From Gammaproteobacteria bacterium 45_16_T64 (GTDB lineage: Bacteria; Pseudomonadota; Gammaproteobacteria; Pseudomonadales; Ketobacteraceae): 64,000 bases of DNA. The translations under genes and the position numbers were made by a program. The notes under the pieces were generated by a model, which was not told the origin of the DNA, made no database searches, and worked only from the letters and a program-made list of their open reading frames with translations. Positions 1 to 64,000 of this stretch are shown here, piece after piece. Position 1 is the stretch's first letter; every line of letters starts with the position of its first letter. The DNA is taken from NCBI GenBank assembly GCA_002162955.1, contig MABD01000043.1:1-64000 (forward strand), read 5' to 3'.

Positions 1-333
1 GAAGAATTGGTACAAAAAGGTAAAATGAGACTTTTACCTCCTTATAATTGGTCATTAAGGCAAGTCGCGGATGAAGTAGGTTGTTCCCCCGGCACAGTTT
101 TTAAATGGAGAAAGCAGTTGGAAGAGCAAGGGACATTGGTGCCTGAAAAACCTAACACTACTGATTGGACGACAGAACAAAAGTTTGCATTTGTTCTTGA
201 ATCAGCTTGTTTTAATGAACTTGAGCTAGGCGAATACTGTCGAGAACAAGGCCTTTATCCTGAGCTACTTCAAGAGTGGAAACTAAACTGTATCCAGGCT
301 AATACAGCGGCAGCAGTATGTCGAGTGGATTAA
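1..333 (+). pseudogene. IS3-type transposase OrfA, partial and internally deleted
   Basis: The reading frame is open from base 1, so the true start is upstream. It encodes a helix-turn-helix DNA-binding domain (SLRQVADEVGCSPGTVFKWR), followed by the conserved region ending EWKLNCIQAN. In related elements OrfA continues after CxQAN for about 60 residues, with a basic/leucine-zipper stretch (KALAETAALLVLRKK type) before its stop. Here that part is absent: after residue N the sequence runs straight into DNA that belongs to the start of OrfB, read in the wrong frame (TAAAVCRVD, then stop). This indicates an internal deletion of roughly 200 bases. The family length is recalled from known members, not aligned here. 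The protein should no longer multimerise or frameshift properly. Confidence 0.65.
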
Positions 334-427
334 TGAGGCCTTAAATACTGGCGCAAGAAAAACGCAAGCATGCCGTGTAGCAGGGCTTCCTATACGAACA
401 TTACAACGCTGGAACCAAGGTAATGAT

Positions 428-1333
428 GTGACAGAAGATAGACGACCGAACGCCTCCCGGCCTGAGCCTAAAAACAAACTTACCGAATGGGAGCGCAAGA
501 AAGTTTTAGCAACCTGTAATCAGAAGGAGTATTCCAATTTACCACCTAGTCAAATTGTCCCAATACTCGCTGATCAAGGCATATATTTAGCATCAGAATC
601 GAGTTTTTATCGTATCCTCACTGAGGCAGATCAGCTTAAGCACCGAGGCCGAGATAAAAAGAAAGGTACATACACTAAGCCCACCAGTTACACCGCCAGG
701 AAAGCCAACGAAGTGTGGAGCTGGGATATCACGTATTTACCGGGCAGCATAAAAGGTGAACATTACTATCTCTACATGATTGAAGATATCTATAGCCGTA
801 AAATAGTTGGATGGGAAGCTCACACGTCAGAAACAGGTAAGCAAGCAGCCGAATTACTACAAAAAAGCGTATGGTCTGAGAAATGTATAGGGCAGCCTCT
901 TGTTCTTCACTCGGACAATGGCAGCCCGATGAAAAGCTTTACGATGCAAGCAAAAATGTATGATTTGGGTATCACTGGATCACGAAGTCGACCCAGAGTA
1001 AGCAACGACAATCCATTCTCAGAATCACTTTTTAGAACACTAAAATATCGTTGTGATTGGCCAAAATCTGGATTTAAAGATTTGAATGCAGCACGGGGAT
1101 GGGTTAGTGAGTTTGTTCGGTGGTACAACAATGATCATCGCCATAGCGGCATTAAATTTGTAACACCTCAGAAGCGCCACTCAGGAATTGATATCAACAT
1201 GCTTGAAAAAAGAGACGCGCTCTATGTCGCCGCAAGAAACTTAAACCCTTCAAGGTGGGCGTCAAACACTCGGAACTGGAGCCCAGTGGGCAATGTTGAA
1301 TTAAACCCGGAGAACACAAAGAAAGCCGCATAA
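428..1333 (+). CDS. IS3-type transposase OrfB (DDE integrase core)
   Basis: This is the catalytic subunit of an IS3-family transposase. It carries the HTH_21-type region (KLTEWERKKVLATCN) and an rve integrase core. The DDE triad is visible: D100 in WSWDITYLPG, D163 in HSDNGSP and E199 in NPFSESLFRTLK, with 35 residues between the second D and E as expected for this family. The frame is open upstream to base 287 and encodes a typical OrfB start (YVEWINEALNTGARK, then RTLQRW). GTG at 428 is therefore only the first in-frame start codon, and translation normally begins upstream or by frameshift from orfA. Because OrfA is deleted, transposition in cis is doubtful although the catalytic domain looks complete. 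Confidence 0.85.
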   Translation: MTEDRRPNASRPEPKNKLTEWERKKVLATCNQKEYSNLPPSQIVPILADQGIYLASESSFYRILTEADQLKHRGRDKKKGTYTKPTSYTARKANEVWSWDITYLPGSIKGEHYYLYMIEDIYSRKIVGWEAHTSETGKQAAELLQKSVWSEKCIGQPLVLHSDNGSPMKSFTMQAKMYDLGITGSRSRPRVSNDNPFSESLFRTLKYRCDWPKSGFKDLNAARGWVSEFVRWYNNDHRHSGIKFVTPQKRHSGIDINMLEKRDALYVAARNLNPSRWASNTRNWSPVGNVELNPENTKKAA

Positions 1334-1840
1334 AAATCACACAAAAACGACAACTACCTTGAAAAACGCCGGGAATAGGTGATCATCATGCTCCGGAATA
1401 TGCAAGAACCACGTGAAAAATCAAACTTATGGATTTTCGCGTGATTATAGCCGTTGAATCGAATGGCCGCTTTTGAGACGATTTCCTGTTCTCTTCCATT
1501 ATCCAACTTAGACCGCTTGGTGGAAGAAGTGAGCAAACGCCAGTGGCGGCTAAAAGGCAAGTCGTGGCCAAAAAACTGCCAAATGAGGGTATGCCTATAT
1601 TTGTTAAAATTCCGCAATAGCTACGTCTATCTAGATGATATTTGAATAGGAAGGATGCAAGCGATAAAGTACAGCTATTATGCAATCGGAACGAATTTGA
1701 CCTCTAAAATGGGCTGCAACAAGGATGTCTGAGTTCATTAATCATCCCGATTGTAGGGGATCCTAAGGCGAATCAATACTCATTCAACAACTTTACTCTA
1801 CGGGAACTGGTAATGAATTCTATTAATGGAGCGAGCTAAG
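1334..1840. other. Intergenic region after the IS element
   Basis: About 500 bases with no convincing gene. The first ~45 bases are probably the right end of the IS. An imperfect 13-bp inverted repeat lies at 1410-1422 and 1431-1443 (CACGTGAAAAATC / GGATTTTCGCGTG). A 63-codon open frame at 1454-1645 has no Shine-Dalgarno sequence and no recognisable motif, so it is not called. GGAG at 1828-1831 is the likely ribosome-binding site of the next gene. Confidence 0.5.
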
Positions 1841-3142
1841 ATGCAAAAAGAGGACACTACAGATATCGACGAGAACCTACCCTTATTTAGGCGGGTTCTC
1901 GATGTGATTGCTAGGATTACTGGTGTGCTACTGCTTTGCATAGGGGTAGCTGGTTATTTGTGCGACTTGAAGATTCCTACTCTATTGTTACTTACCGGCC
2001 TATTCCTACTGCCCTCAATTCGGACTCGAATAAAAAATGCAGTAAATATTGATATTCATCCAGCTGCAGCCTTTATGATTGTGTTTTTGTTTTGGAACAT
2101 AATGTCAGTAACTGACAACGATTCAGAAAGATCATTTGAGATCGTTGACGGGCAGATAATCGATAAGAATGACTATGAAGGCTTAGCTACAGAAAATGAT
2201 TTAACTGAGTTTGCATATAATTTTCGAACACAACATGTTAAAAAGGATAGCTCTAAGAACGAGGTGGCAAAGAAACTCCAAGCTGGTGAGATATTTCAGG
2301 ATAGTATATCGGACACACTGATGGGACCAAGAATGGTGGTGATGTCGGTAGGTCGCTTTGAAATGGGAAGTGTCAAGGGAATGCTTTTTACCAAAACTGT
2401 TCATTTGATCGTCATAGATGAGCCCTTTGCACTCGGGCAGACTGAAGTGACCGTAAAGGAATTTTCCGAGTTCGTACAGGCAACTGGATACAAAACGGAC
2501 GCAGAGTTAGATTCAGGTGGCCAGCAAGGCTGTTCCTCCGAGGAAAGAGGAGTTGATTGGCGAAACCCAGGCTTCTCACAGAATGAAATGGAACCTGTAG
2601 TATGTGTAAGTTGGAACGATGCAAAACACTATATCGCTTGGTTAAATGCAATGACGGATGAAAGGTATCGCTTGCCCAGCGAGTCAGAGTGGGAATATGG
2701 AGCAAGGGCTGGAAGCACTGCGGACTATAGTTATGGGGACGACCCCAAGATGTTGTGTGAACATGGAAATGGTGAAGATTTTGAATCAGAATCAAAAGAC
2801 TATCGAGGGCGACCTGCTAACAGTTGCATTGATGGAGCAAAATTTACTTCGAAAGTTGGAAGCTATAGAAAGAATGATTTTGGCCTCTATGACATGCATG
2901 GAAATGTAGCGGAATGGATGGAAGACTGTGGTTACTATAAATATGACATCAATGTTAACGACACCAAGCCAGTAAAGTGCACTATCGCCCAATGCAATGG
3001 TGGCGGCTGCTTTAATCGTTCTACTCGTGGGGGCTCCTGGTATAATATGCCTCAAACTTTAATTTCCTGGAAACGAGGAAGTAAAGCTGCTTGGGAGAGG
3101 ACCTTTGTACATGGATTTCGACTAGCACGAGACCTCCAATAA
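1841..3142 (+). CDS. Membrane-anchored formylglycine-generating-enzyme-like (SUMF1/FGE-sulfatase) protein
   Basis: Residues ~20-90 hold three hydrophobic segments (GVLLLCIGVAGYLCDL, TLLLLTGLFLLPS, AAFMIVFLFWNIM). They are followed by a linker and a C-terminal FGE-sulfatase domain (~165-433). Domain hallmarks are GRFEMGS, the ALGQTEVTVKEFSEFV segment, VCVSWNDAKHYIAWLN, YRLPSESEWEYGARAG, DMHGNVAEWMED, STRGGSWYN and HGFRLARD. The two copper-binding active-site cysteines of true FGE, expected after the RGGS motif, are missing. The protein is therefore probably not a sulfatase-activating enzyme but one of the many FGE-fold proteins of other or unknown role. ATG 1841 is chosen because GGAGCGAG lies 6-13 bases upstream; ATG 1826 is in frame but lacks a ribosome site. 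It stands alone between an IS and small orphan genes. Confidence 0.8.
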   Translation: MQKEDTTDIDENLPLFRRVLDVIARITGVLLLCIGVAGYLCDLKIPTLLLLTGLFLLPSIRTRIKNAVNIDIHPAAAFMIVFLFWNIMSVTDNDSERSFEIVDGQIIDKNDYEGLATENDLTEFAYNFRTQHVKKDSSKNEVAKKLQAGEIFQDSISDTLMGPRMVVMSVGRFEMGSVKGMLFTKTVHLIVIDEPFALGQTEVTVKEFSEFVQATGYKTDAELDSGGQQGCSSEERGVDWRNPGFSQNEMEPVVCVSWNDAKHYIAWLNAMTDERYRLPSESEWEYGARAGSTADYSYGDDPKMLCEHGNGEDFESESKDYRGRPANSCIDGAKFTSKVGSYRKNDFGLYDMHGNVAEWMEDCGYYKYDINVNDTKPVKCTIAQCNGGGCFNRSTRGGSWYNMPQTLISWKRGSKAAWERTFVHGFRLARDLQ

Positions 3143-3340
3143 GTGGGCAAGCCGCAGTAGTCTCCGGTAAATGAGACCTGCGTTGGCTACAATTACCAAG
3201 TTATAATTTTGTCCGCTTGTGGAACGAACCACCGTATTTAAAGGGCTGGAGACTTTGTTATCCTCTGGTTTACTCTAACAATATATTTTGAAAACGATGC
3301 AAAATACATGCGTCTCAAAAAAGTGTTATGAGTCATTGAT

Positions 3341-3589
3341 ATGAGATGCATCGATGTAGAGTGGATACGTGACCTTGAGGATGAGCCGTTTCGTTTAGTA
3401 TCTGCAATTGGTGATGATCATTTTGAAACTCGACAAATTGAGCTATTTCGAAATGGTAAGATTGGTTTTACGTCAGAAGAGTCTCACACTGAAAATGCGA
3501 GGCTTGGCATCGTAGAAGTTCCATCACGAGAAGAGATAAACTCTGATAAGAAATTTCAGGGAAAGAGTACCTCTAAACAAGAATTTTAG
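3341..3589 (+). CDS. Small DUF6881-like protein
   Basis: An 82-residue soluble acidic protein with no signal peptide or membrane segment. The pattern VEWIRDLEDEPFRLVSAI, then ETRQIELFRNGKIGFTSEE, then ARLGIVEVPSREEIN resembles the uncharacterised DUF6881 family, whose members are short single-domain proteins. This is a recalled resemblance and was not searched. It follows a ~200-base spacer with no gene and lies five bases before another small orphan gene, so the two may be co-transcribed. Such single-domain proteins often occur among immunity-like or accessory cassettes, but no toxin partner is visible here. Confidence 0.6.
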   Translation: MRCIDVEWIRDLEDEPFRLVSAIGDDHFETRQIELFRNGKIGFTSEESHTENARLGIVEVPSREEINSDKKFQGKSTSKQEF

Positions 3590-3594
3590 TTGCT

Positions 3595-3921
3595 ATGGTA
3601 AAAATATGTGCCAGTCAGCTCATAACAAGAAAAGCCATGAGAGATAGAAAACTCGTTTTAATATCGGTATCTGGATATAGCCCTGACCATGATAAATTCC
3701 TCGCTAGCCTTCTTGATGAAAGCTACGAGTTGTTCTGCGTTGTTGGTAAGGACTGCGAGTTGTGGGAAGAGATTATGGATGAAATCGCTGTCGGCGACGG
3801 CTCTAATAGCCGTTATATTTCAACAACTAGCCACGTAGGCGAGAGTGCCGAAGAAGTAATAGAGTTCGCTAAAAATTGGACAACAGAAACACCTTCAAGC
3901 ATCAAAATTGTCAATATTTAG
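3595..3921 (+). CDS. Small hypothetical protein (DUF7684-like)
   Basis: A 108-residue soluble protein of unknown function. Its middle (YELFCVVGKDCELWEEIMDEIAVGDGS, split by me from a longer run) and its tail (YISTTSHVGESAEEVIEFAKNW) look like a recurring uncharacterised family that I tentatively recall as DUF7684. The start is uncertain: ATG 3595 has no ribosome site, and ATG 3637 (MRDRKLVLISVSGYSP) gives a protein that begins at the first predicted strand. It probably forms a pair with the preceding small gene. No catalytic motif was recognised. Confidence 0.5.
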   Translation: MVKICASQLITRKAMRDRKLVLISVSGYSPDHDKFLASLLDESYELFCVVGKDCELWEEIMDEIAVGDGSNSRYISTTSHVGESAEEVIEFAKNWTTETPSSIKIVNI

Positions 3922-4166
3922 CAACGCGACTTGAATAAGTCGATAAAGAGCAGCGCTTCTCAGAGAAGCGTAACCGGTTCTGAATGACCGCCTTACCGTA
4001 TTTTGACGTTATCTCCGAAACCCTGGGAACGACGGCAAAGTGAAAGGAGTAAACGTTTACAGCATTTTCGCGAGTGACCGCTCTGTAGGATAACCACCCC
4101 TTCATTTTATGACTAAAATTCAGGGCGTTTTCTTCGAAACCCATTAATTAGAGGCAGCACTTTCTA

Positions 4167-7100
4167 CTAGATCAGAAGCTCGATACCTAAGTGCTCCGAT
4201 AATAAATGAAGCGTATTTGATGCGTCGTCATACTCCTGATTTTCAACTTGTTCTTTGAGGGTCATCATAAGTGATGATAGATCTGCTTGGTGGGGGAGGG
4301 ATGTCCTTAATGGGCCAAGAAGTTTTTTTGACTCAGGATTTTCATTCTTAATCATGTCAGCGATCTTGATCATAATGCCTGGGCACGATGTAGGGTCTGG
4401 TGTTTTATTCTTACTACTATTTTTTAAGGCATCGACAGTGAGGTTTTGGGTGAAATTCTCAACTTTGGTGAATCCAAGTGATAGCTCTGTGGTAAGTTTG
4501 TCGATATTGGTAGCGGTTGCTTTATCGAAGGTCTTAGGTCGTTTCTCGATTCTGCTGATATGGTTTTCTAATTTTATGGCAATATCGTTAATTGCAGGGA
4601 GGGAAAGGTTAGCAATAACCCCTCTGAAGGCGTGTATTGTTGCTAATGCTTCACTGAAGTCTCTGTGGGACACTGATAAGCCTATTTTGAGCGCTATATC
4701 GGAGTGTTGATGTAGGCTTTTTATCTGCTCGAAATACACTTCTGCATTTCCTTTCCAGCGTTTCAACCCTTCTTCAATGTTAATTGTTGCAAGTTCGCTA
4801 TTTGTTGATGTTGCCCAGCGGTTGAGTACATTTATTAGTTCTTCAGCAACATAAGGTTTGCTGGCAAAATCGTTCATGCCTGCGTTCTTGCATTCTGCGC
4901 GATCTATATCCATTGCTTTTGCAGACAGTGCAATAATGGGCAGCTCCTTATCTGTGTGGGTTTCTCTAATGATTTTAGTTGCTTCTATTCCGCCCATTAC
5001 CGGCATCTGGAGATCCATAAGGACTAGGTCAAAACGGTTGTCTTGTAACGCTCGTACGGCGCGCTCACCATTGCCACAGATGGTCGATTCTACGCCGAGG
5101 TCATCTAGTATCATTTTTACGAGTAGCTGATTGGGTTCCTGGTCTTCTGCAACCAAAACCTGTAGGCCGCGAAGAGAATCTTTTGTTGACGATTGAGATG
5201 AGTCGTTTGATTTGGTTTGACTGGATGACATAATCGATGTGCCATCCAGTGCAGAGGTAATGAGTTTGTTTAGTTCTGCCTGCAAAATTGGTTTTTCTAA
5301 AATAGAAGCAACTGGCAGGCTGGATCGGTTCCCCTCAATAAAGAAATTGCTGACCTCTTGTGAAGTTAATAAAATGATTGGGGTGGCAGTTCCAAAAGCT
5401 GCTTTTATCTTGTCGATTGCTTTTGGCGGGTTAAAGGAAATGGTGCTTTCATCGATAATGATGAGTTCCCCGGTCTCTTTGTTGGGGATATCTAAAAGTT
5501 GTGCCAGTGAATTAGTACATTCAGGGGAGAATCCCTCTCGTTGTACGCTGGTAGCTAGACCATTCCGGAGCATGGTGCTTCCAACAAGAAAATAAAGTGT
5601 ACCCCTTTGTGCTGGGCTTTCTAGGTTTCTGGCGCTAACTTCCGCGTTGATGGTAAAGGTAAATGTGCTGCCCTGGTCTTCTTCACTTGAGAGTGTGATT
5701 TTGCCTCCCATTAGTTCGACTAGTTTGTGACAAATGGCTAGTCCAAGCCCTGTGCCACCATAGTTACGAGTGACGGAGGCGTCCACCTGCGTGAAGGAGT
5801 GGAATAATTTGTCTTGATGTTGTTTGGGTATGCCCACGCCTGTATCTCGAATGGAAAACTGCAACATCATGTGTGTGCCTGTCGTGCTAAGCGCTTGTAC
5901 CCGAATCTCAATTTCGCCCCAGGGAGTGAACTTTACTGCATTTCCTACTAGGTTTGTGAGCACTTGCCCTATACGTTGAGAATCGGCTTTGATGAGGCGG
6001 GGGACACTGGGGTCAATGTTGTAATTGAGTTCTATATTTTTTTGGCAAACGGTGGCGCCAAACAGGTGAAGTTGTCTGTCCAGAAGTTCAATGAGATCAA
6101 AAGGAGCCGTGAGTATTTCTAGTTTTCCGGCTTCCATTTTTGAGAAGTCGAGTAAGTCATTCAATATGTTGAGAAGTCCTTTTGACGCATTGTAGATTCT
6201 TTTTGCAAATTTCTGGTGATCTTCTATCGATACCGTTGTTCGAGTTAGAATTTCACTGAACCCTAAGATAGCATTCATTGGTGTTCTTATTTCATGACTC
6301 ATGTTGGCTAGAAAATCTGATTTGGCTTTAGACGCCTCTTCTGCTTGGTGGGTTAGTTTTTTACTGTTGGCCAATAAGCTAATGAGTGTTTTGGACATAC
6401 TTTTAACCGATAGCGCTAGGTCACCGGAAGCGTCATTGCTAGTAAAGGGGATCTCTTTGTGATACTCGCCATTCTCTATTGATTTGGCATAATTTTTTAA
6501 AGCTGTAAGTCGTATGGTAATCACCTTGGATAAAATGATTTGGGTGGCGACCATAAGCAGAAAAATTACTGCGAAAATGACGAGGAGTGTTTTTCCCATT
6601 GTTTGTAACGTGACGTCTAATGCAATCACATTGGATTCCGTTTCCTCTGTAGAATGCGCGCTCTCCATTGTTGCGCGTAGCATAATGGAATTAAGTTGTT
6701 GCTTTACAGCCTCTATACTTGTAAGAACCTCAGCTATAAATTCACTGCTGTCTTCCGCAAGTGTTTTGCGTTCCAATAACGTGCTGTCTGTTTCTATATC
6801 TTCGCCAAGTTCTAAAATAGTGAGAATATTGATGGATATATTTTCTTTGAGCGTTGACTGCATTTGGGGAGGCCATATGGATTCTAGCCGCTCTTCGTAG
6901 GCCTCCAAATTAACTAAGCTTGCTTCTACTTTTTCAATATTCTTGTTGGTATTGATAGAGATCTCTTCCAGTTCTCTTTTGTAGATATTAATTTCACTGT
7001 CTAGTTGGTAGATATAGATTGATAGCGGGTAATAGCTGAGAGAGAAGTCTTGAGAGAATGTGGCAGAGGTTTTTGCAAAATGTAGGTTGCTGGTGTTCTC

Positions 7101-7217
7101 GTTCCGAGCATCGTTGATAGACAAATAGAACCAGCTTGCAAAGATGGAGAGCAGCAAGCCGTTCAATACGAGTACAGTATAGATCAGCGAAGAAATCGGG
7201 CGGCTAGTGGGCTTCAA
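4167..7217 (-). CDS. Hybrid sensor histidine kinase with REC and Hpt domains
   Basis: A 1016-residue inner-membrane phosphorelay kinase. Domain order: TM1 (LIYTVLVLNGLLLSIFASWF), a ~175-residue periplasmic helical sensor region, TM2 (TLLVIFAVIFLLMVATQIIL), HAMP, HisKA with H308 in ANMSHEIRTPMNAILGF, and HATPase_c (NAVKFTPWG, DTGVGIP, GGTGLGLAICHKLVELMGG). A degenerate receiver-like segment (~550-660) lacks the usual acidic pocket. A full receiver follows with D735 in VLMDLQMPVMGG and a K in SKPY. A C-terminal Hpt domain has H862 in TIHAFRGVIANLS. All modules of an internal His-Asp-His relay are present, so it should pass phosphate to a separate response regulator. None is encoded nearby. The ligand is not predictable from the sensor region. 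Confidence 0.92.
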   Translation of the reverse strand: MKPTSRPISSLIYTVLVLNGLLLSIFASWFYLSINDARNENTSNLHFAKTSATFSQDFSLSYYPLSIYIYQLDSEINIYKRELEEISINTNKNIEKVEASLVNLEAYEERLESIWPPQMQSTLKENISINILTILELGEDIETDSTLLERKTLAEDSSEFIAEVLTSIEAVKQQLNSIMLRATMESAHSTEETESNVIALDVTLQTMGKTLLVIFAVIFLLMVATQIILSKVITIRLTALKNYAKSIENGEYHKEIPFTSNDASGDLALSVKSMSKTLISLLANSKKLTHQAEEASKAKSDFLANMSHEIRTPMNAILGFSEILTRTTVSIEDHQKFAKRIYNASKGLLNILNDLLDFSKMEAGKLEILTAPFDLIELLDRQLHLFGATVCQKNIELNYNIDPSVPRLIKADSQRIGQVLTNLVGNAVKFTPWGEIEIRVQALSTTGTHMMLQFSIRDTGVGIPKQHQDKLFHSFTQVDASVTRNYGGTGLGLAICHKLVELMGGKITLSSEEDQGSTFTFTINAEVSARNLESPAQRGTLYFLVGSTMLRNGLATSVQREGFSPECTNSLAQLLDIPNKETGELIIIDESTISFNPPKAIDKIKAAFGTATPIILLTSQEVSNFFIEGNRSSLPVASILEKPILQAELNKLITSALDGTSIMSSSQTKSNDSSQSSTKDSLRGLQVLVAEDQEPNQLLVKMILDDLGVESTICGNGERAVRALQDNRFDLVLMDLQMPVMGGIEATKIIRETHTDKELPIIALSAKAMDIDRAECKNAGMNDFASKPYVAEELINVLNRWATSTNSELATINIEEGLKRWKGNAEVYFEQIKSLHQHSDIALKIGLSVSHRDFSEALATIHAFRGVIANLSLPAINDIAIKLENHISRIEKRPKTFDKATATNIDKLTTELSLGFTKVENFTQNLTVDALKNSSKNKTPDPTSCPGIMIKIADMIKNENPESKKLLGPLRTSLPHQADLSSLMMTLKEQVENQEYDDASNTLHLLSEHLGIELLI

Positions 7218-7312
7218 AGTATTTCCTGGCGTTACATTAGGCAGTGTTTTCCATTGTAATTAAATAAAGTCTAGACCAGCAAGGGATTCTTAGCACGCCA
7301 CTGGAGTTAGAG

Positions 7313-9814
7313 CTACATATCCCTTAATACTATAGCAGGACTGTTTTTTAGAACCCTACGGCCGCTTAGGCCGCCAAAAACACTTATGCTGGCTGCACCG
7401 ATAAGAATAAGGACAATCGTGAGCACTGGGTTAAAGGAATATTCGAGGCCGAATATATGGGTGTAAGCCACGTACATGATCGATTCAGCACCAAAACTCG
7501 CTATCAACCCAGCAAGGGCACCCATAAGGGAGTATTCCACCCATTGGTTGGCTCGGATCTGACGTCTATTGGCTCCGAGGGTGCGCATCAGGGCTCCTTC
7601 TAAAAGGCGTTGAGACATGGAGGAGCGTAACGCCGCGAACGTCACGGAAAAACCTGCTAACAAAACAAAAGACAATACAAGCTCTACAGCGAGTGTCACC
7701 TGAGTTAGCGTTGTTTTTATTTGTGTGAGGATCGCTTCTACTTCTAGTAGTGTGATTGCTGGAAATTGCCGAAGTAGATTGTTAAGTACCGTTCGTTGTT
7801 CGGTGGGTAAATAGAAGCTGGTTAGGAGAGTTTGAGGAAACCCTGACAGGCTGTCGGGTTCAAATATTATGTAAAAATTGGGTCTAAAAGAATCCCATTT
7901 GACACTGCGAATACTGGTGACGGTGACCTCTAACGTACGGGAGCCAATAAAGAACGTGAGATTGTCATTAAGATTAATATTAAGTCGTTTTGCCAATCTT
8001 GATTCAATTGATACGCGAGGGCTGGAGCTTTCGTCGGCAGTGTCCCACCATTCACCTTCCACTATTTTGTTTTCAGGTTGCATGTGACTTGCTTCGGTGA
8101 GATTCAGCTCGCGGTTTAATGCTTCATTGTTTTCTTCCTCTTTGGTGACGGCCTGTTTGACGGCGCTACCATTGATGTGTGTCAGTCGCCCTCTAGAAAC
8201 GGGGTATAGAGTACTGGGGGTAATATTGTGTTCGGTAAGGAATTGTTGAAATGGCTGAGTATCCGTTGGAAGAATGTTCATCACAAAGTGATTCGGGGTG
8301 TTGGCTGGGATTTGTGATTGCCATTGCTCTATCAGATCTGTACGAATCATTAATACCAGCGCCATGGCCATTAACGTGATGCCGAACGCTAATGTTTGCC
8401 AGCGTGTTTCTAGTTCACGCCGAACAAGATTTCTAATGCCTGGTTTGAGTAGCAGGGGTAAACGAGGTGTTATTGAATTAAGGCCTGAAAATAGCAGGCT
8501 GATTAGCAGAAAGCCGACAAGGCCGATAACGCTACCGCCAACGATTGCTGACGCTGTGAGTCTTGCATCTTGGGTGTAGCTATAGATAAGCACAGCCACG
8601 AGTGCAAAAGTCATTGTGTAGATAAGCCTGCCGGATAGAGAAAGCGGCTCTAGGTGGTTTCTCAACACGCGAAGAGGGGAAACTTTTCTGAGTCTTAGTA
8701 GTGTGGGTAGTGAAAAGCCGAACAGTACCACGAAACTCATGAATATCGCTGACCACAATGTTGATAGTGATGGCGGCGGGAAGGAGTCAGGAAGTAAATC
8801 CCTAACGATGAAGGTTACCCCTTCTTGTGTTAACCATCCTATAGCTGTCCCTAGCAGTGCTGCAAGAAGTGCGATCAACGAGAGTTGGATTGTAAAAATC
8901 GTAAAGACATCATTTTGCTGTGCCCCCATGCAGCGGAGTAATGCGCTTGTATCGTAGTGGGTTTCTGCGTATTGGCGAGCGCTCATTGCGATTGCCACTG
9001 ACGCGAGCAATATAGCGAGCAAGCTTGCTAGGTTCATATAACTTTCGGCCCGGCGTAAGGAGTTGCTGACAGCTGGGCTTTCTGAATAGATATCCAGTAC
9101 TTTCAAGTTGGGCGTGAGTTTAGGCGCTAACCATTCTTTATATTGGGTAATGGATTGATGGGTACCCACAAAGAGGTAACGATGGTCAACCCGGCTACCG
9201 GGCTGAATAACGTTGGTTGATGGAATATCGTTGGTGTTCATCATGATACGAGGCGCAAAAGCGTAAAAGGCACCGCCTCGGTCAGGCTCAAACGTTAGCG
9301 CTCTTGAGATGGTAAATTGAGCGTCCCCAATTTCGATAGTATCATTGATGTTAACGTTAAGGGCTGATAGCACCCTAAATTCAACCCACACTGAGCCTCG
9401 CGCTGGAGCTTCTTGAGTGATGACATCCGTCTTTTCTACATCAGATGTTGTTCTTAAGAATCCTTTAATGGGGTAATTGTCGCTTACTGCTTTTACTGAG
9501 GTCAGCTTTAGCGACTCGCCTGCAATGGCGACGGTTGAGAACTCTATAGTATGAGCGTTAATTAAATCCAATGATTGAGACTTAGTAAAGTAATCGGGAG
9601 ATAGCGCTTTGGGTGACTTGATGACCAGATCGCCGCCGAGCAAGTGTGTCGCTTTTGCTTCCATTGCTTTACCGAGGCGCTCGGTAAAGAAACCAATGGT
9701 ACTGTGGCTGATGACTGCAATGAGCAGCGAAACTAACATGATGGTGAGAGACCCAGCGCGCCACTCTCGCATAAGCAGTTTAAGGGAGAGTCGAGTGATT
9801 GTTGTTATATTCAT
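7313..9814 (-). CDS. ybbP: ABC transporter permease, FtsX/MacB-like (YbbP family)
   Basis: An 833-residue inner-membrane protein with the doubled FtsX-type layout: an N-terminal TM (LTIMLVSLLIAVISHSTIGF), a periplasmic MacB-PCD-like region, a block of three TMs near 260-380, two central TMs (~395-450), a further TM and periplasmic domain, then a final block of three TMs (~700-825). It begins in a TAATG overlap with the ATPase gene, so the two are translationally coupled. The arrangement with a divergent tesA matches the ybbA-ybbP-tesA neighbourhood known from E. coli and many gammaproteobacteria. The substrate is not established. Family context suggests a mechanotransmission-type or lipid-related transporter rather than an importer. 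Confidence 0.9.
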   Translation of the reverse strand: MNITTITRLSLKLLMREWRAGSLTIMLVSLLIAVISHSTIGFFTERLGKAMEAKATHLLGGDLVIKSPKALSPDYFTKSQSLDLINAHTIEFSTVAIAGESLKLTSVKAVSDNYPIKGFLRTTSDVEKTDVITQEAPARGSVWVEFRVLSALNVNINDTIEIGDAQFTISRALTFEPDRGGAFYAFAPRIMMNTNDIPSTNVIQPGSRVDHRYLFVGTHQSITQYKEWLAPKLTPNLKVLDIYSESPAVSNSLRRAESYMNLASLLAILLASVAIAMSARQYAETHYDTSALLRCMGAQQNDVFTIFTIQLSLIALLAALLGTAIGWLTQEGVTFIVRDLLPDSFPPPSLSTLWSAIFMSFVVLFGFSLPTLLRLRKVSPLRVLRNHLEPLSLSGRLIYTMTFALVAVLIYSYTQDARLTASAIVGGSVIGLVGFLLISLLFSGLNSITPRLPLLLKPGIRNLVRRELETRWQTLAFGITLMAMALVLMIRTDLIEQWQSQIPANTPNHFVMNILPTDTQPFQQFLTEHNITPSTLYPVSRGRLTHINGSAVKQAVTKEEENNEALNRELNLTEASHMQPENKIVEGEWWDTADESSSPRVSIESRLAKRLNINLNDNLTFFIGSRTLEVTVTSIRSVKWDSFRPNFYIIFEPDSLSGFPQTLLTSFYLPTEQRTVLNNLLRQFPAITLLEVEAILTQIKTTLTQVTLAVELVLSFVLLAGFSVTFAALRSSMSQRLLEGALMRTLGANRRQIRANQWVEYSLMGALAGLIASFGAESIMYVAYTHIFGLEYSFNPVLTIVLILIGAASISVFGGLSGRRVLKNSPAIVLRDM

Positions 9815-10482
9815 TACAGCAATGTTCCGGCTTCAATTTGTACGATCCGATCACAGCGTTTAGCCAGCCGCTGATCGTGGGTAACGAGAATAAGCGTGGT
9901 GTTCAGTTCATGATTCAGCTCAAATAACAGATCTGCAATGTTGTCACCAGTATGTGTGTCTAAATTGCCGGTCGGCTCATCGGCGAAGAGTATTTCGGGT
10001 TTTGCAACAAAGGCCCTTGCGAGTGCTACGCGCTGTTGCTCGCCTCCCGAGAGTTGTCTGGGGTAATGCGTAAGCCGGTGAGAAAGCCCAACTCTATCTA
10101 GCATACTGATTGCCTGAGCCTCTGGGTTTGATCTGTTGAGCACTTCTAGAGGCAGAACTACATTTTCTGTGGCGGTTAGGTTGGGTAGTAGCTGGAAGGA
10201 TTGAAAAACAAATCCAACATATTTAGCCCTAAGGGCGGCACGCTCATCTTCAGACATACCTGAGAGAGAGCTATCCATCAACGTTATCTCTCCAGCTGAT
10301 ACGTCATCTAGCCCAGCTAGAAGCCCCAGTAGCGTAGATTTCCCCGATCCCGATGAACCTACGATGGCAAGGGATTCCCCTTTTTTCACATCAAGGTCTA
10401 TTGCGTTGAGAATATTCAAAGATTGGTGGTCTAAGGTGACAGATTTAGCAAGGGAACGGGCGGTAATGGCAAATTGGGTCAC
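9814..10482 (-). CDS. ybbA: ABC transporter ATP-binding protein, LolD/MacB type (YbbA)
   Basis: A 222-residue cytoplasmic ATPase that powers the adjacent permease. All nucleotide-binding motifs are intact: Walker [12 protein letters not shown]-loop ([18 protein letters not shown]), signature LSGGEQQR, Walker [13 protein letters not shown] and H-loop ([13 protein letters not shown]). The long motif after the Q-loop is typical of the LolD/MacB/FtsE subfamily. It lies upstream of ybbP with a one-base TAATG overlap and diverges from tesA across a ~120-base promoter region. Confidence 0.94.
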
Positions 10483-10603
10483 TGTGGCTTTTAATCCTTT
10501 GTATGATAAGGTCGAGGTCTATCGTAACAAATCAATTTATGTGGAGTGAATAGCAAAAGTGCTTGTTTTTGATAAAGTTAACCTTAAACACTGTGTTTCA
10601 ATA

Positions 10604-11206
10604 ATGAAACAATTGCTTGTACTGCTGTGCCTTGGTCATAGCGTTGGGATAGGGGCAGCACAGGAGCGTTGGGTTGTCGTGGGAGATAGTATCAGCGCAG
10701 GGTATGGTATTCCTCTTGAGCAGGGATGGGTGAGCTTGGTTCAGGCGAAAATAAAACAAAAGGGCAGTGTTGTTGAAGTTACCAATGAGAGCATTAGTGG
10801 GGATACCAGTGCCGGTGGCTTGGCGAGACTACCTGAAATTTTGGATAGATTAAGGCCAACAAAAGTTATTCTTGAGCTAGGCGGGAATGATGGTTTGCGT
10901 GGTTTGTCGCCGGTAGCAATGAAACGCAATTTTTCTGCGATGATTGAGTTGTGTCAATTACGGGGGGTTGACGTCGTACTTTTTGGAATGAAAATCCCAC
11001 CTAATTATGGTGCGAAATACACCGCAATGTTTGAGCAGGTTTATATGGATGTTGCGAAACAATATAACGTAATGCTATTGCCATTCTTTCTTGAGGGTAT
11101 CGGTGGTTACGATACGTTAATGCAGGAAGATAGGATTCATCCCAACGCGAGCGCTCAAAAAATTCTGGCAAATAATGCATGGAAAGTTCTAGAGAAAGCA
11201 ATCTAG
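10604..11206 (+). CDS. tesA: Periplasmic arylesterase / lysophospholipase TesA (SGNH hydrolase)
   Basis: A GDSL-family hydrolase of ~200 residues that cleaves acyl thioesters and esters in the periplasm. Starting at ATG 10604 gives a clean signal peptide (MKQLLVLLCLGHSVGIGAA, then QERW). The longer GTG start at 10559 would put 15 extra residues before it and is disfavoured. SGNH blocks: nucleophile S29 in VVGDSISAGYGI, Gly in the ISGDTSAGG block, Asn in LELGGNDGLRG, and Asp/His in DRIHPNASA. It is divergent from ybbAP, the conserved partnership. The stop codon lies inside a 14-bp perfect inverted repeat shared with the convergent SDR gene. Confidence 0.93.
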   Translation: MKQLLVLLCLGHSVGIGAAQERWVVVGDSISAGYGIPLEQGWVSLVQAKIKQKGSVVEVTNESISGDTSAGGLARLPEILDRLRPTKVILELGGNDGLRGLSPVAMKRNFSAMIELCQLRGVDVVLFGMKIPPNYGAKYTAMFEQVYMDVAKQYNVMLLPFFLEGIGGYDTLMQEDRIHPNASAQKILANNAWKVLEKAI

Positions 11207-11236
11207 TCTGGTGACTCGTCAACAGACTAGATTGCT
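11197..11236. terminator. Bidirectional hairpin between convergent tesA and SDR genes
   Basis: Arms 11197-11210 (AGCAATCTAGTCTG) and 11223-11236 are perfect reverse complements over 14 bp, with a 12-base loop. Both genes end inside it: the tesA TAG is at 11204-11206 and the SDR stop is at 11235-11237. No long T tract follows on either strand, so it may act as an mRNA 3'-end stabiliser as much as a terminator. Confidence 0.6.
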
Positions 11237-11996
11237 ATAGCGCACGAGCAACAATTTTTTCTGGTAGTAAGGTAATTAGCTTGGTAACCACTGACCAAGG
11301 TAAGTTGGGAACAATAACGCTACTTTTTTTCTTTTCTATGGCACTTAGCATTTGCCCTGCAGCTTTCTTCGCGCTGATGACAAAGGGCTTGCTCCCCATA
11401 TTCTCAGCGATGTCAGTATCAATAAACCCAGGATGAATAGTGGTTACTTGTATGTTCTTTTTTCTCAGTTCGCCTCTAACGGCTTGGAGGTAGGTAGTGA
11501 AGCCTGCTTTGGAGCTAGAGTATGCACTGCTGCCGGGTATGCCTACCCAGGCAGTGACAGACGAAATACCGACAATATGCCCCTTTTTTTGTTTCCTAAA
11601 TAGTGCGGCCGCAGCGTCAACGGTAGCCATTGCACCGATTAGATTGATTTGAATTACGTTTCTATCGACTGAAAAATTCCCTGTTCCAGTTCTGTTCACT
11701 GCCGTAATGCCTGCGTTGGCAACGATGATGTCTGTGCCCCCCAGTGTGTTAGAGAGTTTTTCCAGTACTGGGAGAATAGTGTGATCTTCTGCGACATCGA
11801 GAGTTTCGATTTCAATGTTAATGTTATTCGAGCACTGCTGTTTTATGTCGGTACGAACTTGTTCGAGCGCCTCGAGTCGTCTCGAAACAAGGCCTAAGTT
11901 GTAGCCTTTCTGGGCCATTTCAAATGCAAGAGCCTTTCCGATACCGCTGGAGGCCCCTGTAATGATTGCTGTCTTTTGCAGTTTGTCGGCATTCAT
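11235..11996 (-). CDS. Short-chain dehydrogenase/reductase
   Basis: A 253-residue classical SDR with a Rossmann fold. Visible motifs are TGASSGIGKALA (cofactor glycine motif, residues ~13-24), NAGI (~94), the serine in VGISSVTAWVG and the catalytic YSSSK pair. LVSRR after beta-2 suggests NADP(H) preference. The substrate is unknown; the C-terminal tail (PWSVVTKLITLLPEKIVARAL) is amphipathic and resembles lipid-active members of the family. It stands alone on the minus strand, convergent with tesA. Confidence 0.88.
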   Translation of the reverse strand: MNADKLQKTAIITGASSGIGKALAFEMAQKGYNLGLVSRRLEALEQVRTDIKQQCSNNINIEIETLDVAEDHTILPVLEKLSNTLGGTDIIVANAGITAVNRTGTGNFSVDRNVIQINLIGAMATVDAAAALFRKQKKGHIVGISSVTAWVGIPGSSAYSSSKAGFTTYLQAVRGELRKKNIQVTTIHPGFIDTDIAENMGSKPFVISAKKAAGQMLSAIEKKKSSVIVPNLPWSVVTKLITLLPEKIVARAL

Positions 11997-12059
11997 GGTG
12001 TGTTCATTCCATTCTTAGTTAGCTCAAAATGGAGTCTACCTTATTTGCTGAACAGAGGG

Positions 12060-13145
12060 CTACTTTTTCATCGCCCGCTCCGATATCAGTAACATGACAT
12101 TATCAGCGGTTTTTTTGTAGGGAGGCCAGAACATCTTTACTGAGAAAAAATTTGGGTTCGCATCGATCAGGGGGTTTTTATCCACAAGTGAAGAGGCGGC
12201 AACCATCCCTAGTCCGCCTACAACTCGGTCCTGTACTTTTTTGCCTATAAAGTAGTTGGCAAAAATCTCGGCGGCTTCTAGTTTTCTTCCGGTTACGCTC
12301 TTGTGAAAGTTTATCGTGTCCAGCCAAGCAGTATTGCCTTCTTTAAAGTTAACCAGGCTCCAATTGCCACCTTCTCTATTGATGGCAGAGGCAGCAATAC
12401 CGTACGATGCGACCAAGAGGGTGTTGGGGTCTTTGAAGTTCGGGCCTGCAGTCCAAAATTGACTAACTTGACTATAGAGCGAATTCACTTTTTGTTGTAA
12501 TGCACCTTTCTGGTCGGATTCTTCCGAGAGTGTGGTTCGATCAGCTGCCATATCATTTAGGTAAAAGGGTTCTTTTCCCATAGCTAATGCAGCAAGAGCG
12601 ATATTCGGTTGAACTTGGCCGCTAGAAAGCGCTAACTTCCCTTTCCATTTCTTGTCCCAAAGATCCTGTACTGAGGTGGGTAGATCCTTTTTCGTAAGCT
12701 TATCCATATTGGCCCAGATACCATAGGCGCCGCCTCCCCAGGGTAGATATAGTGGTTTGTCGTCACTCATTGCCATAGGGATTGCTGTAAGAGCGGGAGA
12801 TAATTTTGAGAAGTTTGTTAATCTAGGGGAGTTAGTGTTTATGGGCTGTAGAAGCTTTGCGATTTTGTCATTTTGCATTTTGATATAGTTAAGGGTTAAG
12901 AACGAAATATCCGCTTTGCCTGCCCTTAGTATGGTAAACATGTGCTCAGGCCCTTCAGCCCAGGGGGAGATAACCTCAACGGTAAAGTCATCATAGCCTT
13001 TTTGTTTTAGGATGGTGTTTACCGCATCCACTTCATAGGGTTCTACATAGCCTTCCCAGGTAAAAACACGTAGAGCTTCGGAATGGAGGGGGCTGGATAG
13101 AATCAAAATAAATAAGGAGATTAGGGCTCGCAGTGTATGTTTCAT
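12060..13145 (-). CDS. Periplasmic spermidine/putrescine-type solute-binding protein
   Basis: A 361-residue extracellular solute-binding protein of the PotD/PotF class. The signal peptide is MKHTLRALISLFILILSSPLHSEA, followed by the typical first strand LRVFTWEGYVEPYEV. Further family features are LPWGGGAYGIWANMDKL, LWDKKWKGKLALSS, and a late helix where such proteins swap lobes. It binds small cationic or amine solutes in the periplasm. No ABC permease or ATPase genes are adjacent, so it is either an orphan that serves a transporter elsewhere or a sensor partner. Confidence 0.82.
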   Translation of the reverse strand: MKHTLRALISLFILILSSPLHSEALRVFTWEGYVEPYEVDAVNTILKQKGYDDFTVEVISPWAEGPEHMFTILRAGKADISFLTLNYIKMQNDKIAKLLQPINTNSPRLTNFSKLSPALTAIPMAMSDDKPLYLPWGGGAYGIWANMDKLTKKDLPTSVQDLWDKKWKGKLALSSGQVQPNIALAALAMGKEPFYLNDMAADRTTLSEESDQKGALQQKVNSLYSQVSQFWTAGPNFKDPNTLLVASYGIAASAINREGGNWSLVNFKEGNTAWLDTINFHKSVTGRKLEAAEIFANYFIGKKVQDRVVGGLGMVAASSLVDKNPLIDANPNFFSVKMFWPPYKKTADNVMLLISERAMKK

Positions 13146-13327
13146 GATTGTTCCTGCCTGAATATTGATCGCTGTAATGCGTATAATAGAAGAAAACAGG
13201 ACATTCGCTAGCCAGTGGGAGTAATTATGTGCCTATAGGACTGTTGTCGATAGGTGAAATTGATATTCAAAAAAGATATGAGTTTATAACTAAAAAATTG
13301 GCCGTTGGCTTCTAGGCAGAGTACGAT

Positions 13328-14137
13328 TCAAGCGTGTGATGCTTTTTTATCTTGGGGTAAGCCTGTTTCACTGTATAGGGTTCCCTGCCTCCACGTGATC
13401 AATTTGAGTTGTCCATCAAGGTGTTCAATGAGTGCGGTACTGTTCTCTACCCAGTCACCATCATTGCAATAGAGAATGCCTTCTTCTTCGGTAATTTCTG
13501 GATGGTGTATGTGTCCGCATACAACACCATCCAGACCATTTCTTTGAGCTTCATAGGTTAGGGCTCTGCGGAAGTTGGCTATGTAATGAATTGCATTTTC
13601 CATTTTGTTTTTTAAAAATGTGGCTAGCGACCAATGGTTAAACCCGAATTTACTTCTTGCGGCATTAAAATAATGGTTTAGATCGATAATGCGATCGTAC
13701 AAGTGGCTTCCAATGAGCCCGATGGCTTTGTTTGATTGTATGACCGAGTCAAAAGCGTCTCCATGGAGAACGAGCAATCTAATGCCTTGTGCTGTGACAT
13801 GAACATCTTTCTGCCTAAGCGAAATGTTCCCTATCGATAGGCCTGTGTATTGTCGAAGTACTTCATCGTGGTTGCCTGGGATATAAATTATATCCACTCC
13901 GTCGATCGACATTCTAACGAGTTTTTCCAGTATTTTGATGTGGCTTGGAGGCCAATGGATACTTTTCTTCATCTGCCAAATATCAATTATGTCGCCGACT
14001 AAGTAGACCTTTCGGGCATCGACAGATTCTAGAAAGTTAAGCAGGGCGTCAGCTTGGCAACCTTTGAATCCTAGGTGTATATCAGAAATAAAAATTGTGT
14101 TGACGCAAAGTGGGCTGGAGGGGGCGTACTGTTGCAT
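13328..14137 (-). CDS. UDP-2,3-diacylglucosamine diphosphatase-like metallophosphoesterase (LpxH-like)
   Basis: A 269-residue calcineurin-type phosphoesterase. The dimetal motifs are complete: FISDIHLGFKG, GDIIDIW, IPGNHDE, LHGDAFD and GHIHHPE. The spacing and the extra helical insertion (KAIGLIGSHLYDRIIDLNHYF) match the LpxH/COG2908 group, which hydrolyses UDP-2,3-diacylglucosamine in lipid A synthesis or related membrane-lipid pyrophosphates. It is longer than E. coli LpxH (~240), so it may be the paralogous COG2908 clade rather than the lipid A enzyme. It is a single gene with its own spacer on each side. Confidence 0.78.
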   Translation of the reverse strand: MQQYAPSSPLCVNTIFISDIHLGFKGCQADALLNFLESVDARKVYLVGDIIDIWQMKKSIHWPPSHIKILEKLVRMSIDGVDIIYIPGNHDEVLRQYTGLSIGNISLRQKDVHVTAQGIRLLVLHGDAFDSVIQSNKAIGLIGSHLYDRIIDLNHYFNAARSKFGFNHWSLATFLKNKMENAIHYIANFRRALTYEAQRNGLDGVVCGHIHHPEITEEEGILYCNDGDWVENSTALIEHLDGQLKLITWRQGTLYSETGLPQDKKASHA

Positions 14138-14227
14138 GTCTATTGCCTTTATGTCGCAAAGGGGCGGTCAATAATTTATTGATCACTATTGCGAATTTAT
14201 ATGACAGTAGAATTAATGATGGGCATT

Positions 14228-14262
14228 AAAAAGGCGGCCTAGGAACTTCCTAAGGCCGCCTG
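14228..14262 (-). terminator. Rho-independent terminator of the large lipoprotein gene
   Basis: On the minus strand a GC-rich stem (AGGCGGCCTTAGGAA pairing with its complement, with one bulged base) at 14232-14261 is followed directly by TTTTTAATG. It begins 17 bases after the stop of the gene at 14279. Confidence 0.85.
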
Positions 14263-14278
14263 TTGGTTTTGTCCTGGT

Positions 14279-16588
14279 TTATTGAACGGCAGTTTCAAAT
14301 GTTACCGATGGACAATCTTGCTCTTGTTTCATGATTACCGTACGAGAACATACCTGAATCGTATGAGTTCCGCCTAGTAATCGACTTACATTTAGGCTTG
14401 TGCGTGGCTTCCAAATAGACCAAGCACCATTGTCAATGCGGAAGCGAGATTCTAGTGCTTCTGTGCTTGGGTTTACACCAGAAATACCGATACTAACTTC
14501 TCCGTTGTTAACGGTTAGTTCAGTGGTTGCGGAAGTTGTAGTGTCGCTCTTGCTCGCTTTTGCTGACGCGTCAGCGAATGCTAGAATTGTGGTGGGAGCA
14601 GGTGCTGCTTCTGTTGTCGTGATTTTTACCAAGCTACCTGCGAGTGCAAGGTTGTTATTGCCTGATCCAGTAATCCAAAAGTCCTCAGGGTGAATACTGT
14701 ACCCTGCAATTCTTGGAAGAGGGATAGCTTTCAATTTAGCAGCAACTTCCGGCATGATGACAGGCATGAAATAATCCAGAACCTTGTTCATAAATGCTGG
14801 TGATAGTTGTACTAATCCTGCATTCGTCGATTCCAGTACTTCAATGTTTGGCAATTGTTCAACACCAATCTGAAGGAATCCATCGTCGGTAGCACCCAAT
14901 TCAAACGCAACATCCAGATTAAACGTGATGTGGAATACATTCTGGTAATCTTCCCAGCCAATTCGCTTCATATCAAATTCTAACGTTAGATCGTGCCATC
15001 CTAAAACGCCTTTTGCTGATCCCGTATCAATCAATTTGATGAAAGGGGCGCTAGCAGGAAGTATGCTCATTCCGATTCGGTCTGCGGTTTGGATGTCGTC
15101 GTCTTCTGATTGAATGACAGAAACACCTTCTGGGTCTGTGCCTGGCGTGTTTTCAGGGCGCAGTTGCATTGTTGTTATTCCAGCTTCATGGGCTGCAAAT
15201 AGAGCTTGGTTAATGACATTAGATGAAATTGCCGCTCCTATGTCGAATGCTTCACCTTCAGGTGTTGTGTTACCGATAGTTGGTGTTTCACCTGCTACGT
15301 AGAGAGAGCCTAGAGTTGGTGTTGCATCAACTGAAGGCGTTGGTGCAGATATGGCAGTGCCTAGGTCAATGGTGAGTCCGTTGTCAAAAGTGTCCAGGAA
15401 TGAAGGCAAAGCCTTAATGTGAAGTGTTTCATCTTCTGCGGTGGTGATATCCAGCTCGATTGGGATTTCGCCGATAAACTCAGATGCTACTGGAAGAATG
15501 GCGCCTTCGATCAAGTCAACGAACAAAGGTAATAGCAGGTTAGTTACACCGCCAACAATTGCGCTAATAATATCTTCAATGTAGAGGATGTTAGGGATGT
15601 GGTCGAAGTCAATTTTAAAGCCATCAAGGTGAACGTCAGTGTTTTTCATATCCAACGCGAGGTCTTTGTCGACGATATCAAGAGCTAGTTGTGAATCAAA
15701 GGCAACATTGTCTATGTAGATCGTACCACCAAGATTAAATGGAATGATTAACGCTCTACCAGAGACTTCAATGCCGATGGAAAAGTTAGGAATATCAACA
15801 TCGGTGTCTAGACGTTCATTCTCAAGTACTGCCAAGTCGATAGTGGGTTGGTCGAACCCAAAGTTTTTCAGGCTAGTCGATGCAGTGAACAGGCCGAAAA
15901 TATTGAAATCAAGAAGTGGATTGATTTGATCAATCGCAGCTTGGTAGTCAATGCTACCTAATGCCAACGCTAATGCTTCACCTAGGAATACTATACCGCC
16001 ATGGTTCAACCTGGCCGACATGCCTGGTACGAACTCTTGGTCTTTTCTTGCGTAGGCAGTGCTGGATTGATGTTCGAATCCATCGACGGCCAAAAATTCA
16101 TTGGAAGTTAAGTCACTGAAATTAGTAGAGAAATGGTTGTTTTCATCGAGGGTTACGGCAACGCCATCAAGTGCTAGCGATTGAACTCCACCCACATCTG
16201 CAACATACCCGGAGACAATGCCTGTTTCGTGGCTAGCATTGAGTATATGAATCACTGGGCCTTCAGTATCGTAATGGAAAATGACCTGGGTAGACGTACC
16301 GCCTGCAGAGGCCTTAAATATATTCTTTCCAGAGAATATATGTTGGGCTAGGTCTGCTCCTAATGCTGTTGCACCTTCTTCGGTGGTTGTGAAAAGAGAG
16401 GTTACATCGGCAGTGTTGAGTTGCAAGACGAGGTCGGAGGGGGTTCCTTTAGTAAATGATACTTGGAAGGTCTCTGGTTGACTGTCGTCAACGAAATCCT
16501 TGGTTGGCAGTTCAATGCGTACTTCTGAGCATGCCGAAACCAGAATGACTAAGATAAGTAGCGAGATACGATTAAAGATCGACCGCAT
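14279..16588 (-). CDS. Large hypothetical lipoprotein
   Basis: A 769-residue protein with a lipoprotein signal (SLLILVILVSAC, lipobox VSAC, residues ~17-20). Function not recognised. After an N-terminal beta-rich part (~25-170, resembling Ig-like or adhesion modules) it shows two similar regions of long amphipathic strands ending in a helix. The first is around 320-390 (IISAIVGGVTNLLLPLFV) and the second around 560-630 (FMNKVLDYFMPVIMPEVAAK). This arrangement is reminiscent of the TULIP/BPI lipid-binding fold, which is an inference from pattern only. The C-terminal 90 residues form another small beta domain with a Ser/Thr/Ala-rich linker. It has its own terminator and is preceded by a ~450-base spacer. 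It is likely attached to the inner leaflet of the outer membrane. Confidence 0.7.
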   Translation of the reverse strand: MRSIFNRISLLILVILVSACSEVRIELPTKDFVDDSQPETFQVSFTKGTPSDLVLQLNTADVTSLFTTTEEGATALGADLAQHIFSGKNIFKASAGGTSTQVIFHYDTEGPVIHILNASHETGIVSGYVADVGGVQSLALDGVAVTLDENNHFSTNFSDLTSNEFLAVDGFEHQSSTAYARKDQEFVPGMSARLNHGGIVFLGEALALALGSIDYQAAIDQINPLLDFNIFGLFTASTSLKNFGFDQPTIDLAVLENERLDTDVDIPNFSIGIEVSGRALIIPFNLGGTIYIDNVAFDSQLALDIVDKDLALDMKNTDVHLDGFKIDFDHIPNILYIEDIISAIVGGVTNLLLPLFVDLIEGAILPVASEFIGEIPIELDITTAEDETLHIKALPSFLDTFDNGLTIDLGTAISAPTPSVDATPTLGSLYVAGETPTIGNTTPEGEAFDIGAAISSNVINQALFAAHEAGITTMQLRPENTPGTDPEGVSVIQSEDDDIQTADRIGMSILPASAPFIKLIDTGSAKGVLGWHDLTLEFDMKRIGWEDYQNVFHITFNLDVAFELGATDDGFLQIGVEQLPNIEVLESTNAGLVQLSPAFMNKVLDYFMPVIMPEVAAKLKAIPLPRIAGYSIHPEDFWITGSGNNNLALAGSLVKITTTEAAPAPTTILAFADASAKASKSDTTTSATTELTVNNGEVSIGISGVNPSTEALESRFRIDNGAWSIWKPRTSLNVSRLLGGTHTIQVCSRTVIMKQEQDCPSVTFETAVQ

Positions 16589-17037
16589 AGTTATTTCCCT
16601 TTTTTTGTTGTTAGTTCAAAACGGGCACTTATCGTGTGCCTGACAGGATTTAACCATAATTGATAGTGCGATAAAAGCAGGCTAACCGATCAATAAGTAT
16701 CGTGTTATCACATGTTTACGGTCTGTGACTGGAAAATGATCGGTTTGTACAACTGTGGAGTCAAAAGCGACACCAATAACGTTCTTTCGCGTCAATTTAG
16801 CCGATATAGTGGAATCTTAGTTTTGTAGTTATTTGTTACATTGGGCTGGTTGTGAGCGTTTTAACGCCCTTATAACCCATTGTAGCTTCTGTGTTTGGTT
16901 GCCCTGGAACCTTTGGTGGTCACTGGGAGTCGAATGTATATAGCTTTTGAGGGTATAGAATTTGAGGTCTTTCCTTTCGCTGAGCCGGAACGCAGACTAT
17001 TGTAAGGAAACGTATTTCTGAAAAGAGGGGTGCTTTG
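16589..17037. other. Divergent intergenic region
   Basis: About 450 bases between the lipoprotein gene (minus) and the cNMP-binding gene (plus). No gene is seen in it. GAGGGG at 17025-17030 is the ribosome site for ATG 17038. Promoters for both directions must lie here, but no boxes stand out clearly. Confidence 0.4.
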
Positions 17038-17565
17038 ATGGATACTGAAAGACGTATAAAACTGTTGCAGGGAATTCCCGTATTTGGAGGGATCAAAGCT
17101 GAAGTCATTCGAGTGCTGCTAGAGCAGTCGTCTTCAACTCAGCTAAAAGCCGGTAGCTTTGTGTTTAGGGAGGGCGATCATTCCTCTTCAATGTATATTA
17201 TTGAAGAAGGATCGATTGCGATTATCAAGTGTGATGATGACCATCAGTATCTTCTAAGAAGAATGCAAGAAGGAGATTGTATCGGTGAGATGGCGTTATT
17301 TGATTTTATGCCCAGAAGCGCTTCAGCATACGTTACTGAAGATGCCCTGATGATAACACTGACTTCGGCGGATCTTATGGATATTTATAAGCTGGATATG
17401 GAACAATTTGCGCTCCTTCAAATGAATATGGGACGAGAGGTGACGCGACGTTTACGCGTTGCAGACGAGAGGTGCTTTAGGCATCGTGTAGAGGCAGAAA
17501 TAACAGACGGTAGTATTGAGTTTTTCGAAATAGATGGCGAACCAAAGGTTGTTTACAACGAGTAG
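17038..17565 (+). CDS. Cyclic nucleotide-binding domain protein
   Basis: A 175-residue protein consisting mainly of one cNMP-binding (CRP N-terminal-type) beta-roll: FVFREGDHSSSMYIIEEGSI, then the phosphate-binding cassette-like GDCIGEMALFDFMPRSASA (E and RSA/S present). After it comes a helix (FALLQMNMGREVTRRLRVADE) that would be the dimerisation helix, but there is no HTH DNA-binding domain. It may therefore be a regulatory or anchoring subunit that responds to cAMP or c-di-GMP-like ligands. ATG 17038 is chosen over the TTG three bases upstream because GAGGGG lies seven bases before it. It converges with ppnN. Confidence 0.85.
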   Translation: MDTERRIKLLQGIPVFGGIKAEVIRVLLEQSSSTQLKAGSFVFREGDHSSSMYIIEEGSIAIIKCDDDHQYLLRRMQEGDCIGEMALFDFMPRSASAYVTEDALMITLTSADLMDIYKLDMEQFALLQMNMGREVTRRLRVADERCFRHRVEAEITDGSIEFFEIDGEPKVVYNE

Positions 17566-17580
17566 TTCGCCTTTTCGAGT

Positions 17581-18990
17581 TTAATGCATTATTTCATAGC
17601 AAGGGTTGTATGTGCTTGTGCCTATTTTCATCCTTCCTTCTTTGACAAATGTTCTGAGTAGCTTGTCTAATGGTTTGAGAATGTTTGGGTCACCATGAAT
17701 TTCATACACCCCGTGCTCTTTAATGGCACGTAGCCCTTGTTCCTTTACATTGCCAGCAACAATGCCAGAAAATGCTTGGCGCAACGATGCTGCAAGTTCA
17801 TGTGGTGGTAGCTGGGGGGAAAGGTTAAGTTTACTCATGTTTTGGTGAGTAGGCTCAAAGGGAATTTGCAGTTCAATGTTCAATTGAAGCATCCAATTAA
17901 AATAGAAAGCATCCTTATGTTGTTTACGATATTTGAAGACGGCATCTGTTCCTTGTTTTATCGTATGGGCCACTCTAGCCGGGTCATTTGATATTATCTC
18001 ATATTTAGATTGCGCTTCTTTTCCCAGCGTTAGGCCAATAAATTCATCAATTTGTTGGAAGTAGCTTTCGCTCTCTTTGGAGCACGCAAAAATGAGAGGG
18101 AAGGGTATATCCTTATTTGCAGGGTGAAGTAATATCCCAAGAATATAGAGGATTTCTTCTGCGGTACCCGCACCGCCAGGAAACACGATAATACCGTGGC
18201 CGGTTCTTACGAATGCTTCTAATCGTTTTTCAATGTCGGGTAAAATAACTAACTCATTGACAATCGGGTTTGGTGATTCCGCTGCGATTATACCTGGCTC
18301 TGTAATCCCTATATAGCGTCCATTCCGGTTATGTTGTTTGGCATGTCCAATGGCTGCACCTTTCATTGGGCCTTTCATAGCGCCAGGGCCGCAGCCAGTG
18401 ATAATGTTTATTTCTCGCAAGCCTAGCTGATACCCAACTTCTTTTGTGAAGTCATATTCTTTTCTGCTTATAGAGTGCCCGCCCCAGCATACTACTATTG
18501 GCGTTTGACTATTTGAGTGGAGAAGGTTTGCATTTCTGAGGATATGAAAGACTATATTTGTGATACCTTCACTGCTATCAAGATCAAATCGAGATGATTG
18601 CATTATTTCGTTCAATACATATAGAACATCCCTAAGTACGGAAAATAACTGGGTACGAATACCCCGGATCATCCTGCCATCGACGAAGGCTGACGTAGGC
18701 GCATTTGAGAGAAGTAATTTGATGCCGCGGGATTGCCGTATAAACTTGATATCGAAGCTAGAATAAAGTTGTAGAACTTGATTGGTATCATCGATGGTGC
18801 TGCCTGTATTGAGAACGGCTAGGGCACATCGTCTAAAAAGCGAATGAGCTTCTGTTCCAGACAGGGCAACTAACTGATCAACTTCAGTGGCAGATAATAT
18901 CTCCATTGTGGATTCAGGAGAAACGGTAATCCAGAGGGTGTTGGTTGTGGATGATGAGGGGGCTAGCGGTTCGCTGTTTGTCATTGTCAT
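17581..18990 (-). CDS. ppnN: Nucleotide 5'-monophosphate nucleosidase PpnN (LOG family, YgdH)
   Basis: A 469-residue cytoplasmic enzyme that splits purine and pyrimidine 5'-monophosphates into base and ribose 5-phosphate. In E. coli it is stimulated by (p)ppGpp. The central LOG domain shows VCWGGHSISRKE, ITGCGPGAMKGPMKGA and the catalytic PGGAGTAEEILYILG. The extra N-terminal domain (~1-130) and C-terminal domain (~365-469) that distinguish PpnN from short LOG proteins are both present, and the length matches E. coli YgdH (454). It is a single gene with its own upstream region, convergent with the cNMP-binding gene. Confidence 0.93.
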   Translation of the reverse strand: MTMTNSEPLAPSSSTTNTLWITVSPESTMEILSATEVDQLVALSGTEAHSLFRRCALAVLNTGSTIDDTNQVLQLYSSFDIKFIRQSRGIKLLLSNAPTSAFVDGRMIRGIRTQLFSVLRDVLYVLNEIMQSSRFDLDSSEGITNIVFHILRNANLLHSNSQTPIVVCWGGHSISRKEYDFTKEVGYQLGLREINIITGCGPGAMKGPMKGAAIGHAKQHNRNGRYIGITEPGIIAAESPNPIVNELVILPDIEKRLEAFVRTGHGIIVFPGGAGTAEEILYILGILLHPANKDIPFPLIFACSKESESYFQQIDEFIGLTLGKEAQSKYEIISNDPARVAHTIKQGTDAVFKYRKQHKDAFYFNWMLQLNIELQIPFEPTHQNMSKLNLSPQLPPHELAASLRQAFSGIVAGNVKEQGLRAIKEHGVYEIHGDPNILKPLDKLLRTFVKEGRMKIGTSTYNPCYEIMH

Positions 18991-19193
18991 CCTTTGGCCT
19001 GTTTAATGTAGCACAAGCACATTTGAGTGAATGGACAAAGCATATAGTCGAGATGTTACGGTTGCGCGATTTCGCAGGTAAATTCCCTTAATGCCTTAAA
19101 AACTCAGTGACTTAACCTACAATCAAATATAGCATATGGCGCCACGATGCACGTGGAGAAAAGCCCGTTTTGAACAGAGAGCCTGTAAAGATA

Positions 19194-20825
19194 ATGATGA
19201 AAATTGTAAAAACCGCACCTTTTCAAGACCAAAAGCCGGGCACCTCTGGTTTACGCAAGAAAATTGTCCATGCTACGCAAGAAAATTATTTAGAGAACTT
19301 CGTCCAGTCGATGATGGATCTCCTCGCGGAGAAGGAGAAATCCTTATTAGTTTTGGGTGGAGATGGGCGTTACTACAATGATCAAGCGATTCAATTGATC
19401 ATCAAAATTGCAGCCGCTAATGGAGTGGAGCGCTTATTAATTGGCCAGCGTGGCATTTTATCTACACCAGCAGCATCACATCTAATTAGGCACTACTCAG
19501 CGGGGGGAGGTATTGTGTTGTCCGCAAGCCATAATCCTGGTGGTAAAGATGGTGACTTTGGCATCAAGTTTAATAATGCAAGTGGCAGCCCAGCCCCGGA
19601 ATCATTCACGAGCGAATTATTTGAGCTCACTAAAAAGATAAGTGAATATCGAATACTAGAAAGTGATGATATCGATCTTAGTAAGCTGGGACGTAGTGTT
19701 GTTGGTGATATGCAAATTGACGTGCTTGATGCCGTTGCGGACTATCAAGACATGCTGGCCAAGTCCTTTGATATGACTTGGCTTAAAGAAGAGTTTAGTC
19801 GAGGCAAGTTATCTTTAGCGTTTGACGCGATGCATGCAGTGACAGGCCCTTACGCAAAGGTGATTTTTGGTCAGACATTAGGTGAAAAACCAGACAATAT
19901 TGTAAACGCAGTTCCCTTGGAAGATTTTGGTGGCGGGCATCCTGACCCGAACCTTGTTCATGCAAAAGATCTTGTAGCCAAAATGTATAGCAAGAATTCA
20001 CCGTTGCTGGGTGCGGCATCGGATGGCGATGGTGATCGTAACCTGATTCTAGGGGCAAGTACCTTTGTTAGCCCTAGCGATAGTCTTGCGGTTATTGCGG
20101 AGCACGCGCATTTAATTCCACAGTTTTCTGGCGGGCTACGTGGCGTAGCGCGATCAATGCCAACAAGCACTGCACTTGATCGGGTAGCAATAGATAAAGG
20201 CATACCTTGTTACGAAACACCAACCGGTTGGAAATTCTTTGGGAACCTTCTAGACGCTGGAATGATTAATCTTTGCGGGGAAGAGAGCTTTGGTACTAGT
20301 GGCGACCACATAAGAGAAAAAGATGGTTTATGGGCTGTCCTATGTTGGCTAACTATTTGTGGTAAAACGAATAAGGCTCCGCATGAGCTTTTGCGTGATT
20401 TGTGGCAAAAATATGGGCGCAGTTATTATTGCCGATATGATTATGAAGGCGTGCCTCAGGCTCTTGCAGATCAGGTAATGAAGGAATTGAAAGACAAGCT
20501 CACAGATCTGAAGGGTGTAACATTCGGTGGTTTCGAGGTGTTAGATGCGGATAGTTTCTCTTATGTGGATCCTGTAGATAATTCATCTACTCATAATCAG
20601 GGGTTTCGAATCTTTTTAAGGGGAGGGCATCGAGTGATTTATCGATTGTCGGGTACCGGCACAGATAATGCGACAATTCGTGTTTATCTAGAGCTTTTGG
20701 AGAAGGATACGGCAAAAATCGACGGTGATGTATTTGAGACCTTGAAAGGCCTTGGTAACGTTGCAAATGAACTGGCTAATGTAACTTCAATTACGGGCTT
20801 TGTGGAACCATCGGTGGTCACTTAA
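19194..20825 (+). CDS. pgm: Phosphoglucomutase, alpha-D-glucose specific
   Basis: Interconverts glucose 1-phosphate and glucose 6-phosphate, feeding UDP-glucose and polysaccharide synthesis. About 543 residues. Motifs: the N-terminal PFQDQKPGTSGLRKK, active phosphoserine loop LSASHNPGGKDGDFGIKFN, metal loop DGDGDRNLILG, sugar-binding GEESFGTSGDHIREKDG, and the phosphate-binding RLSGTGTDNATIRVY. This is the long PGM type shared with eukaryotes rather than the ManB type found at 49957. ATG 19194 or 19197 is preferred over the upstream TTG 19170 because family members begin just before KTxPFQDQKPGTSG. Confidence 0.95.
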   Translation: MMKIVKTAPFQDQKPGTSGLRKKIVHATQENYLENFVQSMMDLLAEKEKSLLVLGGDGRYYNDQAIQLIIKIAAANGVERLLIGQRGILSTPAASHLIRHYSAGGGIVLSASHNPGGKDGDFGIKFNNASGSPAPESFTSELFELTKKISEYRILESDDIDLSKLGRSVVGDMQIDVLDAVADYQDMLAKSFDMTWLKEEFSRGKLSLAFDAMHAVTGPYAKVIFGQTLGEKPDNIVNAVPLEDFGGGHPDPNLVHAKDLVAKMYSKNSPLLGAASDGDGDRNLILGASTFVSPSDSLAVIAEHAHLIPQFSGGLRGVARSMPTSTALDRVAIDKGIPCYETPTGWKFFGNLLDAGMINLCGEESFGTSGDHIREKDGLWAVLCWLTICGKTNKAPHELLRDLWQKYGRSYYCRYDYEGVPQALADQVMKELKDKLTDLKGVTFGGFEVLDADSFSYVDPVDNSSTHNQGFRIFLRGGHRVIYRLSGTGTDNATIRVYLELLEKDTAKIDGDVFETLKGLGNVANELANVTSITGFVEPSVVT

Positions 20826-20931
20826 GTGACTATTGGTGTATTTGGGGTTGACTGAAAATTGGCTTTGAACAAGAATGCCCTAACTTTCAACATCAAAAAT
20901 AAACTATTTGAGAACTAAGAGTAGAGCAGTG

Positions 20932-21240
20932 ATGAATGTAGCAACACTAGAAGGCAAGCAACTTGATTACTGGATGTATCAGCACGCCTGTGGAGTGCTT
21001 GAGACAAAGGTTTCCCAGGCTGAATTCGAATCAGGTTATGCCGCAGGTAAATTTCAATTTACTGAAGATAAGGCTTTACTGGTGGATTTGATGGAGAACT
21101 ATACGATAAATGTACAGAGATTGGCCGGTGAATGGTTGGCTTCAACTTCTGGCCACAGTTATTATGCAGATACTCCTCTCGTAGCTTGCATTCGTCTTGT
21201 TGTGGCACTCACCTTTGGGAATACTGTCAAAGAGGATTAA
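20932..21240 (+). CDS. DUF2591-like small protein (phage NinX-type)
   Basis: About 102 residues, soluble. The start LEGKQLDYWMYQHACGV and the end YADTPLVACIRLVVALTFGNTV resemble DUF2591 proteins, which are common in lambdoid phages and scattered in bacterial chromosomes. Function unknown. ATG 20932 is chosen over TTG 20908. It is ~100 bases after pgm and ends before a strong terminator at 21328, so it may form the tail of the pgm transcript. No other phage gene is near. Confidence 0.6.
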   Translation: MNVATLEGKQLDYWMYQHACGVLETKVSQAEFESGYAAGKFQFTEDKALLVDLMENYTINVQRLAGEWLASTSGHSYYADTPLVACIRLVVALTFGNTVKED

Positions 21241-21327
21241 TGCTCGTTTTATAAATTACTAGTAAAATCACATGCTTAAATGCGACAGTTGCTATTTATT
21301 CCACAGATATTAGCTGCCAATTATACT

Positions 21328-21359
21328 AAAAAGGTTCTATTGTTATAGAACCTTTTTTT
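21328..21359 (+). terminator. Rho-independent terminator
   Basis: Stem arms AAAAAGGTTCTAT (21328-21340) and ATAGAACCTTTTT (21345-21357) are perfect complements, with a four-base loop and a T run. It ends the pgm/DUF2591 transcript 30 bases before the start of the enoyl-CoA hydratase family gene. A-rich flanks make it workable on both strands. Confidence 0.9.
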
Positions 21360-21388
21360 ATGCCTGTTTAACTACTAGGAGTTTATAA

Positions 21389-22189
21389 GTGAATAAGTCA
21401 CTGCAATTTACACTGGTCGATAAAGATATCGCCCTGTTGACTCTCAATAGGCCTGAGGTCCTAAATGCGATCGATGAGGATATTATCGACGGTATAGAGC
21501 TAGCGGTCGAAAAAATCAACACTGAAGAAAATATCAAAGTCTTAGTGCTGACGGGAGCGGGAAAGGCCTTCTGCTCTGGAGGCAACGTAAAGGATATGAA
21601 GGAAAAGGGCGGGATATTCGCAGGTAGCGCACAGGAGCTTAGGAAGAACTATCAGAAGCATATTCAGCGTATTCCAATGGCTATGTCAAAGTTGCAGGTT
21701 CCCGCAATTGCTGCGGTTAATGGAGCGGCTTATGGGGCGGGTTGTGACCTTTCGTTGATGTGTGATATGAGGATTGCCAGCGAAAGCGCAATGTTTGCCG
21801 AGAGCTTTATCAAGCTTGGGTTAATTCCTGGTGATGGTGGGGCTTGGTTGTTGCCCCGAGCTATCGGTCCTGCTAGAGCTGCAGAGATGACCTATACAGG
21901 TAAGCCGATAAATGCCGAAAAGGCGCTTTCATGGGGAATGGTTAATAAAGTAGTTGAAGAAGACCTGGTTGTAGACGAGGCGATACGGATGGCGCGCCAA
22001 GTATCTGCGAACCCCTCCCACGCAATAAGAATGTCAAAGCAGCTACTCAAAGAAAGTGAAAGGTCGGAACTATCCACTCTGTTGCAATTATCGGCATCTT
22101 TTCAAGCCTTGGCTCATCACACTTTTGATCATGATGAGGCGGTGAACGCGTTTCTGGAAAAAAGAGAACCGAAGTTCCAAGGAGAGTAG
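21389..22189 (+). CDS. Enoyl-CoA hydratase/isomerase family protein
   Basis: A 266-residue crotonase-fold enzyme. Oxyanion-hole regions are visible (GAGKAFCSGGNVKDM and NGAAYGAGCDLSLMCDMRIA), as is the active-site segment AESFIKLGLIPGDGGAWLLPR with a Glu before the helix. It acts on acyl-CoA thioesters in fatty acid or amino acid breakdown. The exact reaction (hydratase, isomerase, other) cannot be fixed from these motifs. GTG start with AGGAG 8-12 bases upstream. A terminator lies just before it, so it is transcribed on its own. Confidence 0.9.
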   Translation: MNKSLQFTLVDKDIALLTLNRPEVLNAIDEDIIDGIELAVEKINTEENIKVLVLTGAGKAFCSGGNVKDMKEKGGIFAGSAQELRKNYQKHIQRIPMAMSKLQVPAIAAVNGAAYGAGCDLSLMCDMRIASESAMFAESFIKLGLIPGDGGAWLLPRAIGPARAAEMTYTGKPINAEKALSWGMVNKVVEEDLVVDEAIRMARQVSANPSHAIRMSKQLLKESERSELSTLLQLSASFQALAHHTFDHDEAVNAFLEKREPKFQGE

Positions 22190-22282
22190 CACCTAATTAG
22201 CTTAGTTAATCTAAATTGAAGAAGTCACAATCTAGCCCATAATTAAAATAGCCTAGGCAATCATTATCTAGAAGGAGTTCTG

Positions 22283-23320
22283 GTGAGCAACCCAATATTG
22301 CGCATTCAGTTATTACGAAAACTGTGGGTGCACCTCACGCCGAGAGAGATGTACGGTATATCTCCTCCTGACAAAATACAACGAAGCGGTAGAGCGCTGG
22401 GCGATGTTCGTAGGAATGAGCTCACCCACTTACTCAATATTGAAAAGCAGCTGCATGAAAAGCGGCGAGATCTTGGAGTACAAAATAAAGAGGGGGTTGC
22501 TTTCAACGAAAGCAAAGAGAATACCAAAGATGTGGCTTTCTCTCAGTTTATTGATTTTCAAGATGTGGATTCTGAAAAGTCGATGCAGCTCCCAGAGATA
22601 GAGCGGATGCTCGTGAATGCAGAGGAATTATCCCGTTATGAGGCGCTTGAGCGTTTATTGAGGCTGCAAAAGCTCTACTTGTTGACGGAAAGAATCATAT
22701 TGGGCATTGATCTGAATGAAATTGATAAAGGTCCATTAGATAGGCGTTGGTTCAATCGATGGAAGTTGAATGCTTGTGAAATCTCTAACGGTGCATTGCA
22801 ACAATTGTGGGCGCGTATTCTTGTGAGGGAACTTAGAAATTCAGGCAGTAGTAGCTTAAGGGCACTGGAATTCTTATCTGCCTTTTCCTTGGAAGATGCG
22901 GAAAGTCTAAATCGGTTAGCCTCTTGGACGATTGGAGATTTCGTTTACAGAAGTGCTTTGCAAGCGTTAGCTGGTCATTATGACTCTGAGATGTTTGAGA
23001 AATTAGAAGAGCAAGGTGTAGTGAGGGGGGTGTTTGGTAAAGTGCTTTCTAAGACTCTGCGCTCTGATTCTGATCATGGTTTCCATGCGGATTTGACGGT
23101 CGCTGACAAGAGTTTACGTATAACGTCGGTTCAACCTAGAAATGAATTACACGTACCCGCTTATATGCTGACGAGCGTGGGTCGAGAGCTGATGGCGCTG
23201 GTGGCCCCAAGTGTAGATCAAGATTATTTGAATTTGGTTATTCAAGATTTGCATGCTCGGGGTATGGCGGTGGAAGTTAGTGAGAATGATGCTGATCCGT
23301 CAGCACTACAGGTGTGTTAG
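22283..23320 (+). CDS. DUF2806 family protein
   Basis: A 345-residue cytoplasmic protein of unknown function. The diagnostic segment is ISNGALQQLWARILVREL followed by SSLRALEFLSAFSLEDAESL, characteristic of DUF2806. The N-terminal half is helical and charged (coiled-coil-like around 40-140), and the C-terminal part ends in a mixed domain (YMLTSVGRELMALV) similar to small winged modules. GTG start with AAGGAG 8-13 bases upstream. The next gene, a c-di-GMP-type protein, starts 45 bases downstream on the same strand, so they may be one unit. Confidence 0.7.
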   Translation: MSNPILRIQLLRKLWVHLTPREMYGISPPDKIQRSGRALGDVRRNELTHLLNIEKQLHEKRRDLGVQNKEGVAFNESKENTKDVAFSQFIDFQDVDSEKSMQLPEIERMLVNAEELSRYEALERLLRLQKLYLLTERIILGIDLNEIDKGPLDRRWFNRWKLNACEISNGALQQLWARILVRELRNSGSSSLRALEFLSAFSLEDAESLNRLASWTIGDFVYRSALQALAGHYDSEMFEKLEEQGVVRGVFGKVLSKTLRSDSDHGFHADLTVADKSLRITSVQPRNELHVPAYMLTSVGRELMALVAPSVDQDYLNLVIQDLHARGMAVEVSENDADPSALQVC

Positions 23321-23364
23321 TCAGTTAATATTGAAATGATGAGATACTCATAGGAAGATATAAG

Positions 23365-26300
23365 GTGCAAAACCAGCAGAATAAACGAAAGTACGAGCGA
23401 TTAGGTACCGAGTTAGATGCGGTGTTTTCCATAAACGGAGGGGCAGCACACACCTGTTGTTTAAGGGACTTTAGCCGTGGCGGGCTCTACCTAGTTTATA
23501 CAGATCAGTCGCAATATTTTTCGATTCGCAGTCACGGGCTAAGAATGAAAGATCCTATCCGGATAATCATTTCTGTGGACGGGGAAGATACCGAAATAAC
23601 AGCGAAGATTGCTCATTATAGCGAGGCGGGGATTGGAGCTCGCTTTGATTTTAATCACCACGTCAATTACCAGGCATTAGAAGGCGCCACAATGGCTCTG
23701 CAGGGTAATCAGGCGCAGGCTCGTGATAACGTTGTAGGTAAGATGTCATCTGAAGTTTCTGTGGCTGCTCAGAAACGGATTCTGGAAAAATGTAATCAGA
23801 GTTTTTGTGGCTTTTTAGATGAGTCGCTTAATGACTATCTAATAGTTCTGGATGAATTGCTGCTTAAAACTGCAGATCGACAAAAAAATGATGGTGACCA
23901 GCATCCGTTCTTTGATGCGATAGCGTTGTTTAATCGCAAGCGTAAAGAGATCGTGAGCTCTTGCGTGGAGAACATATCGTTGTCTGCTTCTGAAATGTCT
24001 ATTGGTAAGGTCATGCCTGTTGCTAGTGGGTCAACAATAGATTTACAGGTAAACCAGCTTTCGCTGGTAGATAAAGATGACTTTGAGGATTGGCTAATAG
24101 TAAGGGTTTTGATTTCTAGAGCCGAATTACAATTTAAGGAGCAGTTACTTGAGCTGCAGCTTCGGTTGGAGTCTGTTTATCCGTCACCTGCCGATAGCCC
24201 CTTAGAGAACCCATATTCCCCTTCAGTTCTGTGTAAGGCATTCCATAAATCTGTACATGGTTTTAAGTTCAACCAGGCGATTGAGAAGGTAGTATTTAAC
24301 GCGTTTCAAGAATCGTTGATTGATCACTTAGGTAAGGCTTATAAACAGTTAAACAAGATTATGATTGACGAAAATGTGCTGCCGGATGTAGACGTCAACC
24401 ATTATTTGGCAACGCTAGCGTCAAAGAGCCGAGGGGATTCTGGGTCATCCACGCAAGTCAATAAGGTTGAGTCACTTGATGGCGGTGTGAATTCTCAGCA
24501 ATCCAGTGAGAGTTCTGAGCATGTGGGAGATAACGGTGGGGGGTCGTATTCGGACTTTCAAGAGGGTATGCGAGCTGCACGAAATGCATATTCTACTGCA
24601 TTGAATTTACGCCGACTTCACTCAAATATTGGTCAAAGCATGGCTGGCGAAAGAGCGGGTCAGGGGGAAGGGAGGACGCAGCCAATTGGTGATGCGGAGC
24701 AATCCTTAGGGCAGCAAGAATTGGGGGTGCAAGGGGGGGCTGCTCAGCCGCAAGAAATCATCCAATCTAACGAACTTATGCAGGTTGTTAATGAAGTTCA
24801 AGGGATGCTGCAGGGGAACTCTGGGGTTGAGTATGCTGGAGATGGCGCACTAATTCAGCATATTGAAAGACAAATTGAAGGTCAAAAAGGCACCGGAGTT
24901 GGGATAGCTCCAGTGGAACGAGAAAAAATAGACATGATCGATTCCTTGTTTCAATCGATAATGACAAACAGATCATTGGCTAGTGACCTGCAACCTCAGT
25001 TTAGAAAGTTGGAAGTGCCGATGCTGAAAGTGCTTATGACGGACTCCGATGTTTTAAGCGAAAAAAACCACCCCGCAAGGCAGGTTGTTAATTCGATCGC
25101 TGTGTTGTCGGATAAAGACAGCCTCAATGTAAATAAGAACAAAGCGAAAATTGAAGAAGTCGTCGATTCAATACTTCAACATGAGGGTGACGGAAATGAG
25201 GTTTATACCCAAGCATTGGGTGAGCTTGCACCAATGGTTGAAAAGGAACAGTTCATAGCAAAGCGAAACGTGGCGAGAGTGACTGAGGCGTTAGATGGTC
25301 AGCAGCGAATGCTTAATGCTACGAGAGCGGTAGAAAACATAATTGATAAGCGTCTCGTTAAAAAGACAATCCCATTAATTTTCGTCAACTTGTTAGATGC
25401 GGGGTGGCGGGAGTTAATGCGCCTCTGTTATATCAGGGAAGGTGTAGAGAGCAAGGCTTGGATAACTTCGATAACTGTCGTAGAGCAATTGTTGTTGCGG
25501 TTAGGGCGTGACTGCTATGACGAAGAGAGAATTTCATTCACTGCGGCAGAATTGTTTAAATTGGTTGATAAAGGTATCTCAAAAATTCCTACCGGGAAAT
25601 ATAATCAGCGAGAGTTATTGGACGAACTGGAGCTTATCCTAAATTCAGGTGAGGTAGACCCTGCCTCTTATGTTGAATTCAAGCGTAGTGATAAGGGGGA
25701 TACTGTTTCTGTTCTACAGAGGATGGTGGATCTTGGAGCAAGCGGAACGAGAAATCAGTTGATTCGTTGGATTAAACGGGCAAAGCAGCTTAAACAGGGG
25801 CAATGGATTGAACTTGAAGCATCGTTGGATACTCCGCGGCTTTGCCAGTTGGCATGGGTGAGCGATGATGCAAGTCGATTTGTGTTTGTGAATGCTCATG
25901 GAGTCAAAACGGCAGATTTAGCGCTAGAAAGTGTTGCTTTATCGTTAAAGGAAAGAGAAATAAAGATTCTAAGCGATGAGCGCCTGCCCGCTGTAGAGCA
26001 GGGTTTGGATACGCTTGTACAAAAAATCTACGAACAGCTTTCCTTTGAAACGGCGCATGACCAGCTGACGGGGCTGGCGACACGTAAGGAATTTGAACGC
26101 TGCTTGGCACAAAGTGTTGCTAGAGCGAAAAAAAGTATGCGTGCTTACATGTTGTGTTACCTGGATTTAAAGCAATTCAAAGTTATTAATAACACCTGCG
26201 GTTACGAAGGTGGTGATAGTTTATTGCGCATGATCTCGCAAGAAATGTTAGCAGCAAGCGGTAAGGACGATATAGTCGGTCGGCTGGGAAGTAATGAGTT

Positions 26301-27333
26301 TGCTTTGCTGAGCCCGGTACCGGATGAAAATGAGGCGTTTCAGGTTGCAACGAAGGTGAAAGAGCGAGTGGAAAGCCTTAAGTTTGTTTGGGGGGGGCAA
26401 CACTATACGGTTTCTCTATCCTGTTCTATGGTGGTATTTGATCATACGGGTGATCATGTGCTGGAGCTGTTGAGGGGAGTGGAATCTGCCGCAAGTTTTG
26501 CAAAAGAAAATGGTTATACTGAAGTTCAGATTTACCATCCAGGGGATCAGCGACTGGAGGAGCGGGATAGCATTATGTCTTGGGTGGCGAGAATTAACAA
26601 CGCTCTAGATAATGATCAGCTCAAGCTGCGGTGTCAAAAAATATCGCCGATAGATGATTGTGGTGGATTGAGAAAGCCACACTTCGAAGTGCTGTTGACT
26701 GTTCTTGATGAAAAGGGCGAGCATTTGCCTCCTGCAGATTTTATTAAGGCAGCGGAAGAGTACAGTAGGATGGCGGCTGTGGATAGATGGATTATCACTA
26801 AAGTGTTGACATGGATGAGTGATAATTCAGAATACGTTGAAACTATTGGTGGTTTTGCTATAAATCTCTCAGGTCATTCGCTAAATGACGACAGTTTTCT
26901 CGATTTTATATTCGAAAAACTGGTGGAATTTGATGTTCCTCGTAATAAACTCGTTTTTGAAGTCACGGAAACTACTGCTGTTGCAAATTTAGACGATGCA
27001 GCAGACTTTATAGCCGAGATGAAAGAGATAGGCTGTCGGTTTTCTTTGGATGATTTTGGGGCGGGTCAATCTTCTTACGCCTATTTGAAAATGTTACCAG
27101 TAGACTTTATCAAAATAGACGGAGCGTTTGTCAAAGGTATCGCAAATGATGATGTGGATTATGCGATGGTTAAATCCATCACCGATATGGGACACTTTCT
27201 TGAGAAGTTAATTGTCGCAGAGTACGTGACGGATCAAGATGTGTTGGATACGGTCGCAGATATTGGTGTTGATTATATTCAGGGGTTTCATTTGGGTAAG
27301 CCTTGCTTTATAGAGGAATTAGTCGCTGGATAA
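23365..27333 (+). CDS. PilZ-DUF1631-GGDEF-EAL protein, probable c-di-GMP phosphodiesterase
   Basis: A 1322-residue cytoplasmic protein. Domain order: PilZ-like (~8-110; RKYERLGTELDAVF, DFSRGGLYLV), DUF1631 (~130-860, interrupted by a low-complexity Ser/Gly/Gln linker near 370-490), GGDEF (from D899 in DQLTGLATRKEF) and EAL (from ~1095). The GGDEF signature is degenerate: G975-S-N-E-F979, so cyclase activity is unlikely and it may only bind GTP. The EAL domain keeps its key acids: EVL (E1108), NLSG, the FEVTET glutamate, DDFGAG, KIDG, the E in VAEYV and QGFHLGKP. Phosphodiesterase activity is therefore plausible. The PilZ core RxxxR and D/NxSxxG motifs are both present, suggesting c-di-GMP input as well as output. 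Confidence 0.88.
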   Translation: MQNQQNKRKYERLGTELDAVFSINGGAAHTCCLRDFSRGGLYLVYTDQSQYFSIRSHGLRMKDPIRIIISVDGEDTEITAKIAHYSEAGIGARFDFNHHVNYQALEGATMALQGNQAQARDNVVGKMSSEVSVAAQKRILEKCNQSFCGFLDESLNDYLIVLDELLLKTADRQKNDGDQHPFFDAIALFNRKRKEIVSSCVENISLSASEMSIGKVMPVASGSTIDLQVNQLSLVDKDDFEDWLIVRVLISRAELQFKEQLLELQLRLESVYPSPADSPLENPYSPSVLCKAFHKSVHGFKFNQAIEKVVFNAFQESLIDHLGKAYKQLNKIMIDENVLPDVDVNHYLATLASKSRGDSGSSTQVNKVESLDGGVNSQQSSESSEHVGDNGGGSYSDFQEGMRAARNAYSTALNLRRLHSNIGQSMAGERAGQGEGRTQPIGDAEQSLGQQELGVQGGAAQPQEIIQSNELMQVVNEVQGMLQGNSGVEYAGDGALIQHIERQIEGQKGTGVGIAPVEREKIDMIDSLFQSIMTNRSLASDLQPQFRKLEVPMLKVLMTDSDVLSEKNHPARQVVNSIAVLSDKDSLNVNKNKAKIEEVVDSILQHEGDGNEVYTQALGELAPMVEKEQFIAKRNVARVTEALDGQQRMLNATRAVENIIDKRLVKKTIPLIFVNLLDAGWRELMRLCYIREGVESKAWITSITVVEQLLLRLGRDCYDEERISFTAAELFKLVDKGISKIPTGKYNQRELLDELELILNSGEVDPASYVEFKRSDKGDTVSVLQRMVDLGASGTRNQLIRWIKRAKQLKQGQWIELEASLDTPRLCQLAWVSDDASRFVFVNAHGVKTADLALESVALSLKEREIKILSDERLPAVEQGLDTLVQKIYEQLSFETAHDQLTGLATRKEFERCLAQSVARAKKSMRAYMLCYLDLKQFKVINNTCGYEGGDSLLRMISQEMLAASGKDDIVGRLGSNEFALLSPVPDENEAFQVATKVKERVESLKFVWGGQHYTVSLSCSMVVFDHTGDHVLELLRGVESAASFAKENGYTEVQIYHPGDQRLEERDSIMSWVARINNALDNDQLKLRCQKISPIDDCGGLRKPHFEVLLTVLDEKGEHLPPADFIKAAEEYSRMAAVDRWIITKVLTWMSDNSEYVETIGGFAINLSGHSLNDDSFLDFIFEKLVEFDVPRNKLVFEVTETTAVANLDDAADFIAEMKEIGCRFSLDDFGAGQSSYAYLKMLPVDFIKIDGAFVKGIANDDVDYAMVKSITDMGHFLEKLIVAEYVTDQDVLDTVADIGVDYIQGFHLGKPCFIEELVAG

Positions 27334-27364
27334 AGTTCGGTGGTGAGTATGGGGAAAGCTAGGT

Positions 27365-28435
27365 ATGATACTGGTTCGATTTGTATCTTCATACCACTTC
27401 CTCAATAGGTCTCGTGTTTTGGGCGTTATTTCATTTAATTTAAAGAATATAAAAGAAAGCCAGCAAGGTTTGTTTTTAGCGCTAGATTTTCTGATGCTTG
27501 CGCTGGTGATTGTCAATTTGACGTGGTTGGTTTTTGATACCCTCTTCAGCAGTCAGTACTTTCAGGATGGACTTATTTGGCTTGCACCTGGCTTTTCGTT
27601 GTTTTACAAGGCCAATGTTCATCCAAATTTTGTGGCCTACGACCTTATATTTGTAACGATATTTTTAAGTGAGTTGTTGCTTCGTTGGGCTGTAGCTATT
27701 TATCAAAAGACTTACCATAAGTGGTTTTTTTATCCATTTGTGCATTGGTATGACGTGCTTGGCTGCATACCTGTCGGTTCATTTAGATGGCTAAGGTTGT
27801 TGAGGGTGATCTCTATTCTTTATCGATTGCAGAAACACAATATTATTGATCTGTCGAAGAGTTTTCCTTACCGATTTGTTAAGAAATATGCGGACATTAT
27901 TGTTGAGGAGGTTTCAGATCGCGTAGTGGTTAATGTGTTAAATGGTGTTCAGGATGAAGTTAGGTCTGGTAGCCCAGTTGTGTCACGAGTTCTTTCTGAA
28001 GTGTTGGTGCCACATAAACAAGTGATAGTTGAATGGTTGGTTGAGAGGCTTAATGGAATTAGCACCGTCGTTTATCCAACAAAGAGGCGGGAGTTGGAGG
28101 AATATATTGACCGGGTAGTTTCTGAAGCAATAGCGCAAGATGCTAAGGTGGCGGCGCTAGAAAAAATACCCGTGGTAGGAGCAGCGTTAACGGATGTTAT
28201 TGAGAATACTGTGGGTGATATTGTGTTCAATGTCATTGATAGATTGGTCGCTGATTTGGGCCACCAAGATACAGATAGGCTCATTACGGAGTTGTTCGAT
28301 GGGGTGTTGGATAGTTTTATGGAGCCCTCGGAGACGTTGAATGCCGCAAGCCAATCAATTTTATTAAGCGCTATCGATGTGGTCAAAGAAGAAGTAAAGG
28401 TCCAGCAATGGAAAGTTAACGAGCAGGACCTGTAG
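27365..28435 (+). CDS. Ion-transporter-like membrane protein with a voltage-sensor-like segment
   Basis: A 356-residue inner-membrane protein. Four hydrophobic segments lie in residues ~35-155 (FLALDFLMLALVIVNLTWLVF, GLIWLAPGFSLF, YDLIFVTIFLSELLLRWAVAI, WYDVLGCIPVGSFRW). A basic S4-like helix, RWLRLLRVISILYRLQKH, follows. Acidic residues in the third segment and repeated arginines in the fourth resemble a voltage-sensor domain. There is no pore or selectivity filter, and the C-terminal ~190 residues are soluble and helical with several VxNVLxGV-type repeats. It is commonly annotated only as ion transporter; function unknown. Confidence 0.65.
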   Translation: MILVRFVSSYHFLNRSRVLGVISFNLKNIKESQQGLFLALDFLMLALVIVNLTWLVFDTLFSSQYFQDGLIWLAPGFSLFYKANVHPNFVAYDLIFVTIFLSELLLRWAVAIYQKTYHKWFFYPFVHWYDVLGCIPVGSFRWLRLLRVISILYRLQKHNIIDLSKSFPYRFVKKYADIIVEEVSDRVVVNVLNGVQDEVRSGSPVVSRVLSEVLVPHKQVIVEWLVERLNGISTVVYPTKRRELEEYIDRVVSEAIAQDAKVAALEKIPVVGAALTDVIENTVGDIVFNVIDRLVADLGHQDTDRLITELFDGVLDSFMEPSETLNAASQSILLSAIDVVKEEVKVQQWKVNEQDL

Positions 28436-28461
28436 TGTTCTGAGTTTTTGGTAGGTCGATT

Positions 28462-29118
28462 GTGGAAAGTATCGCAGAGGTGAATGACTGGTTAAGTCGT
28501 TTTTATGGTGGGGTTGCAGTGGGGAGTATGGATATTCCAAAATGCGGTGGGCTTTCACTGTATTTAATCGAGGAGACTTACAAGTCGCTGGATCTTAATA
28601 GCGCAGTTGTATCGAAATTTATGGATGACCCTCCCTATTGGATTTTTTGTTGGGCTAGCGGAGTTGTATTGGCGCAGCAAATCATGGCAGGACAGCTGCA
28701 GGTCAAAGGGAAAGTGGTGGTAGACTTTGGTGCAGGAAGCGGTGTAGTTGGTGTTGCAGCGGCATTAAGCGGAGCTAAGCGGGTGTATTGCTGTGAGATA
28801 GACCCTTTGGCGAGACAGATGGTCGGATTTAATGCACGATTAAATGGAGTGAGTGTGTCGGTAGTTTCGAGTATGGTTGATGTAGATCAAAAGGTGGATC
28901 AAATACTAGTGGCTGATGTTCTTTATGATCGTACTAACATTCCGCTGCTAGATGAGATCAAGACTTATGCTTCAGAAGTTATATTGGCCGATTCCCGCAT
29001 AAAGGATTTAGTTGTGCCTGGTTTTGAGTTGTATTCTGAAGTTTCTAGTTGTTCTTATCCCGACTTTGCCGAGTCACAGGAATTTAATGCTGTGAGGTTG
29101 TATCAGTTCAAAAAGTAG
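28462..29118 (+). CDS. Class I SAM-dependent methyltransferase (ETF-beta/METTL20-like)
   Basis: A 218-residue Rossmann methyltransferase. Motif I is VVVDFGAGSGVVGVAAALSGA, followed by the acidic strand YCCEIDPLARQMVGFNARLN and the post-II motif ILVADVLYDR. The preceding PPYWIFCWASGVVLAQ corresponds to the P-x-W-x-x-x-W-x-x-G region of protein-lysine methyltransferases of the ETFB/METTL20 and Nnt1 groups, so a protein substrate is more likely than a small molecule. GTG start preceded by GGTAGG. It converges with the kinase gene at 29128. Confidence 0.85.
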   Translation: MESIAEVNDWLSRFYGGVAVGSMDIPKCGGLSLYLIEETYKSLDLNSAVVSKFMDDPPYWIFCWASGVVLAQQIMAGQLQVKGKVVVDFGAGSGVVGVAAALSGAKRVYCCEIDPLARQMVGFNARLNGVSVSVVSSMVDVDQKVDQILVADVLYDRTNIPLLDEIKTYASEVILADSRIKDLVVPGFELYSEVSSCSYPDFAESQEFNAVRLYQFKK

Positions 29119-29127
29119 TACTTAAAC

Positions 29128-31620
29128 TTAGGCGAGTCTCTGGATATTGTTGGGTGATTGGACTTTTCGCCCTAGCCAGTCATCAATTGCTTTGTACAGT
29201 TTGTATCGATCAATCGGTTTGGTTAGGTATTCATTCATGCCGGCGTTAATACACTTTTCTCTGTCTTCAGACAGGGCATTTGCTGTGACTGCGATAATAG
29301 GGGGGTAGCCGTAAGTTGCGTGGCGCTCCCGTATTATCCTCGTTGTTTCAAATCCATCCATCACAGGCATTTGGCAATCCATTAGGATAAGGTCTACGGG
29401 GTTACTTGTGAGGACTCTTAATGCTTCTTCACCATTAGAGGCCGTGAGCGTAGAAAAATCTCGTTTGGTTAGAATGGCTTTTAATAACGTTTGATTTACT
29501 TTGTTGTCTTCAACGATAAGTATGGTGCTTTTTTGTTTACGCTCAGATTTTAGTTTTTCTTGGTTTCGAAGCATAGGGTGGTGAAAAAGCGTTTCCTCGG
29601 CCTGTGTAAAAGTAAGTGACAAGCTGAAATTACTTCCTTTTGGGTGGCTTTCTCTAAATTGAATGTTGCCACCCATAAGTTCAGCGAGTTCGGAGGATAG
29701 TGCTAGCCCTATTCCCAGTCCACCGTGTCGCCTTGAATGGCTGCTGTCGGCTTGGCAGAACGGCTGGAATAATCTTTCCTTGGCTGAAGCTGTTATGCCG
29801 GGTCCGGTGTCGCTGATATCGAACCTAAGGCCTAATTGATCTGCGTCATGTTGTTTGTCAACACTGACGCAAAATTCAACGTATCCAGCTTCGGTAAATT
29901 TTGTGGCGTTATCCAGGAGGTTGTTTAAGATCGCTCTTAGTTGGGAGGGGTCACCATAGACTGCATTGGGGAGGTGCTCTCCCTTTCTAAAGTGGAATTC
30001 CAGGAATTTCTGACTACACAGCCTTTCGTAAGTGTCGGCAAGCTCATCAAGCATTGGCATCAACTGAAAAGGAGTGCTCTTGATGCTTAGCCTCTTAGAT
30101 TGCGCTTCGGAAAAACAAAGTAAAACATTTATATGACTAAGCATTTCATGAGTGGATATGTTTGCGTACTTTACATATTCCTGTTGCTTTGTACTGAGGG
30201 GGGTGGATTTTATAAGATCCAACATTCCCTGTATGCCGTTCATAGGCGTTCTAAGTTCGTGGCTGATCGTGGCTAAGAACTCATCCTTTACTTTATTGGA
30301 CGCTTTTAAGTCGGTGTTTGACTGTTCAAGTGCTTGTGCAGCGAGCAATTGAGCTTCTCGCTTATCTCTTTGCATTCGATTGATGCGGTCCGCTAGCGCA
30401 AAAGATAGCAGTACAGTTTCTAATGCCGTGCCAAATTGAGCTGAATACAGAGTAAATGAATTAACTTCTAACTGCCCTGTGGCGGTTAACGCTCTAATTA
30501 GTATGCCGGCAGTAAACGTGAGCCAAGCGATCATAAAATATTTAGCATTTGGTAAATTTTGTAGGTACCCGATAATAGCGGTAGAAAGCATCATGACTGC
30601 AAATGACACTGCTATACCAACGCCACCAGTTGCCGCTATTTCATATGGATAAGTAAGGGAGCAGGGGATAACTAACGCTGCAGCAATTTGGTGTATGAGC
30701 AGTAATTTATCCAGTAGCGGAGTGTAAAGCCTAGTATTGAGAAAGACTCTTGCGAACTGGGTGCCTGCTAGTGCAACAGCTCCACTGAAGAACACAGCAG
30801 ACCTATTGCTCCACCATGTCGACTCTGGCCATAATATTTGATATGAGAGGCCGTCAAAACTCATTTGTGCAGGAATGAGGCAGCCTAGGTAGATGCAGTA
30901 AAACAAGTAGGATTTTTCTCGTAGCGTAGAGAAAATAAAAAGGTTATAGAGAAGCATCACTAGCATGATGCCGTAGTAGCTTCCCACTAGAGCGGTATTT
31001 GTAAAAGTTTTATCGATTAACGCTAGGCTAGATAGAAATGAAAGGGACAGTTGCAAAGGGTCCCCAGAGGCGACGCGAAGGTAAATGGTGTCGGTGGTCT
31101 TCGGTTTTCCTTCTAGCCTGAAAATAGGTGATCGGCCTTTAATTTCCCTCTTCGATTGTGGAACAAGTTGCCCGGCTTGTTTGACTACAATCGTACCGTT
31201 TGGCTTAACTACGTATACATCGGCATGGTCGAGTAGTGGGTCTGCTATGGTGAGAAACCAGTCTCTGGTTTCCTTGACGTCGTAGGTAACCTTCCAGCGA
31301 AGCCAGTAGGCAGATTTAGTGTAGCCAAAATTTAAGCTAGCCTGGGTACTTTGGCTGAAGTGGTAAGGGGTACTGTTTGCGAGTAAATGAGTGATTGTAA
31401 TATTTTTGTTATGGTCTTCTAAGTATTCAATTTTGCTTGTGAGATCTATATTGCTCGATCCTGAGTTGATGACTATATCTGCTGCCGATGAATTTATAGT
31501 CAATAATCCCAGGATGAATAGGAATGTAGATGCAAGCGAGGCTTTTCTTGAGTTTGCTGTGAGAAAGCACCTCGGTCGCCTAAATTTAGTGAGCAGTTGT
31601 GTCTTCATTCTTATTGTCAC
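29128..31620 (-). CDS. 7TM-DISM hybrid histidine kinase
   Basis: An 830-residue sensor kinase. Order: signal sequence, periplasmic 7TMR-DISMED2 domain (~50-190; NFGYTKSAYWLRWKV, DPLLDHADVYVV), a seven-helix 7TMR-DISM membrane block (~205-415), a short coiled coil, HisKA with H454 in ATISHELRTPMNGIQG, HATPase_c (NLLDNATKFTEAG, DTGPGI, HGGLGIGLALSSELAELMGG) and a C-terminal receiver with D748 in LILMDCQMPVMDG and the TKPID lysine. DISMED2 domains are thought to bind carbohydrates, which would suit an organism with an exopolysaccharide locus nearby. It lacks an Hpt domain, so it may hand phosphate to the Hpt of another protein such as the kinase at 4167. No cognate regulator gene is adjacent. 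Confidence 0.92.
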   Translation of the reverse strand: MTIRMKTQLLTKFRRPRCFLTANSRKASLASTFLFILGLLTINSSAADIVINSGSSNIDLTSKIEYLEDHNKNITITHLLANSTPYHFSQSTQASLNFGYTKSAYWLRWKVTYDVKETRDWFLTIADPLLDHADVYVVKPNGTIVVKQAGQLVPQSKREIKGRSPIFRLEGKPKTTDTIYLRVASGDPLQLSLSFLSSLALIDKTFTNTALVGSYYGIMLVMLLYNLFIFSTLREKSYLFYCIYLGCLIPAQMSFDGLSYQILWPESTWWSNRSAVFFSGAVALAGTQFARVFLNTRLYTPLLDKLLLIHQIAAALVIPCSLTYPYEIAATGGVGIAVSFAVMMLSTAIIGYLQNLPNAKYFMIAWLTFTAGILIRALTATGQLEVNSFTLYSAQFGTALETVLLSFALADRINRMQRDKREAQLLAAQALEQSNTDLKASNKVKDEFLATISHELRTPMNGIQGMLDLIKSTPLSTKQQEYVKYANISTHEMLSHINVLLCFSEAQSKRLSIKSTPFQLMPMLDELADTYERLCSQKFLEFHFRKGEHLPNAVYGDPSQLRAILNNLLDNATKFTEAGYVEFCVSVDKQHDADQLGLRFDISDTGPGITASAKERLFQPFCQADSSHSRRHGGLGIGLALSSELAELMGGNIQFRESHPKGSNFSLSLTFTQAEETLFHHPMLRNQEKLKSERKQKSTILIVEDNKVNQTLLKAILTKRDFSTLTASNGEEALRVLTSNPVDLILMDCQMPVMDGFETTRIIRERHATYGYPPIIAVTANALSEDREKCINAGMNEYLTKPIDRYKLYKAIDDWLGRKVQSPNNIQRLA

Positions 31621-31656
31621 ACATTTTTATTTTGACCCAGAAAGGGAGTCGGCAGC

Positions 31657-31681
31657 GAAGCGCAGCAGTTTACTGCGCTTC
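31657..31681 (-). terminator. Hairpin after the YfaZ-like gene
   Basis: Arms GAAGCGCAG (31657-31665) and CTGCGCTTC (31673-31681) form a perfect 9-bp stem with a seven-base loop. It lies 8 bases past the end of the YfaZ-like gene on the minus strand. No T run follows, so intrinsic termination is uncertain. Confidence 0.45.
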
Positions 31682-31688
31682 CTTTGGG

Positions 31689-32246
31689 TTAGAATTGTAG
31701 TGATATTCCGATATGTGCGCCATTATCAATGTCGGCTCTCTCCCCGTCCTTGATATCAACTTCTTGCTTGCGGTAGCCAACGTAAATGGAGCCTTGTTCA
31801 AGAGCTCTATATTTTAGGCTAATCGATGTGTCGAGAAAGCGCTCTACATCATCGTAAGCCAGTACTTTGGGAGCATAGTAGGCTTCTGCATGTATGCTTA
31901 GCTTTTCTACAGAAGGGATCTTGAAACTGAGTTCGCCTCCGAGACCAACCCCATGTCCATCTGGGCCATCAGCATCTAGATAGTATAGTTTGGCACCCAG
32001 GGCTCCATGTAAATCGTTTCTATTGTTTATTGGGCTTTGTACAAATGCACCTATGCTGTAAACATCGCCGTCATCTTCATGGTGAAGGAAGGATGCACTG
32101 AAATTGAGATCTTTTCGCGATGGCTCTGTGGATACTTCGATGTGGGCAGTTTCGTCGCTGATATCTACTGCCACTTGGTTCGCAAAAGAGTGGCTGGACA
32201 TAAATACGGGAGACATTATCGCTATGGCGAAAAGTCTGTTTTTCAT
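31689..32246 (-). CDS. YfaZ-like outer-membrane protein
   Basis: About 185 residues. The signal peptide MKNRLFAIAIMSPVFMSSHSFA is followed by alternating strands and turns of a small beta-barrel (NFSASFLHHEDDGDVYSIG, YRALEQGSIYVGYRKQ) and a terminal aromatic (GISLQF), the usual outer-membrane sorting end. The DLHGALGAKLYYLDADGPDGHG region matches the YfaZ family, which are small outer-membrane proteins of unclear role. The start is set at 32246 because GGAG lies six bases upstream; a TTG further upstream would add four residues and spoil the signal. Confidence 0.82.
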   Translation of the reverse strand: MKNRLFAIAIMSPVFMSSHSFANQVAVDISDETAHIEVSTEPSRKDLNFSASFLHHEDDGDVYSIGAFVQSPINNRNDLHGALGAKLYYLDADGPDGHGVGLGGELSFKIPSVEKLSIHAEAYYAPKVLAYDDVERFLDTSISLKYRALEQGSIYVGYRKQEVDIKDGERADIDNGAHIGISLQF

Positions 32247-32528
32247 AGAAAACTCCAATAATAAACAGGGTGTAGGTGCTAAATGCGATTAGTTTACCTT
32301 TGCGTCGAGTTATTGTCTTTAGATTAGAGCGAAGATAGGCGTGATTATTGATGTGGTTTGGGTAAAAGGCCTCTAAATCAATAAAAAATAAAGAAAATTA
32401 CATATTTTGGACTATCCTACTAGTATACTGATCTCCACAAGGATGATCCCTACTTTAGGGTACCTAATCAGGTTGGTGATTGGGTCAAACGTAAATCTGG
32501 TCGCTTATCGCAGTAGTAGTTGATAGAC

Positions 32529-33248
32529 ATGATACATGATTTTGCCACGGTACCGAGGCACTCACAGCCTGTTGTGTACCCTACATCAGCGGAAGCAGAA
32601 AAAAACAAACCCCTTCAATTGAGGTGGTTTATGCTTGTTTTTTTGATTGTTGTCTGCGGTTCGCTATTTTACGCGGCTAAAGAAAACCCGTTGCCGGAGA
32701 GTGTGCCTGGACTTGCTGCGTCCTTGGAATACCAGCTAGAGGCTGAGCAAGATGCTGTTGTTGTTGACCGAGAAGTTATTATGTCGGATAAGCATTACGC
32801 TGAGCCCATTGATAAAGTTCCTGCTACTGCTGGCGAGAGAAAGCCCCGGGATGTTGTCGTCAACGTAGAGAAAGAAACGCGCGCAGCGGTGAAGTCGTTG
32901 ATTGACCAGACTGCTACGCCGACATATGGGTTTTATGATCAGTTAAAGTCCAGTCAGTGGTCTGCTCCAACTCAGAATGGAGCCTATGTTGATGGCAATG
33001 CCTCTAGAAGAGCAAAAGCAAAATACAAGTTGCAAGCGGCTTCTTTCAGGCATCGTGAAGATGCTAACAGGCTGGCTAACAAGTTGGCTAAGTATCGATT
33101 ATTGGCTAAAGTAAATTCCTCTATATCGACAAATGGACTCGAGTGGCACCAGGTCAGCGTAGGTCCATTTAGTAATGTGTCCAAACTCAATAAGGCGCAG
33201 GATATATTGGTTTCTCTGAACATGATGCCTTTAAAGAAAAAAATATAA
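32529..33248 (+). CDS. SPOR-domain membrane protein (FtsN-like)
   Basis: A ~239-residue bitopic inner-membrane protein: a ~35-residue cytoplasmic tail, one TM (WFMLVFLIVVCGSLFYAA), a long variable periplasmic linker, and a C-terminal SPOR domain (YKLQAASFRHREDANRLANKL, SISTNGLEWHQVSVGPFSN, LVSLNMMPLKKK). SPOR domains bind denuded peptidoglycan at division sites, and this layout matches FtsN-type proteins. The start is uncertain: TTG 32520 or ATG 32529, neither with a clear ribosome site. It is a single gene upstream of the YjfI operon. Confidence 0.82.
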   Translation: MIHDFATVPRHSQPVVYPTSAEAEKNKPLQLRWFMLVFLIVVCGSLFYAAKENPLPESVPGLAASLEYQLEAEQDAVVVDREVIMSDKHYAEPIDKVPATAGERKPRDVVVNVEKETRAAVKSLIDQTATPTYGFYDQLKSSQWSAPTQNGAYVDGNASRRAKAKYKLQAASFRHREDANRLANKLAKYRLLAKVNSSISTNGLEWHQVSVGPFSNVSKLNKAQDILVSLNMMPLKKKI

Positions 33249-33303
33249 CCTTCCGCGTTCGCGGGGGGATTCCTTTCGGCTAAGACAATTAGTCACATTT
33301 CCT

Positions 33304-33353
33304 TTGACATAATATGTCCTGCTCCGCTATAGTTTCCTTAGACATATTATGTC
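33304..33353 (+). promoter_or_regulatory. Sigma-70 promoter with two palindromic operators, YjfI/PspA operon
   Basis: TTGACA at 33304-33309 and TATAGT at 33328-33333 are separated by 18 bases and form a strong -35/-10 pair. Two 13-base palindromes, GACATAATATGTC (33306-33318) and GACATATTATGTC (33341-33353), overlap the -35 box and the region just after the transcription start. They are exact reverse complements of one another and lie 35 bp apart, about 3.3 helical turns. The geometry suggests repression by a dimeric regulator that occupies both sites. The regulator is not encoded in this window as far as I can see. Confidence 0.8.
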
Positions 33354-33370
33354 ACGGCACTGGAGAGGTA

Positions 33371-33778
33371 ATGAATACACAAGATTTGGCAATAAGATTT
33401 TCCGAAAGTACGGGGCACCAGGGTTTTACATTTGACTGCCAGTTAATCCCCGGTGATACAGATGTCATACAGATTGTGGTCAGTGATTTTGAAGAGATCC
33501 CTGTCTACATTTCTATCACTGAAACCCAAATTTTGTGCATTTCATATTTGTGGTCTGAGGCTGAAGTGTTAGAGGAAACCCGAGCTGAAATGCTGGAGTT
33601 GATGCTGGAGATTAACATTCCCATGCCCTTGTCTTCTTTCTCCAAGATCTCTGATAAGTATGTGATATTCGGTGCGCTTATGGCCGATTCGAGTTTTGAT
33701 GATGTTGTTCATGAGGTTATTACATTGGCGGAGAACTCTGTCGAAGCGATTACCGCATTGTCTGATTATCTTAAGTAA
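33371..33778 (+). CDS. yjfI: YjfI family protein (DUF2170)
   Basis: A 135-residue soluble acidic protein. It matches the DUF2170/YjfI family in length and in segments such as VYISITETQILCISYLW, MPLSSFSKISDKYVIFGALM and DVVHEVITLAENSVEA. YjfI genes are typically encoded next to a PspA/IM30 paralogue (YjfJ), as here. ATG 33371 is preceded by GGAGAGG; the longer frame beginning at 33314 would start inside the promoter and operator region and is rejected. It is the first gene of the operon read from the paired-operator promoter. Confidence 0.85.
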   Translation: MNTQDLAIRFSESTGHQGFTFDCQLIPGDTDVIQIVVSDFEEIPVYISITETQILCISYLWSEAEVLEETRAEMLELMLEINIPMPLSSFSKISDKYVIFGALMADSSFDDVVHEVITLAENSVEAITALSDYLK

Positions 33779-33806
33779 CACAGGAATTATTGTAGAGGTT
33801 GTTGAT

Positions 33807-34499
33807 ATGAGTATTCTAAATAAGATCTTAACGGCAGTCCGTGGCGGTGCTCGGGAAGTAGGAGAGGCTATCATGGACGCGAATGGAACCCGCATCTTTG
33901 AGCAAGAAATACATGATAGCAAGGAGCATTTGAAAAGAGCTAAGTGTGATCTTACTGATGTTATGGCAAAGCAAATGCAAAGCGCTAGAGAGATTGCTGT
34001 TGTCAAGAGTGCTATTGTAGATCATGAGGGCTATGCCCTTGAGGCTTTGGCCAAGGAAAATGAGACGCTCGCGATAGAGATCGCAGAAAAGGTAGCTCGC
34101 AAGGAGGATGAACTCGAAGAGCTTGAAGGTTTAGAAAAAGTTTATGGAGCACATGTCGTAAGACTGAAGGAGCTTGTGCGTAAAACTGAACGCCAAATAA
34201 AGGACTACGAGAGGCAGCTCTCGATGGTAAAGACGACTGAAAGCGTTCAAAAAGCAACGGCTGCTATTACTGATAATTTCGTTGTAAGTAACGCGAAGTT
34301 GTTGGGAGCTAAAGAATCTTTAGAGCGGATACAGAAAAAGCAGCTTGATTTTGACGATAAGCTAAAAGCGGCAGAATTAATACAGCAAGAAGAGGTAGAG
34401 AAAACGCTAGAAGATAAAATGGAGGCTGAAGGTATTGGTAAGGTAAAGTCCACTGGCGTTGGCGTGTTAGAGCGGATAAAGGCTCAGCGGGGTGGTTGA
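33807..34499 (+). CDS. PspA/IM30 family protein
   Basis: A ~230-residue, almost entirely helical coiled-coil protein of the phage-shock PspA/IM30/Vipp1 family (membrane-remodelling ESCRT-III superfamily). The N-terminal helix MSILNKILTAVRGGAREVGEAI is amphipathic and likely membrane-binding. The long hairpin (ARKEDELEELEGLEKVYGAHV and following) forms the coiled coil. ATG 33807 is preceded by a weak GAGG; reading from 33672 would overlap yjfI in another frame. Partnered with YjfI upstream and a small orphan and a rhomboid protease downstream, it probably handles envelope stress. No PspF/PspB/PspC is present, so control is unlike the classic psp system. Confidence 0.85.
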   Translation: MSILNKILTAVRGGAREVGEAIMDANGTRIFEQEIHDSKEHLKRAKCDLTDVMAKQMQSAREIAVVKSAIVDHEGYALEALAKENETLAIEIAEKVARKEDELEELEGLEKVYGAHVVRLKELVRKTERQIKDYERQLSMVKTTESVQKATAAITDNFVVSNAKLLGAKESLERIQKKQLDFDDKLKAAELIQQEEVEKTLEDKMEAEGIGKVKSTGVGVLERIKAQRGG

Positions 34500-34550
34500 G
34501 GTAACAATAGAATGAAACTCCTTTTTCTCGTTGTAGGGTAGGTATGTCGA

Positions 34551-34892
34551 ATGTCGCGGACTTCAAGTAGGATTCCGGAAAAATGGAAGCAAGAAGAAAA
34601 GGCCGCCAAAGCAGTTCAGGTTGCGTTTGATGTAGGGTTTGAGGTTCAAACAGTGATACGAAAAGAGGCCTTGGATTGTATGCTAAGCCCCTCTGATAGA
34701 GTCAGGCAGATACTTGGCCTGGACGTGACGAGTCGACCTAAAAGACCCAGGTTGTCTATATCACTCACTCAGGCCGACTTTCTTGTTCTTGGTGGTTTGT
34801 ATGGGGTTGATCCTGCAAATCGGGTTGAGATCAAGCAGCGGGCGGCTGAAAATTTGATTAAGTATGTAGACGAGCAGAAAGGCGCTTGTTGA
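34551..34892 (+). CDS. Small hypothetical protein of the YjfI-PspA operon
   Basis: A 113-residue basic soluble protein with no recognised domain. The middle, LDCMLSPSDRVRQILGLDVT, and the following RPRLSISLTQADFLVLGGLYGVD suggest a DNA- or protein-binding helical module. ATG 34551 is preceded by GGGTAGG. It lies ~50 bases after the PspA-like gene and ~17 bases before the rhomboid gene, so it is a member of the same operon. Confidence 0.6.
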   Translation: MSRTSSRIPEKWKQEEKAAKAVQVAFDVGFEVQTVIRKEALDCMLSPSDRVRQILGLDVTSRPKRPRLSISLTQADFLVLGGLYGVDPANRVEIKQRAAENLIKYVDEQKGAC

Positions 34893-34908
34893 AAACAGGG
34901 AGGTTCGT

Positions 34909-35454
34909 TTGTCTTTATTATTGCGCTTAAAGATATTGATTGGTTGTTTGTCTTTGTTATGGGTTGTTGGGCTAGTTAATTATTTACTTAATTATTCCCT
35001 GAATGAGTATGGGATAGTTCCTAGAGAATTCGTTGGTTTAAGGGGGGTGGTATTGTCTCCCTTGTTGCACGGTAGTGTTCAGCACTTGGCGGTAAACTCT
35101 GTCTCTTTTGTTCTTTTTGGTGGGTTGTTAATAGCGCGCGGGGTCAAATTTTTCGTATTTACAATTCTATTTGTAGGAGTGGTTGGTGGGTTAGGTGTAT
35201 GGATGATTGCTGATGCAGGTTCTGTTCATGTTGGGGCTAGCGGGGTGGTGTTTGGAATGTTCGGCTTCCTGATGTTCAGGGGTTTTTTTGCCAAGAAGCC
35301 TTTAGATCTGCTAATTTCTTTTGCTGTTATTTTTTTGTATGGAGGGGTTATTTGGGGTGTGCTTCCTGGAGAGGCTGGTGTCTCATGGGAAAGTCATTTG
35401 TGTGGATTCTTGGCCGGCGCGTTGTTCGCTTATTGTTGTCGGATTAAAGATTAA
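34909..35454 (+). CDS. Rhomboid family intramembrane serine protease
   Basis: A 181-residue polytopic inner-membrane protein with about six helices. The catalytic dyad is visible: S111 in VHVGASGVVFGMFGF and H163 in WESHLCGFLAGALFAY. The family HxxxN motif is in QHLAVNSVSF. It should cut transmembrane segments of unknown substrates within the bilayer. TTG start supported by GGGAGG 6 bases upstream. It is the last gene of the yjfI-pspA operon and overlaps the convergent mscS-type gene by four bases. A rhomboid linked to a PspA protein fits membrane quality control, an inference from context. Confidence 0.88.
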   Translation: MSLLLRLKILIGCLSLLWVVGLVNYLLNYSLNEYGIVPREFVGLRGVVLSPLLHGSVQHLAVNSVSFVLFGGLLIARGVKFFVFTILFVGVVGGLGVWMIADAGSVHVGASGVVFGMFGFLMFRGFFAKKPLDLLISFAVIFLYGGVIWGVLPGEAGVSWESHLCGFLAGALFAYCCRIKD

Positions 35455-36518
35455 CGTCGGGAAAATTTGTTTTCTGGCGGCGTTTTAAGTAGTTCGTGAG
35501 TAAGGGGCGTGTTTAAGCCAATTGCTGCTTCGATACTGCAGATATACGCCACGCGATTGATAGTGTTTCTTGCCTCCAGAAGTTTGAATATATTATTGAT
35601 GTTGTAATAGAGGCGCCAAGTAACTGCGTGGTCGCCGTTGTCGACTATAGTGATTCTAGGTCTAACATCGTTATTTATGGCCTTTTCTAATTCACATGAA
35701 TCTTCCCAAATCTTAGTTAAGAATTCTTCTACTTTGCTTAAGTCTAGCCCATAGCTAAGATTGAAATCCACATAATCAGAGAGTCCAGATTTGGGGCTGT
35801 TGCTTAACAGCTCTATTGTAGTGTTGCGTATGGTAGTGTTGGGTGTAAGGATCTCGTGCCGTTGGATCAAGTCTCGAATAACCGTTTGGGTTAAGCTAAC
35901 TTGGAGTACGACGCCTAGAATATCTTTCTCTTTGATTCTTATGATTGTTCCTGGTTGTAGCTGGTCGTTGTAGAGGATGATCAGCCCTGAGATCATGTCG
36001 CCGATCCAATATTCTTTAGTGAAAAATATCATTACTAGGATGCCACCGAGTACGCTAGTGGTTTGAAGCCAGCTTTCTAGTCCCCAAATATTAAGAGTGG
36101 TTAATACACAGATCATTAGAAGGATAAAGCTGCCAACAAGGCTTACCGTTTCTGATGTGTAGGTATCGGAATGTATCTCTTTGTCCTCAATCTGCTTGAG
36201 TCGTCCGTGCTTTTTAAGCGCCCAATAGCTGATAAGTTGATTTGCTACATAGGACAAGAGAAGGAGTAGGCCTGTTTGGCTGATTTCGGGGACAACGCTG
36301 AGTTGAAACAGGACTGCACAGATATAGGACACAAATAGAATGAGATTAAGTGTTCTGAGCAGCCATAATCGTTGCCCGGTTGTTTGGTGTGGGCGACCAG
36401 TGATGAACAGGTTTGCAACGTATTTCGATAGCATGAATACAGCTGCATTCATGCTGATAATAAAGTAATCAAAAGAATTGAACGGTAGTTGTTCTACCCA
36501 AATTTGCAACAGGTCCAT
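35451..36518 (-). CDS. MscS-family mechanosensitive ion channel
   Basis: A 355-residue inner-membrane protein. About five hydrophobic helices occupy ~15-170, the last (VLGGILVMIFFTKEYWIGDMISGLIILYNDQ region, positions ~150-180) corresponding to the pore helix and the start of the MscS beta domain. The beta domain reads GTIIRIKEKDILGVVLQVS and EILTPNTTIRNTTIELLS. The C-terminal region is a mixed alpha/beta vestibule. It releases osmolytes under hypo-osmotic stress. It lies ~36 bases downstream of tviB on the same strand, and so may be co-transcribed, but a functional link is not evident. Confidence 0.82.
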   Translation of the reverse strand: MDLLQIWVEQLPFNSFDYFIISMNAAVFMLSKYVANLFITGRPHQTTGQRLWLLRTLNLILFVSYICAVLFQLSVVPEISQTGLLLLLSYVANQLISYWALKKHGRLKQIEDKEIHSDTYTSETVSLVGSFILLMICVLTTLNIWGLESWLQTTSVLGGILVMIFFTKEYWIGDMISGLIILYNDQLQPGTIIRIKEKDILGVVLQVSLTQTVIRDLIQRHEILTPNTTIRNTTIELLSNSPKSGLSDYVDFNLSYGLDLSKVEEFLTKIWEDSCELEKAINNDVRPRITIVDNGDHAVTWRLYYNINNIFKLLEARNTINRVAYICSIEAAIGLNTPLTHELLKTPPENKFSRR

Positions 36519-36554
36519 TGGTTAACTGATCCTATCGCTGTTGTTGGGCATTGG

Positions 36555-37832
36555 TCAAAGTCTTCCGTCGGTGTCTTTTTTGTCTAGTAGGTATTTGACA
36601 TCGTAGAGGACGTGATTCTCTTTGCCTAGTTCATTGATTCTTGCTGGGCCCATATCTTTAAACTGTTGATGGTTAACGCATAATATGACGGCGTCGTACC
36701 TGTTTGGTAATGGCTCGTCAATCATAGTTATGCCGTAGGCTTTGTGAGCTTCATCGGCATCAATCCATGGGTCATAGACTTCGATAATTGGGTGGTAGTG
36801 ATTGAGCTCTTCGATTACATCTATGATTCTTGTATTGCGTAGGTCTGGGCAGTCCTCTTTGAAAGATAGGCCCATTATCAATATCTTGGCGTCGACGATG
36901 TGGATTCTTCTTTTCATCATTAATTTGATCACTGAATCCGCAACGTAACTTCCCATTTTGTCATTGATGCGTCTACCGCTTAATATTACTTCGGGGTGGT
37001 AGCCTATCTCTTGTGCTTTATGGGTTAAATAGTAAGGGTCGACGCTTATGCAGTGGCCTCCGACTAGCCCCGGTCTAAATGGCAAGAAGTTCCATTTGGA
37101 TCCCGCTGCTTCAAGCACTTCTTCGGTATCAATATCTAGTTTGGCAAAAATGAGGGCAAGTTCATTTACAAGTGCGATATTGACATCTCTTTGAGTGTTC
37201 TCAATAACCTTGGCGGCTTCTGCAATTTTTATACTAGAGGTTGGGTGGGTTCCTGCTGTGACAATGCTCTTATAAAGATTGTCGATAAACTGGCAGGCTT
37301 CGGGGGTTGATCCTGAAGTTACTTTGACGATGTTGGTAAGTCTGCGAGTCTTATCTCCAGGGTTGATTCTCTCGGGGCTATAACCTGCAAAAAAATCTTC
37401 ATTATAGGTTAGGCCAGAAATCTGCTCTATTATAGGAACGCATACTTCCTCTGTGCACCCAGGGTAAACTGTAGATTCGTAGATTACTATATTTTGCGAT
37501 GCGATGACTTCGCCAATTAGGCCGCTGGCTCTTTTTAGCGGTGTCAAATCTGGGCTGTTAAATTCATCTATAGGCGTAGGGACAGTTACAATATACACGT
37601 TGGCCGATCTAAGGGCTTCTAGTTCAGACGTTAACGTAAGGAAGCTTGAACGTTTAAAGTCCTCGGCATCTACTTCAAGGGTGCTATCCACGCCGCTTTG
37701 TAGTTCGGATATTCTGTTCTCATTGATGTCGAAGCCAATGGTTTTGGTTTTTTTGCCAAATTCAATGGCAAGGGGTAGCCCAACATAACCAAGCCCGATG
37801 ATAGCTATCGAAGTTTGTTCCATTTGAAACAT
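36555..37832 (-). CDS. tviB: UDP-N-acetylglucosamine 6-dehydrogenase (TviB/WbpO type)
   Basis: A 425-residue nucleotide-sugar dehydrogenase that oxidises C6 of UDP-GlcNAc or UDP-GalNAc to the uronic acid. The N-terminal Rossmann motif is IAIIGLGYVGLPLAIEF. Further family marks are VYIVTVPTPIDEFNSPDL, YESTVYPGCTEE, NPGDK, the catalytic-Cys segment FRPGLVGGHCISVDPYYLTHKA and the C-terminal MGLSFKEDCPDLRNT. It is divergent from the exopolysaccharide operon and probably supplies an acidic amino sugar for it. No TviC-like epimerase is in the window. Confidence 0.9.
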   Translation of the reverse strand: MFQMEQTSIAIIGLGYVGLPLAIEFGKKTKTIGFDINENRISELQSGVDSTLEVDAEDFKRSSFLTLTSELEALRSANVYIVTVPTPIDEFNSPDLTPLKRASGLIGEVIASQNIVIYESTVYPGCTEEVCVPIIEQISGLTYNEDFFAGYSPERINPGDKTRRLTNIVKVTSGSTPEACQFIDNLYKSIVTAGTHPTSSIKIAEAAKVIENTQRDVNIALVNELALIFAKLDIDTEEVLEAAGSKWNFLPFRPGLVGGHCISVDPYYLTHKAQEIGYHPEVILSGRRINDKMGSYVADSVIKLMMKRRIHIVDAKILIMGLSFKEDCPDLRNTRIIDVIEELNHYHPIIEVYDPWIDADEAHKAYGITMIDEPLPNRYDAVILCVNHQQFKDMGPARINELGKENHVLYDVKYLLDKKDTDGRL

Positions 37833-38030
37833 AGAGCGTGCCTTAAAGGTATTTAGAGTGCTATTTGCTGTTGCACCCTGGAGTTTAGCAGTTCTTCCTA
37901 CTATTGTTACATTATTACTAAATTTAACAATATGTTACGCGGCGCTTCTGTGTGGCAATAGTAAATATTCACTGTCAGATCCTTAAGTCATATTCGGCAT
38001 AAGTGTGCTAATATACGCCGCTTACTTGAT

Positions 38031-38048
38031 CTGGAACCCCAACTGCTG
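38031..38048 (+). promoter_or_regulatory. Candidate sigma-54 promoter of the exopolysaccharide operon
   Basis: CTGGAACCCCAACTGCTG: GG at 38033-38034 and GC at 38045-38046 lie exactly ten bases apart, as in a -24/-12 element. The match is imperfect (TGGAAC for TGGCAC, CTGCT for TTGCW), so confidence is moderate. It lies ~66 bases before the GTG start of the first gene. XrtA/PEP-CTERM loci elsewhere are known to use RpoN with the PrsK/PrsR system. Confidence 0.45.
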
Positions 38049-38113
38049 CTGTTTGATTAAAAAATCAGCAAGTTCAGTGCTGGACGGACATAAATCGTTA
38101 GAAGGAAAGTTAA

Positions 38114-39526
38114 GTGAGTTATATTCGCTTATTTAACCATTATATACATACACCTTACTTGATACTTGGGTGTGTTGAATTGATAGTGTTGATGTTATCT
38201 GTACATATCGGAGCTCTTATCTGTTTTCCGGAGATTACCGAGTTGGTAATCGAGGTTAGTAGCCCGCTTTTTGTTCAATCCTTAGTGTTTGGCTTGGCGT
38301 TGATGGCCTGCACCCTGGCGATTGGGGTGTACCAGTCCAAGCTGACGGAGGGGCATATCGGTGTTTTGATACGAACAATCGTTAGTTACTGCCTTTTGGG
38401 GGCGAGTTTCCTTACGGTTTTCTATTACCTAATACCGTCGCTTTTTTTGGGTCGGGGAGTGCTTTCAGTTAGCATATTGGTAGCTTATGTGTTGGTTTTC
38501 CCAGTCAGGGTATTGTTCTTTTGGCTTGTGGATGTGGATGCACTGAAGCGCAGGGTGTTGGTGTTAGGCACCGGTAAAAGTGCTGAGAAATTAGCCTCGA
38601 TGATTCAGGCCGAAGGTGATGTGGCAAGCTTTTCGATTATGGGTTACGTTAAAGCGGGAGATGAATCCCCCTCTATTCCCGATGAGCATATTCTGGCGGA
38701 CTGTGGAGATCTTGCGCAGTGCGCGAAGGACCATCGAGTTAATGAAATCGTTGTTGCACTTGATGAGCGTCGAAAAACAGAGGGTGGCAGGTTCCCTGTT
38801 GACAGTTTGCTTGATGCCAAGCTTGAGGGTGTTGAAATCACAGAGTCGATAGCTTTTTTTGAAAGGGAGACGGGTAAAATTGAACTGTCGATGGTTAACC
38901 CTAGTTGGTTCGTGTTTTCGAAGGGGTTCTCCTTTAGTCAGTCCAGGGACATGCTTAAACGTGCTTTTGATTTGACAGTATGTATGGTTCTCTTGATTTT
39001 TGCATTACCTTTTATGTTGTTAACGGCGTTGTTGGTGTTTGCTGAAGATGGGGCTCCTGTGTTGTTTAAGCAGACTCGAGTGGGGATTAATGGTAAGAAA
39101 TTTACTCTCTATAAGTTTCGTAGTATGCGTAAAGACGCAGAAAAAGATGGTGCTGTTTGGGCGAAACAAAACGATGACAGAATAACCCGTATCGGTAATT
39201 TTATTCGAAATACTCGCCTCGATGAGCTTCCTCAAATCTATAATGTGGTCAAGGGAGATATGAGTTTCGTAGGGCCCAGGCCAGAAAGGCCAGAGTTTGT
39301 TGATGGTGTTTGCCAAGGGATCCCCTTTTATAACGAGCGTCATCGGGTGAAGCCAGGCCTGATGGGCTGGGCTCAACTGAAATACCCTTATGGTGCTTCG
39401 GTTGAAGATGCGGAAAATAAATTAAAATATGACCTCTATTATACAAAAAACCATAGTTTTATGCTGGACCTGTTAATCGTTGTGCAGACGGTAGAAGTGG
39501 TTTTACTTGGGAAAGGGGTTAGGTAA
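38114..39526 (+). CDS. XrtA-system undecaprenyl-phosphate sugar transferase (TIGR03013 type)
   Basis: A 470-residue inner-membrane enzyme that starts the repeat unit by moving a sugar phosphate onto undecaprenyl phosphate. Four to five N-terminal TMs (~15-135) are followed by a Rossmann-like CoA-binding domain (VLVLGTGKSAEKLASMIQAEG). The C-terminal bacterial sugar transferase domain follows: a TM (CMVLLIFALPFMLLTALLVF), PVLFKQTRVGINGKKFTLYKFRSM, DELPQIYNVVKGDMSFVGPRPERP and RHRVKPGLMGWAQL. TIGR03013 proteins are the typical first enzyme of exosortase A exopolysaccharide loci. GTG start with AAGGAAAG upstream. Confidence 0.92.
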   Translation: MSYIRLFNHYIHTPYLILGCVELIVLMLSVHIGALICFPEITELVIEVSSPLFVQSLVFGLALMACTLAIGVYQSKLTEGHIGVLIRTIVSYCLLGASFLTVFYYLIPSLFLGRGVLSVSILVAYVLVFPVRVLFFWLVDVDALKRRVLVLGTGKSAEKLASMIQAEGDVASFSIMGYVKAGDESPSIPDEHILADCGDLAQCAKDHRVNEIVVALDERRKTEGGRFPVDSLLDAKLEGVEITESIAFFERETGKIELSMVNPSWFVFSKGFSFSQSRDMLKRAFDLTVCMVLLIFALPFMLLTALLVFAEDGAPVLFKQTRVGINGKKFTLYKFRSMRKDAEKDGAVWAKQNDDRITRIGNFIRNTRLDELPQIYNVVKGDMSFVGPRPERPEFVDGVCQGIPFYNERHRVKPGLMGWAQLKYPYGASVEDAENKLKYDLYYTKNHSFMLDLLIVVQTVEVVLLGKGVR

Positions 39527-39560
39527 CGTGAGTGCATTCATCACAATGGAGGATGGTTTG

Positions 39561-40172
39561 ATGGTTAAATTAAGCGTTTTGGTAATGTTTTTGTTAGCTC
39601 TTGGTGGCTGTGATAGAGCGAGGGTTGCGCCAGCAGAACTGATATCTGAGGATCAGATTCCGGTAAAAGAATATCAGATAGGTGTGGGGGATACTTTAGC
39701 TGTAAAGGTGTGGCGAAACGCGGAACTCTCGGTGAGCGTTCCCGTTAGACCAGATGGAAATATCTCTGTTCCTCTCGTCGGTGATATCAAAGCTGAGGGG
39801 GTGAGCGCTGAAGATCTGGCTGCTGGGATTACCTCTCAGTTAGAGAGCTTTATTCGTTCTCCTCAGGTTACAGTGATTGTTACTGATCCCAGTAGTGCGA
39901 CATTTTTGCAGCGTGTGAGATTGACGGGTGCTGTGGCGAGCCCGACCTCTGTAGAGTACCAAAAAGGCATGACGGTGATGGATCTTGTATTGCTGGTAGG
40001 TGGGGTGACACCTTTTGCAGATGGCAACAGCACTCGCTTGTACAGGAAGACTGCCGGTGGTAGCAAAATCTATCCGATATATTTAGACGATATTTTGGAA
40101 AAAGGCGATCTTCAGACAAATTATGATCTGCGTCCTAGCGATATTATCACCGTGCCAGAGCGGCTTTTCTAG
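39561..40172 (+). CDS. Polysaccharide export outer-membrane lipoprotein (Wza/EpsA-like)
   Basis: About 203 residues. ATG 39561 is preceded by GGAGG eight bases upstream and gives a lipoprotein signal (LSVLVMFLLALGGC). The polysaccharide export domain follows (EYQIGVGDTLAVKVWRNAELS, VSVPVRPDGNISVPLVGDI), then a SLBB domain (VRLTGAVASPTSVEYQKGMTVMDL) and DLRPSDIITVPERLF. It forms the outer-membrane exit channel and periplasmic ring for the exopolysaccharide, with the Wzz-like partner encoded next. The longer frame from 39507 overlaps the previous gene and lacks a proper signal. Confidence 0.92.
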   Translation: MVKLSVLVMFLLALGGCDRARVAPAELISEDQIPVKEYQIGVGDTLAVKVWRNAELSVSVPVRPDGNISVPLVGDIKAEGVSAEDLAAGITSQLESFIRSPQVTVIVTDPSSATFLQRVRLTGAVASPTSVEYQKGMTVMDLVLLVGGVTPFADGNSTRLYRKTAGGSKIYPIYLDDILEKGDLQTNYDLRPSDIITVPERLF

Positions 40173-40183
40173 GTTCAATAAAG

Positions 40184-41719
40184 ATGAATGCATCGGTTAA
40201 TCAGACAACATTTGTACTAGAGTTTACACGAATCCTTTGGCGGGAGGCGTTGCTTAATAAAAGTAAGATTGTTCTCGTGTATGCAATAGTTAGCCTGCTT
40301 GTAGTGTCGGTTGGGTTGGTGTTCCCAAAGCGCTTTGAGACGTCAACCACTCTGTATGCGGATCAGCAAAACATCATCAAGCCTTTGCTTGCGGGGAAGG
40401 CGGCAATTACGCGAGTACAAGATCAGGCAAAAGTAGTTCGTGAGGTTATCTATTCCCCGCGAATATTAGGTCAAGTGGTGATTGACGCGAACTTGCTGGT
40501 GGGGAACGAGACGCCAGCCGAGATCGAGAGGATTTCTAATAGGTTGCGGTCTGGAATCAAAGTGAAGAATATTGGGTCGAACTTTATTCGATTGCAATAT
40601 AATTCAGCAACTCCAGATCAGACTTATGATGTACTCACATCGGTGTCTGATCGTTTTATTCGAGATACTTCCGAAAGAAAGCGAAAAGAAAGTCGTGAGG
40701 CTTTTCAATTTATCGCGAGTCAGGTCAAGAGCTATAAAAATCAACTTCAACAAGCTGAAAAGAGCCTAAAAGAGTTCAAATCAAATAACGTTGATGGTAC
40801 TGAAGCAAGTGCCCGAGGTCGAATTTCGTCCTTGCAGGCAAATATCGAAGAAATGAATCTTGATATTGCTGATACTCAAATACGGGTGCGGTCTCTCGAT
40901 AAAGAGTTGAAAGCCGAGAATCAGTTTATCAATAAGCGTTATCGAGCTGAGGTTTTTCTTGATCAAATAAGAGAAAAGTCACGAGTTCTTGAAACATTGC
41001 GTTTGAGCTATACAGAAACATACCCAGATGTTGTAGCGGTTAAATTGCAGATTGAAGACTTACAGATGTCACTGCAGGAGGCAAGACAAACAACGAGCGG
41101 AGATGATGAGCCCTCGCAAAATGACAGTAATGTAAACCCTTTGTATGAGGAGCTTAGGAGTAAGTTGTCGGCTGCAAAAGTTGAATTGGCGACGAAGTTG
41201 CGCAGAAAAGATGGTACTAAAAAGTTGCTTGAAAATGAGCAGATTAAGCTAAAGAGGATTGTCGGCAAGCAGGCGGATTTATCTGAACTCACTCGTGATT
41301 ATCAAGTCACAAAATCGATATATGAAAGCATGCTGGAGAGAAAGGAAACGGCAAGGCTTTCAATGACGTTAGACATCGAAGGGCAGGGTGTGAAGTATAA
41401 GATTCAAGAGCCAGCGGCCTACCCTTTGACACCCAAAGGGTTACGTTTTTTTCATTTTGCTATTGCAGGCCCTATTATCGGTTTTTTGATCCCCTTTGCG
41501 TTGCTAATAGTGTTTATTATGGTTGACCCTAGGGTTCGGTTCACTGACAAAGTAGTGTCTGCGGTTTCGGTACCAGTTATCGGCGTTGTTCCACACATAC
41601 AAACAGTGTTATCTAAGCGAATACTAAAAGCCGACATACTCTTGCTAGGCCTGTTTATGGTGGCTGTGGGGGCCGTGTATGTCGGTATTGTGCTGGCTAG
41701 ACATAACGGAATTATATGA
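40184..41719 (+). CDS. XrtA-system polysaccharide chain-length determinant (Wzz-like, TIGR03007)
   Basis: A 511-residue inner-membrane protein. TM1 is near 28-48 (IVLVYAIVSLLVVSVGLVF) with the Wzz domain after it. A long periplasmic coiled coil runs ~170-380 (KSYKNQLQQAEKSLKEFKSN and similar heptads). The PAAYPLTPKGLRFFHFAIAG proline-rich motif precedes TM2 (IGFLIPFALLIVFIM). A third hydrophobic segment sits at the extreme C terminus (LLLGLFMVAVGAVYVGIVLA). It sets chain length and links export to the ATPase encoded by the next gene, whose start overlaps this stop codon. Confidence 0.9.
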   Translation: MNASVNQTTFVLEFTRILWREALLNKSKIVLVYAIVSLLVVSVGLVFPKRFETSTTLYADQQNIIKPLLAGKAAITRVQDQAKVVREVIYSPRILGQVVIDANLLVGNETPAEIERISNRLRSGIKVKNIGSNFIRLQYNSATPDQTYDVLTSVSDRFIRDTSERKRKESREAFQFIASQVKSYKNQLQQAEKSLKEFKSNNVDGTEASARGRISSLQANIEEMNLDIADTQIRVRSLDKELKAENQFINKRYRAEVFLDQIREKSRVLETLRLSYTETYPDVVAVKLQIEDLQMSLQEARQTTSGDDEPSQNDSNVNPLYEELRSKLSAAKVELATKLRRKDGTKKLLENEQIKLKRIVGKQADLSELTRDYQVTKSIYESMLERKETARLSMTLDIEGQGVKYKIQEPAAYPLTPKGLRFFHFAIAGPIIGFLIPFALLIVFIMVDPRVRFTDKVVSAVSVPVIGVVPHIQTVLSKRILKADILLLGLFMVAVGAVYVGIVLARHNGII

Positions 41720-42441
41720 TGATAGAAGGTGATAACCCCAGGGTTTCGCGGAAAGTTCAAGCGAATGGTCAGATTAAACAAATGGCTGAGATCGCCTCGT
41801 TGTCTCCGGCAGAGTTGGATGAGCTAAAGATAGTCTATCCAGGCATGACAAATACTTCGGTGTTGAATACCTTTCGCGAGATAAGAACAAAGCTTGTTAG
41901 CGGAGCCAATAAAAATAACTTTGTTTTGATGATTAGCTCTATCTGTCATGAGGGTGGAGGCAGCTTTACCGCGCTGAATATGGCTGCGGTATTTGCTCTT
42001 GATAAAACTAAAACTGCACTGTTGATTGATTGTAATCTTTATCAGCCTACTGCGGATAAATTGTTGGGTGTAGAGCCCGACTTTGGTTTGACGGATTATT
42101 TGGTAAACCCTGATTTAGATGTGGATGATATTATCTACGCTTCAGGGATTGATAGGCTGAGAGTTATTCCCGTCGGAAGTCACATCGAGGGCGGTGCAGA
42201 GTACTTTACTTCAGAAAGAATGTGCCAGTTTGTTTTATCCGTCAAAGAGCGTTACCCAGATCGGTATATTATAATAGATGCGCCACCTGTGGGGTTATCT
42301 GCTGAAGGTAAGATTTTAGCTGAGCTTAGTGATTATTTGGTTCTTGTTGTTCCCTATGGGAAAGTAACCGAGCAGCAAATACAGGCCGGTGTTAGCGCAG
42401 CGGGTGAGGATAAAGTCAGCGGAATAATCTTTAACAATTAG
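41716..42441 (+). CDS. Exopolysaccharide tyrosine-kinase-like ATPase with degenerate Walker A
   Basis: A 241-residue cytoplasmic protein of the CpsD/CapB/EpsG group. In active BY-kinases the Walker A reads GEGKS/T. Here the stretch is HEGGGSFTALN, with Gly82 where the lysine should be. Walker A' is also altered (LLIDCNL for LLIDADL), while Walker B (YIIIDAPP) is kept. The C-terminal tail has no tyrosine cluster. Kinase activity is therefore doubtful, and a structural role with the Wzz-like protein is more likely. Similar GGGS-type members exist in other XrtA loci (recalled family knowledge). The ATG overlaps the previous stop codon, so the genes are translationally coupled. Confidence 0.82.
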   Translation: MMIEGDNPRVSRKVQANGQIKQMAEIASLSPAELDELKIVYPGMTNTSVLNTFREIRTKLVSGANKNNFVLMISSICHEGGGSFTALNMAAVFALDKTKTALLIDCNLYQPTADKLLGVEPDFGLTDYLVNPDLDVDDIIYASGIDRLRVIPVGSHIEGGAEYFTSERMCQFVLSVKERYPDRYIIIDAPPVGLSAEGKILAELSDYLVLVVPYGKVTEQQIQAGVSAAGEDKVSGIIFNN

Positions 42442-42450
42442 GTATTAACT

Positions 42451-43728
42451 ATGCGTAATTTGCAAAGGTACATACTGGTTGCCAGCCTATGGTTCTGTGG
42501 AGGTGGGGCGGCTATCGCTACTGAGTGGAAGGCATCTGTTACTCAGGGTGTAGAATACGATAACAATGCTCATGGGGTGGAAAACGATGCCGCGTCTGAA
42601 GTGGCGTTGAGCACCTCTTTTACCGCTGAGTTAGAGCATAGCTCGGCATCGATCGAAGCTGAGCTAGGATATGACCTCTCCTATGTTGGGTATCGCGAGA
42701 ATGAATTTAGCGATACGCATTCTGTTGATGGTGCGGGGAAGGTTTCTTGGATAATTTTGCCAGAACGGTTTAGATGGTTTGTTTCCGACGAACAAGGCTA
42801 TTCAGTCGTAAACTCACAAGAATCCGATACTCCTGAAAATAGAGCGCAAAAGCGAAGTCGGGCAACGGGTCCTGTCATTAGTGTTCCAATCTCTCCCGTA
42901 GATACTGCTGAATTTGAAGCGGAATACATGGTTTCTACTGTTGATGCCGACAATAAAACCGAAAGTGAGATACGTACTGCGACGGTTACATGGGAGCACC
43001 TTTTATCCACAACTAAGGATCTAAATGTTTCTTATTCTAGGTCAAACACTGAGTTTGGGGAAAGCTCGGACGGGTTTGAGTCTAGCAATTTAAGCGTGGC
43101 GCTAAATACGGTTCAAGCTGCCGGCTCAATTGATTTAAGTGTGGGCGTCGATAGGCTAGATATGGATAGCGGAGAAAATAGTACTTCGACAAGTTATGAT
43201 TTGGCGTTAACTCGCATTTTCTCGCGTGCAGAAGTTGAAGTTTCAGCGGTTCGCTTGTTGACTGACTCTGTAAGTTCGGGTGGCAATACAGATACAGATC
43301 AAAATTACGATGTCGAAGAAGCTTTGATACGGACAGTTTATTCTTTTGAGTTGCAGTCCTCTCATATTGGGCCTCGAACTAATGTTGTTACGGGCGTGTC
43401 TTGGCAGCTCGATGATTTTCAAACTGCAGGTACTACGCAGTTATCTAAGAACTTTGATGTGGAACTATCCCATAGTTTGACCAGCCAGCTGTCGCTTTCT
43501 TCGGCCTATGCGTATCAGTGGCTTGAGTTTGATGAAGGGCAAAAGAGAGTTGATATTGAGCATATCCTCTCGTTTTCTCTTGATTACCAGTTGCGGCAGG
43601 ACCTAGAGATAGGTGCTGGTGCGGAAACCAGTATTCGGCGTTATGGAAGAGATGATAGCTCTGGAGCTTCAAGTTACGATATTAGAAAAAGTACATTAGA
43701 GCTCACAGCAACCTACACATTTCGGTAG
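42451..43728 (+). CDS. Outer-membrane beta-barrel protein of the XrtA locus (TIGR03016-like)
   Basis: A 425-residue protein with a signal peptide (YILVASLWFCGGGAAIATEW). The mature part consists of many amphipathic strands with the pattern of a 14- to 18-strand barrel (for example AEFEAEYMVSTVDADNKT and TATVTWEHLLSTTKDLNVSY), ending in TATYTFR with a penultimate aromatic. This matches the PEP-CTERM system-associated outer-membrane proteins that accompany XrtA loci. It may help exopolysaccharide exit or modification at the outer membrane. It follows the ATPase gene after ten bases. Confidence 0.82.
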   Translation: MRNLQRYILVASLWFCGGGAAIATEWKASVTQGVEYDNNAHGVENDAASEVALSTSFTAELEHSSASIEAELGYDLSYVGYRENEFSDTHSVDGAGKVSWIILPERFRWFVSDEQGYSVVNSQESDTPENRAQKRSRATGPVISVPISPVDTAEFEAEYMVSTVDADNKTESEIRTATVTWEHLLSTTKDLNVSYSRSNTEFGESSDGFESSNLSVALNTVQAAGSIDLSVGVDRLDMDSGENSTSTSYDLALTRIFSRAEVEVSAVRLLTDSVSSGGNTDTDQNYDVEEALIRTVYSFELQSSHIGPRTNVVTGVSWQLDDFQTAGTTQLSKNFDVELSHSLTSQLSLSSAYAYQWLEFDEGQKRVDIEHILSFSLDYQLRQDLEIGAGAETSIRRYGRDDSSGASSYDIRKSTLELTATYTFR

Positions 43729-43739
43729 TTTCTAAATTT

Positions 43740-44891
43740 TTGGGTACAGTGAAGATGACGAGCGCCAACATACAATTCAGCCTTCACCCTGTGCAATCGA
43801 AAGAGTCAAATGCAGGTGGTGAGACTTACGAATCGTTAAAGAAGCTTTGGTGCGATTTGGAGTCTGAATCCAATAATACTTTTTTTGTGTCATGGAGCTG
43901 GGTTGCCTGCTGGATATCTGTGATAAAACCTGATTTATTTCTAATTAAAGGTCTCGCGGACAAGCGCCTAGTTTCATTGGGTTTGCTTGTTCAGAACAAT
44001 GAGCGGCGACATTTTGTGCAAATGGTGAAGCAATGCCGGTTACAATCAACTGGCGTCGAGGCTGAAGATCAGATTTGGCCAGAATACAATGGAATGTTGG
44101 TGGCAAAGGGCTGTGAATCTTTAGTGTATAGCAGGCTAGTAGCCTATTTAGAGTCTCAGGGAGTGTTAGACTGGGATGAGTTTGTTGTCGGTCCAATAGA
44201 AGAAAGCGCTACAGACTTAATGTCGAACTCCAATACGTTGCCGTTCGAGTTTTGTTGTGCCCCTATGTATCAAGTCGATCTTGTCAATTTGCGTGCTGCA
44301 GGAAAAGGCTATTTGGAGTCGTTGTCGAAAAATACAAGGCAGCAATTACGTCGCTCAATTAAGCACTATGAGAAAAAGGCCGAGTTAACGTTTTGTCGGG
44401 CTCAATCGAGAGATGAAGCACTGTCGTTTATGGATGAAATAGTAGAGCTCCATAAAACTCGGTGGGTTCGCGAAAGTGGCTTCCATAATGATCTATTTAC
44501 AGATTTTCATAGGATGCTTGTGTCGGAGAAGTTTGATTCTGGCATGGTAGAAATTGTGGCTCTTCGTTGCGGTGATGAAGTGTTGGGTTATTTGTATAAC
44601 TTTCTATACAAAGGTGTCGTGTATTTTTATCTCAGTGGTATTGAGCAGAGCTTAGATAATAAATTAAAGCCAGGCTTGGTGCTTCATTCCATGTGTATAC
44701 AGAATCACCTTGACGCAGGGATGATTCGATATGATTTCTTGGCAGGAGATTCGCAATATAAAAGAAGCTTAGGCAGTGCCTCGGGGCAACAAAAAATAGT
44801 GATGTTTCAGAAGCAAAGTTTGGCGAATCGATTAGAGCGATTGGGTCGGCGTCTCAAAGATTTCGCGGGTACTGCGGTGGCAGGGAAATGA
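43740..44891 (+). CDS. GNAT/FemAB-superfamily acetyltransferase (CelD/BcsL-like)
   Basis: A 383-residue cytoplasmic protein. The C-terminal half is an Acetyltransf_6 domain: LSKNTRQQLRRSIKHYEKK, VELHKTRWVRESGFHNDL, EVLGYLYNFLYKGVVYFYLSG and RYDFLAGDSQYKRSLGS. Proteins of this type (CelD, BcsL, XrtA-associated FemAB) are encoded in many polysaccharide loci and are thought to acylate sugars or add aminoacyl groups. The donor is not predictable. The TGA overlaps the exosortase ATG (ATGA at 44888-44891). Confidence 0.85.
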   Translation: MGTVKMTSANIQFSLHPVQSKESNAGGETYESLKKLWCDLESESNNTFFVSWSWVACWISVIKPDLFLIKGLADKRLVSLGLLVQNNERRHFVQMVKQCRLQSTGVEAEDQIWPEYNGMLVAKGCESLVYSRLVAYLESQGVLDWDEFVVGPIEESATDLMSNSNTLPFEFCCAPMYQVDLVNLRAAGKGYLESLSKNTRQQLRRSIKHYEKKAELTFCRAQSRDEALSFMDEIVELHKTRWVRESGFHNDLFTDFHRMLVSEKFDSGMVEIVALRCGDEVLGYLYNFLYKGVVYFYLSGIEQSLDNKLKPGLVLHSMCIQNHLDAGMIRYDFLAGDSQYKRSLGSASGQQKIVMFQKQSLANRLERLGRRLKDFAGTAVAGK

Positions 44892-46402
44892 ATCGTATGT
44901 TCAGTAGATTTGGTTTGGCGGTAAATGTAAATAAACCGGCACTTATAATTCTCTTATGGTGTGCCGTTTGGGCGGGGGTATATTATGAGGGTATTGCTTC
45001 GGCTGTTAGTGTCTGGGTAACTCATGATGCGTTTAATCACTGTTTGTTTGTTTTGCCTATCGCTCTGTATTTTGCGTACGAGCGAAGATACTCTGTGATG
45101 ATGGTCGAGCCCAAGTTTACCCCAGTCTTTTTGATCCCGATGTTTGCGCTGCAAGGCTTGTGGTTGGTCGGGTTTGCTGCCGATATTTCTTTATTTCAGC
45201 ACGCGGCTATATTTATTATGATTCCATGTGCTATTTCTATGTGTTTCGGGTGGAAGGTAGTTCGAGTGCTTTGGTTTTCGCTTTGTTTTGTGGTTTTTGC
45301 GATCCCCGTCGGTGAGCAGTTGGTGCCAGCGTTTCAAGTGATTACTGCGGATCTGTCCGTATTGTTTCTGCGTTGGTCTGGTGTGCCCGTGTATCATGAT
45401 GGATTGTTTATTACTATACCCGAAGGTGTATTTGAGGTCGCTGAGGCCTGCTCTGGCATTCGTTTTTTCATTGCCTGTGTTGTAATGGGAAGCATTATCG
45501 CTTACGTGAATTATCAGAGTGCTTACAAGAGAATTGCTTTTTTACTCTTTTCAATATTTCTTCCGATAATTGCTAATGGTTTGAGAGCATACGGTACGAT
45601 ATTGGTAGGCCATTTAATTGATCTTAAATACGCATCAGCAGCCGATCATCTGATTTATGGGTGGGGTTTTTTTGCTTTTATTATAATGTTGCTGGTGTTG
45701 TTTTCTCGTATTGGCGCTGAACCGGTCAGTCCTTTGTCGAAACCTGTGCACGATAAGACACACCCAGCTTGGCTAAATATGAAAGTGGTACCAATAGTTA
45801 GTATCATGTGTCTGCCTGTCATCTTGGCATTTGTTGTATCGCTGGGTGCTGCAAGGGGGGCGTTGCCAGTATCTTTGAAGGCAGATGTAACAGTGGGGGC
45901 CGAGGTTGAATTGGTAAGCTTTAATGGAAGCTGGAGGCCATCATTCATTTCACCTGAGCAAGAGTACTTTGCCCATGGTTCAAAAGAAGAAGATTATTAT
46001 GTGGCGGTTTATGATGGCGGTTTAGATACGGAGATGGTATCTGATGAGAATCGTTTGTACGACATTAAAAAGTGGCGATATATTGGGCAGGACACAAGAG
46101 AGGTTGCTTATGGCCAGGAAAGTGTCGTTGTTGCTTTGTTAAAGCTCGGAGCCAGTAACGGAGCAAAACGTTTGGTGATGTATTGGTATTATGTTCCCAA
46201 TTTGTCTTCGAGTAATGTGGTTAGTATTAAGTTAATGCAGGCATTGAATGTGTTGCAAGGCAAGGGTGGGGTTGGTGCGGTTATCGCAATCTCTAAACCT
46301 TATATGTTGGATTCGAGTGAAGTAGAGCCTGAGCTTTTGGCGCTAGTTTCTGAAAAAGCAGGTAGATTGGAAGGCATGGTTGATTTCTCGACTGGCCAGT
46401 AG
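44888..46402 (+). CDS. xrtA: Exosortase A with fused EpsI domain
   Basis: A 504-residue protein: a transmembrane exosortase (~1-280, about eight helices) fused to a soluble EpsI/DUF3485 domain (~305-500). The catalytic triad expected of exosortases is visible: C188 in EVAEACSGIRFF, R233 in NGLRAYGTI and H254 in SAADHLIYGWGFF. Exosortase A recognises C-terminal PEP-CTERM signals on exported proteins, cleaves after them and probably transfers the protein to the polysaccharide or the surface. Its neighbours are all typical XrtA-locus genes. No PEP-CTERM substrate protein was found in this window, so substrates must lie elsewhere. Confidence 0.95.
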   Translation: MNRMFSRFGLAVNVNKPALIILLWCAVWAGVYYEGIASAVSVWVTHDAFNHCLFVLPIALYFAYERRYSVMMVEPKFTPVFLIPMFALQGLWLVGFAADISLFQHAAIFIMIPCAISMCFGWKVVRVLWFSLCFVVFAIPVGEQLVPAFQVITADLSVLFLRWSGVPVYHDGLFITIPEGVFEVAEACSGIRFFIACVVMGSIIAYVNYQSAYKRIAFLLFSIFLPIIANGLRAYGTILVGHLIDLKYASAADHLIYGWGFFAFIIMLLVLFSRIGAEPVSPLSKPVHDKTHPAWLNMKVVPIVSIMCLPVILAFVVSLGAARGALPVSLKADVTVGAEVELVSFNGSWRPSFISPEQEYFAHGSKEEDYYVAVYDGGLDTEMVSDENRLYDIKKWRYIGQDTREVAYGQESVVVALLKLGASNGAKRLVMYWYYVPNLSSSNVVSIKLMQALNVLQGKGGVGAVIAISKPYMLDSSEVEPELLALVSEKAGRLEGMVDFSTGQ

Positions 46403-46421
46403 GGTGTGTTTTAGTAACGTG

Positions 46422-47258
46422 ATGAATAAAATGAAAAATGCAATGACCATCGATGTGGAAGATTACTTTCAAGTATCCGCATTTGAGAACAAATTTAATT
46501 CTAGTGACTGGGATGATATAGCCCCAAGAGTTGAAGCAAACACGAATCGATTGCTTGATTTATTTGCAGAGAAGGATGCCAAGGCAACATTTTTTACCTT
46601 GGGCTGGGTCGCACAACGATTCCCCGATCTGATAAAAAGAATTGCTCGAGAAGGGCATGAGGTGGCCAGTCACGGGACTATGCACAAGAGGGCAACGGAT
46701 CAATCGCGTTCCGAATTCAAGGCTGATGTGGGGGATGCGAAAAGGTTGCTAGAAGATATTGTCGGGGAGCCAGTTGTAGGTTATCGAGCGCCTAGTTTTT
46801 CTTTTACCAAGGATAATCAATGGGTGTACGAGGTGTTGAGTGAAGAGGGCTATAAGTATAGTTCGAGTATTTATCCTGTCGTACACGATCATTATGGGAT
46901 ACCTGATGCCCCCAGGTTTCGTTACGAAACAGAGTCGGGTGTTGACGAAATCCCTCTGAGTACACTGACTGTGCTCGGCAAAAACATTCCGATCTCCGGT
47001 GGCGGGTACTTTCGGCTATATCCATATATGTTCTCTCGGTATGCAATTCAGCTTTTTAAAGCAAAGGATCAAGAGCCCTACATTTTTTACTTGCATCCTT
47101 GGGAAGTGGACGCCAAGCAGCCGCGTGTTGAGGGGGTGTCTGCGAAAACTCGTTTTCGACATTATATCAATTTAAAGCGTGTAGAAAGCCGATTAAGTCA
47201 GTTGCTTACGGATTTTGAATGGTCGAGCATGGCGGATATCTATGGGTATGAGGGTTAG
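46422..47258 (+). CDS. XrtA-system polysaccharide deacetylase (TIGR03006)
   Basis: A ~278-residue NodB-type deacetylase that removes N- or O-acetyl groups from the exopolysaccharide. Motifs: MTIDVEDYFQVSAFE (catalytic Asp pair), EGHEVASHGTMHKRA (HxxxH metal ligands), YRAPSFSF and FYLHPWEVDAKQP, followed by the DUF3473 tail. Starting at ATG 46422 avoids a 23-base overlap with the exosortase gene; ATG 46431 and 46443 are also possible. Confidence 0.92.
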   Translation: MNKMKNAMTIDVEDYFQVSAFENKFNSSDWDDIAPRVEANTNRLLDLFAEKDAKATFFTLGWVAQRFPDLIKRIAREGHEVASHGTMHKRATDQSRSEFKADVGDAKRLLEDIVGEPVVGYRAPSFSFTKDNQWVYEVLSEEGYKYSSSIYPVVHDHYGIPDAPRFRYETESGVDEIPLSTLTVLGKNIPISGGGYFRLYPYMFSRYAIQLFKAKDQEPYIFYLHPWEVDAKQPRVEGVSAKTRFRHYINLKRVESRLSQLLTDFEWSSMADIYGYEG

Positions 47259-47298
47259 TATGCTAGTGCAAATACAGAATTTTGGGGAGTGCTTGTAA

Positions 47299-48546
47299 AT
47301 GGAGCCCATTCTATTTTTAACGCACAGAATACCTTTTCCGCCAAATAAAGGGGATAAGATTCGCTCCTTTAATATCCTCAAGTGGTTGTCGAAACACTAT
47401 GAGGTACATTTAGGTTGTTTTGTTGATGACGTCGATGATCGTAAATATGTTTCGGAGTTAGGCAAGTATTGTAAATCTTATAAAGCGGTTAATCTTAATC
47501 CTATGTTGAGTAAGGTTAAGTCTCTAAAGGCGCTGTTTTTTGGGAAACCCTTGACTCTCCCATATTATGAATCTGAGGAGTTGCGGCGGTGGGTTGAGAG
47601 CACTATAGGTGAGCACGATATAGAGTTATCCTTGATGTTTTCTTCATCGATGGCTCAGTATTTAGAATCCCAATGCTACGGCGTGAATCAACGCGTCTTG
47701 GACATGATTGATGTGGATTCAGATAAATGGAAGCAGTATTCTGAGAAGGCCTCCTTTCCGATGTCTTGGGTATATAGCCGTGAGTTTCGTACGCTAGCGG
47801 AGTATGAGAAGAAGATTGTGTCCAAGTTTGATGCAGTTGCATTGGTTTCGCACGAAGAAGCGGAGTTACTTCGTTCAATGGTGGGGGGGGATCTCAAAAG
47901 AAAAGTTCACGATGTTTGTAATGGTGTGGACTCGGAATTCTTCGACCCACAAAACGAATATGAAAAACTAGGGTTACCGAAGAAAATGGTTTCTTTTACA
48001 GGGGTCATGGATTATTGGGCGAACGTAGAGTCGGTGGTATGGTTTTGTCGATATGTCTGGCCAGAGGTTGTTAAGAAGCATCCAGATGCGTGTTTCTATA
48101 TTGTGGGGACTAGTCCCAGTTCAGATGTGTTGGCATTGAATGATGGGGTAAATGTAGTTGTAACCGGTAGGGTTAGCGACGTGCGTCCTTATATAGAATC
48201 TTCAAGTGTGGTTGTTGCCCCCCTTCGTATTGCAAGGGGGGTTCAAAACAAGGTGCTGGAAGCACTTTCTATGGAGAAGGCGGTGTTTGGCACTTCAATG
48301 GCGTTTGAGGGTATTGATTATACTGGGCATGAATTGGATATCTTGATCGAAGATAACGAGGCTAACTTTTCGGAAGCGCTAATTAGTCAGTTTGACCTCG
48401 ACAAGCAAAATACGAAGGCTTCTGTTAGTAAGAGGAATAGAGATTTTGTTATCGGTAATTATAATTGGAATGCAAAACTCAACGCATTGCAGCCTCTGCT
48501 TCAGCGCGACATTAAACTTGGTTATGTAGGAGGGGATGCTAAATGA
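47299..48546 (+). CDS. XrtA-system glycosyltransferase (TIGR03087, GT4-like)
   Basis: A 415-residue cytoplasmic GT-B transferase. The N-terminal motif [18 protein letters not shown] is the signature of the TIGR03087 sugar transferase group tied to exosortase A loci. The C-terminal nucleotide-sugar domain has [42 protein letters not shown] and a GT4-like [22 protein letters not shown], where the glutamate is positioned for donor binding. This is the only dedicated non-initiating glycosyltransferase of the locus. The stop overlaps the manC ATG. Confidence 0.92.
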
Positions 48547-49955
48547 TTTTGCCCGTAATTATGGCTGGCGGATCGGGAAGTCGGCTATGGCCAATGTCTC
48601 GATCGCTTTATCCTAAGCAATTTTTACCTTTGGGTGGGGGAGCTGAAAGCAACTCGTCTATGCTACAGGTTACGCTAGAGCGCTTATCAGGGTTGTCTGT
48701 TGATGCCCCGATTACTATATGCAATGAAGAGCATCGATTTATCGTTGCAGAGCAATTAAGAAGGGCTGGGTGTTCAGGTAATATAATATTGGAGCCGGTT
48801 GGGAGAAATACAGCACCGGCGATTGCGCTTGCTGCAGGGGTGGCCTCTTCCAGCGAGAACGATCCATTGCTACTGGTGCTGGCAGCTGATCATATGATTC
48901 AAGACCAGGAGGCATTTACGGCTTCTATTAATAAAGCGATACCGATTGCAGAAGAGGGCAAGTTGGTGACATTTGGTATCGTGCCTACGGAACCTCATTG
49001 TGGGTACGGTTACATACGTCGAGGTGGTGCAGTAGGGGACGGTTTTGTGGTCTCTGAGTTTGTCGAAAAGCCTAGCCTAGAGACAGCTAAAAAATATGTT
49101 AATTCCCAAGATTATTATTGGAATAGTGGGATGTTCTTATTTAGAGCAAGTCGATTTCTCGATGAGCTTGGTACGCACAGGCCGGACATAGCGCTCGCTT
49201 GTGAAAGAGCGCTTGGGAAAACATCCAAAGATCTGGATTTTATTAGGGTCGATAAGGATGAATTTATGGGGTGTCCAGATGAATCTGTCGACTATGCCGT
49301 AATGGAAAAAACTCAAGATGCGGTGGTAGTGCCAATGGATGCCGGATGGAATGATATTGGTTCTTGGTCGGCGTTATGGGATGTGGCAGAAAAAGACAGT
49401 GATGGCAATGCTGTTGAGGGCGATACAATATTACATGACAGCAAGGGCTGTTATGTAAATAGTAAAGAGCGATTGGTTGCAGTTGTAGGATTGGAAGATG
49501 TTGTCGTCGTTGATACTAAAGATGCAGTGCTTGTGGCCGCTAAAGATCGCGTTCAAGACGTCAAAAAAATAGTGGAAGAGCTCAAGTCCGCTGGTCGGGA
49601 TGAGTGTCGTTTGCATAGAGAAGTGTACAGGCCGTGGGGTAAGTATGATTCTATTAATAGCGGCGAACGGTATCAGGTAAAAAGAATTACAGTAAACCCT
49701 GGTGCTAAATTGAGTGTTCAGATGCATCATCATCGTGCTGAGCATTGGGTTGTGGTTTCCGGTACCGCAAAAGTGACCAACGGAAAAAAAACCTTCTTGG
49801 TGACTGAAAATGAATCTACTTATATTCCCGTTGGCGTTGTTCACGCGTTAGAGAATCCGGGGAAAGTGCCGCTAGAGCTGATTGAAGTGCAATCAGGGTC
49901 GTATCTAGGTGAGGATGATATAGTTAGATTCGAAGATAAGTATGGTCGGGCGTAA
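48543..49955 (+). CDS. manC: Mannose-1-phosphate guanylyltransferase / mannose-6-phosphate isomerase
   Basis: A 470-residue bifunctional enzyme making GDP-mannose. The N-terminal nucleotidyltransferase has [25 protein letters not shown] and the [14 protein letters not shown] segment. The C-terminal type II PMI cupin has [20 protein letters not shown], the metal-binding [14 protein letters not shown] and [14 protein letters not shown]. The length and the fused PMI domain match ManC/AlgA/CpsB proteins. It supplies mannose (or GDP-mannose-derived sugars) to the exopolysaccharide together with manB, which starts right after it. Confidence 0.95.
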
Positions 49956-49956
49956 T

Positions 49957-51339
49957 ATGAAAAATCTAAAGTGTTTTAAGGCATATGATATTCGCGGGCA
50001 GCTGGAAACGGAATTGAACGAAGATGTGGCTTATCGAATTGGTAGATCGTTTGGTGAGTATCTATCGCCCAAAGAAGTTGTAGTTGGTGGTGATGTTCGC
50101 GCTACATCAGAAGCGTTGAAAGCAGCCTTGTCGGATGGGTTGCGAGATTCAGGGGTTGATGTTGTCGATATTGGGATGGTGGGTACAGAAGAGATTTATT
50201 TCGCAACATCGTACCTAAATGTGGATGGAGGTGTTGAGGTAACTGCTTCGCACAATCCGATCGATTATAACGGCATGAAGCTCGTTAGAGAGTCAAGTAA
50301 GCCTATATCAGGAGATACCGGCCTAAAGGATATTCAGCGCCTTGCTGAGAATAATGAATTTGCTGCTGTAGACCCTGGTGCTCGAGGTGGCTATAGAGAG
50401 GTTTCAATACTGGAAGCCTACGTGGATCATTTACTTAGTTATATCGATGTCTCGAAATTGACACCACTTAAATTGGTAGTGAATTCTGGGAATGGGGCCG
50501 CCGGACATGTTGTTGATGAGCTTGAACGAAAGTTCAAAGAGCTGGAAGTGCCGATAGAATTTGTCAAGGTAAACCATGAGCCCAATGCGACGTTTCCGAA
50601 CGGAATTCCTAACCCGTTGCTGCCAGAGAATAGGGATAGCACTGCGTCAGTAGTTAAAAGTAGTGGTGCCGATATGGGTATCGCTTGGGATGGAGATTTC
50701 GATCGTTGTTTTTTGTTTGATGAGAATGGCGAATTTATTGAGGGCTATTATATTGTCGGGTTGCTAGCGGACGCATTCCTTAAGAAGCAGGCCGGCGCTA
50801 AGATTATTCACGATCCAAGGTTAACTTGGAATACTGAGGATATTGCCTTGTCTGGAGGTGGGGTGCCTGTGATGTCTAAGACTGGACATGCATTTATCAA
50901 AGAAAGAATGCGGAAAGAAGATGCAGTGTACGGTGGTGAAATGAGTGCGCATCATTACTTTCGGGATTTTTTCTATTGTGATAGTGGCATGATTCCTTGG
51001 ATGCTGGTGGCGGGTCTTATTTGTGAAAATAGGGCGGCATTATCCTCTATGGTTAAGGAGAGGATAGCGTTGTTTCCATCATCAGGGGAAATTAATTCCA
51101 GGCTAGACGATCCAGAAGCGTCTATTGCGCGAGTTCGTGCTCACTATAGTGGTCACGCGGTAGCGTTTGACGCCACCGATGGGGTTAGTATGTCATTTGA
51201 TGATCAAGACGGCGAGTGGCGTTTTAACTTAAGGAGTTCTAATACCGAGCCTGTTGTGCGTTTAAACGTGGAATCAAAAGGTAATATATTTTTGATGAAG
51301 TCTAGGACTCAAGAGGTGTTAGCGTTGTTGAGAGCTTAG
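49957..51339 (+). CDS. manB: Phosphomannomutase (ManB/CpsG type)
   Basis: A 460-residue alpha-D-phosphohexomutase that converts mannose 6-phosphate to mannose 1-phosphate. Motifs: [20 protein letters not shown], phosphoserine loop [16 protein letters not shown], metal loop [29 protein letters not shown], and [12 protein letters not shown]. It is very close in layout to E. coli CpsG, whose start aligns with ATG 49957 ([14 protein letters not shown]); ATG 49942 would overlap manC. It is the last gene of the plus-strand operon and is followed by a terminator at 51352. Confidence 0.94.
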
Positions 51340-51351
51340 ATTTTCGCTGAG

Positions 51352-51393
51352 AAGGGTGCTGCCTAGTGCGGCGCCCTTGTTTTTACTATTTTT
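51352..51393 (+). terminator. Rho-independent terminator of the exopolysaccharide operon
   Basis: Arms AAGGGTGC (51352-51359) and GCGCCCTT (51371-51378) pair over 8 bp with one G-U. They are followed by GTTTTTACTATTTTT. The structure lies 13 bases after the manB stop and overlaps the 3' end of the convergent acyltransferase gene. Confidence 0.85.
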
Positions 51394-51959
51394 CCCGGGT
51401 TTCCTGTGACGATCGAAAAGTCGGGTATATCATCAGTCACTACCGCTCCTGCTCCGATGACGCACTTCTTGCCTATATTCGCCATAACTAGGGCTCCATT
51501 ACCTATCCAGGTATCCTCACCAATAGTGACGCTTTCGAATTTTCCTCCTTGATCCTTGATGGGGGTTGTTGGATCACTGAAGTCGTGCTGTTTTTTTCCA
51601 CTCATTATGTGGACATTGCTTCCTAGAAGGCAGTTTTGTTCGATGATGCATTTGCCTATATTACAATTTGGCCCTAAATACACGCCGCTATGAATTTCGG
51701 TTTTTTCCTGTGAAAAGAGAACCCCGAAACTGATTAAACTGTCCTTATCGCAATGTGCGATAAGGAAGTTGAGGGTCGTTTTTCGAAGGTAATTTCCTAT
51801 TTGGCCCGGAAAGAGGCTGAGGAATTGGGAATAGCTTGTGACGAGTGAATCTTTTGCGCTTACGAGGGAAAGAGCCCAATAAGATAATGCGATGGGTAAA
51901 CTAAGCAAGCAGAAAAAATAGTAAATAGTGTTTTTGATTAGAGCTTTAATGTTTGACAT
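51363..51959 (-). CDS. Hexapeptide-repeat O-acyltransferase (WcaF/LacA-like)
   Basis: A 198-residue left-handed parallel beta-helix acyltransferase. After an N-terminal membrane-associated helix (NTIYYFFCLLSLPIALSYWALSLV) the hexapeptide turns are clear: IHSGVYLGPNCNIGKCIIEQ, LLGSNVHIMSG, VTIGEDTWIGNGALVMANIG and CVIGAGAVVTDDIPDF, ending VTGNPGKIV. It probably O-acetylates sugars of the exopolysaccharide. It is encoded downstream of the polytopic membrane gene on the minus strand, about 46 bases apart, probably as one transcript. Confidence 0.88.
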   Translation of the reverse strand: MSNIKALIKNTIYYFFCLLSLPIALSYWALSLVSAKDSLVTSYSQFLSLFPGQIGNYLRKTTLNFLIAHCDKDSLISFGVLFSQEKTEIHSGVYLGPNCNIGKCIIEQNCLLGSNVHIMSGKKQHDFSDPTTPIKDQGGKFESVTIGEDTWIGNGALVMANIGKKCVIGAGAVVTDDIPDFSIVTGNPGKIVKTRAPH

Positions 51960-52005
51960 GGGATGTCTTGTTGCACCATTTGAGTAGTGTGATTGTATCT
52001 ACGGG

Positions 52006-53214
52006 TTAGTTTAAACCTAGGCTTGTTAATAATTTTCGGGTGAGGTCGGATTGATATGGCGACCACTCGCAGCAATGGGGTATATACCAGCCTACACCGT
52101 AAAGAACCAGAAACGCAATTCCTGCAAGTGTGCCCAAAAATATAAGCGCGACAGGTTTTTCTAGTAGGCCCTCTATTCCCAATGTGATATTGAGGTCTTT
52201 GGGGGATTGCTCTAAGGCTAGGCATACTATGAACAAAGACAGCAAGTTTAGATACAAAAATCGCCCCCAATCTATAGCGACGGCAGAAAGGGCGATGCTA
52301 CTGAGTATGCTTAGAAAAATAAGCAGTGCGGGTAATTTGTAGCTTAGTACTTGCGCAACGCGATGTCGAAATGGAATAAACGCAATTAATGCCAATGAGG
52401 AATACCAAAAGTATCTAGGCAAATAAGAGTGGTTTTGAATGGCGTTGATAACTTGGTTTGTGCCAAAGTGAGTGTCATGCCCAATCCAGTCAATCGCCCC
52501 TTTCTTTATAGGTGCTTGGCTCCCGAGCGAGGACTTAATGGCAGAAACAAATTCTGGACCTCCTTGGTACAGATAAGCGAAAACAAATGCGATTACCGAC
52601 GGTAAAACCAGTAGCTTAGCTTGAATGATGCGCGCTTTGTCGACTCCATGATAGATAAAATACAGTGCCATTATATAAGGTAGGAAAAAAGCGAGCATTT
52701 CGTGCGATAGAATCATCAGGGGGTATAGGGCGGCAACAATGATGAACGCTTTGCTATTTCTATCTGATCCTTGAAGAGAGGAGCGAACCGTAAAGCTGAT
52801 GTATGAGAGGGCGGCCAAATAAATTATTTCTTTTCTAAACCCACCGAGTGTAGCGTGAATTTGAAAGGTAAAAATAAAAGGCGATATAAGAAGCAATAGA
52901 GTCGAGAATAGATTCTGTTCTTTTAGTAGCAGCCTGGTACTGAAGAAGAAAAAGATAGAGTAGAAAAACCAGTGAGAACACATTGCAAAAAATGCGGGTG
53001 TATAGCCCGTCAGTTTGGATGCCTCTAGAATAAATTGCCCGTATAAGCCCCTTCGCGCAAAGCCGCCTTCGTAGTTTATGAGCCAATCCCCAATTGTCCA
53101 TTCATCATTCGCCATGTATTGACGATACGACACGTAAAGGGTCATAAGGAAGAAGGTCCCCATCATAGGGATAACGGAATAGCGCAAAAGTTTGTTTATA
53201 TTTTCTAAGGTCAA
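52006..53214 (-). CDS. Polytopic membrane protein, possible polysaccharide polymerase
   Basis: A 402-residue inner-membrane protein with about ten hydrophobic helices and no hydrolase or transporter motif that I recognise. The segment WLINYEGGFARRGLYGQFI, with a conserved-looking GGFxRRG after the first helix, occurs in uncharacterised membrane proteins of polysaccharide loci. The size, loop pattern and position make it a candidate Wzy-like polymerase or a lipid-linked glycosyltransferase for this exopolysaccharide. This is inference from context; it is the only such protein in the locus. It lies convergent to the main operon, with the acyltransferase gene downstream. Confidence 0.6.
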   Translation of the reverse strand: MTLENINKLLRYSVIPMMGTFFLMTLYVSYRQYMANDEWTIGDWLINYEGGFARRGLYGQFILEASKLTGYTPAFFAMCSHWFFYSIFFFFSTRLLLKEQNLFSTLLLLISPFIFTFQIHATLGGFRKEIIYLAALSYISFTVRSSLQGSDRNSKAFIIVAALYPLMILSHEMLAFFLPYIMALYFIYHGVDKARIIQAKLLVLPSVIAFVFAYLYQGGPEFVSAIKSSLGSQAPIKKGAIDWIGHDTHFGTNQVINAIQNHSYLPRYFWYSSLALIAFIPFRHRVAQVLSYKLPALLIFLSILSSIALSAVAIDWGRFLYLNLLSLFIVCLALEQSPKDLNITLGIEGLLEKPVALIFLGTLAGIAFLVLYGVGWYIPHCCEWSPYQSDLTRKLLTSLGLN

Positions 53215-53639
53215 AAGAGCAATCCTTGATGTTTTTTTGGACTTACGGAAATGGCTAAATCTCAGTCATCATACGGCCGCAATTGCATCCATATTTTTTG
53301 CACGATGATACATGAGCTAAGTGTTTTTATGAATGAGATGTCAAAATTTGGCACAAAAAGAAACGTATTGTTTCAATGTCAACGGGAAAAAGTCACATAC
53401 CTAATGATGTAAATGAATAAGTTGGGAGGGTAAGTTCGTGTGATCATTTGCTCGCCGTCGAATAACATTTTTTAGGCTAACTGAGTTAGTTGGTGGGAGT
53501 CGAGAAAATTTACAGAAATGCTCTATTCAATGGCATAACCCCCCGAATCTAGGGGGGTTGGGTGGTTGGCGCAATTATTGCATCTATTGCTGCAACTTTG
53601 ATAGCTCGATAACAAGCAGAGATTGGGGAGTTTAGATAA
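53215..53639. other. Divergent intergenic region upstream of the giant oxidase gene
   Basis: 425 bases with no gene. It contains a near-palindrome GAAACGTATTGTTTC at 53360-53374, a perfect 8-bp inverted repeat AACCCCCC/GGGGGGTT at 53537-53559 and a sigma-54-like element at 53567. The long leader before the promoter leaves room for enhancer-binding sites. A ribosome site (GGGGAG) lies upstream of ATG 53640. Confidence 0.5.
53567..53582 (+). promoter_or_regulatory. Sigma-54 (RpoN) promoter of the giant oxidase gene
   Basis: TGGCGCAATTATTGCA matches the -24/-12 consensus TGGCAC-N5-TTGCA with one mismatch (G for A in the first block). GG (53568-53569) and GC (53580-53581) have the required ten-base spacing. 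It lies about 58 bases before the ATG. This implies control by an enhancer-binding regulator, in keeping with RpoN control in XrtA systems. Confidence 0.75.
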
Positions 53640-56600
53640 ATGTCGGTTTTTTCGAACACAGGTTGGAAGGTAATTGTAGTTGCTATATTGCTTATGCAAT
53701 ACGCGACTCGTGTGAGTGCTGATGGAACAGTAGATGGTTTACCAATAGTAATGTGTGTGAACGCTGGTGGATCTGCATATTTGGATGGTAATTCAGTCCA
53801 ATTTGCAGCAGACGACTACTTCACTGGTGGTAATACTGCTTCTGCAGGTTACGATATTGAATCAACCACGGATGATTATCTTTATCAGACTGATCGCTGG
53901 GGGAATTTTTCCTACTCTTTTCCAGTGCCTTCTAGTGGCGACTATTCTATCCAGCTTTACTTTGCTGAAGTCTACTACGGGGCAACCGTAGCGGGTGGCG
54001 CGGGTTCTCGGGTATTCGATATATCAGTTGAAGGTCAGCTTAAAGAAGATAACTACGATATTAGTGTAGAAGTACCAGCGCTTACGCCGATAAAGAAGGT
54101 ATATACAACTAATGTATCCGATGGTCAGCTAAACCTCGATTTTGGGGTTGTTGCGGACTTCCCTAAGCTGTCTGCTGCATGTGTTTATAGTGGTATCAAT
54201 GCTTTAGACTCGGACAGTGATGGCACGCCTGATAGCCAAGATGCATTCCCTAATGACCCTACAGAAACACTCGATACGGATGGTGATGGAGTCGGTGATA
54301 ATGGTGATGCGTTCCCTAACGATCCCACTGAGTCTTCTGATATTGATAGTGATGGATTAGGAGATAATACCGACCCCGATCGTGATAATGATAACGTTAA
54401 TAATGACCTTGATGCGTTTCCTAATGATCCTACAGAGACAACCGATACAGATAGCGATGGTGTAGGCGATAATAGCGATCCGAATCCGTTGCTCCCTGAC
54501 TCCACATTAATTTCTTGTATTAACGCGGGTGGTGAAGAGTTTACACATTCGGATGGTCGCGTGTTCGGTGCAGACCAGCAATATAGTGGCGGTAACGCTG
54601 GCGTAACTAGTCATCAAATCGATGGTACTGAAGAAGATATACTGTTTGCGACAGAGCGTTGGAGAGACTTCTCTTACGCAATTCCTGCTGGAGCGACTGG
54701 TAAATATACAGTAGAGCTGTTTTTTGCAGAGATTTACTACAATGCAACGATTCAGTCGGGAGGCCCCGGATCTCGCGTTTTCGATATTCTCGTTGAGGGA
54801 GGAGTGGTCAGTGATAATTTCGATATCCTGTCTGAGGTTGCATCAAAGACTCCGCTAGAAAAACTGTATCCGGTTGATATCACTGATGGTGTTGCAGACA
54901 TATCTTTTGGGGTGGAGACGGATTGGCCAAAGTTATCTGGCGTTTGTCTTTATTCCGGTCTTAAAGTTTCTGATACTGATGGAGACGGCACGCCGGACAG
55001 TCAAGATGCATTCCCTACTGACCCTGCGGAGTCCGCAGACACTGATAACGATGGCGTTGGTGATAACGCTGATGCATTTCCTAATGATCCAGCTGAGACA
55101 GTAGATAGTGATGGTGATGGTGTTGGTGATAATGCCGATGTGTTCCCTAATGACGCTGCGGAATCTGCAGATACTGATAGCGATGGTGTTGGTGACAATG
55201 CTGATGCCTTCCCAAATGATCCTACTGAAATTACGGACTTAGATAATGACGGCATTGGTGATAACGCTGACCTTGACCGAGATAATGATACCGTTAATAA
55301 CGACCTAGACGCGTTCCCCAATGACCCTTCAGAGACAACGGACACCGATAATGACGGTGTAGGCGATAACAGTGATCCGAACCCGTTGCTTCCTGACTCT
55401 ACGTTAATTTCTTGTATTAATGCGGGTGGTAACGAATACATACATTCCGATGGACGTATTTTTAGCGCTGATCAATTGTTTACTGGTGGCAGTGCCGGTG
55501 TTACCAGTCATCAAATTGATGGAACCGAAAATGATGAGTTGTTTGCTAGTGAGCGTTGGAAGGACTTTTCTTATTCTATTCCGGCGGGAGCGGCTGGAAA
55601 GTACACTGTAGAATTACTATTTGCTGAGGTTTATTATCAGGCGACAACCGATTTGGGCGGCCCTGGTTCTCGTGTATTTGATATTCTTATTGAGGGTAAT
55701 GTAGTTGCTGATAATTTTGATATCCTAGCGGAAGTAGCGTCAAAGACGGCATTAGAAAAGCTCTATCCTTTAGATGTTGCTGATGGTGTTGTGGATATTG
55801 CCTTTGGGGTTGAAGCTGATTGGCCAAAATTATCTGCAGTTTGTCTCTACTCGGGTCTTAAAGTGCCTGATGCAGATAATGATGGTGTCCCAGATTCAAC
55901 TGATGCGTTCCCAAATGATCCAGCGGAGTCTGTGGATAGTGATAATGATGGCGTAGGTGATAATGCCGATGTGTTTCCTAATGACCCCGCGGAAACAAAA
56001 GATCTCGATAGTGATGGCACGGGTGATAACGCAGATTTAGACGTTGATGGCGATGGAGTTAATAATGATATTGATGCTATGCCTTTCGATGCTACTGAGT
56101 CAGCAGATACCGACGGTGACGGCTGGGGAGATAACTCAGATATCGATCCAAACTATCCGAATTACGAGCTTGTTTCTTGTGTGAATGCAGGTGGCTCAGC
56201 ATATTCAGCAAGTGGTGGTATTGCGTATGCTGCCGATGTTAATTTTAGCGGCGGTAACACTGCGACTGAGGCATTCGACATTAGTAACACGTTGGATGAC
56301 GTTTTGTATCAATCTGAGCGTTGGGGTGACTTCTCCTACAGTATTCCTGTAACAGATGTCCATACATACACTCTGGAGCTTCAATTCGCAGAGATATTCC
56401 ACGGCACCTCAAGTGCCTCAGGCGGCCCAGGCTCACGAGTATTTGATGTCGTAGTGGAAGGCCAGACTGTGCGAAGCGCTTTTGATATTCTTCAAAACAA
56501 TGCTGCGCAAGAAGCGGTCGTTGAGCAGGTGGTGCTAGATATCACGGATGGCGACATTGATGTGTCATTTAACATGGCGATTGATTGGCCCAAACTGTCC

Positions 56601-59600
56601 GCTTATTGTGTTTATAAGGGGTTAAAGCTCCCAGATCAGGATAATGACGGCACTCCTGACTCGTTTGACGCATTTCCTAATGATCCGACAGAGCAACAGG
56701 ATAGTGATAGTGATGGTGTTGGCGATAACGCAGATGCGTTCCCCAATGATCCTACTGAAAGTGCTGACCTAGATAATGACGGAACCGGTGACAACACTGA
56801 CACTGATAGGGATGGGGATGGTGTTGATAATGATGTCGACTTGTTCCCTTATGATCCTACTGAATCAGCAGATACAGATGGCGACGGTTTTGGGGACAAT
56901 AGCGATCCTCAGCCAACGGTACCTAATTTTGACCTAGTATCTTGCGTAAACGTAGGTGGGGCTGAATACACAGCGAGTAATGGTGCGGTATATTTAGCGG
57001 ACCAGTTCTTTGCAGGCGGTACCGCGGGAACCACGACGTTAGACATTACTGGCACTGTTGACGGCGCTATTTATCAATCTGAGCGCTGGGGAGAGTTTAG
57101 TTACGCTATTCCAGTCGCAGGTAACGACAACAAACCTTATACGGTTGAACTTAAATTTGCGGAGACTTATTATCAGGCGACTGTTGGCACTGGCGGTGTC
57201 GGGTCACGTATATTTGATGTGTCGCTTGAGGGGCAGTTGGTCGCCAATAACCTTGACATATACAGCAAAGTAGGTTCAAGCGCGGCGTACAATAAGACGT
57301 ACTTCACTAACACAAGTGATGGTGCAATTGATATTGTTCTTCAGAAAGAACAGGATTGGGCCACGTTGTCAGGTGTGTGTGTATACCTAGGTATAAAGCC
57401 GATTGATACTGATGATGATGGTGTTTCCGATAATCTAGATGCATTCCCAGAAGACCCCAATGAGTCTGCAGACTCAGATTTGGATGGCGTGGGTGATAAC
57501 GCCGATTTATTCCCGAATGATCCTAGTGAAACAACAGATCTAGATGGCGACGGAATTGGTGATAATTCTGACGATGACAGAGATGGTGATAGCTATCTAA
57601 ATGACGGCGACGCTTTCCCGAATGATCCTACCGAATGGGTAGACACTGATGGGGACTCAATTGGTGATAATTCTGATCCTGATCCTTTAGTGGCTGCACC
57701 TATTGTCTTGACGTGTATTAATGTGGGTGGCCCAGAATTTGTGTCGGGCTCCGGTCGTGTATATATTGGCGATCAGTATGGTATTGGTGGAACTACCAGT
57801 ACTAATACGTTGAATATTACAGATTCTGCAGATCCCGCGATCCATACGAGTCAGCGCTGGGGGGATTTTGTATATAACATTCCTGTTCAAAATAATGGAA
57901 TTTATACCATTGATCTTTATTTTGCTGAACCTTATTGGGGAGTAGAAACTGCAGGTGGGGCTGGGTCTAGGTTGTTTAATGTTCGCCTTGAGGACCGCCT
58001 GATTTTGGCTAATTATGATCAATCAGCGTTGTCTATTGGTGGAGAGGCTCACGAAACGTATGTGGTATCGGTTGTCGATGGCTTAATAAATCTCGAGTTC
58101 GATGGCATTAGGGATAATCCAAACCTATCTGCGGTTTGTGTTTCGGTAGGAAGTGGTGGTACTGACACTGATGGCGATGGGCTGCCAGATGATTATGATC
58201 AAATGCCGTTTGATGCATCTGAGCTAAACGATAGCGATTATGATGGCATTGGTGATAACGCAGACCCATTCCCTAATAATGCTGAGGAAACTCAGGATAG
58301 TGATGGCGATGGAGTTGGTGACAATGGTGATGTATTCCCACTTGATCCGGCTGAAACATCGGATCTAGATAATGATGGAATAGGAGATAACGCCGATACA
58401 GATCGTGATGGTGATGGCGTCCCAAATGGAGCTGATGCTTTCCCTGATGATTCGAGAGTGCACACAGATACTGATTCAGATGGAACAGGCGATGCGCGAG
58501 ATGCGGAGCCAAATAATCCGTTAGTATCACTTTATTCTGAGCAATTTTCTGTGAAGTTTGTGCAATCTGGAGCGCAAGTTAATAGCTTGGTTGCTGCTGA
58601 GCAGGTTATCGCTGACGCAGCTAATTTGGTGTCTCAAGATGTGCAGTCGGATGTCATAAATTATAAGGATGGTGGCTCATTAGAAGGCAAATACCCTGGT
58701 AGCGTTGAGTTTCCACTTCTATCTCCTGTGGTAATTGAAATTACTCGACAGTTTTATGTGTCAGAGTCAGATACGTATTCTTTCTTGCTACGTTCAGATG
58801 GTGGTATTAGTCTGACCGTTAATGGCCAAACTATAATACAAAAGACGGTTGCCCAAACCCAAGACGACTTGTACGGCATCATCAGTTTGACCCCAGGGTT
58901 GCACGATCTCAGGGTGGTGTATTATGAGACTGCGGCAGACTCAACGATTGAATTGATGGCTGCAAGAGGTGATGCGACAGCGTTATATTCTCATCCTAAT
59001 CATTTTGAATTGTTAACGGATAGAGTTGAGGTCGAGCTTCAGCCTTGGCCTACATTGCCTGCCCATATTGGTGGGGCGTGGGGTAATCCTATTCAATGGC
59101 CAGAGATTCCAGCGTCAGCTATTCAAATGCCGGACGGAAAGCTCCTTACCATGAGCGGGGGGGAAGACGACTGGTACATTGGGGATGGGACCATTGCTAG
59201 CGTATATGATCCAGCAACAGGAACCTTCGTTTCTCGTAACCACCTTGACCATAATATGTTCTGCTCCGGTATTTCTCAGCTAGAAAATGGCAATTTATTT
59301 ATGACAGGTGGTAATAATATTGTCGCTCAATCATCTGAGTTCGATATTAACAGCTTGGAGTGGATCACCCGCCCTGAGATGTTTTTCCCGCGTTGGTATC
59401 CTACGCAAATGACTATGCCAGATAACCGAGTGTTTACTACCTTCGCAAATGGCTCTGGAAATACATCTGAGGTGTACTCACCTGTAACAGACGAGTGGGT
59501 GCATACAACGGGTGCCAATATGCAAGGGATGCTAAATGATCATTCGATTATCAACACTTACCCACTGGGTAATGGCAGCACCGATATGCAATGGTATGGA

Positions 59601-62600
59601 TTTATGCACGTTGCACCTAACGGAAAAGTGTTCCAATCTGGACCTACGCAAACGATGCACTGGTTTACAGCTGACGGCCTTGGTACGACTGAAGTGCTGG
59701 GGCCTCGTCTGGGCGGTGATCAAGCGAGAATGTTTGGCTCTGCGGTAATGTACGATATAGGTAAGATTCTTGTGACAGGGGGTAATGATCACACCCTGGT
59801 CATTCCGTCGTCTGATACATCCATCACTGTTGAGTTAAATGGTGCAGTGCCTGTGGTTAAGGAAGGTAAGTCGATGCACTATCGTCGAACCTTCCAGAAT
59901 TCGGTTGTTCTACCTGATGGCAAGGTAATGGTTATCGGTGGTTCAACTGATGGTATATTGTTCAGCGATGACGGTACCGTAATGCAACCGGAAATGTGGG
60001 ATCCCGCGACAGGTGATTGGTCACTAATGAGTAGCCATTCGATACCACGTAATTACCATTCAACCGCGATTCTCATGAAGGATGCGACTGTGTTTTCTGG
60101 TGGTGGTGGTGCCTGTAATGGATGTGATGCTGATCACTCCGACGCACAATTCTATACGCCAGCATATTTGTTTAATATGGATGGAAGCTTAGCTCAAAGA
60201 CCGGTGATTTCATCTGGGCCGGCTTTGGCACAGGCAGGTGATGTATTAACTTTTGCTGCATCTGCTGGGGTATCAAAATTCAACATGATTCGATTGCAGG
60301 GAACTACGCACTCAATCAATACGGATCAACGCTTCGTACCTGTTGCATTTGAGGAGGTAGCTGGGGATTATCAGTTAACAATAAATTCAAATACGAACGT
60401 CATGATTCCAGGTTACTATTGGGTGTTTGCGCTGGACGCAAACGGTGTGCCTTCAGTTGGTCATACATTGCAAATTGTCCGTGACCCTTCTGGTATCGAT
60501 ACGGACGGTGATGGGATCCCAGATAACGAAGACCTATTCCCATTAGATCCTGCTGAAGGTACAGATCAGGATGGTGACGGCGTTGGCGATAACGGTGATG
60601 CTTTCCCTACTGATCCAAATGAGACTCAGGATTCTGATTTGGATGGCGTGGGCGATAATGCCGATGTGTTCCCTAATGACTCTGCGGAAACTGTTGATAG
60701 TGATGGTGATGGCTTTGGGGATAACCGCGATGTTTATCCAAATGATTCCACCCGCTTTACTAATGCAGCAACCGTTGTGCGTCATTCCATGCCAATCATC
60801 GTTGTCGAGGGTGGTGTAGAGGACTCAGTCTGGAACGTTAACCCTGACAATAATACAGTGGCTCGTTCGAATGCAGGCCTTACTACGGTGGCTGAGATTG
60901 CAGTAGGTAATCACCCCGCGACTTTAGTTATGTCTCCCGCTTCTTCTGAGGTGTTTGTTACTAATAAAGCAGATGCCACGATATCTGTTATCGATATGAC
61001 CTCGAATACAGTGACCAGAATGATTGCATTGCCAACGGCATCAAAGCCTCATGGTATTGTTGTTTCCTCTAATGGGTTGGTGTTGTACGTAGCTCTAGAG
61101 GCTGTAGGGCAGGTCGTGAGAATAGAAGCAACAACGGGTGTTGTTACTCATTCCGTTAGCCTAGGTGGAAATCTGCGTCATTTGGCGCTAACCGATGATG
61201 ACTCTACTGTTTATGTGACTAACTTCGTTACTCCTATGCTCAATGGTGAATCAACAGCAAATATTGATGTGGCTTCGGGTGGTGGTGAATTATACGCACT
61301 TAATGCTGCTACGTTGGCTATGGATAACAAGATTGAGCTGGGGTACTCCAACAGAGGCGTGACAGACGTTGCAGGGCCTGGTTTACCTAACTATCTTAAT
61401 GCACCTGTGCTAACCCCAAATGGTCAGACTGCCTATGTGCCGTCCAAACAGGATAATATCTTGGCGGGGGGATTGCGTGGTGGTACTGGCATGAACTTCG
61501 ATCAGACAGTGCGCGCAGTAACATCGATAGTGAATCTTCAGGCAAATACAGAGAATCCTGGAGCCAGAATTCATCACGACAACTCGAGTCTAGCTTCTGG
61601 CGCGGTATTTAGTGGTAATGGTCGGTACTTGTTTGTTGCCCTTGAGACTAGCCGTGAAGTGGCTGCATATGACATTCAAAGTGGCTTTGAGCTAACTCGA
61701 ATTGATGTAGGTATGGCCCCGCAGGGTGTTGCAACATCAACTGACGGAACGAGGCTTTATGTATACAACTTTATGGACAGAAGTGTACAGCAATTCGATT
61801 TAAGCCAATTGTTGTATGCGGCTTCTACTTCGGTGCCATTGCTATCTAGTGCATCGGTTGTCTCTTCAGAGCTTCTCAGTGCTGAGGTTAAGCTAGGCAA
61901 GCAGTTATTCTATGATGCTGCTGATGATCGCTTGGCTCTAGATAATTATATGAGTTGCGCGTCTTGCCACAATGAAGGCGGTGCTGATGGTCGAGTGTGG
62001 GATCTTACTGGTATGGGTGAGGGGTTGCGAAATACGATCAGTCTAGTCGGTAAAGGTCAAAATAACGGCATACTGCACTGGTCAGGCAACTTCGATGAAG
62101 TTCAAGATTTCGAGAACCAAATACGAAGCTTGGCGGGTGGAACAGGGTTGATGACCGATGTTGATTTTGCTGCAGCGGAGTCAACGCTAGGAACACCTAA
62201 AGCGGGTTTAAGTACAGACCTTGATGCAATGGCTGCATATTTAGCATCGCTAAGCACCATTGAAGCATCACCTGAGCGAAATGGCGCTTTGTCTACTCTG
62301 GCGACAGAGGGGCAGGCATTGTTCACAGCTGAAGGTTGTTCTACCTGTCATGCTGGTACGAGCTTGACGGATTCAGCGCTGGGTGCGAGGCATGATGTTG
62401 GCACTATTACTGCGGCATCTGGAAGCCGTCTTGCAGGAACGCTTGATGGGTTTGATACTCCTTCTCTGTATATGTTATGGGCTACGGCGCCATACCTACA
62501 CGACGCGTCTGCGAGCACCGTATCTGATGCGATTAATGCACATACAACGTTCACTTTGGATGCTTCGAAGGTTACTGCGCTGGAGCAGTTCTTGAAGGAG

Positions 62601-62621
62601 CTGCAACCCGGGGACTTGTAA
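53640..62621 (+). CDS. Giant exported malectin/TSP3/PA14/copper radical oxidase/di-heme peroxidase protein
   Basis: 2993 residues with a signal peptide (~1-27). Six malectin-like (CBM57-type) domains lie near 35-190, 289-443, 588-742, 842-997, 1097-1252 and 1355-1503. TSP3-type repeats (DSDGDGVGDNADAFPNDP pattern, Ca-binding) separate them. A PA14 domain (~1631-1784) follows, then a galactose-oxidase Kelch propeller plus DUF1929 (~1801-2283) with C1875 (NMFCSG), Y1920 (RWYPT), Y2139-H2140 (RNYHS) and H2224 (TTHSINTDQR). These match the Cys-Tyr cofactor and all copper ligands of galactose oxidase. More TSP3 repeats, a YVTN beta-propeller (~2378-2732) and a CCP/MauG-type cytochrome domain with CxxCH hemes at 2773-2777 and 2900-2904 complete it. 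There is no PEP-CTERM or other sorting tail. It probably binds glycans and oxidises sugar alcohols to aldehydes, with H2O2 formed and removed in cis (inference). Related: Streptomyces GlxA, a copper radical oxidase for glycan deposition. Confidence 0.9.
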   Translation: MSVFSNTGWKVIVVAILLMQYATRVSADGTVDGLPIVMCVNAGGSAYLDGNSVQFAADDYFTGGNTASAGYDIESTTDDYLYQTDRWGNFSYSFPVPSSGDYSIQLYFAEVYYGATVAGGAGSRVFDISVEGQLKEDNYDISVEVPALTPIKKVYTTNVSDGQLNLDFGVVADFPKLSAACVYSGINALDSDSDGTPDSQDAFPNDPTETLDTDGDGVGDNGDAFPNDPTESSDIDSDGLGDNTDPDRDNDNVNNDLDAFPNDPTETTDTDSDGVGDNSDPNPLLPDSTLISCINAGGEEFTHSDGRVFGADQQYSGGNAGVTSHQIDGTEEDILFATERWRDFSYAIPAGATGKYTVELFFAEIYYNATIQSGGPGSRVFDILVEGGVVSDNFDILSEVASKTPLEKLYPVDITDGVADISFGVETDWPKLSGVCLYSGLKVSDTDGDGTPDSQDAFPTDPAESADTDNDGVGDNADAFPNDPAETVDSDGDGVGDNADVFPNDAAESADTDSDGVGDNADAFPNDPTEITDLDNDGIGDNADLDRDNDTVNNDLDAFPNDPSETTDTDNDGVGDNSDPNPLLPDSTLISCINAGGNEYIHSDGRIFSADQLFTGGSAGVTSHQIDGTENDELFASERWKDFSYSIPAGAAGKYTVELLFAEVYYQATTDLGGPGSRVFDILIEGNVVADNFDILAEVASKTALEKLYPLDVADGVVDIAFGVEADWPKLSAVCLYSGLKVPDADNDGVPDSTDAFPNDPAESVDSDNDGVGDNADVFPNDPAETKDLDSDGTGDNADLDVDGDGVNNDIDAMPFDATESADTDGDGWGDNSDIDPNYPNYELVSCVNAGGSAYSASGGIAYAADVNFSGGNTATEAFDISNTLDDVLYQSERWGDFSYSIPVTDVHTYTLELQFAEIFHGTSSASGGPGSRVFDVVVEGQTVRSAFDILQNNAAQEAVVEQVVLDITDGDIDVSFNMAIDWPKLSAYCVYKGLKLPDQDNDGTPDSFDAFPNDPTEQQDSDSDGVGDNADAFPNDPTESADLDNDGTGDNTDTDRDGDGVDNDVDLFPYDPTESADTDGDGFGDNSDPQPTVPNFDLVSCVNVGGAEYTASNGAVYLADQFFAGGTAGTTTLDITGTVDGAIYQSERWGEFSYAIPVAGNDNKPYTVELKFAETYYQATVGTGGVGSRIFDVSLEGQLVANNLDIYSKVGSSAAYNKTYFTNTSDGAIDIVLQKEQDWATLSGVCVYLGIKPIDTDDDGVSDNLDAFPEDPNESADSDLDGVGDNADLFPNDPSETTDLDGDGIGDNSDDDRDGDSYLNDGDAFPNDPTEWVDTDGDSIGDNSDPDPLVAAPIVLTCINVGGPEFVSGSGRVYIGDQYGIGGTTSTNTLNITDSADPAIHTSQRWGDFVYNIPVQNNGIYTIDLYFAEPYWGVETAGGAGSRLFNVRLEDRLILANYDQSALSIGGEAHETYVVSVVDGLINLEFDGIRDNPNLSAVCVSVGSGGTDTDGDGLPDDYDQMPFDASELNDSDYDGIGDNADPFPNNAEETQDSDGDGVGDNGDVFPLDPAETSDLDNDGIGDNADTDRDGDGVPNGADAFPDDSRVHTDTDSDGTGDARDAEPNNPLVSLYSEQFSVKFVQSGAQVNSLVAAEQVIADAANLVSQDVQSDVINYKDGGSLEGKYPGSVEFPLLSPVVIEITRQFYVSESDTYSFLLRSDGGISLTVNGQTIIQKTVAQTQDDLYGIISLTPGLHDLRVVYYETAADSTIELMAARGDATALYSHPNHFELLTDRVEVELQPWPTLPAHIGGAWGNPIQWPEIPASAIQMPDGKLLTMSGGEDDWYIGDGTIASVYDPATGTFVSRNHLDHNMFCSGISQLENGNLFMTGGNNIVAQSSEFDINSLEWITRPEMFFPRWYPTQMTMPDNRVFTTFANGSGNTSEVYSPVTDEWVHTTGANMQGMLNDHSIINTYPLGNGSTDMQWYGFMHVAPNGKVFQSGPTQTMHWFTADGLGTTEVLGPRLGGDQARMFGSAVMYDIGKILVTGGNDHTLVIPSSDTSITVELNGAVPVVKEGKSMHYRRTFQNSVVLPDGKVMVIGGSTDGILFSDDGTVMQPEMWDPATGDWSLMSSHSIPRNYHSTAILMKDATVFSGGGGACNGCDADHSDAQFYTPAYLFNMDGSLAQRPVISSGPALAQAGDVLTFAASAGVSKFNMIRLQGTTHSINTDQRFVPVAFEEVAGDYQLTINSNTNVMIPGYYWVFALDANGVPSVGHTLQIVRDPSGIDTDGDGIPDNEDLFPLDPAEGTDQDGDGVGDNGDAFPTDPNETQDSDLDGVGDNADVFPNDSAETVDSDGDGFGDNRDVYPNDSTRFTNAATVVRHSMPIIVVEGGVEDSVWNVNPDNNTVARSNAGLTTVAEIAVGNHPATLVMSPASSEVFVTNKADATISVIDMTSNTVTRMIALPTASKPHGIVVSSNGLVLYVALEAVGQVVRIEATTGVVTHSVSLGGNLRHLALTDDDSTVYVTNFVTPMLNGESTANIDVASGGGELYALNAATLAMDNKIELGYSNRGVTDVAGPGLPNYLNAPVLTPNGQTAYVPSKQDNILAGGLRGGTGMNFDQTVRAVTSIVNLQANTENPGARIHHDNSSLASGAVFSGNGRYLFVALETSREVAAYDIQSGFELTRIDVGMAPQGVATSTDGTRLYVYNFMDRSVQQFDLSQLLYAASTSVPLLSSASVVSSELLSAEVKLGKQLFYDAADDRLALDNYMSCASCHNEGGADGRVWDLTGMGEGLRNTISLVGKGQNNGILHWSGNFDEVQDFENQIRSLAGGTGLMTDVDFAAAESTLGTPKAGLSTDLDAMAAYLASLSTIEASPERNGALSTLATEGQALFTAEGCSTCHAGTSLTDSALGARHDVGTITAASGSRLAGTLDGFDTPSLYMLWATAPYLHDASASTVSDAINAHTTFTLDASKVTALEQFLKELQPGDL
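54378..54968 (+). repeat. Duplicated TSP3-malectin unit, copy A
   Basis: A 591-base unit (residues ~247-443) that encodes the end of a TSP3 run, the linker NPLLPDSTLISCINAGG and malectin domain 2. Copy B at 55275-55865 has exactly the same length and aligns without gaps. The two differ mainly by point substitutions (for example INAGGEEF versus INAGGNEY), so this is a fairly recent in-frame duplication inside the giant gene. Confidence 0.85.
54969..55274 (+). repeat. TSP3 calcium-binding repeat array in coding DNA
   Basis: The most regular of the seven TSP3 arrays in the giant gene. In-frame repeats of the form T/SDxDGVGDNADAFPNDPxE follow each other, with Asp at the calcium-coordinating positions. 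Comparable arrays lie near 54196-54377, 55866-56162, 56631-56927, 57399-57701, 58150-58529 and 60499-60762. Tandem coding repeats of this kind are prone to copy-number change. Confidence 0.8.
55275..55865 (+). repeat. Duplicated TSP3-malectin unit, copy B
   Basis: Second copy of the 591-base unit (residues ~546-742), covering malectin domain 3. It begins 897 bases after copy A. The intervening TSP3 block between the units has expanded by extra DxDxDGxGDNADAFPNDP repeats. Confidence 0.85.
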
Positions 62622-62658
62622 ACCTTTTGGCGGCGGCACTCGCCGCATAAAAAAATAG

Positions 62659-62697
62659 AAAAGGCTAATATGTGTATGTACACTATTAGCCTTTTTT
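62659..62697 (+). terminator. Rho-independent terminator after the giant gene
   Basis: Arms AAAAGGCTAATA (62659-62670) and TATTAGCCTTTT (62684-62695) form a 12-bp stem whose loop can pair further (GTGTA/TACAC), followed by T residues. It lies 37 bases after the stop, so the downstream genes probably have their own promoter or rely on read-through. Confidence 0.88.
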
Positions 62698-62729
62698 GTT
62701 CCTGCGTAGGTTTTGTTAAGGGGGTTCCA

Positions 62730-63182
62730 ATGATCGTATTACCTATGCCTCTCGTCGTTATGAGGCCATATTTGACTGTTGTAATGGTGTTCGTGTGCTG
62801 GCTTCAAGGGGCGGGGGTGGTGAGTGCAGCAGGGGATTTAGGAGTCAGTTGGTCAGGAATGTCGAAGAGCGGAAAATATTTAGCGGTTTTACATTCTGAT
62901 TCCAATCCGGTAGCTATTGGGTCATTTTTGAGGTGGAAGGTATCAATCGAAGACACCCAAGGGAACAAAGTGAATGGCTTGTCTATCCGTGTTGTTGGTG
63001 GAATGCCTGGGCATAGACACGGAATGCCTTCATCGCCGAAAGTAACGCCTGGTGAGGGCACTGGTGAGTATTTGATCAAAGGGCTTAAATTCAGTATGGC
63101 GGGGGAGTGGGTTGTGGTTGTTCATTTTGAAAGTACTGAAATTAAAGATCAGGTTACGTTACCTATTATCTTAGAATACTAA
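62730..63182 (+). CDS. Small exported YtkA/FixH-like protein with His-Met motif
   Basis: A ~150-residue protein with an N-terminal hydrophobic signal (PYLTVVMVFVCWLQGAGVVSA) and a compact beta-sandwich domain (LRWKVSIEDTQGNKVNGLSI, TGEYLIKGLKFSMAGEWVVV) typical of YtkA-like domains. M92-P-G-H95-R-H97-G-M99-P is a plausible copper-binding loop. ATG 62730 is chosen because AAGGGGG lies upstream; the longer frame beginning at 62670 would start inside the terminator stem. It sits 11 bases before a cytochrome c peroxidase-type gene and after a copper radical oxidase gene, so a copper delivery or electron-transfer helper role is plausible (inference). Confidence 0.72.
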   Translation: MIVLPMPLVVMRPYLTVVMVFVCWLQGAGVVSAAGDLGVSWSGMSKSGKYLAVLHSDSNPVAIGSFLRWKVSIEDTQGNKVNGLSIRVVGGMPGHRHGMPSSPKVTPGEGTGEYLIKGLKFSMAGEWVVVVHFESTEIKDQVTLPIILEY

Positions 63183-63193
63183 AGGAATAGAGT

Positions 63194-64000
63194 ATGATTC
63201 TTTGTTGTCGTGTATTGATAGTGATTGCACTAGCGGTTGCCGTGAGTTTGGCAATGCCTTTGGGTAAGCATGCTGCTGCGGAGCCAGTAGTATTCGATCA
63301 ATATCAAATTTCGATCCTTCGTTCCCTGTCTAGTGAGGTGTTAGCGGAGATTGATGATCCTTCAAATAAATATATGACGGACCCATCGGCGATTGAACTT
63401 GGTAAGCACATTTTTAGAGATACCAGTCTTAGCAAGAATGGCAAGGTTTCTTGTGCGAAGTGCCACCAGGAAAGAAGGGCTTTTACTGACGGTCTGCCCA
63501 AGGCGTTCGGATTAGGGCTAACGGGTAGAAATACACCTTCGTTGAATGGTGTAGCTTATCAAGATTGGTTTTATTGGGATGGGCGTAGGGATTCATTGTG
63601 GTCTCAAGCGTTGGTGCCTTTTGAGGCTGACATTGAAATGGGAGTTGACCGAACTTTTGTGGTGCGGAAAGTGCTGCATAACAGCACATATCTTGGGCTT
63701 TACAAGCAAGCCTTTGGCGATGATTTCATTGGTAAGGGCGACTTTTGGCCAGCAAACGCGAGTCCATTCGGTAGTGACCTTACCAAAGCCAGCTGGAATG
63801 GGTTGAGCGAGCAACAGCGACAGAATATAAATCATGTTTTTTCTAACGTAGGTAAGTCGATCGCTGCGTATGAAGGCACTATAGGCTTTGTCCCTAGTCG
63901 GTTTGATACGTTTATATCTAGCCTTGAACAAGGCCAAATTAACACAAGCATTTTGTCAAAAAAGGAGTTGAAAGGCCTGAAGTTGTATATTGATGATAAG
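63194..64000 (+). CDS. Di-heme cytochrome c peroxidase / MauG-like protein, partial
   Basis: The frame is open from ATG 63194 to the window edge (269 codons), so the C-terminal part is missing. A signal peptide (VLIVIALAVAVSLAMPLGKHAAA) is followed by a CCP/MauG N-terminal domain: SAIELGKHIFRDTSLSKNGK, heme motif C87-A-K-C90-H91, RAFTDGLPKAFG, RNTPSLNGVAYQDWFYWDGR and SLWSQALVPFEADIEMG. The second heme site is expected beyond the window. GGAATAG precedes the ATG. It probably acts with the adjacent YtkA-like protein and the giant oxidase: H2O2 removal, electron transfer or oxidative maturation. Which of these it does is not decided by sequence. Confidence 0.9.
   Translation, partial: MILCCRVLIVIALAVAVSLAMPLGKHAAAEPVVFDQYQISILRSLSSEVLAEIDDPSNKYMTDPSAIELGKHIFRDTSLSKNGKVSCAKCHQERRAFTDGLPKAFGLGLTGRNTPSLNGVAYQDWFYWDGRRDSLWSQALVPFEADIEMGVDRTFVVRKVLHNSTYLGLYKQAFGDDFIGKGDFWPANASPFGSDLTKASWNGLSEQQRQNINHVFSNVGKSIAAYEGTIGFVPSRFDTFISSLEQGQINTSILSKKELKGLKLYIDDK

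What the first reader, a model, noticed from the sequence alone, without database searches (positions are those of the whole stretch)
53640..62621. One polypeptide joins an H2O2-forming copper radical oxidase to an H2O2-using di-heme peroxidase domain, on a multi-lectin arm
The galactose-oxidase module keeps every key residue (C1875, Y1920, Y2139, H2140, H2224). The same chain ends in a CCP/MauG-type domain with two CxxCH sites. Galactose oxidases make H2O2 and are activated by peroxidases or one-electron oxidants; CCP consumes H2O2 and MauG performs oxidative protein maturation. The fusion suggests either local peroxide disposal or self-activation of the copper radical, tied to glycan by six malectin domains and PA14. 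I know of no described system with this exact make-up.
Basis: partly seen in the sequence, partly recalled or inferred. Interest (0 to 1): 0.93.

Follow-up and report, generated by a model that had tools for sequence, protein, structure and literature searches.

The report
Copper oxidase fused to di-heme cytochrome
A giant bacterial protein, probably exported, joins a copper enzyme of a peroxide-making family to a two-heme module related to peroxidases and hydrazine synthase, and the same fusion recurs in dozens of other bacteria, often next to copper-delivery genes, but what it does is untested.

Summary
It is not a chance fusion: in 76 of the 80 best relatives kept (of 495 found) one frame holds oxidase and di-heme module, with copper residues in 73-74 of 74 aligned rows and heme motifs in 76 of 76. 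Propeller plus di-heme resembles the hydrazine synthase beta-gamma subunit more than a classical CCP or MauG: by alignment His2968 replaces the Met or Tyr ligand of the second heme, and the peroxidase Glu has no clear equivalent. Copper-assembly genes often adjoin the fusion (Sco in 28, YtkA in 15 of 76, never both); the window has YtkA plus a separate MauG/MbnH-type di-heme gene. Most likely it is a glycan-associated copper-radical oxidase with a built-in redox partner that uses its peroxide; the direction of electron flow is unproven. The nearest described system, Streptomyces GlxA-Sco-DtpA, uses separate proteins. Galactose as substrate is doubtful. Six literature searches listed no description of this fusion.

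The parts
53640..62621 (+). Giant fusion protein, 2993 aa, N-terminal hydrophobic stretch like a Sec signal peptide (by eye)
53751..58151 (+). Six malectin domains separated by TSP3-like DxDxDG repeats
   Evidence: Pfam; borders taken from the Cys pattern are approximate
58731..58946 (+). PA14-like domain (weak)
   Evidence: Pfam E 1.2e-6
59037..60485 (+). Copper-radical oxidase (AA5 / galactose-oxidase fold) with GO-like E-set
59262..59264 (+). Cys1875 of the Tyr-Cys cofactor
   Evidence: C in 73 of 74 aligned rows, Ala in 1
59397..59399 (+). Tyr1920 of the Tyr-Cys cofactor
   Evidence: 74 of 74
60054..60059 (+). Tyr2139-His2140, copper ligands
   Evidence: 74 of 74
60309..60311 (+). His2224, copper ligand
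   Evidence: 74 of 74
60486..60788 (+). TSP3-type linker, poorly predicted
   Evidence: sequence; pLDDT about 33-50 in most of it
60789..61844 (+). Seven-bladed YVTN propeller like hydrazine synthase beta
61845..62618 (+). Di-heme CCP-superfamily domain, by sequence near hydrazine synthase gamma and CCPs
61956..61970 (+). CXXCH heme motif 1 (CASCH, 2773-2777)
   Evidence: 76 of 76 rows
62337..62351 (+). CXXCH heme motif 2 (CSTCH, 2900-2904)
   Evidence: 76 of 76 rows
62541..62543 (+). His2968, proposed sixth ligand of the second heme
   Evidence: 80 of 80 fused rows; the profile aligns it with Met of 3o5c
62670..63182 (+). YtkA-like protein, probable copper-assembly factor, with a GGMPGHRHGMP motif; exact start unsure
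   Evidence: PF13115 5.2e-11; within 1.7 kb of the fusion in 15 of 76 relatives
63194..64000 (+). Separate MauG/MbnH-type di-heme enzyme, 412 aa, runs past the window end to L009:1833
   Evidence: PF03150 1.3e-36
38114..51339 (+). Exopolysaccharide cluster: sugar transferase, export protein, exosortase EpsH, GDP-mannose genes

Best explanation
The protein belongs to a widespread family of copper-radical alcohol/aldehyde oxidases that carry their own redox partner; I found no description of it. Copper is put in by a neighbouring assembly factor (YtkA here, Sco in others). The oxidase domain oxidises a glycan or a glycan-derived alcohol, probably in the cell's own exopolysaccharide, and makes H2O2 from O2. 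The C-terminal propeller plus di-heme module, built like the hydrazine synthase beta-gamma subunit, reacts with that peroxide at its first heme and exchanges electrons with a partner through its bis-His second heme. This removes peroxide at the source and may keep the copper site in its oxidised, active state. Shown here by computation: the fusion, conserved residues, folds of the oxidase and propeller, neighbours. Inferred: export, copper loading, peroxide use, electron direction, heme ligands, substrate, and that the downstream MauG-type enzyme helps maturation.
For: One frame holds oxidase and di-heme module in 76 of 80 loci, with copper residues in 73-74 of 74 rows and heme motifs in 76 of 76. 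The 80 fused di-heme domains form one side of a branch (SH-aLRT 99) against 13 relatives without oxidase, and one di-heme group is paired with two oxidase lineages. Sco occurs in 28 and YtkA in 15 of 76 fusion loci, none with both; 0 of 13 oxidase-less loci have either. The 28 Sco matches lie within 1.1 kb of the fusion and the 15 YtkA matches within 1.7 kb. In 9 loci a monoheme cytochrome c gene follows the fusion directly, and Sco follows it. All 16 YtkA loci of the 80 also have a MauG/MbnH-like enzyme, in one ORF with YtkA in 8. Folds. Glycan setting. Precedent: DtpA uses the H2O2 of GlxA and is needed for its maturation (PMC4736821); a fungal peroxidase activates a copper-radical oxidase, with EPR support (PMC9770985); in hydrazine synthase gamma the bis-His heme is proposed to take electrons from a cytochrome c (PMC12607021).
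Against: The fused domain has no clear equivalent of the Glu conserved in the partner enzyme (E148) and, as recalled, in CCPs; its likely bis-His second heme suggests a low potential, so peroxidase activity is not assured. The linker is poorly predicted, so Cu-heme contact is not shown. The propeller/di-heme module also occurs without the oxidase (13 of 93 rows), so its chemistry need not concern copper. Of 45 fusion loci with at least 3 kb on both sides, 12 have neither Sco nor YtkA. No monoheme cytochrome c lies near the window's fusion. DtpA did not boost GlxA turnover over horseradish peroxidase. Nothing biochemical was tested.
Confidence: 0.5

Rival explanations
1. Electron relay: the copper centre passes substrate electrons to the hemes and on to a cytochrome c, making a copper-radical dehydrogenase rather than an oxidase.
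For: Likely bis-His second heme, a common electron-transfer ligand set; a monoheme cytochrome c gene directly after the fusion in 9 loci, all of the Sco type; hydrazine synthase gamma is proposed to exchange electrons with a cytochrome c (PMC12607021).
Against: The copper-radical site of an O2-reducing family is complete; the long, poorly predicted linker does not suggest a fixed electron path; no monoheme cytochrome c is near the window's fusion.
Confidence: 0.2
2. Self-activation or maturation is the main role: the di-heme part (or the MauG-type partner) performs the one-electron oxidation that makes the Tyr radical or the Tyr-Cys bond.
For: Peroxidase activation of CorAlcOx with EPR support (PMC9770985); DtpA needed for GlxA maturation (PMC4736821); the partner has a MauG-like Tyr at the ligand position (Y378) and is in one ORF with YtkA in 8 loci; SCO1 and MauG genes, sometimes fused, beside methanethiol oxidase (PMC5739008).
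Against: The Tyr-Cys bond is recalled to form with copper and O2 alone; 58 of 76 fusion loci show no separate MauG-type gene, though many have short flanks; 14 oxidase-only rows in the tree do without the di-heme part.
Confidence: 0.2
3. No coupling: two unrelated functions tethered to the same matrix-binding protein.
For: The propeller/di-heme module occurs with other accessory parts (LVIVD repeats, laminin-G, ricin and F5/8 lectins, a cellulose-binding domain); poorly predicted, probably flexible linker.
Against: Fused di-heme domains form their own clade; 76 of 80 relatives keep both parts, though the 80 were picked by score over both parts.
Confidence: 0.1

Closest known systems
Streptomyces GlxA with Sco and the DyP peroxidase DtpA (glycan morphogenesis)
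   Same: Copper-radical oxidase, copper chaperone and heme partner serving an extracellular glycan
   Different: Separate proteins there and a DyP-type heme; here one chain with a c-type di-heme propeller module; YtkA plus a MauG-type gene instead of Sco in the window
Hydrazine synthase beta-gamma subunit (fused in Scalindua) and its environmental homologues
   Same: Seven-bladed propeller followed by a di-heme CCP-like domain; His at the second-heme ligand position (by alignment)
   Different: The window domain has only the four CXXCH cysteines, so no third heme cysteine; it is fused to a copper-radical oxidase; an alpha subunit was not searched for
Fungal copper-radical oxidase and peroxidase pairs (CorAlcOx-CorPerox)
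   Same: A peroxidase works with and activates a copper-radical oxidase
   Different: Two proteins, unrelated peroxidase family, plant-wax alcohols
MauG / MbnH / CorB-type di-heme enzymes beside copper proteins, including SCO1-MauG at methanethiol oxidase
   Same: The downstream gene L009:595-1833 is of this type, with WDGR, Gln, Glu-Met and a Tyr at the ligand position
   Different: The part scanned scores below the curated cut-offs of both NCBIfam models; the neighbour here is YtkA, and the adjacent possible target is a copper-radical oxidase

Membership tests
Copper-radical oxidase (AA5) | Kelch propeller plus E-set fold | tested here: met
Copper-radical oxidase (AA5) | Tyr-Cys cofactor residues and Tyr/His/His copper ligands | tested here: met
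Copper-radical oxidase (AA5) | Copper content and oxidase activity | not testable with these tools
   needs protein
Galactose oxidase (substrate sense) | Galactose-site residues (Trp290, Arg330, Gln406; recalled) | tested here: inconclusive
   the phmmer alignment to 9g8h (galactose complex) shows other residues at these places; positions recalled, alignment gappy there
Di-heme cytochrome c peroxidase / MauG (fused domain) | Two CXXCH in a CCP_MauG domain | tested here: met
Di-heme cytochrome c peroxidase / MauG (fused domain) | Met (CCP) or Tyr (MauG) as sixth ligand of the second heme (roles recalled) | tested here: not met
   His in 80 of 80 fused rows, by sequence alignment to 3o5c; not by coordinates
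Di-heme cytochrome c peroxidase / MauG (fused domain) | Active-site Glu (role recalled) | tested here: inconclusive
   not seen at the expected place by eye; other conserved acids nearby
Hydrazine synthase beta-gamma homologues (broad) | Propeller joined to a di-heme domain | tested here: met
Hydrazine synthase beta-gamma homologues (broad) | Bis-His second heme | tested here: inconclusive
   His at the place by alignment only; ligation needs a structure or spectra
Hydrazine synthase (narrow) | Third heme cysteine | tested here: not met
   only four cysteines in the window domain
Hydrazine synthase (narrow) | Alpha subunit encoded | not tested
   no search for it was made
MauG/MbnH type (downstream gene) | CCP_MauG domain, two CXXCH, Tyr at the second-heme ligand position | tested here: met
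   (Y378 in at least 93% of 17 rows)
MauG/MbnH type (downstream gene) | Score above the family cut-off | tested here: not met
   first 268 aa only (80.9 against 362.85 bits for MbnH; 74.1 against 443.85 for MauG), whole gene in two pieces, neither over the MbnH cut-off

The most novel reading that the evidence does not exclude
A self-cycling metalloenzyme: peroxide or electrons from a copper-radical site are handed within one chain to a hydrazine-synthase-like di-heme module that re-oxidises the copper centre and keeps its radical active, while a dedicated YtkA-MauG unit loads copper and makes the Tyr-Cys cofactor. It would be a built-in activation and maturation system for a protein-derived radical copper cofactor, spread over several bacterial phyla and used to remodel exopolysaccharide.
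Probability: 0.22. Interest if true: 0.9.

Novelty: new variant of a known kind. Interest (0 to 1): 0.72.

Why it matters
How copper-radical oxidases are switched on and protected from their own peroxide in nature is largely open; horseradish peroxidase is the usual laboratory additive (recalled). Here evolution has tied a heme module to the oxidase in one chain in many species, often with copper-assembly genes beside it, which makes the question directly testable. It also suggests a role for some of the many environmental homologues of the hydrazine synthase beta-gamma subunit, and gives a new set of bacterial AA5-like enzymes to assay.

Tried and rejected
Chance fusion or assembly error: rejected, 76 of 80 relatives. 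Of the other four, L071 (Marinobacter salarius) has the parts in three ORFs, the oxidase itself split (frameshift or decay; not mended), and in L085, L095 and L122 the ORF runs off a contig end with no oxidase held. Among the 76, L098, L107 and L126 hold only part of the oxidase (contig ends) and L115's di-heme part runs into a second ORF.

Fused domain as a plain CCP or MauG: weakened by the His and the missing Glu. YtkA-MauG unit everywhere: rejected, 15 of 76. Copper genes belonging to the di-heme module: not supported, 0 of 13 oxidase-less loci, some of them with short flanks; but only 4 of 15 oxidase-only loci have Sco, one (L183) weak and distant, so the link to the oxidase alone is modest. 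The Sco, YtkA, di-heme and cytochrome profiles were built from these same loci, so hit counts are not independent of the seeds. Pfam confirmed SCO1-SenC in 2 of 2 and YtkA in 1 of 2 relatives sent (the miss is the YtkA-MauG ORF L084); of four small CXXCH proteins sent it named one a cytochrome c (L096).

Fold search: propellers filled the Foldseek and VIA lists of the propeller/di-heme model, so structural neighbours of the di-heme part are untested; its likeness to hydrazine synthase gamma and CCPs rests on sequence. The viral-library search gave mainly propeller and WD-repeat proteins and was not informative. Literature searches for the fusion listed no paper describing it; listings were capped, and PMC12758564 has no occurrence of 'galactose oxidase'. 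Plasmids: 15 records match, 1 covers at least 80% of the query. The large genome searches scored at most two candidates per genome, so they undercount.

Full report
WHAT IS THERE. The ORF 53640-62621 (+) is open for 2993 codons. Pfam and NCBIfam give six malectins among TSP3 repeats, a weak PA14, a galactose-oxidase-type domain, a YVTN propeller and a di-heme CCP_MauG domain. Next on the same strand come a YtkA-like gene (62670-63182) and a 412-aa di-heme gene that starts at 63194 and ends outside the window. Upstream lies an exosortase-type exopolysaccharide cluster. The genome also has a type II secretin and CcmH, so c-type heme attachment and export are feasible.

IT IS A FAMILY. In 15 genomes of the window's family, two other proteins align over nearly the whole query at 40-42%; in 390 genomes of the order more appear. 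A scan of genome contigs with the seven-row alignment A1 matched 512 stretches, 495 of them relatives; the best 80 were kept, and all 80 were examined. In 76 of 80 one ORF holds oxidase, propeller and di-heme hits. Of these 76, 70 are Pseudomonadota by taxonomy, 2 Myxococcota, 1 each Planctomycetota, Chloroflexota and Verrucomicrobiota, and 1 is unplaced; the non-Pseudomonadota ones are MAG bins and could be binned wrongly. Among 74 aligned oxidase rows (73 plus the window) Cys1875 is kept in 73 (Ala in one) and the other four residues in 74; in 76 di-heme rows (75 plus the window) all six CXXCH positions are kept. Because the 80 were chosen by score over the whole fusion, this is not a frequency among all relatives. 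On plasmids 1 of 15 matching records covers at least 80% of the query.

TREES. On the oxidase tree (92 rows: 78 fused, 14 oxidase-only) at least four changes of state are needed, direction unknown. On the di-heme tree (93 rows) the 80 fused rows are one side of a branch with SH-aLRT 99, against 13 oxidase-less rows. Ten rows of the window-type oxidase clade group by their di-heme domain with the 27 rows of the other oxidase clade (SH-aLRT 92), as if the oxidase part had been exchanged. Both trees are quick searches without bootstrap.

NEIGHBOURS. By profiles seeded from these loci, Sco occurs in 28 and YtkA in 15 of 76 fusion loci, none with both. By matched-domain coordinates the 28 Sco matches lie within 1.1 kb of the fusion, on its strand; of the 15 YtkA matches 13 lie within 430 bases and two at 1.4 and 1.7 kb. 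With at least 3 kb held on both sides: 22 Sco, 11 YtkA, 12 neither, of 45. Controls: 0 of 13 oxidase-less and 4 of 15 oxidase-only loci. Fisher, fusion against oxidase-less: 1.6e-6 for the 45 and 9.8e-5 for all 76; rows are related, so these are guides. All 16 YtkA loci of the 80 (L071 included) also have a MauG/MbnH-like gene; L143 and, in part, L079 have one without YtkA. In 8 loci YtkA and the di-heme enzyme are one ORF. A monoheme cytochrome c profile hits 10 loci, all with Sco: in 9 the match begins within 81 bases of the fusion's end, ahead of Sco, and in L137 it lies 1.6 kb upstream; five of the nine were the seeds. Around the window's fusion (47001-64000 and L009:1-10000) no other ORF of 70 aa or more carries CXXCH. 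YtkA domains are implicated in copper-centre assembly in Bacillus (PMC13344008, passages); the other YtkA match in this genome is in a CusB-type efflux protein with a heavy-metal-binding domain. The genome has four other places matching TIGR04039, so such di-heme genes are not rare, but it has only two YtkA matches.

HOW IT MAY WORK. GlxA maturation needs Sco and the heme peroxidase DtpA when copper is limiting; DtpA uses its H2O2, without evidence of strong binding and without boosting activity over horseradish peroxidase (PMC4736821; abstract, section 3.3 and part of the discussion read). CorPerox activates CorAlcOx in a dose-dependent way, with EPR support (PMC9770985; one results section read). 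Methanethiol oxidase, a copper enzyme reported to make H2O2, has SCO1 and MauG genes beside it, sometimes fused (PMC5739008, passages); CorA and MopE are co-transcribed with a di-heme partner (PMC3912023, passages). I therefore favour a redox partnership in which the di-heme module uses the oxidase's peroxide. The His and the cytochrome c neighbours keep the relay model alive. The MbnH/MbnP kynurenine story and the residue roles in CCP, MauG and galactose oxidase are recalled.

SUBSTRATE. In the alignment to 9g8h, a galactose complex, the places of the recalled galactose-site residues differ, so 'galactose oxidase' should be read as a fold name. The glycan cluster and the malectins point to a polysaccharide; RmlD and flippase genes near the fusions of L065 and L066 agree, while the surroundings of L074 look unrelated to glycans by eye.

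Noticed in passing
L010:2804-7015 (own genome, contig C12): A 1403-aa propeller/di-heme protein without copper-oxidase domain, near an animal-type haem peroxidase with a crystallin domain (L010:1121-2746).
   Followed up: partly
L009:7908-9836: GMC-type oxidoreductase followed by a 114-aa protein with a Tat-like start (by eye), some 7 kb downstream of the fusion: possibly another alcohol or sugar dehydrogenase in the glycan cluster.
   Followed up: no
L009:3573-6167: 864-aa protein with no Pfam hit at 1e-4, beta-helix-like by eye.
   Followed up: no
L184:1909-3498 (own genome, contig C47): CusB-type efflux protein carrying an N-terminal YtkA domain and a heavy-metal-binding domain.
   Followed up: partly
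L092, L094, L098, L099, L125, L131, L133: A shared lipoprotein-like gene of unknown function near the fusion in Granulosicoccaceae (cluster).
   Followed up: no
L109:14854-15408 and L144:7728-8294: A second kind of CXXCH lipoprotein-like gene directly after the fusion, unlike the monoheme cytochrome of the Sco-type loci.
   Followed up: no
window 44888-46402: Exosortase EpsH joined to DUF3485, in the exopolysaccharide cluster.
   Followed up: no
window 23365-27333: DUF1631 joined to GGDEF and EAL domains.
   Followed up: no
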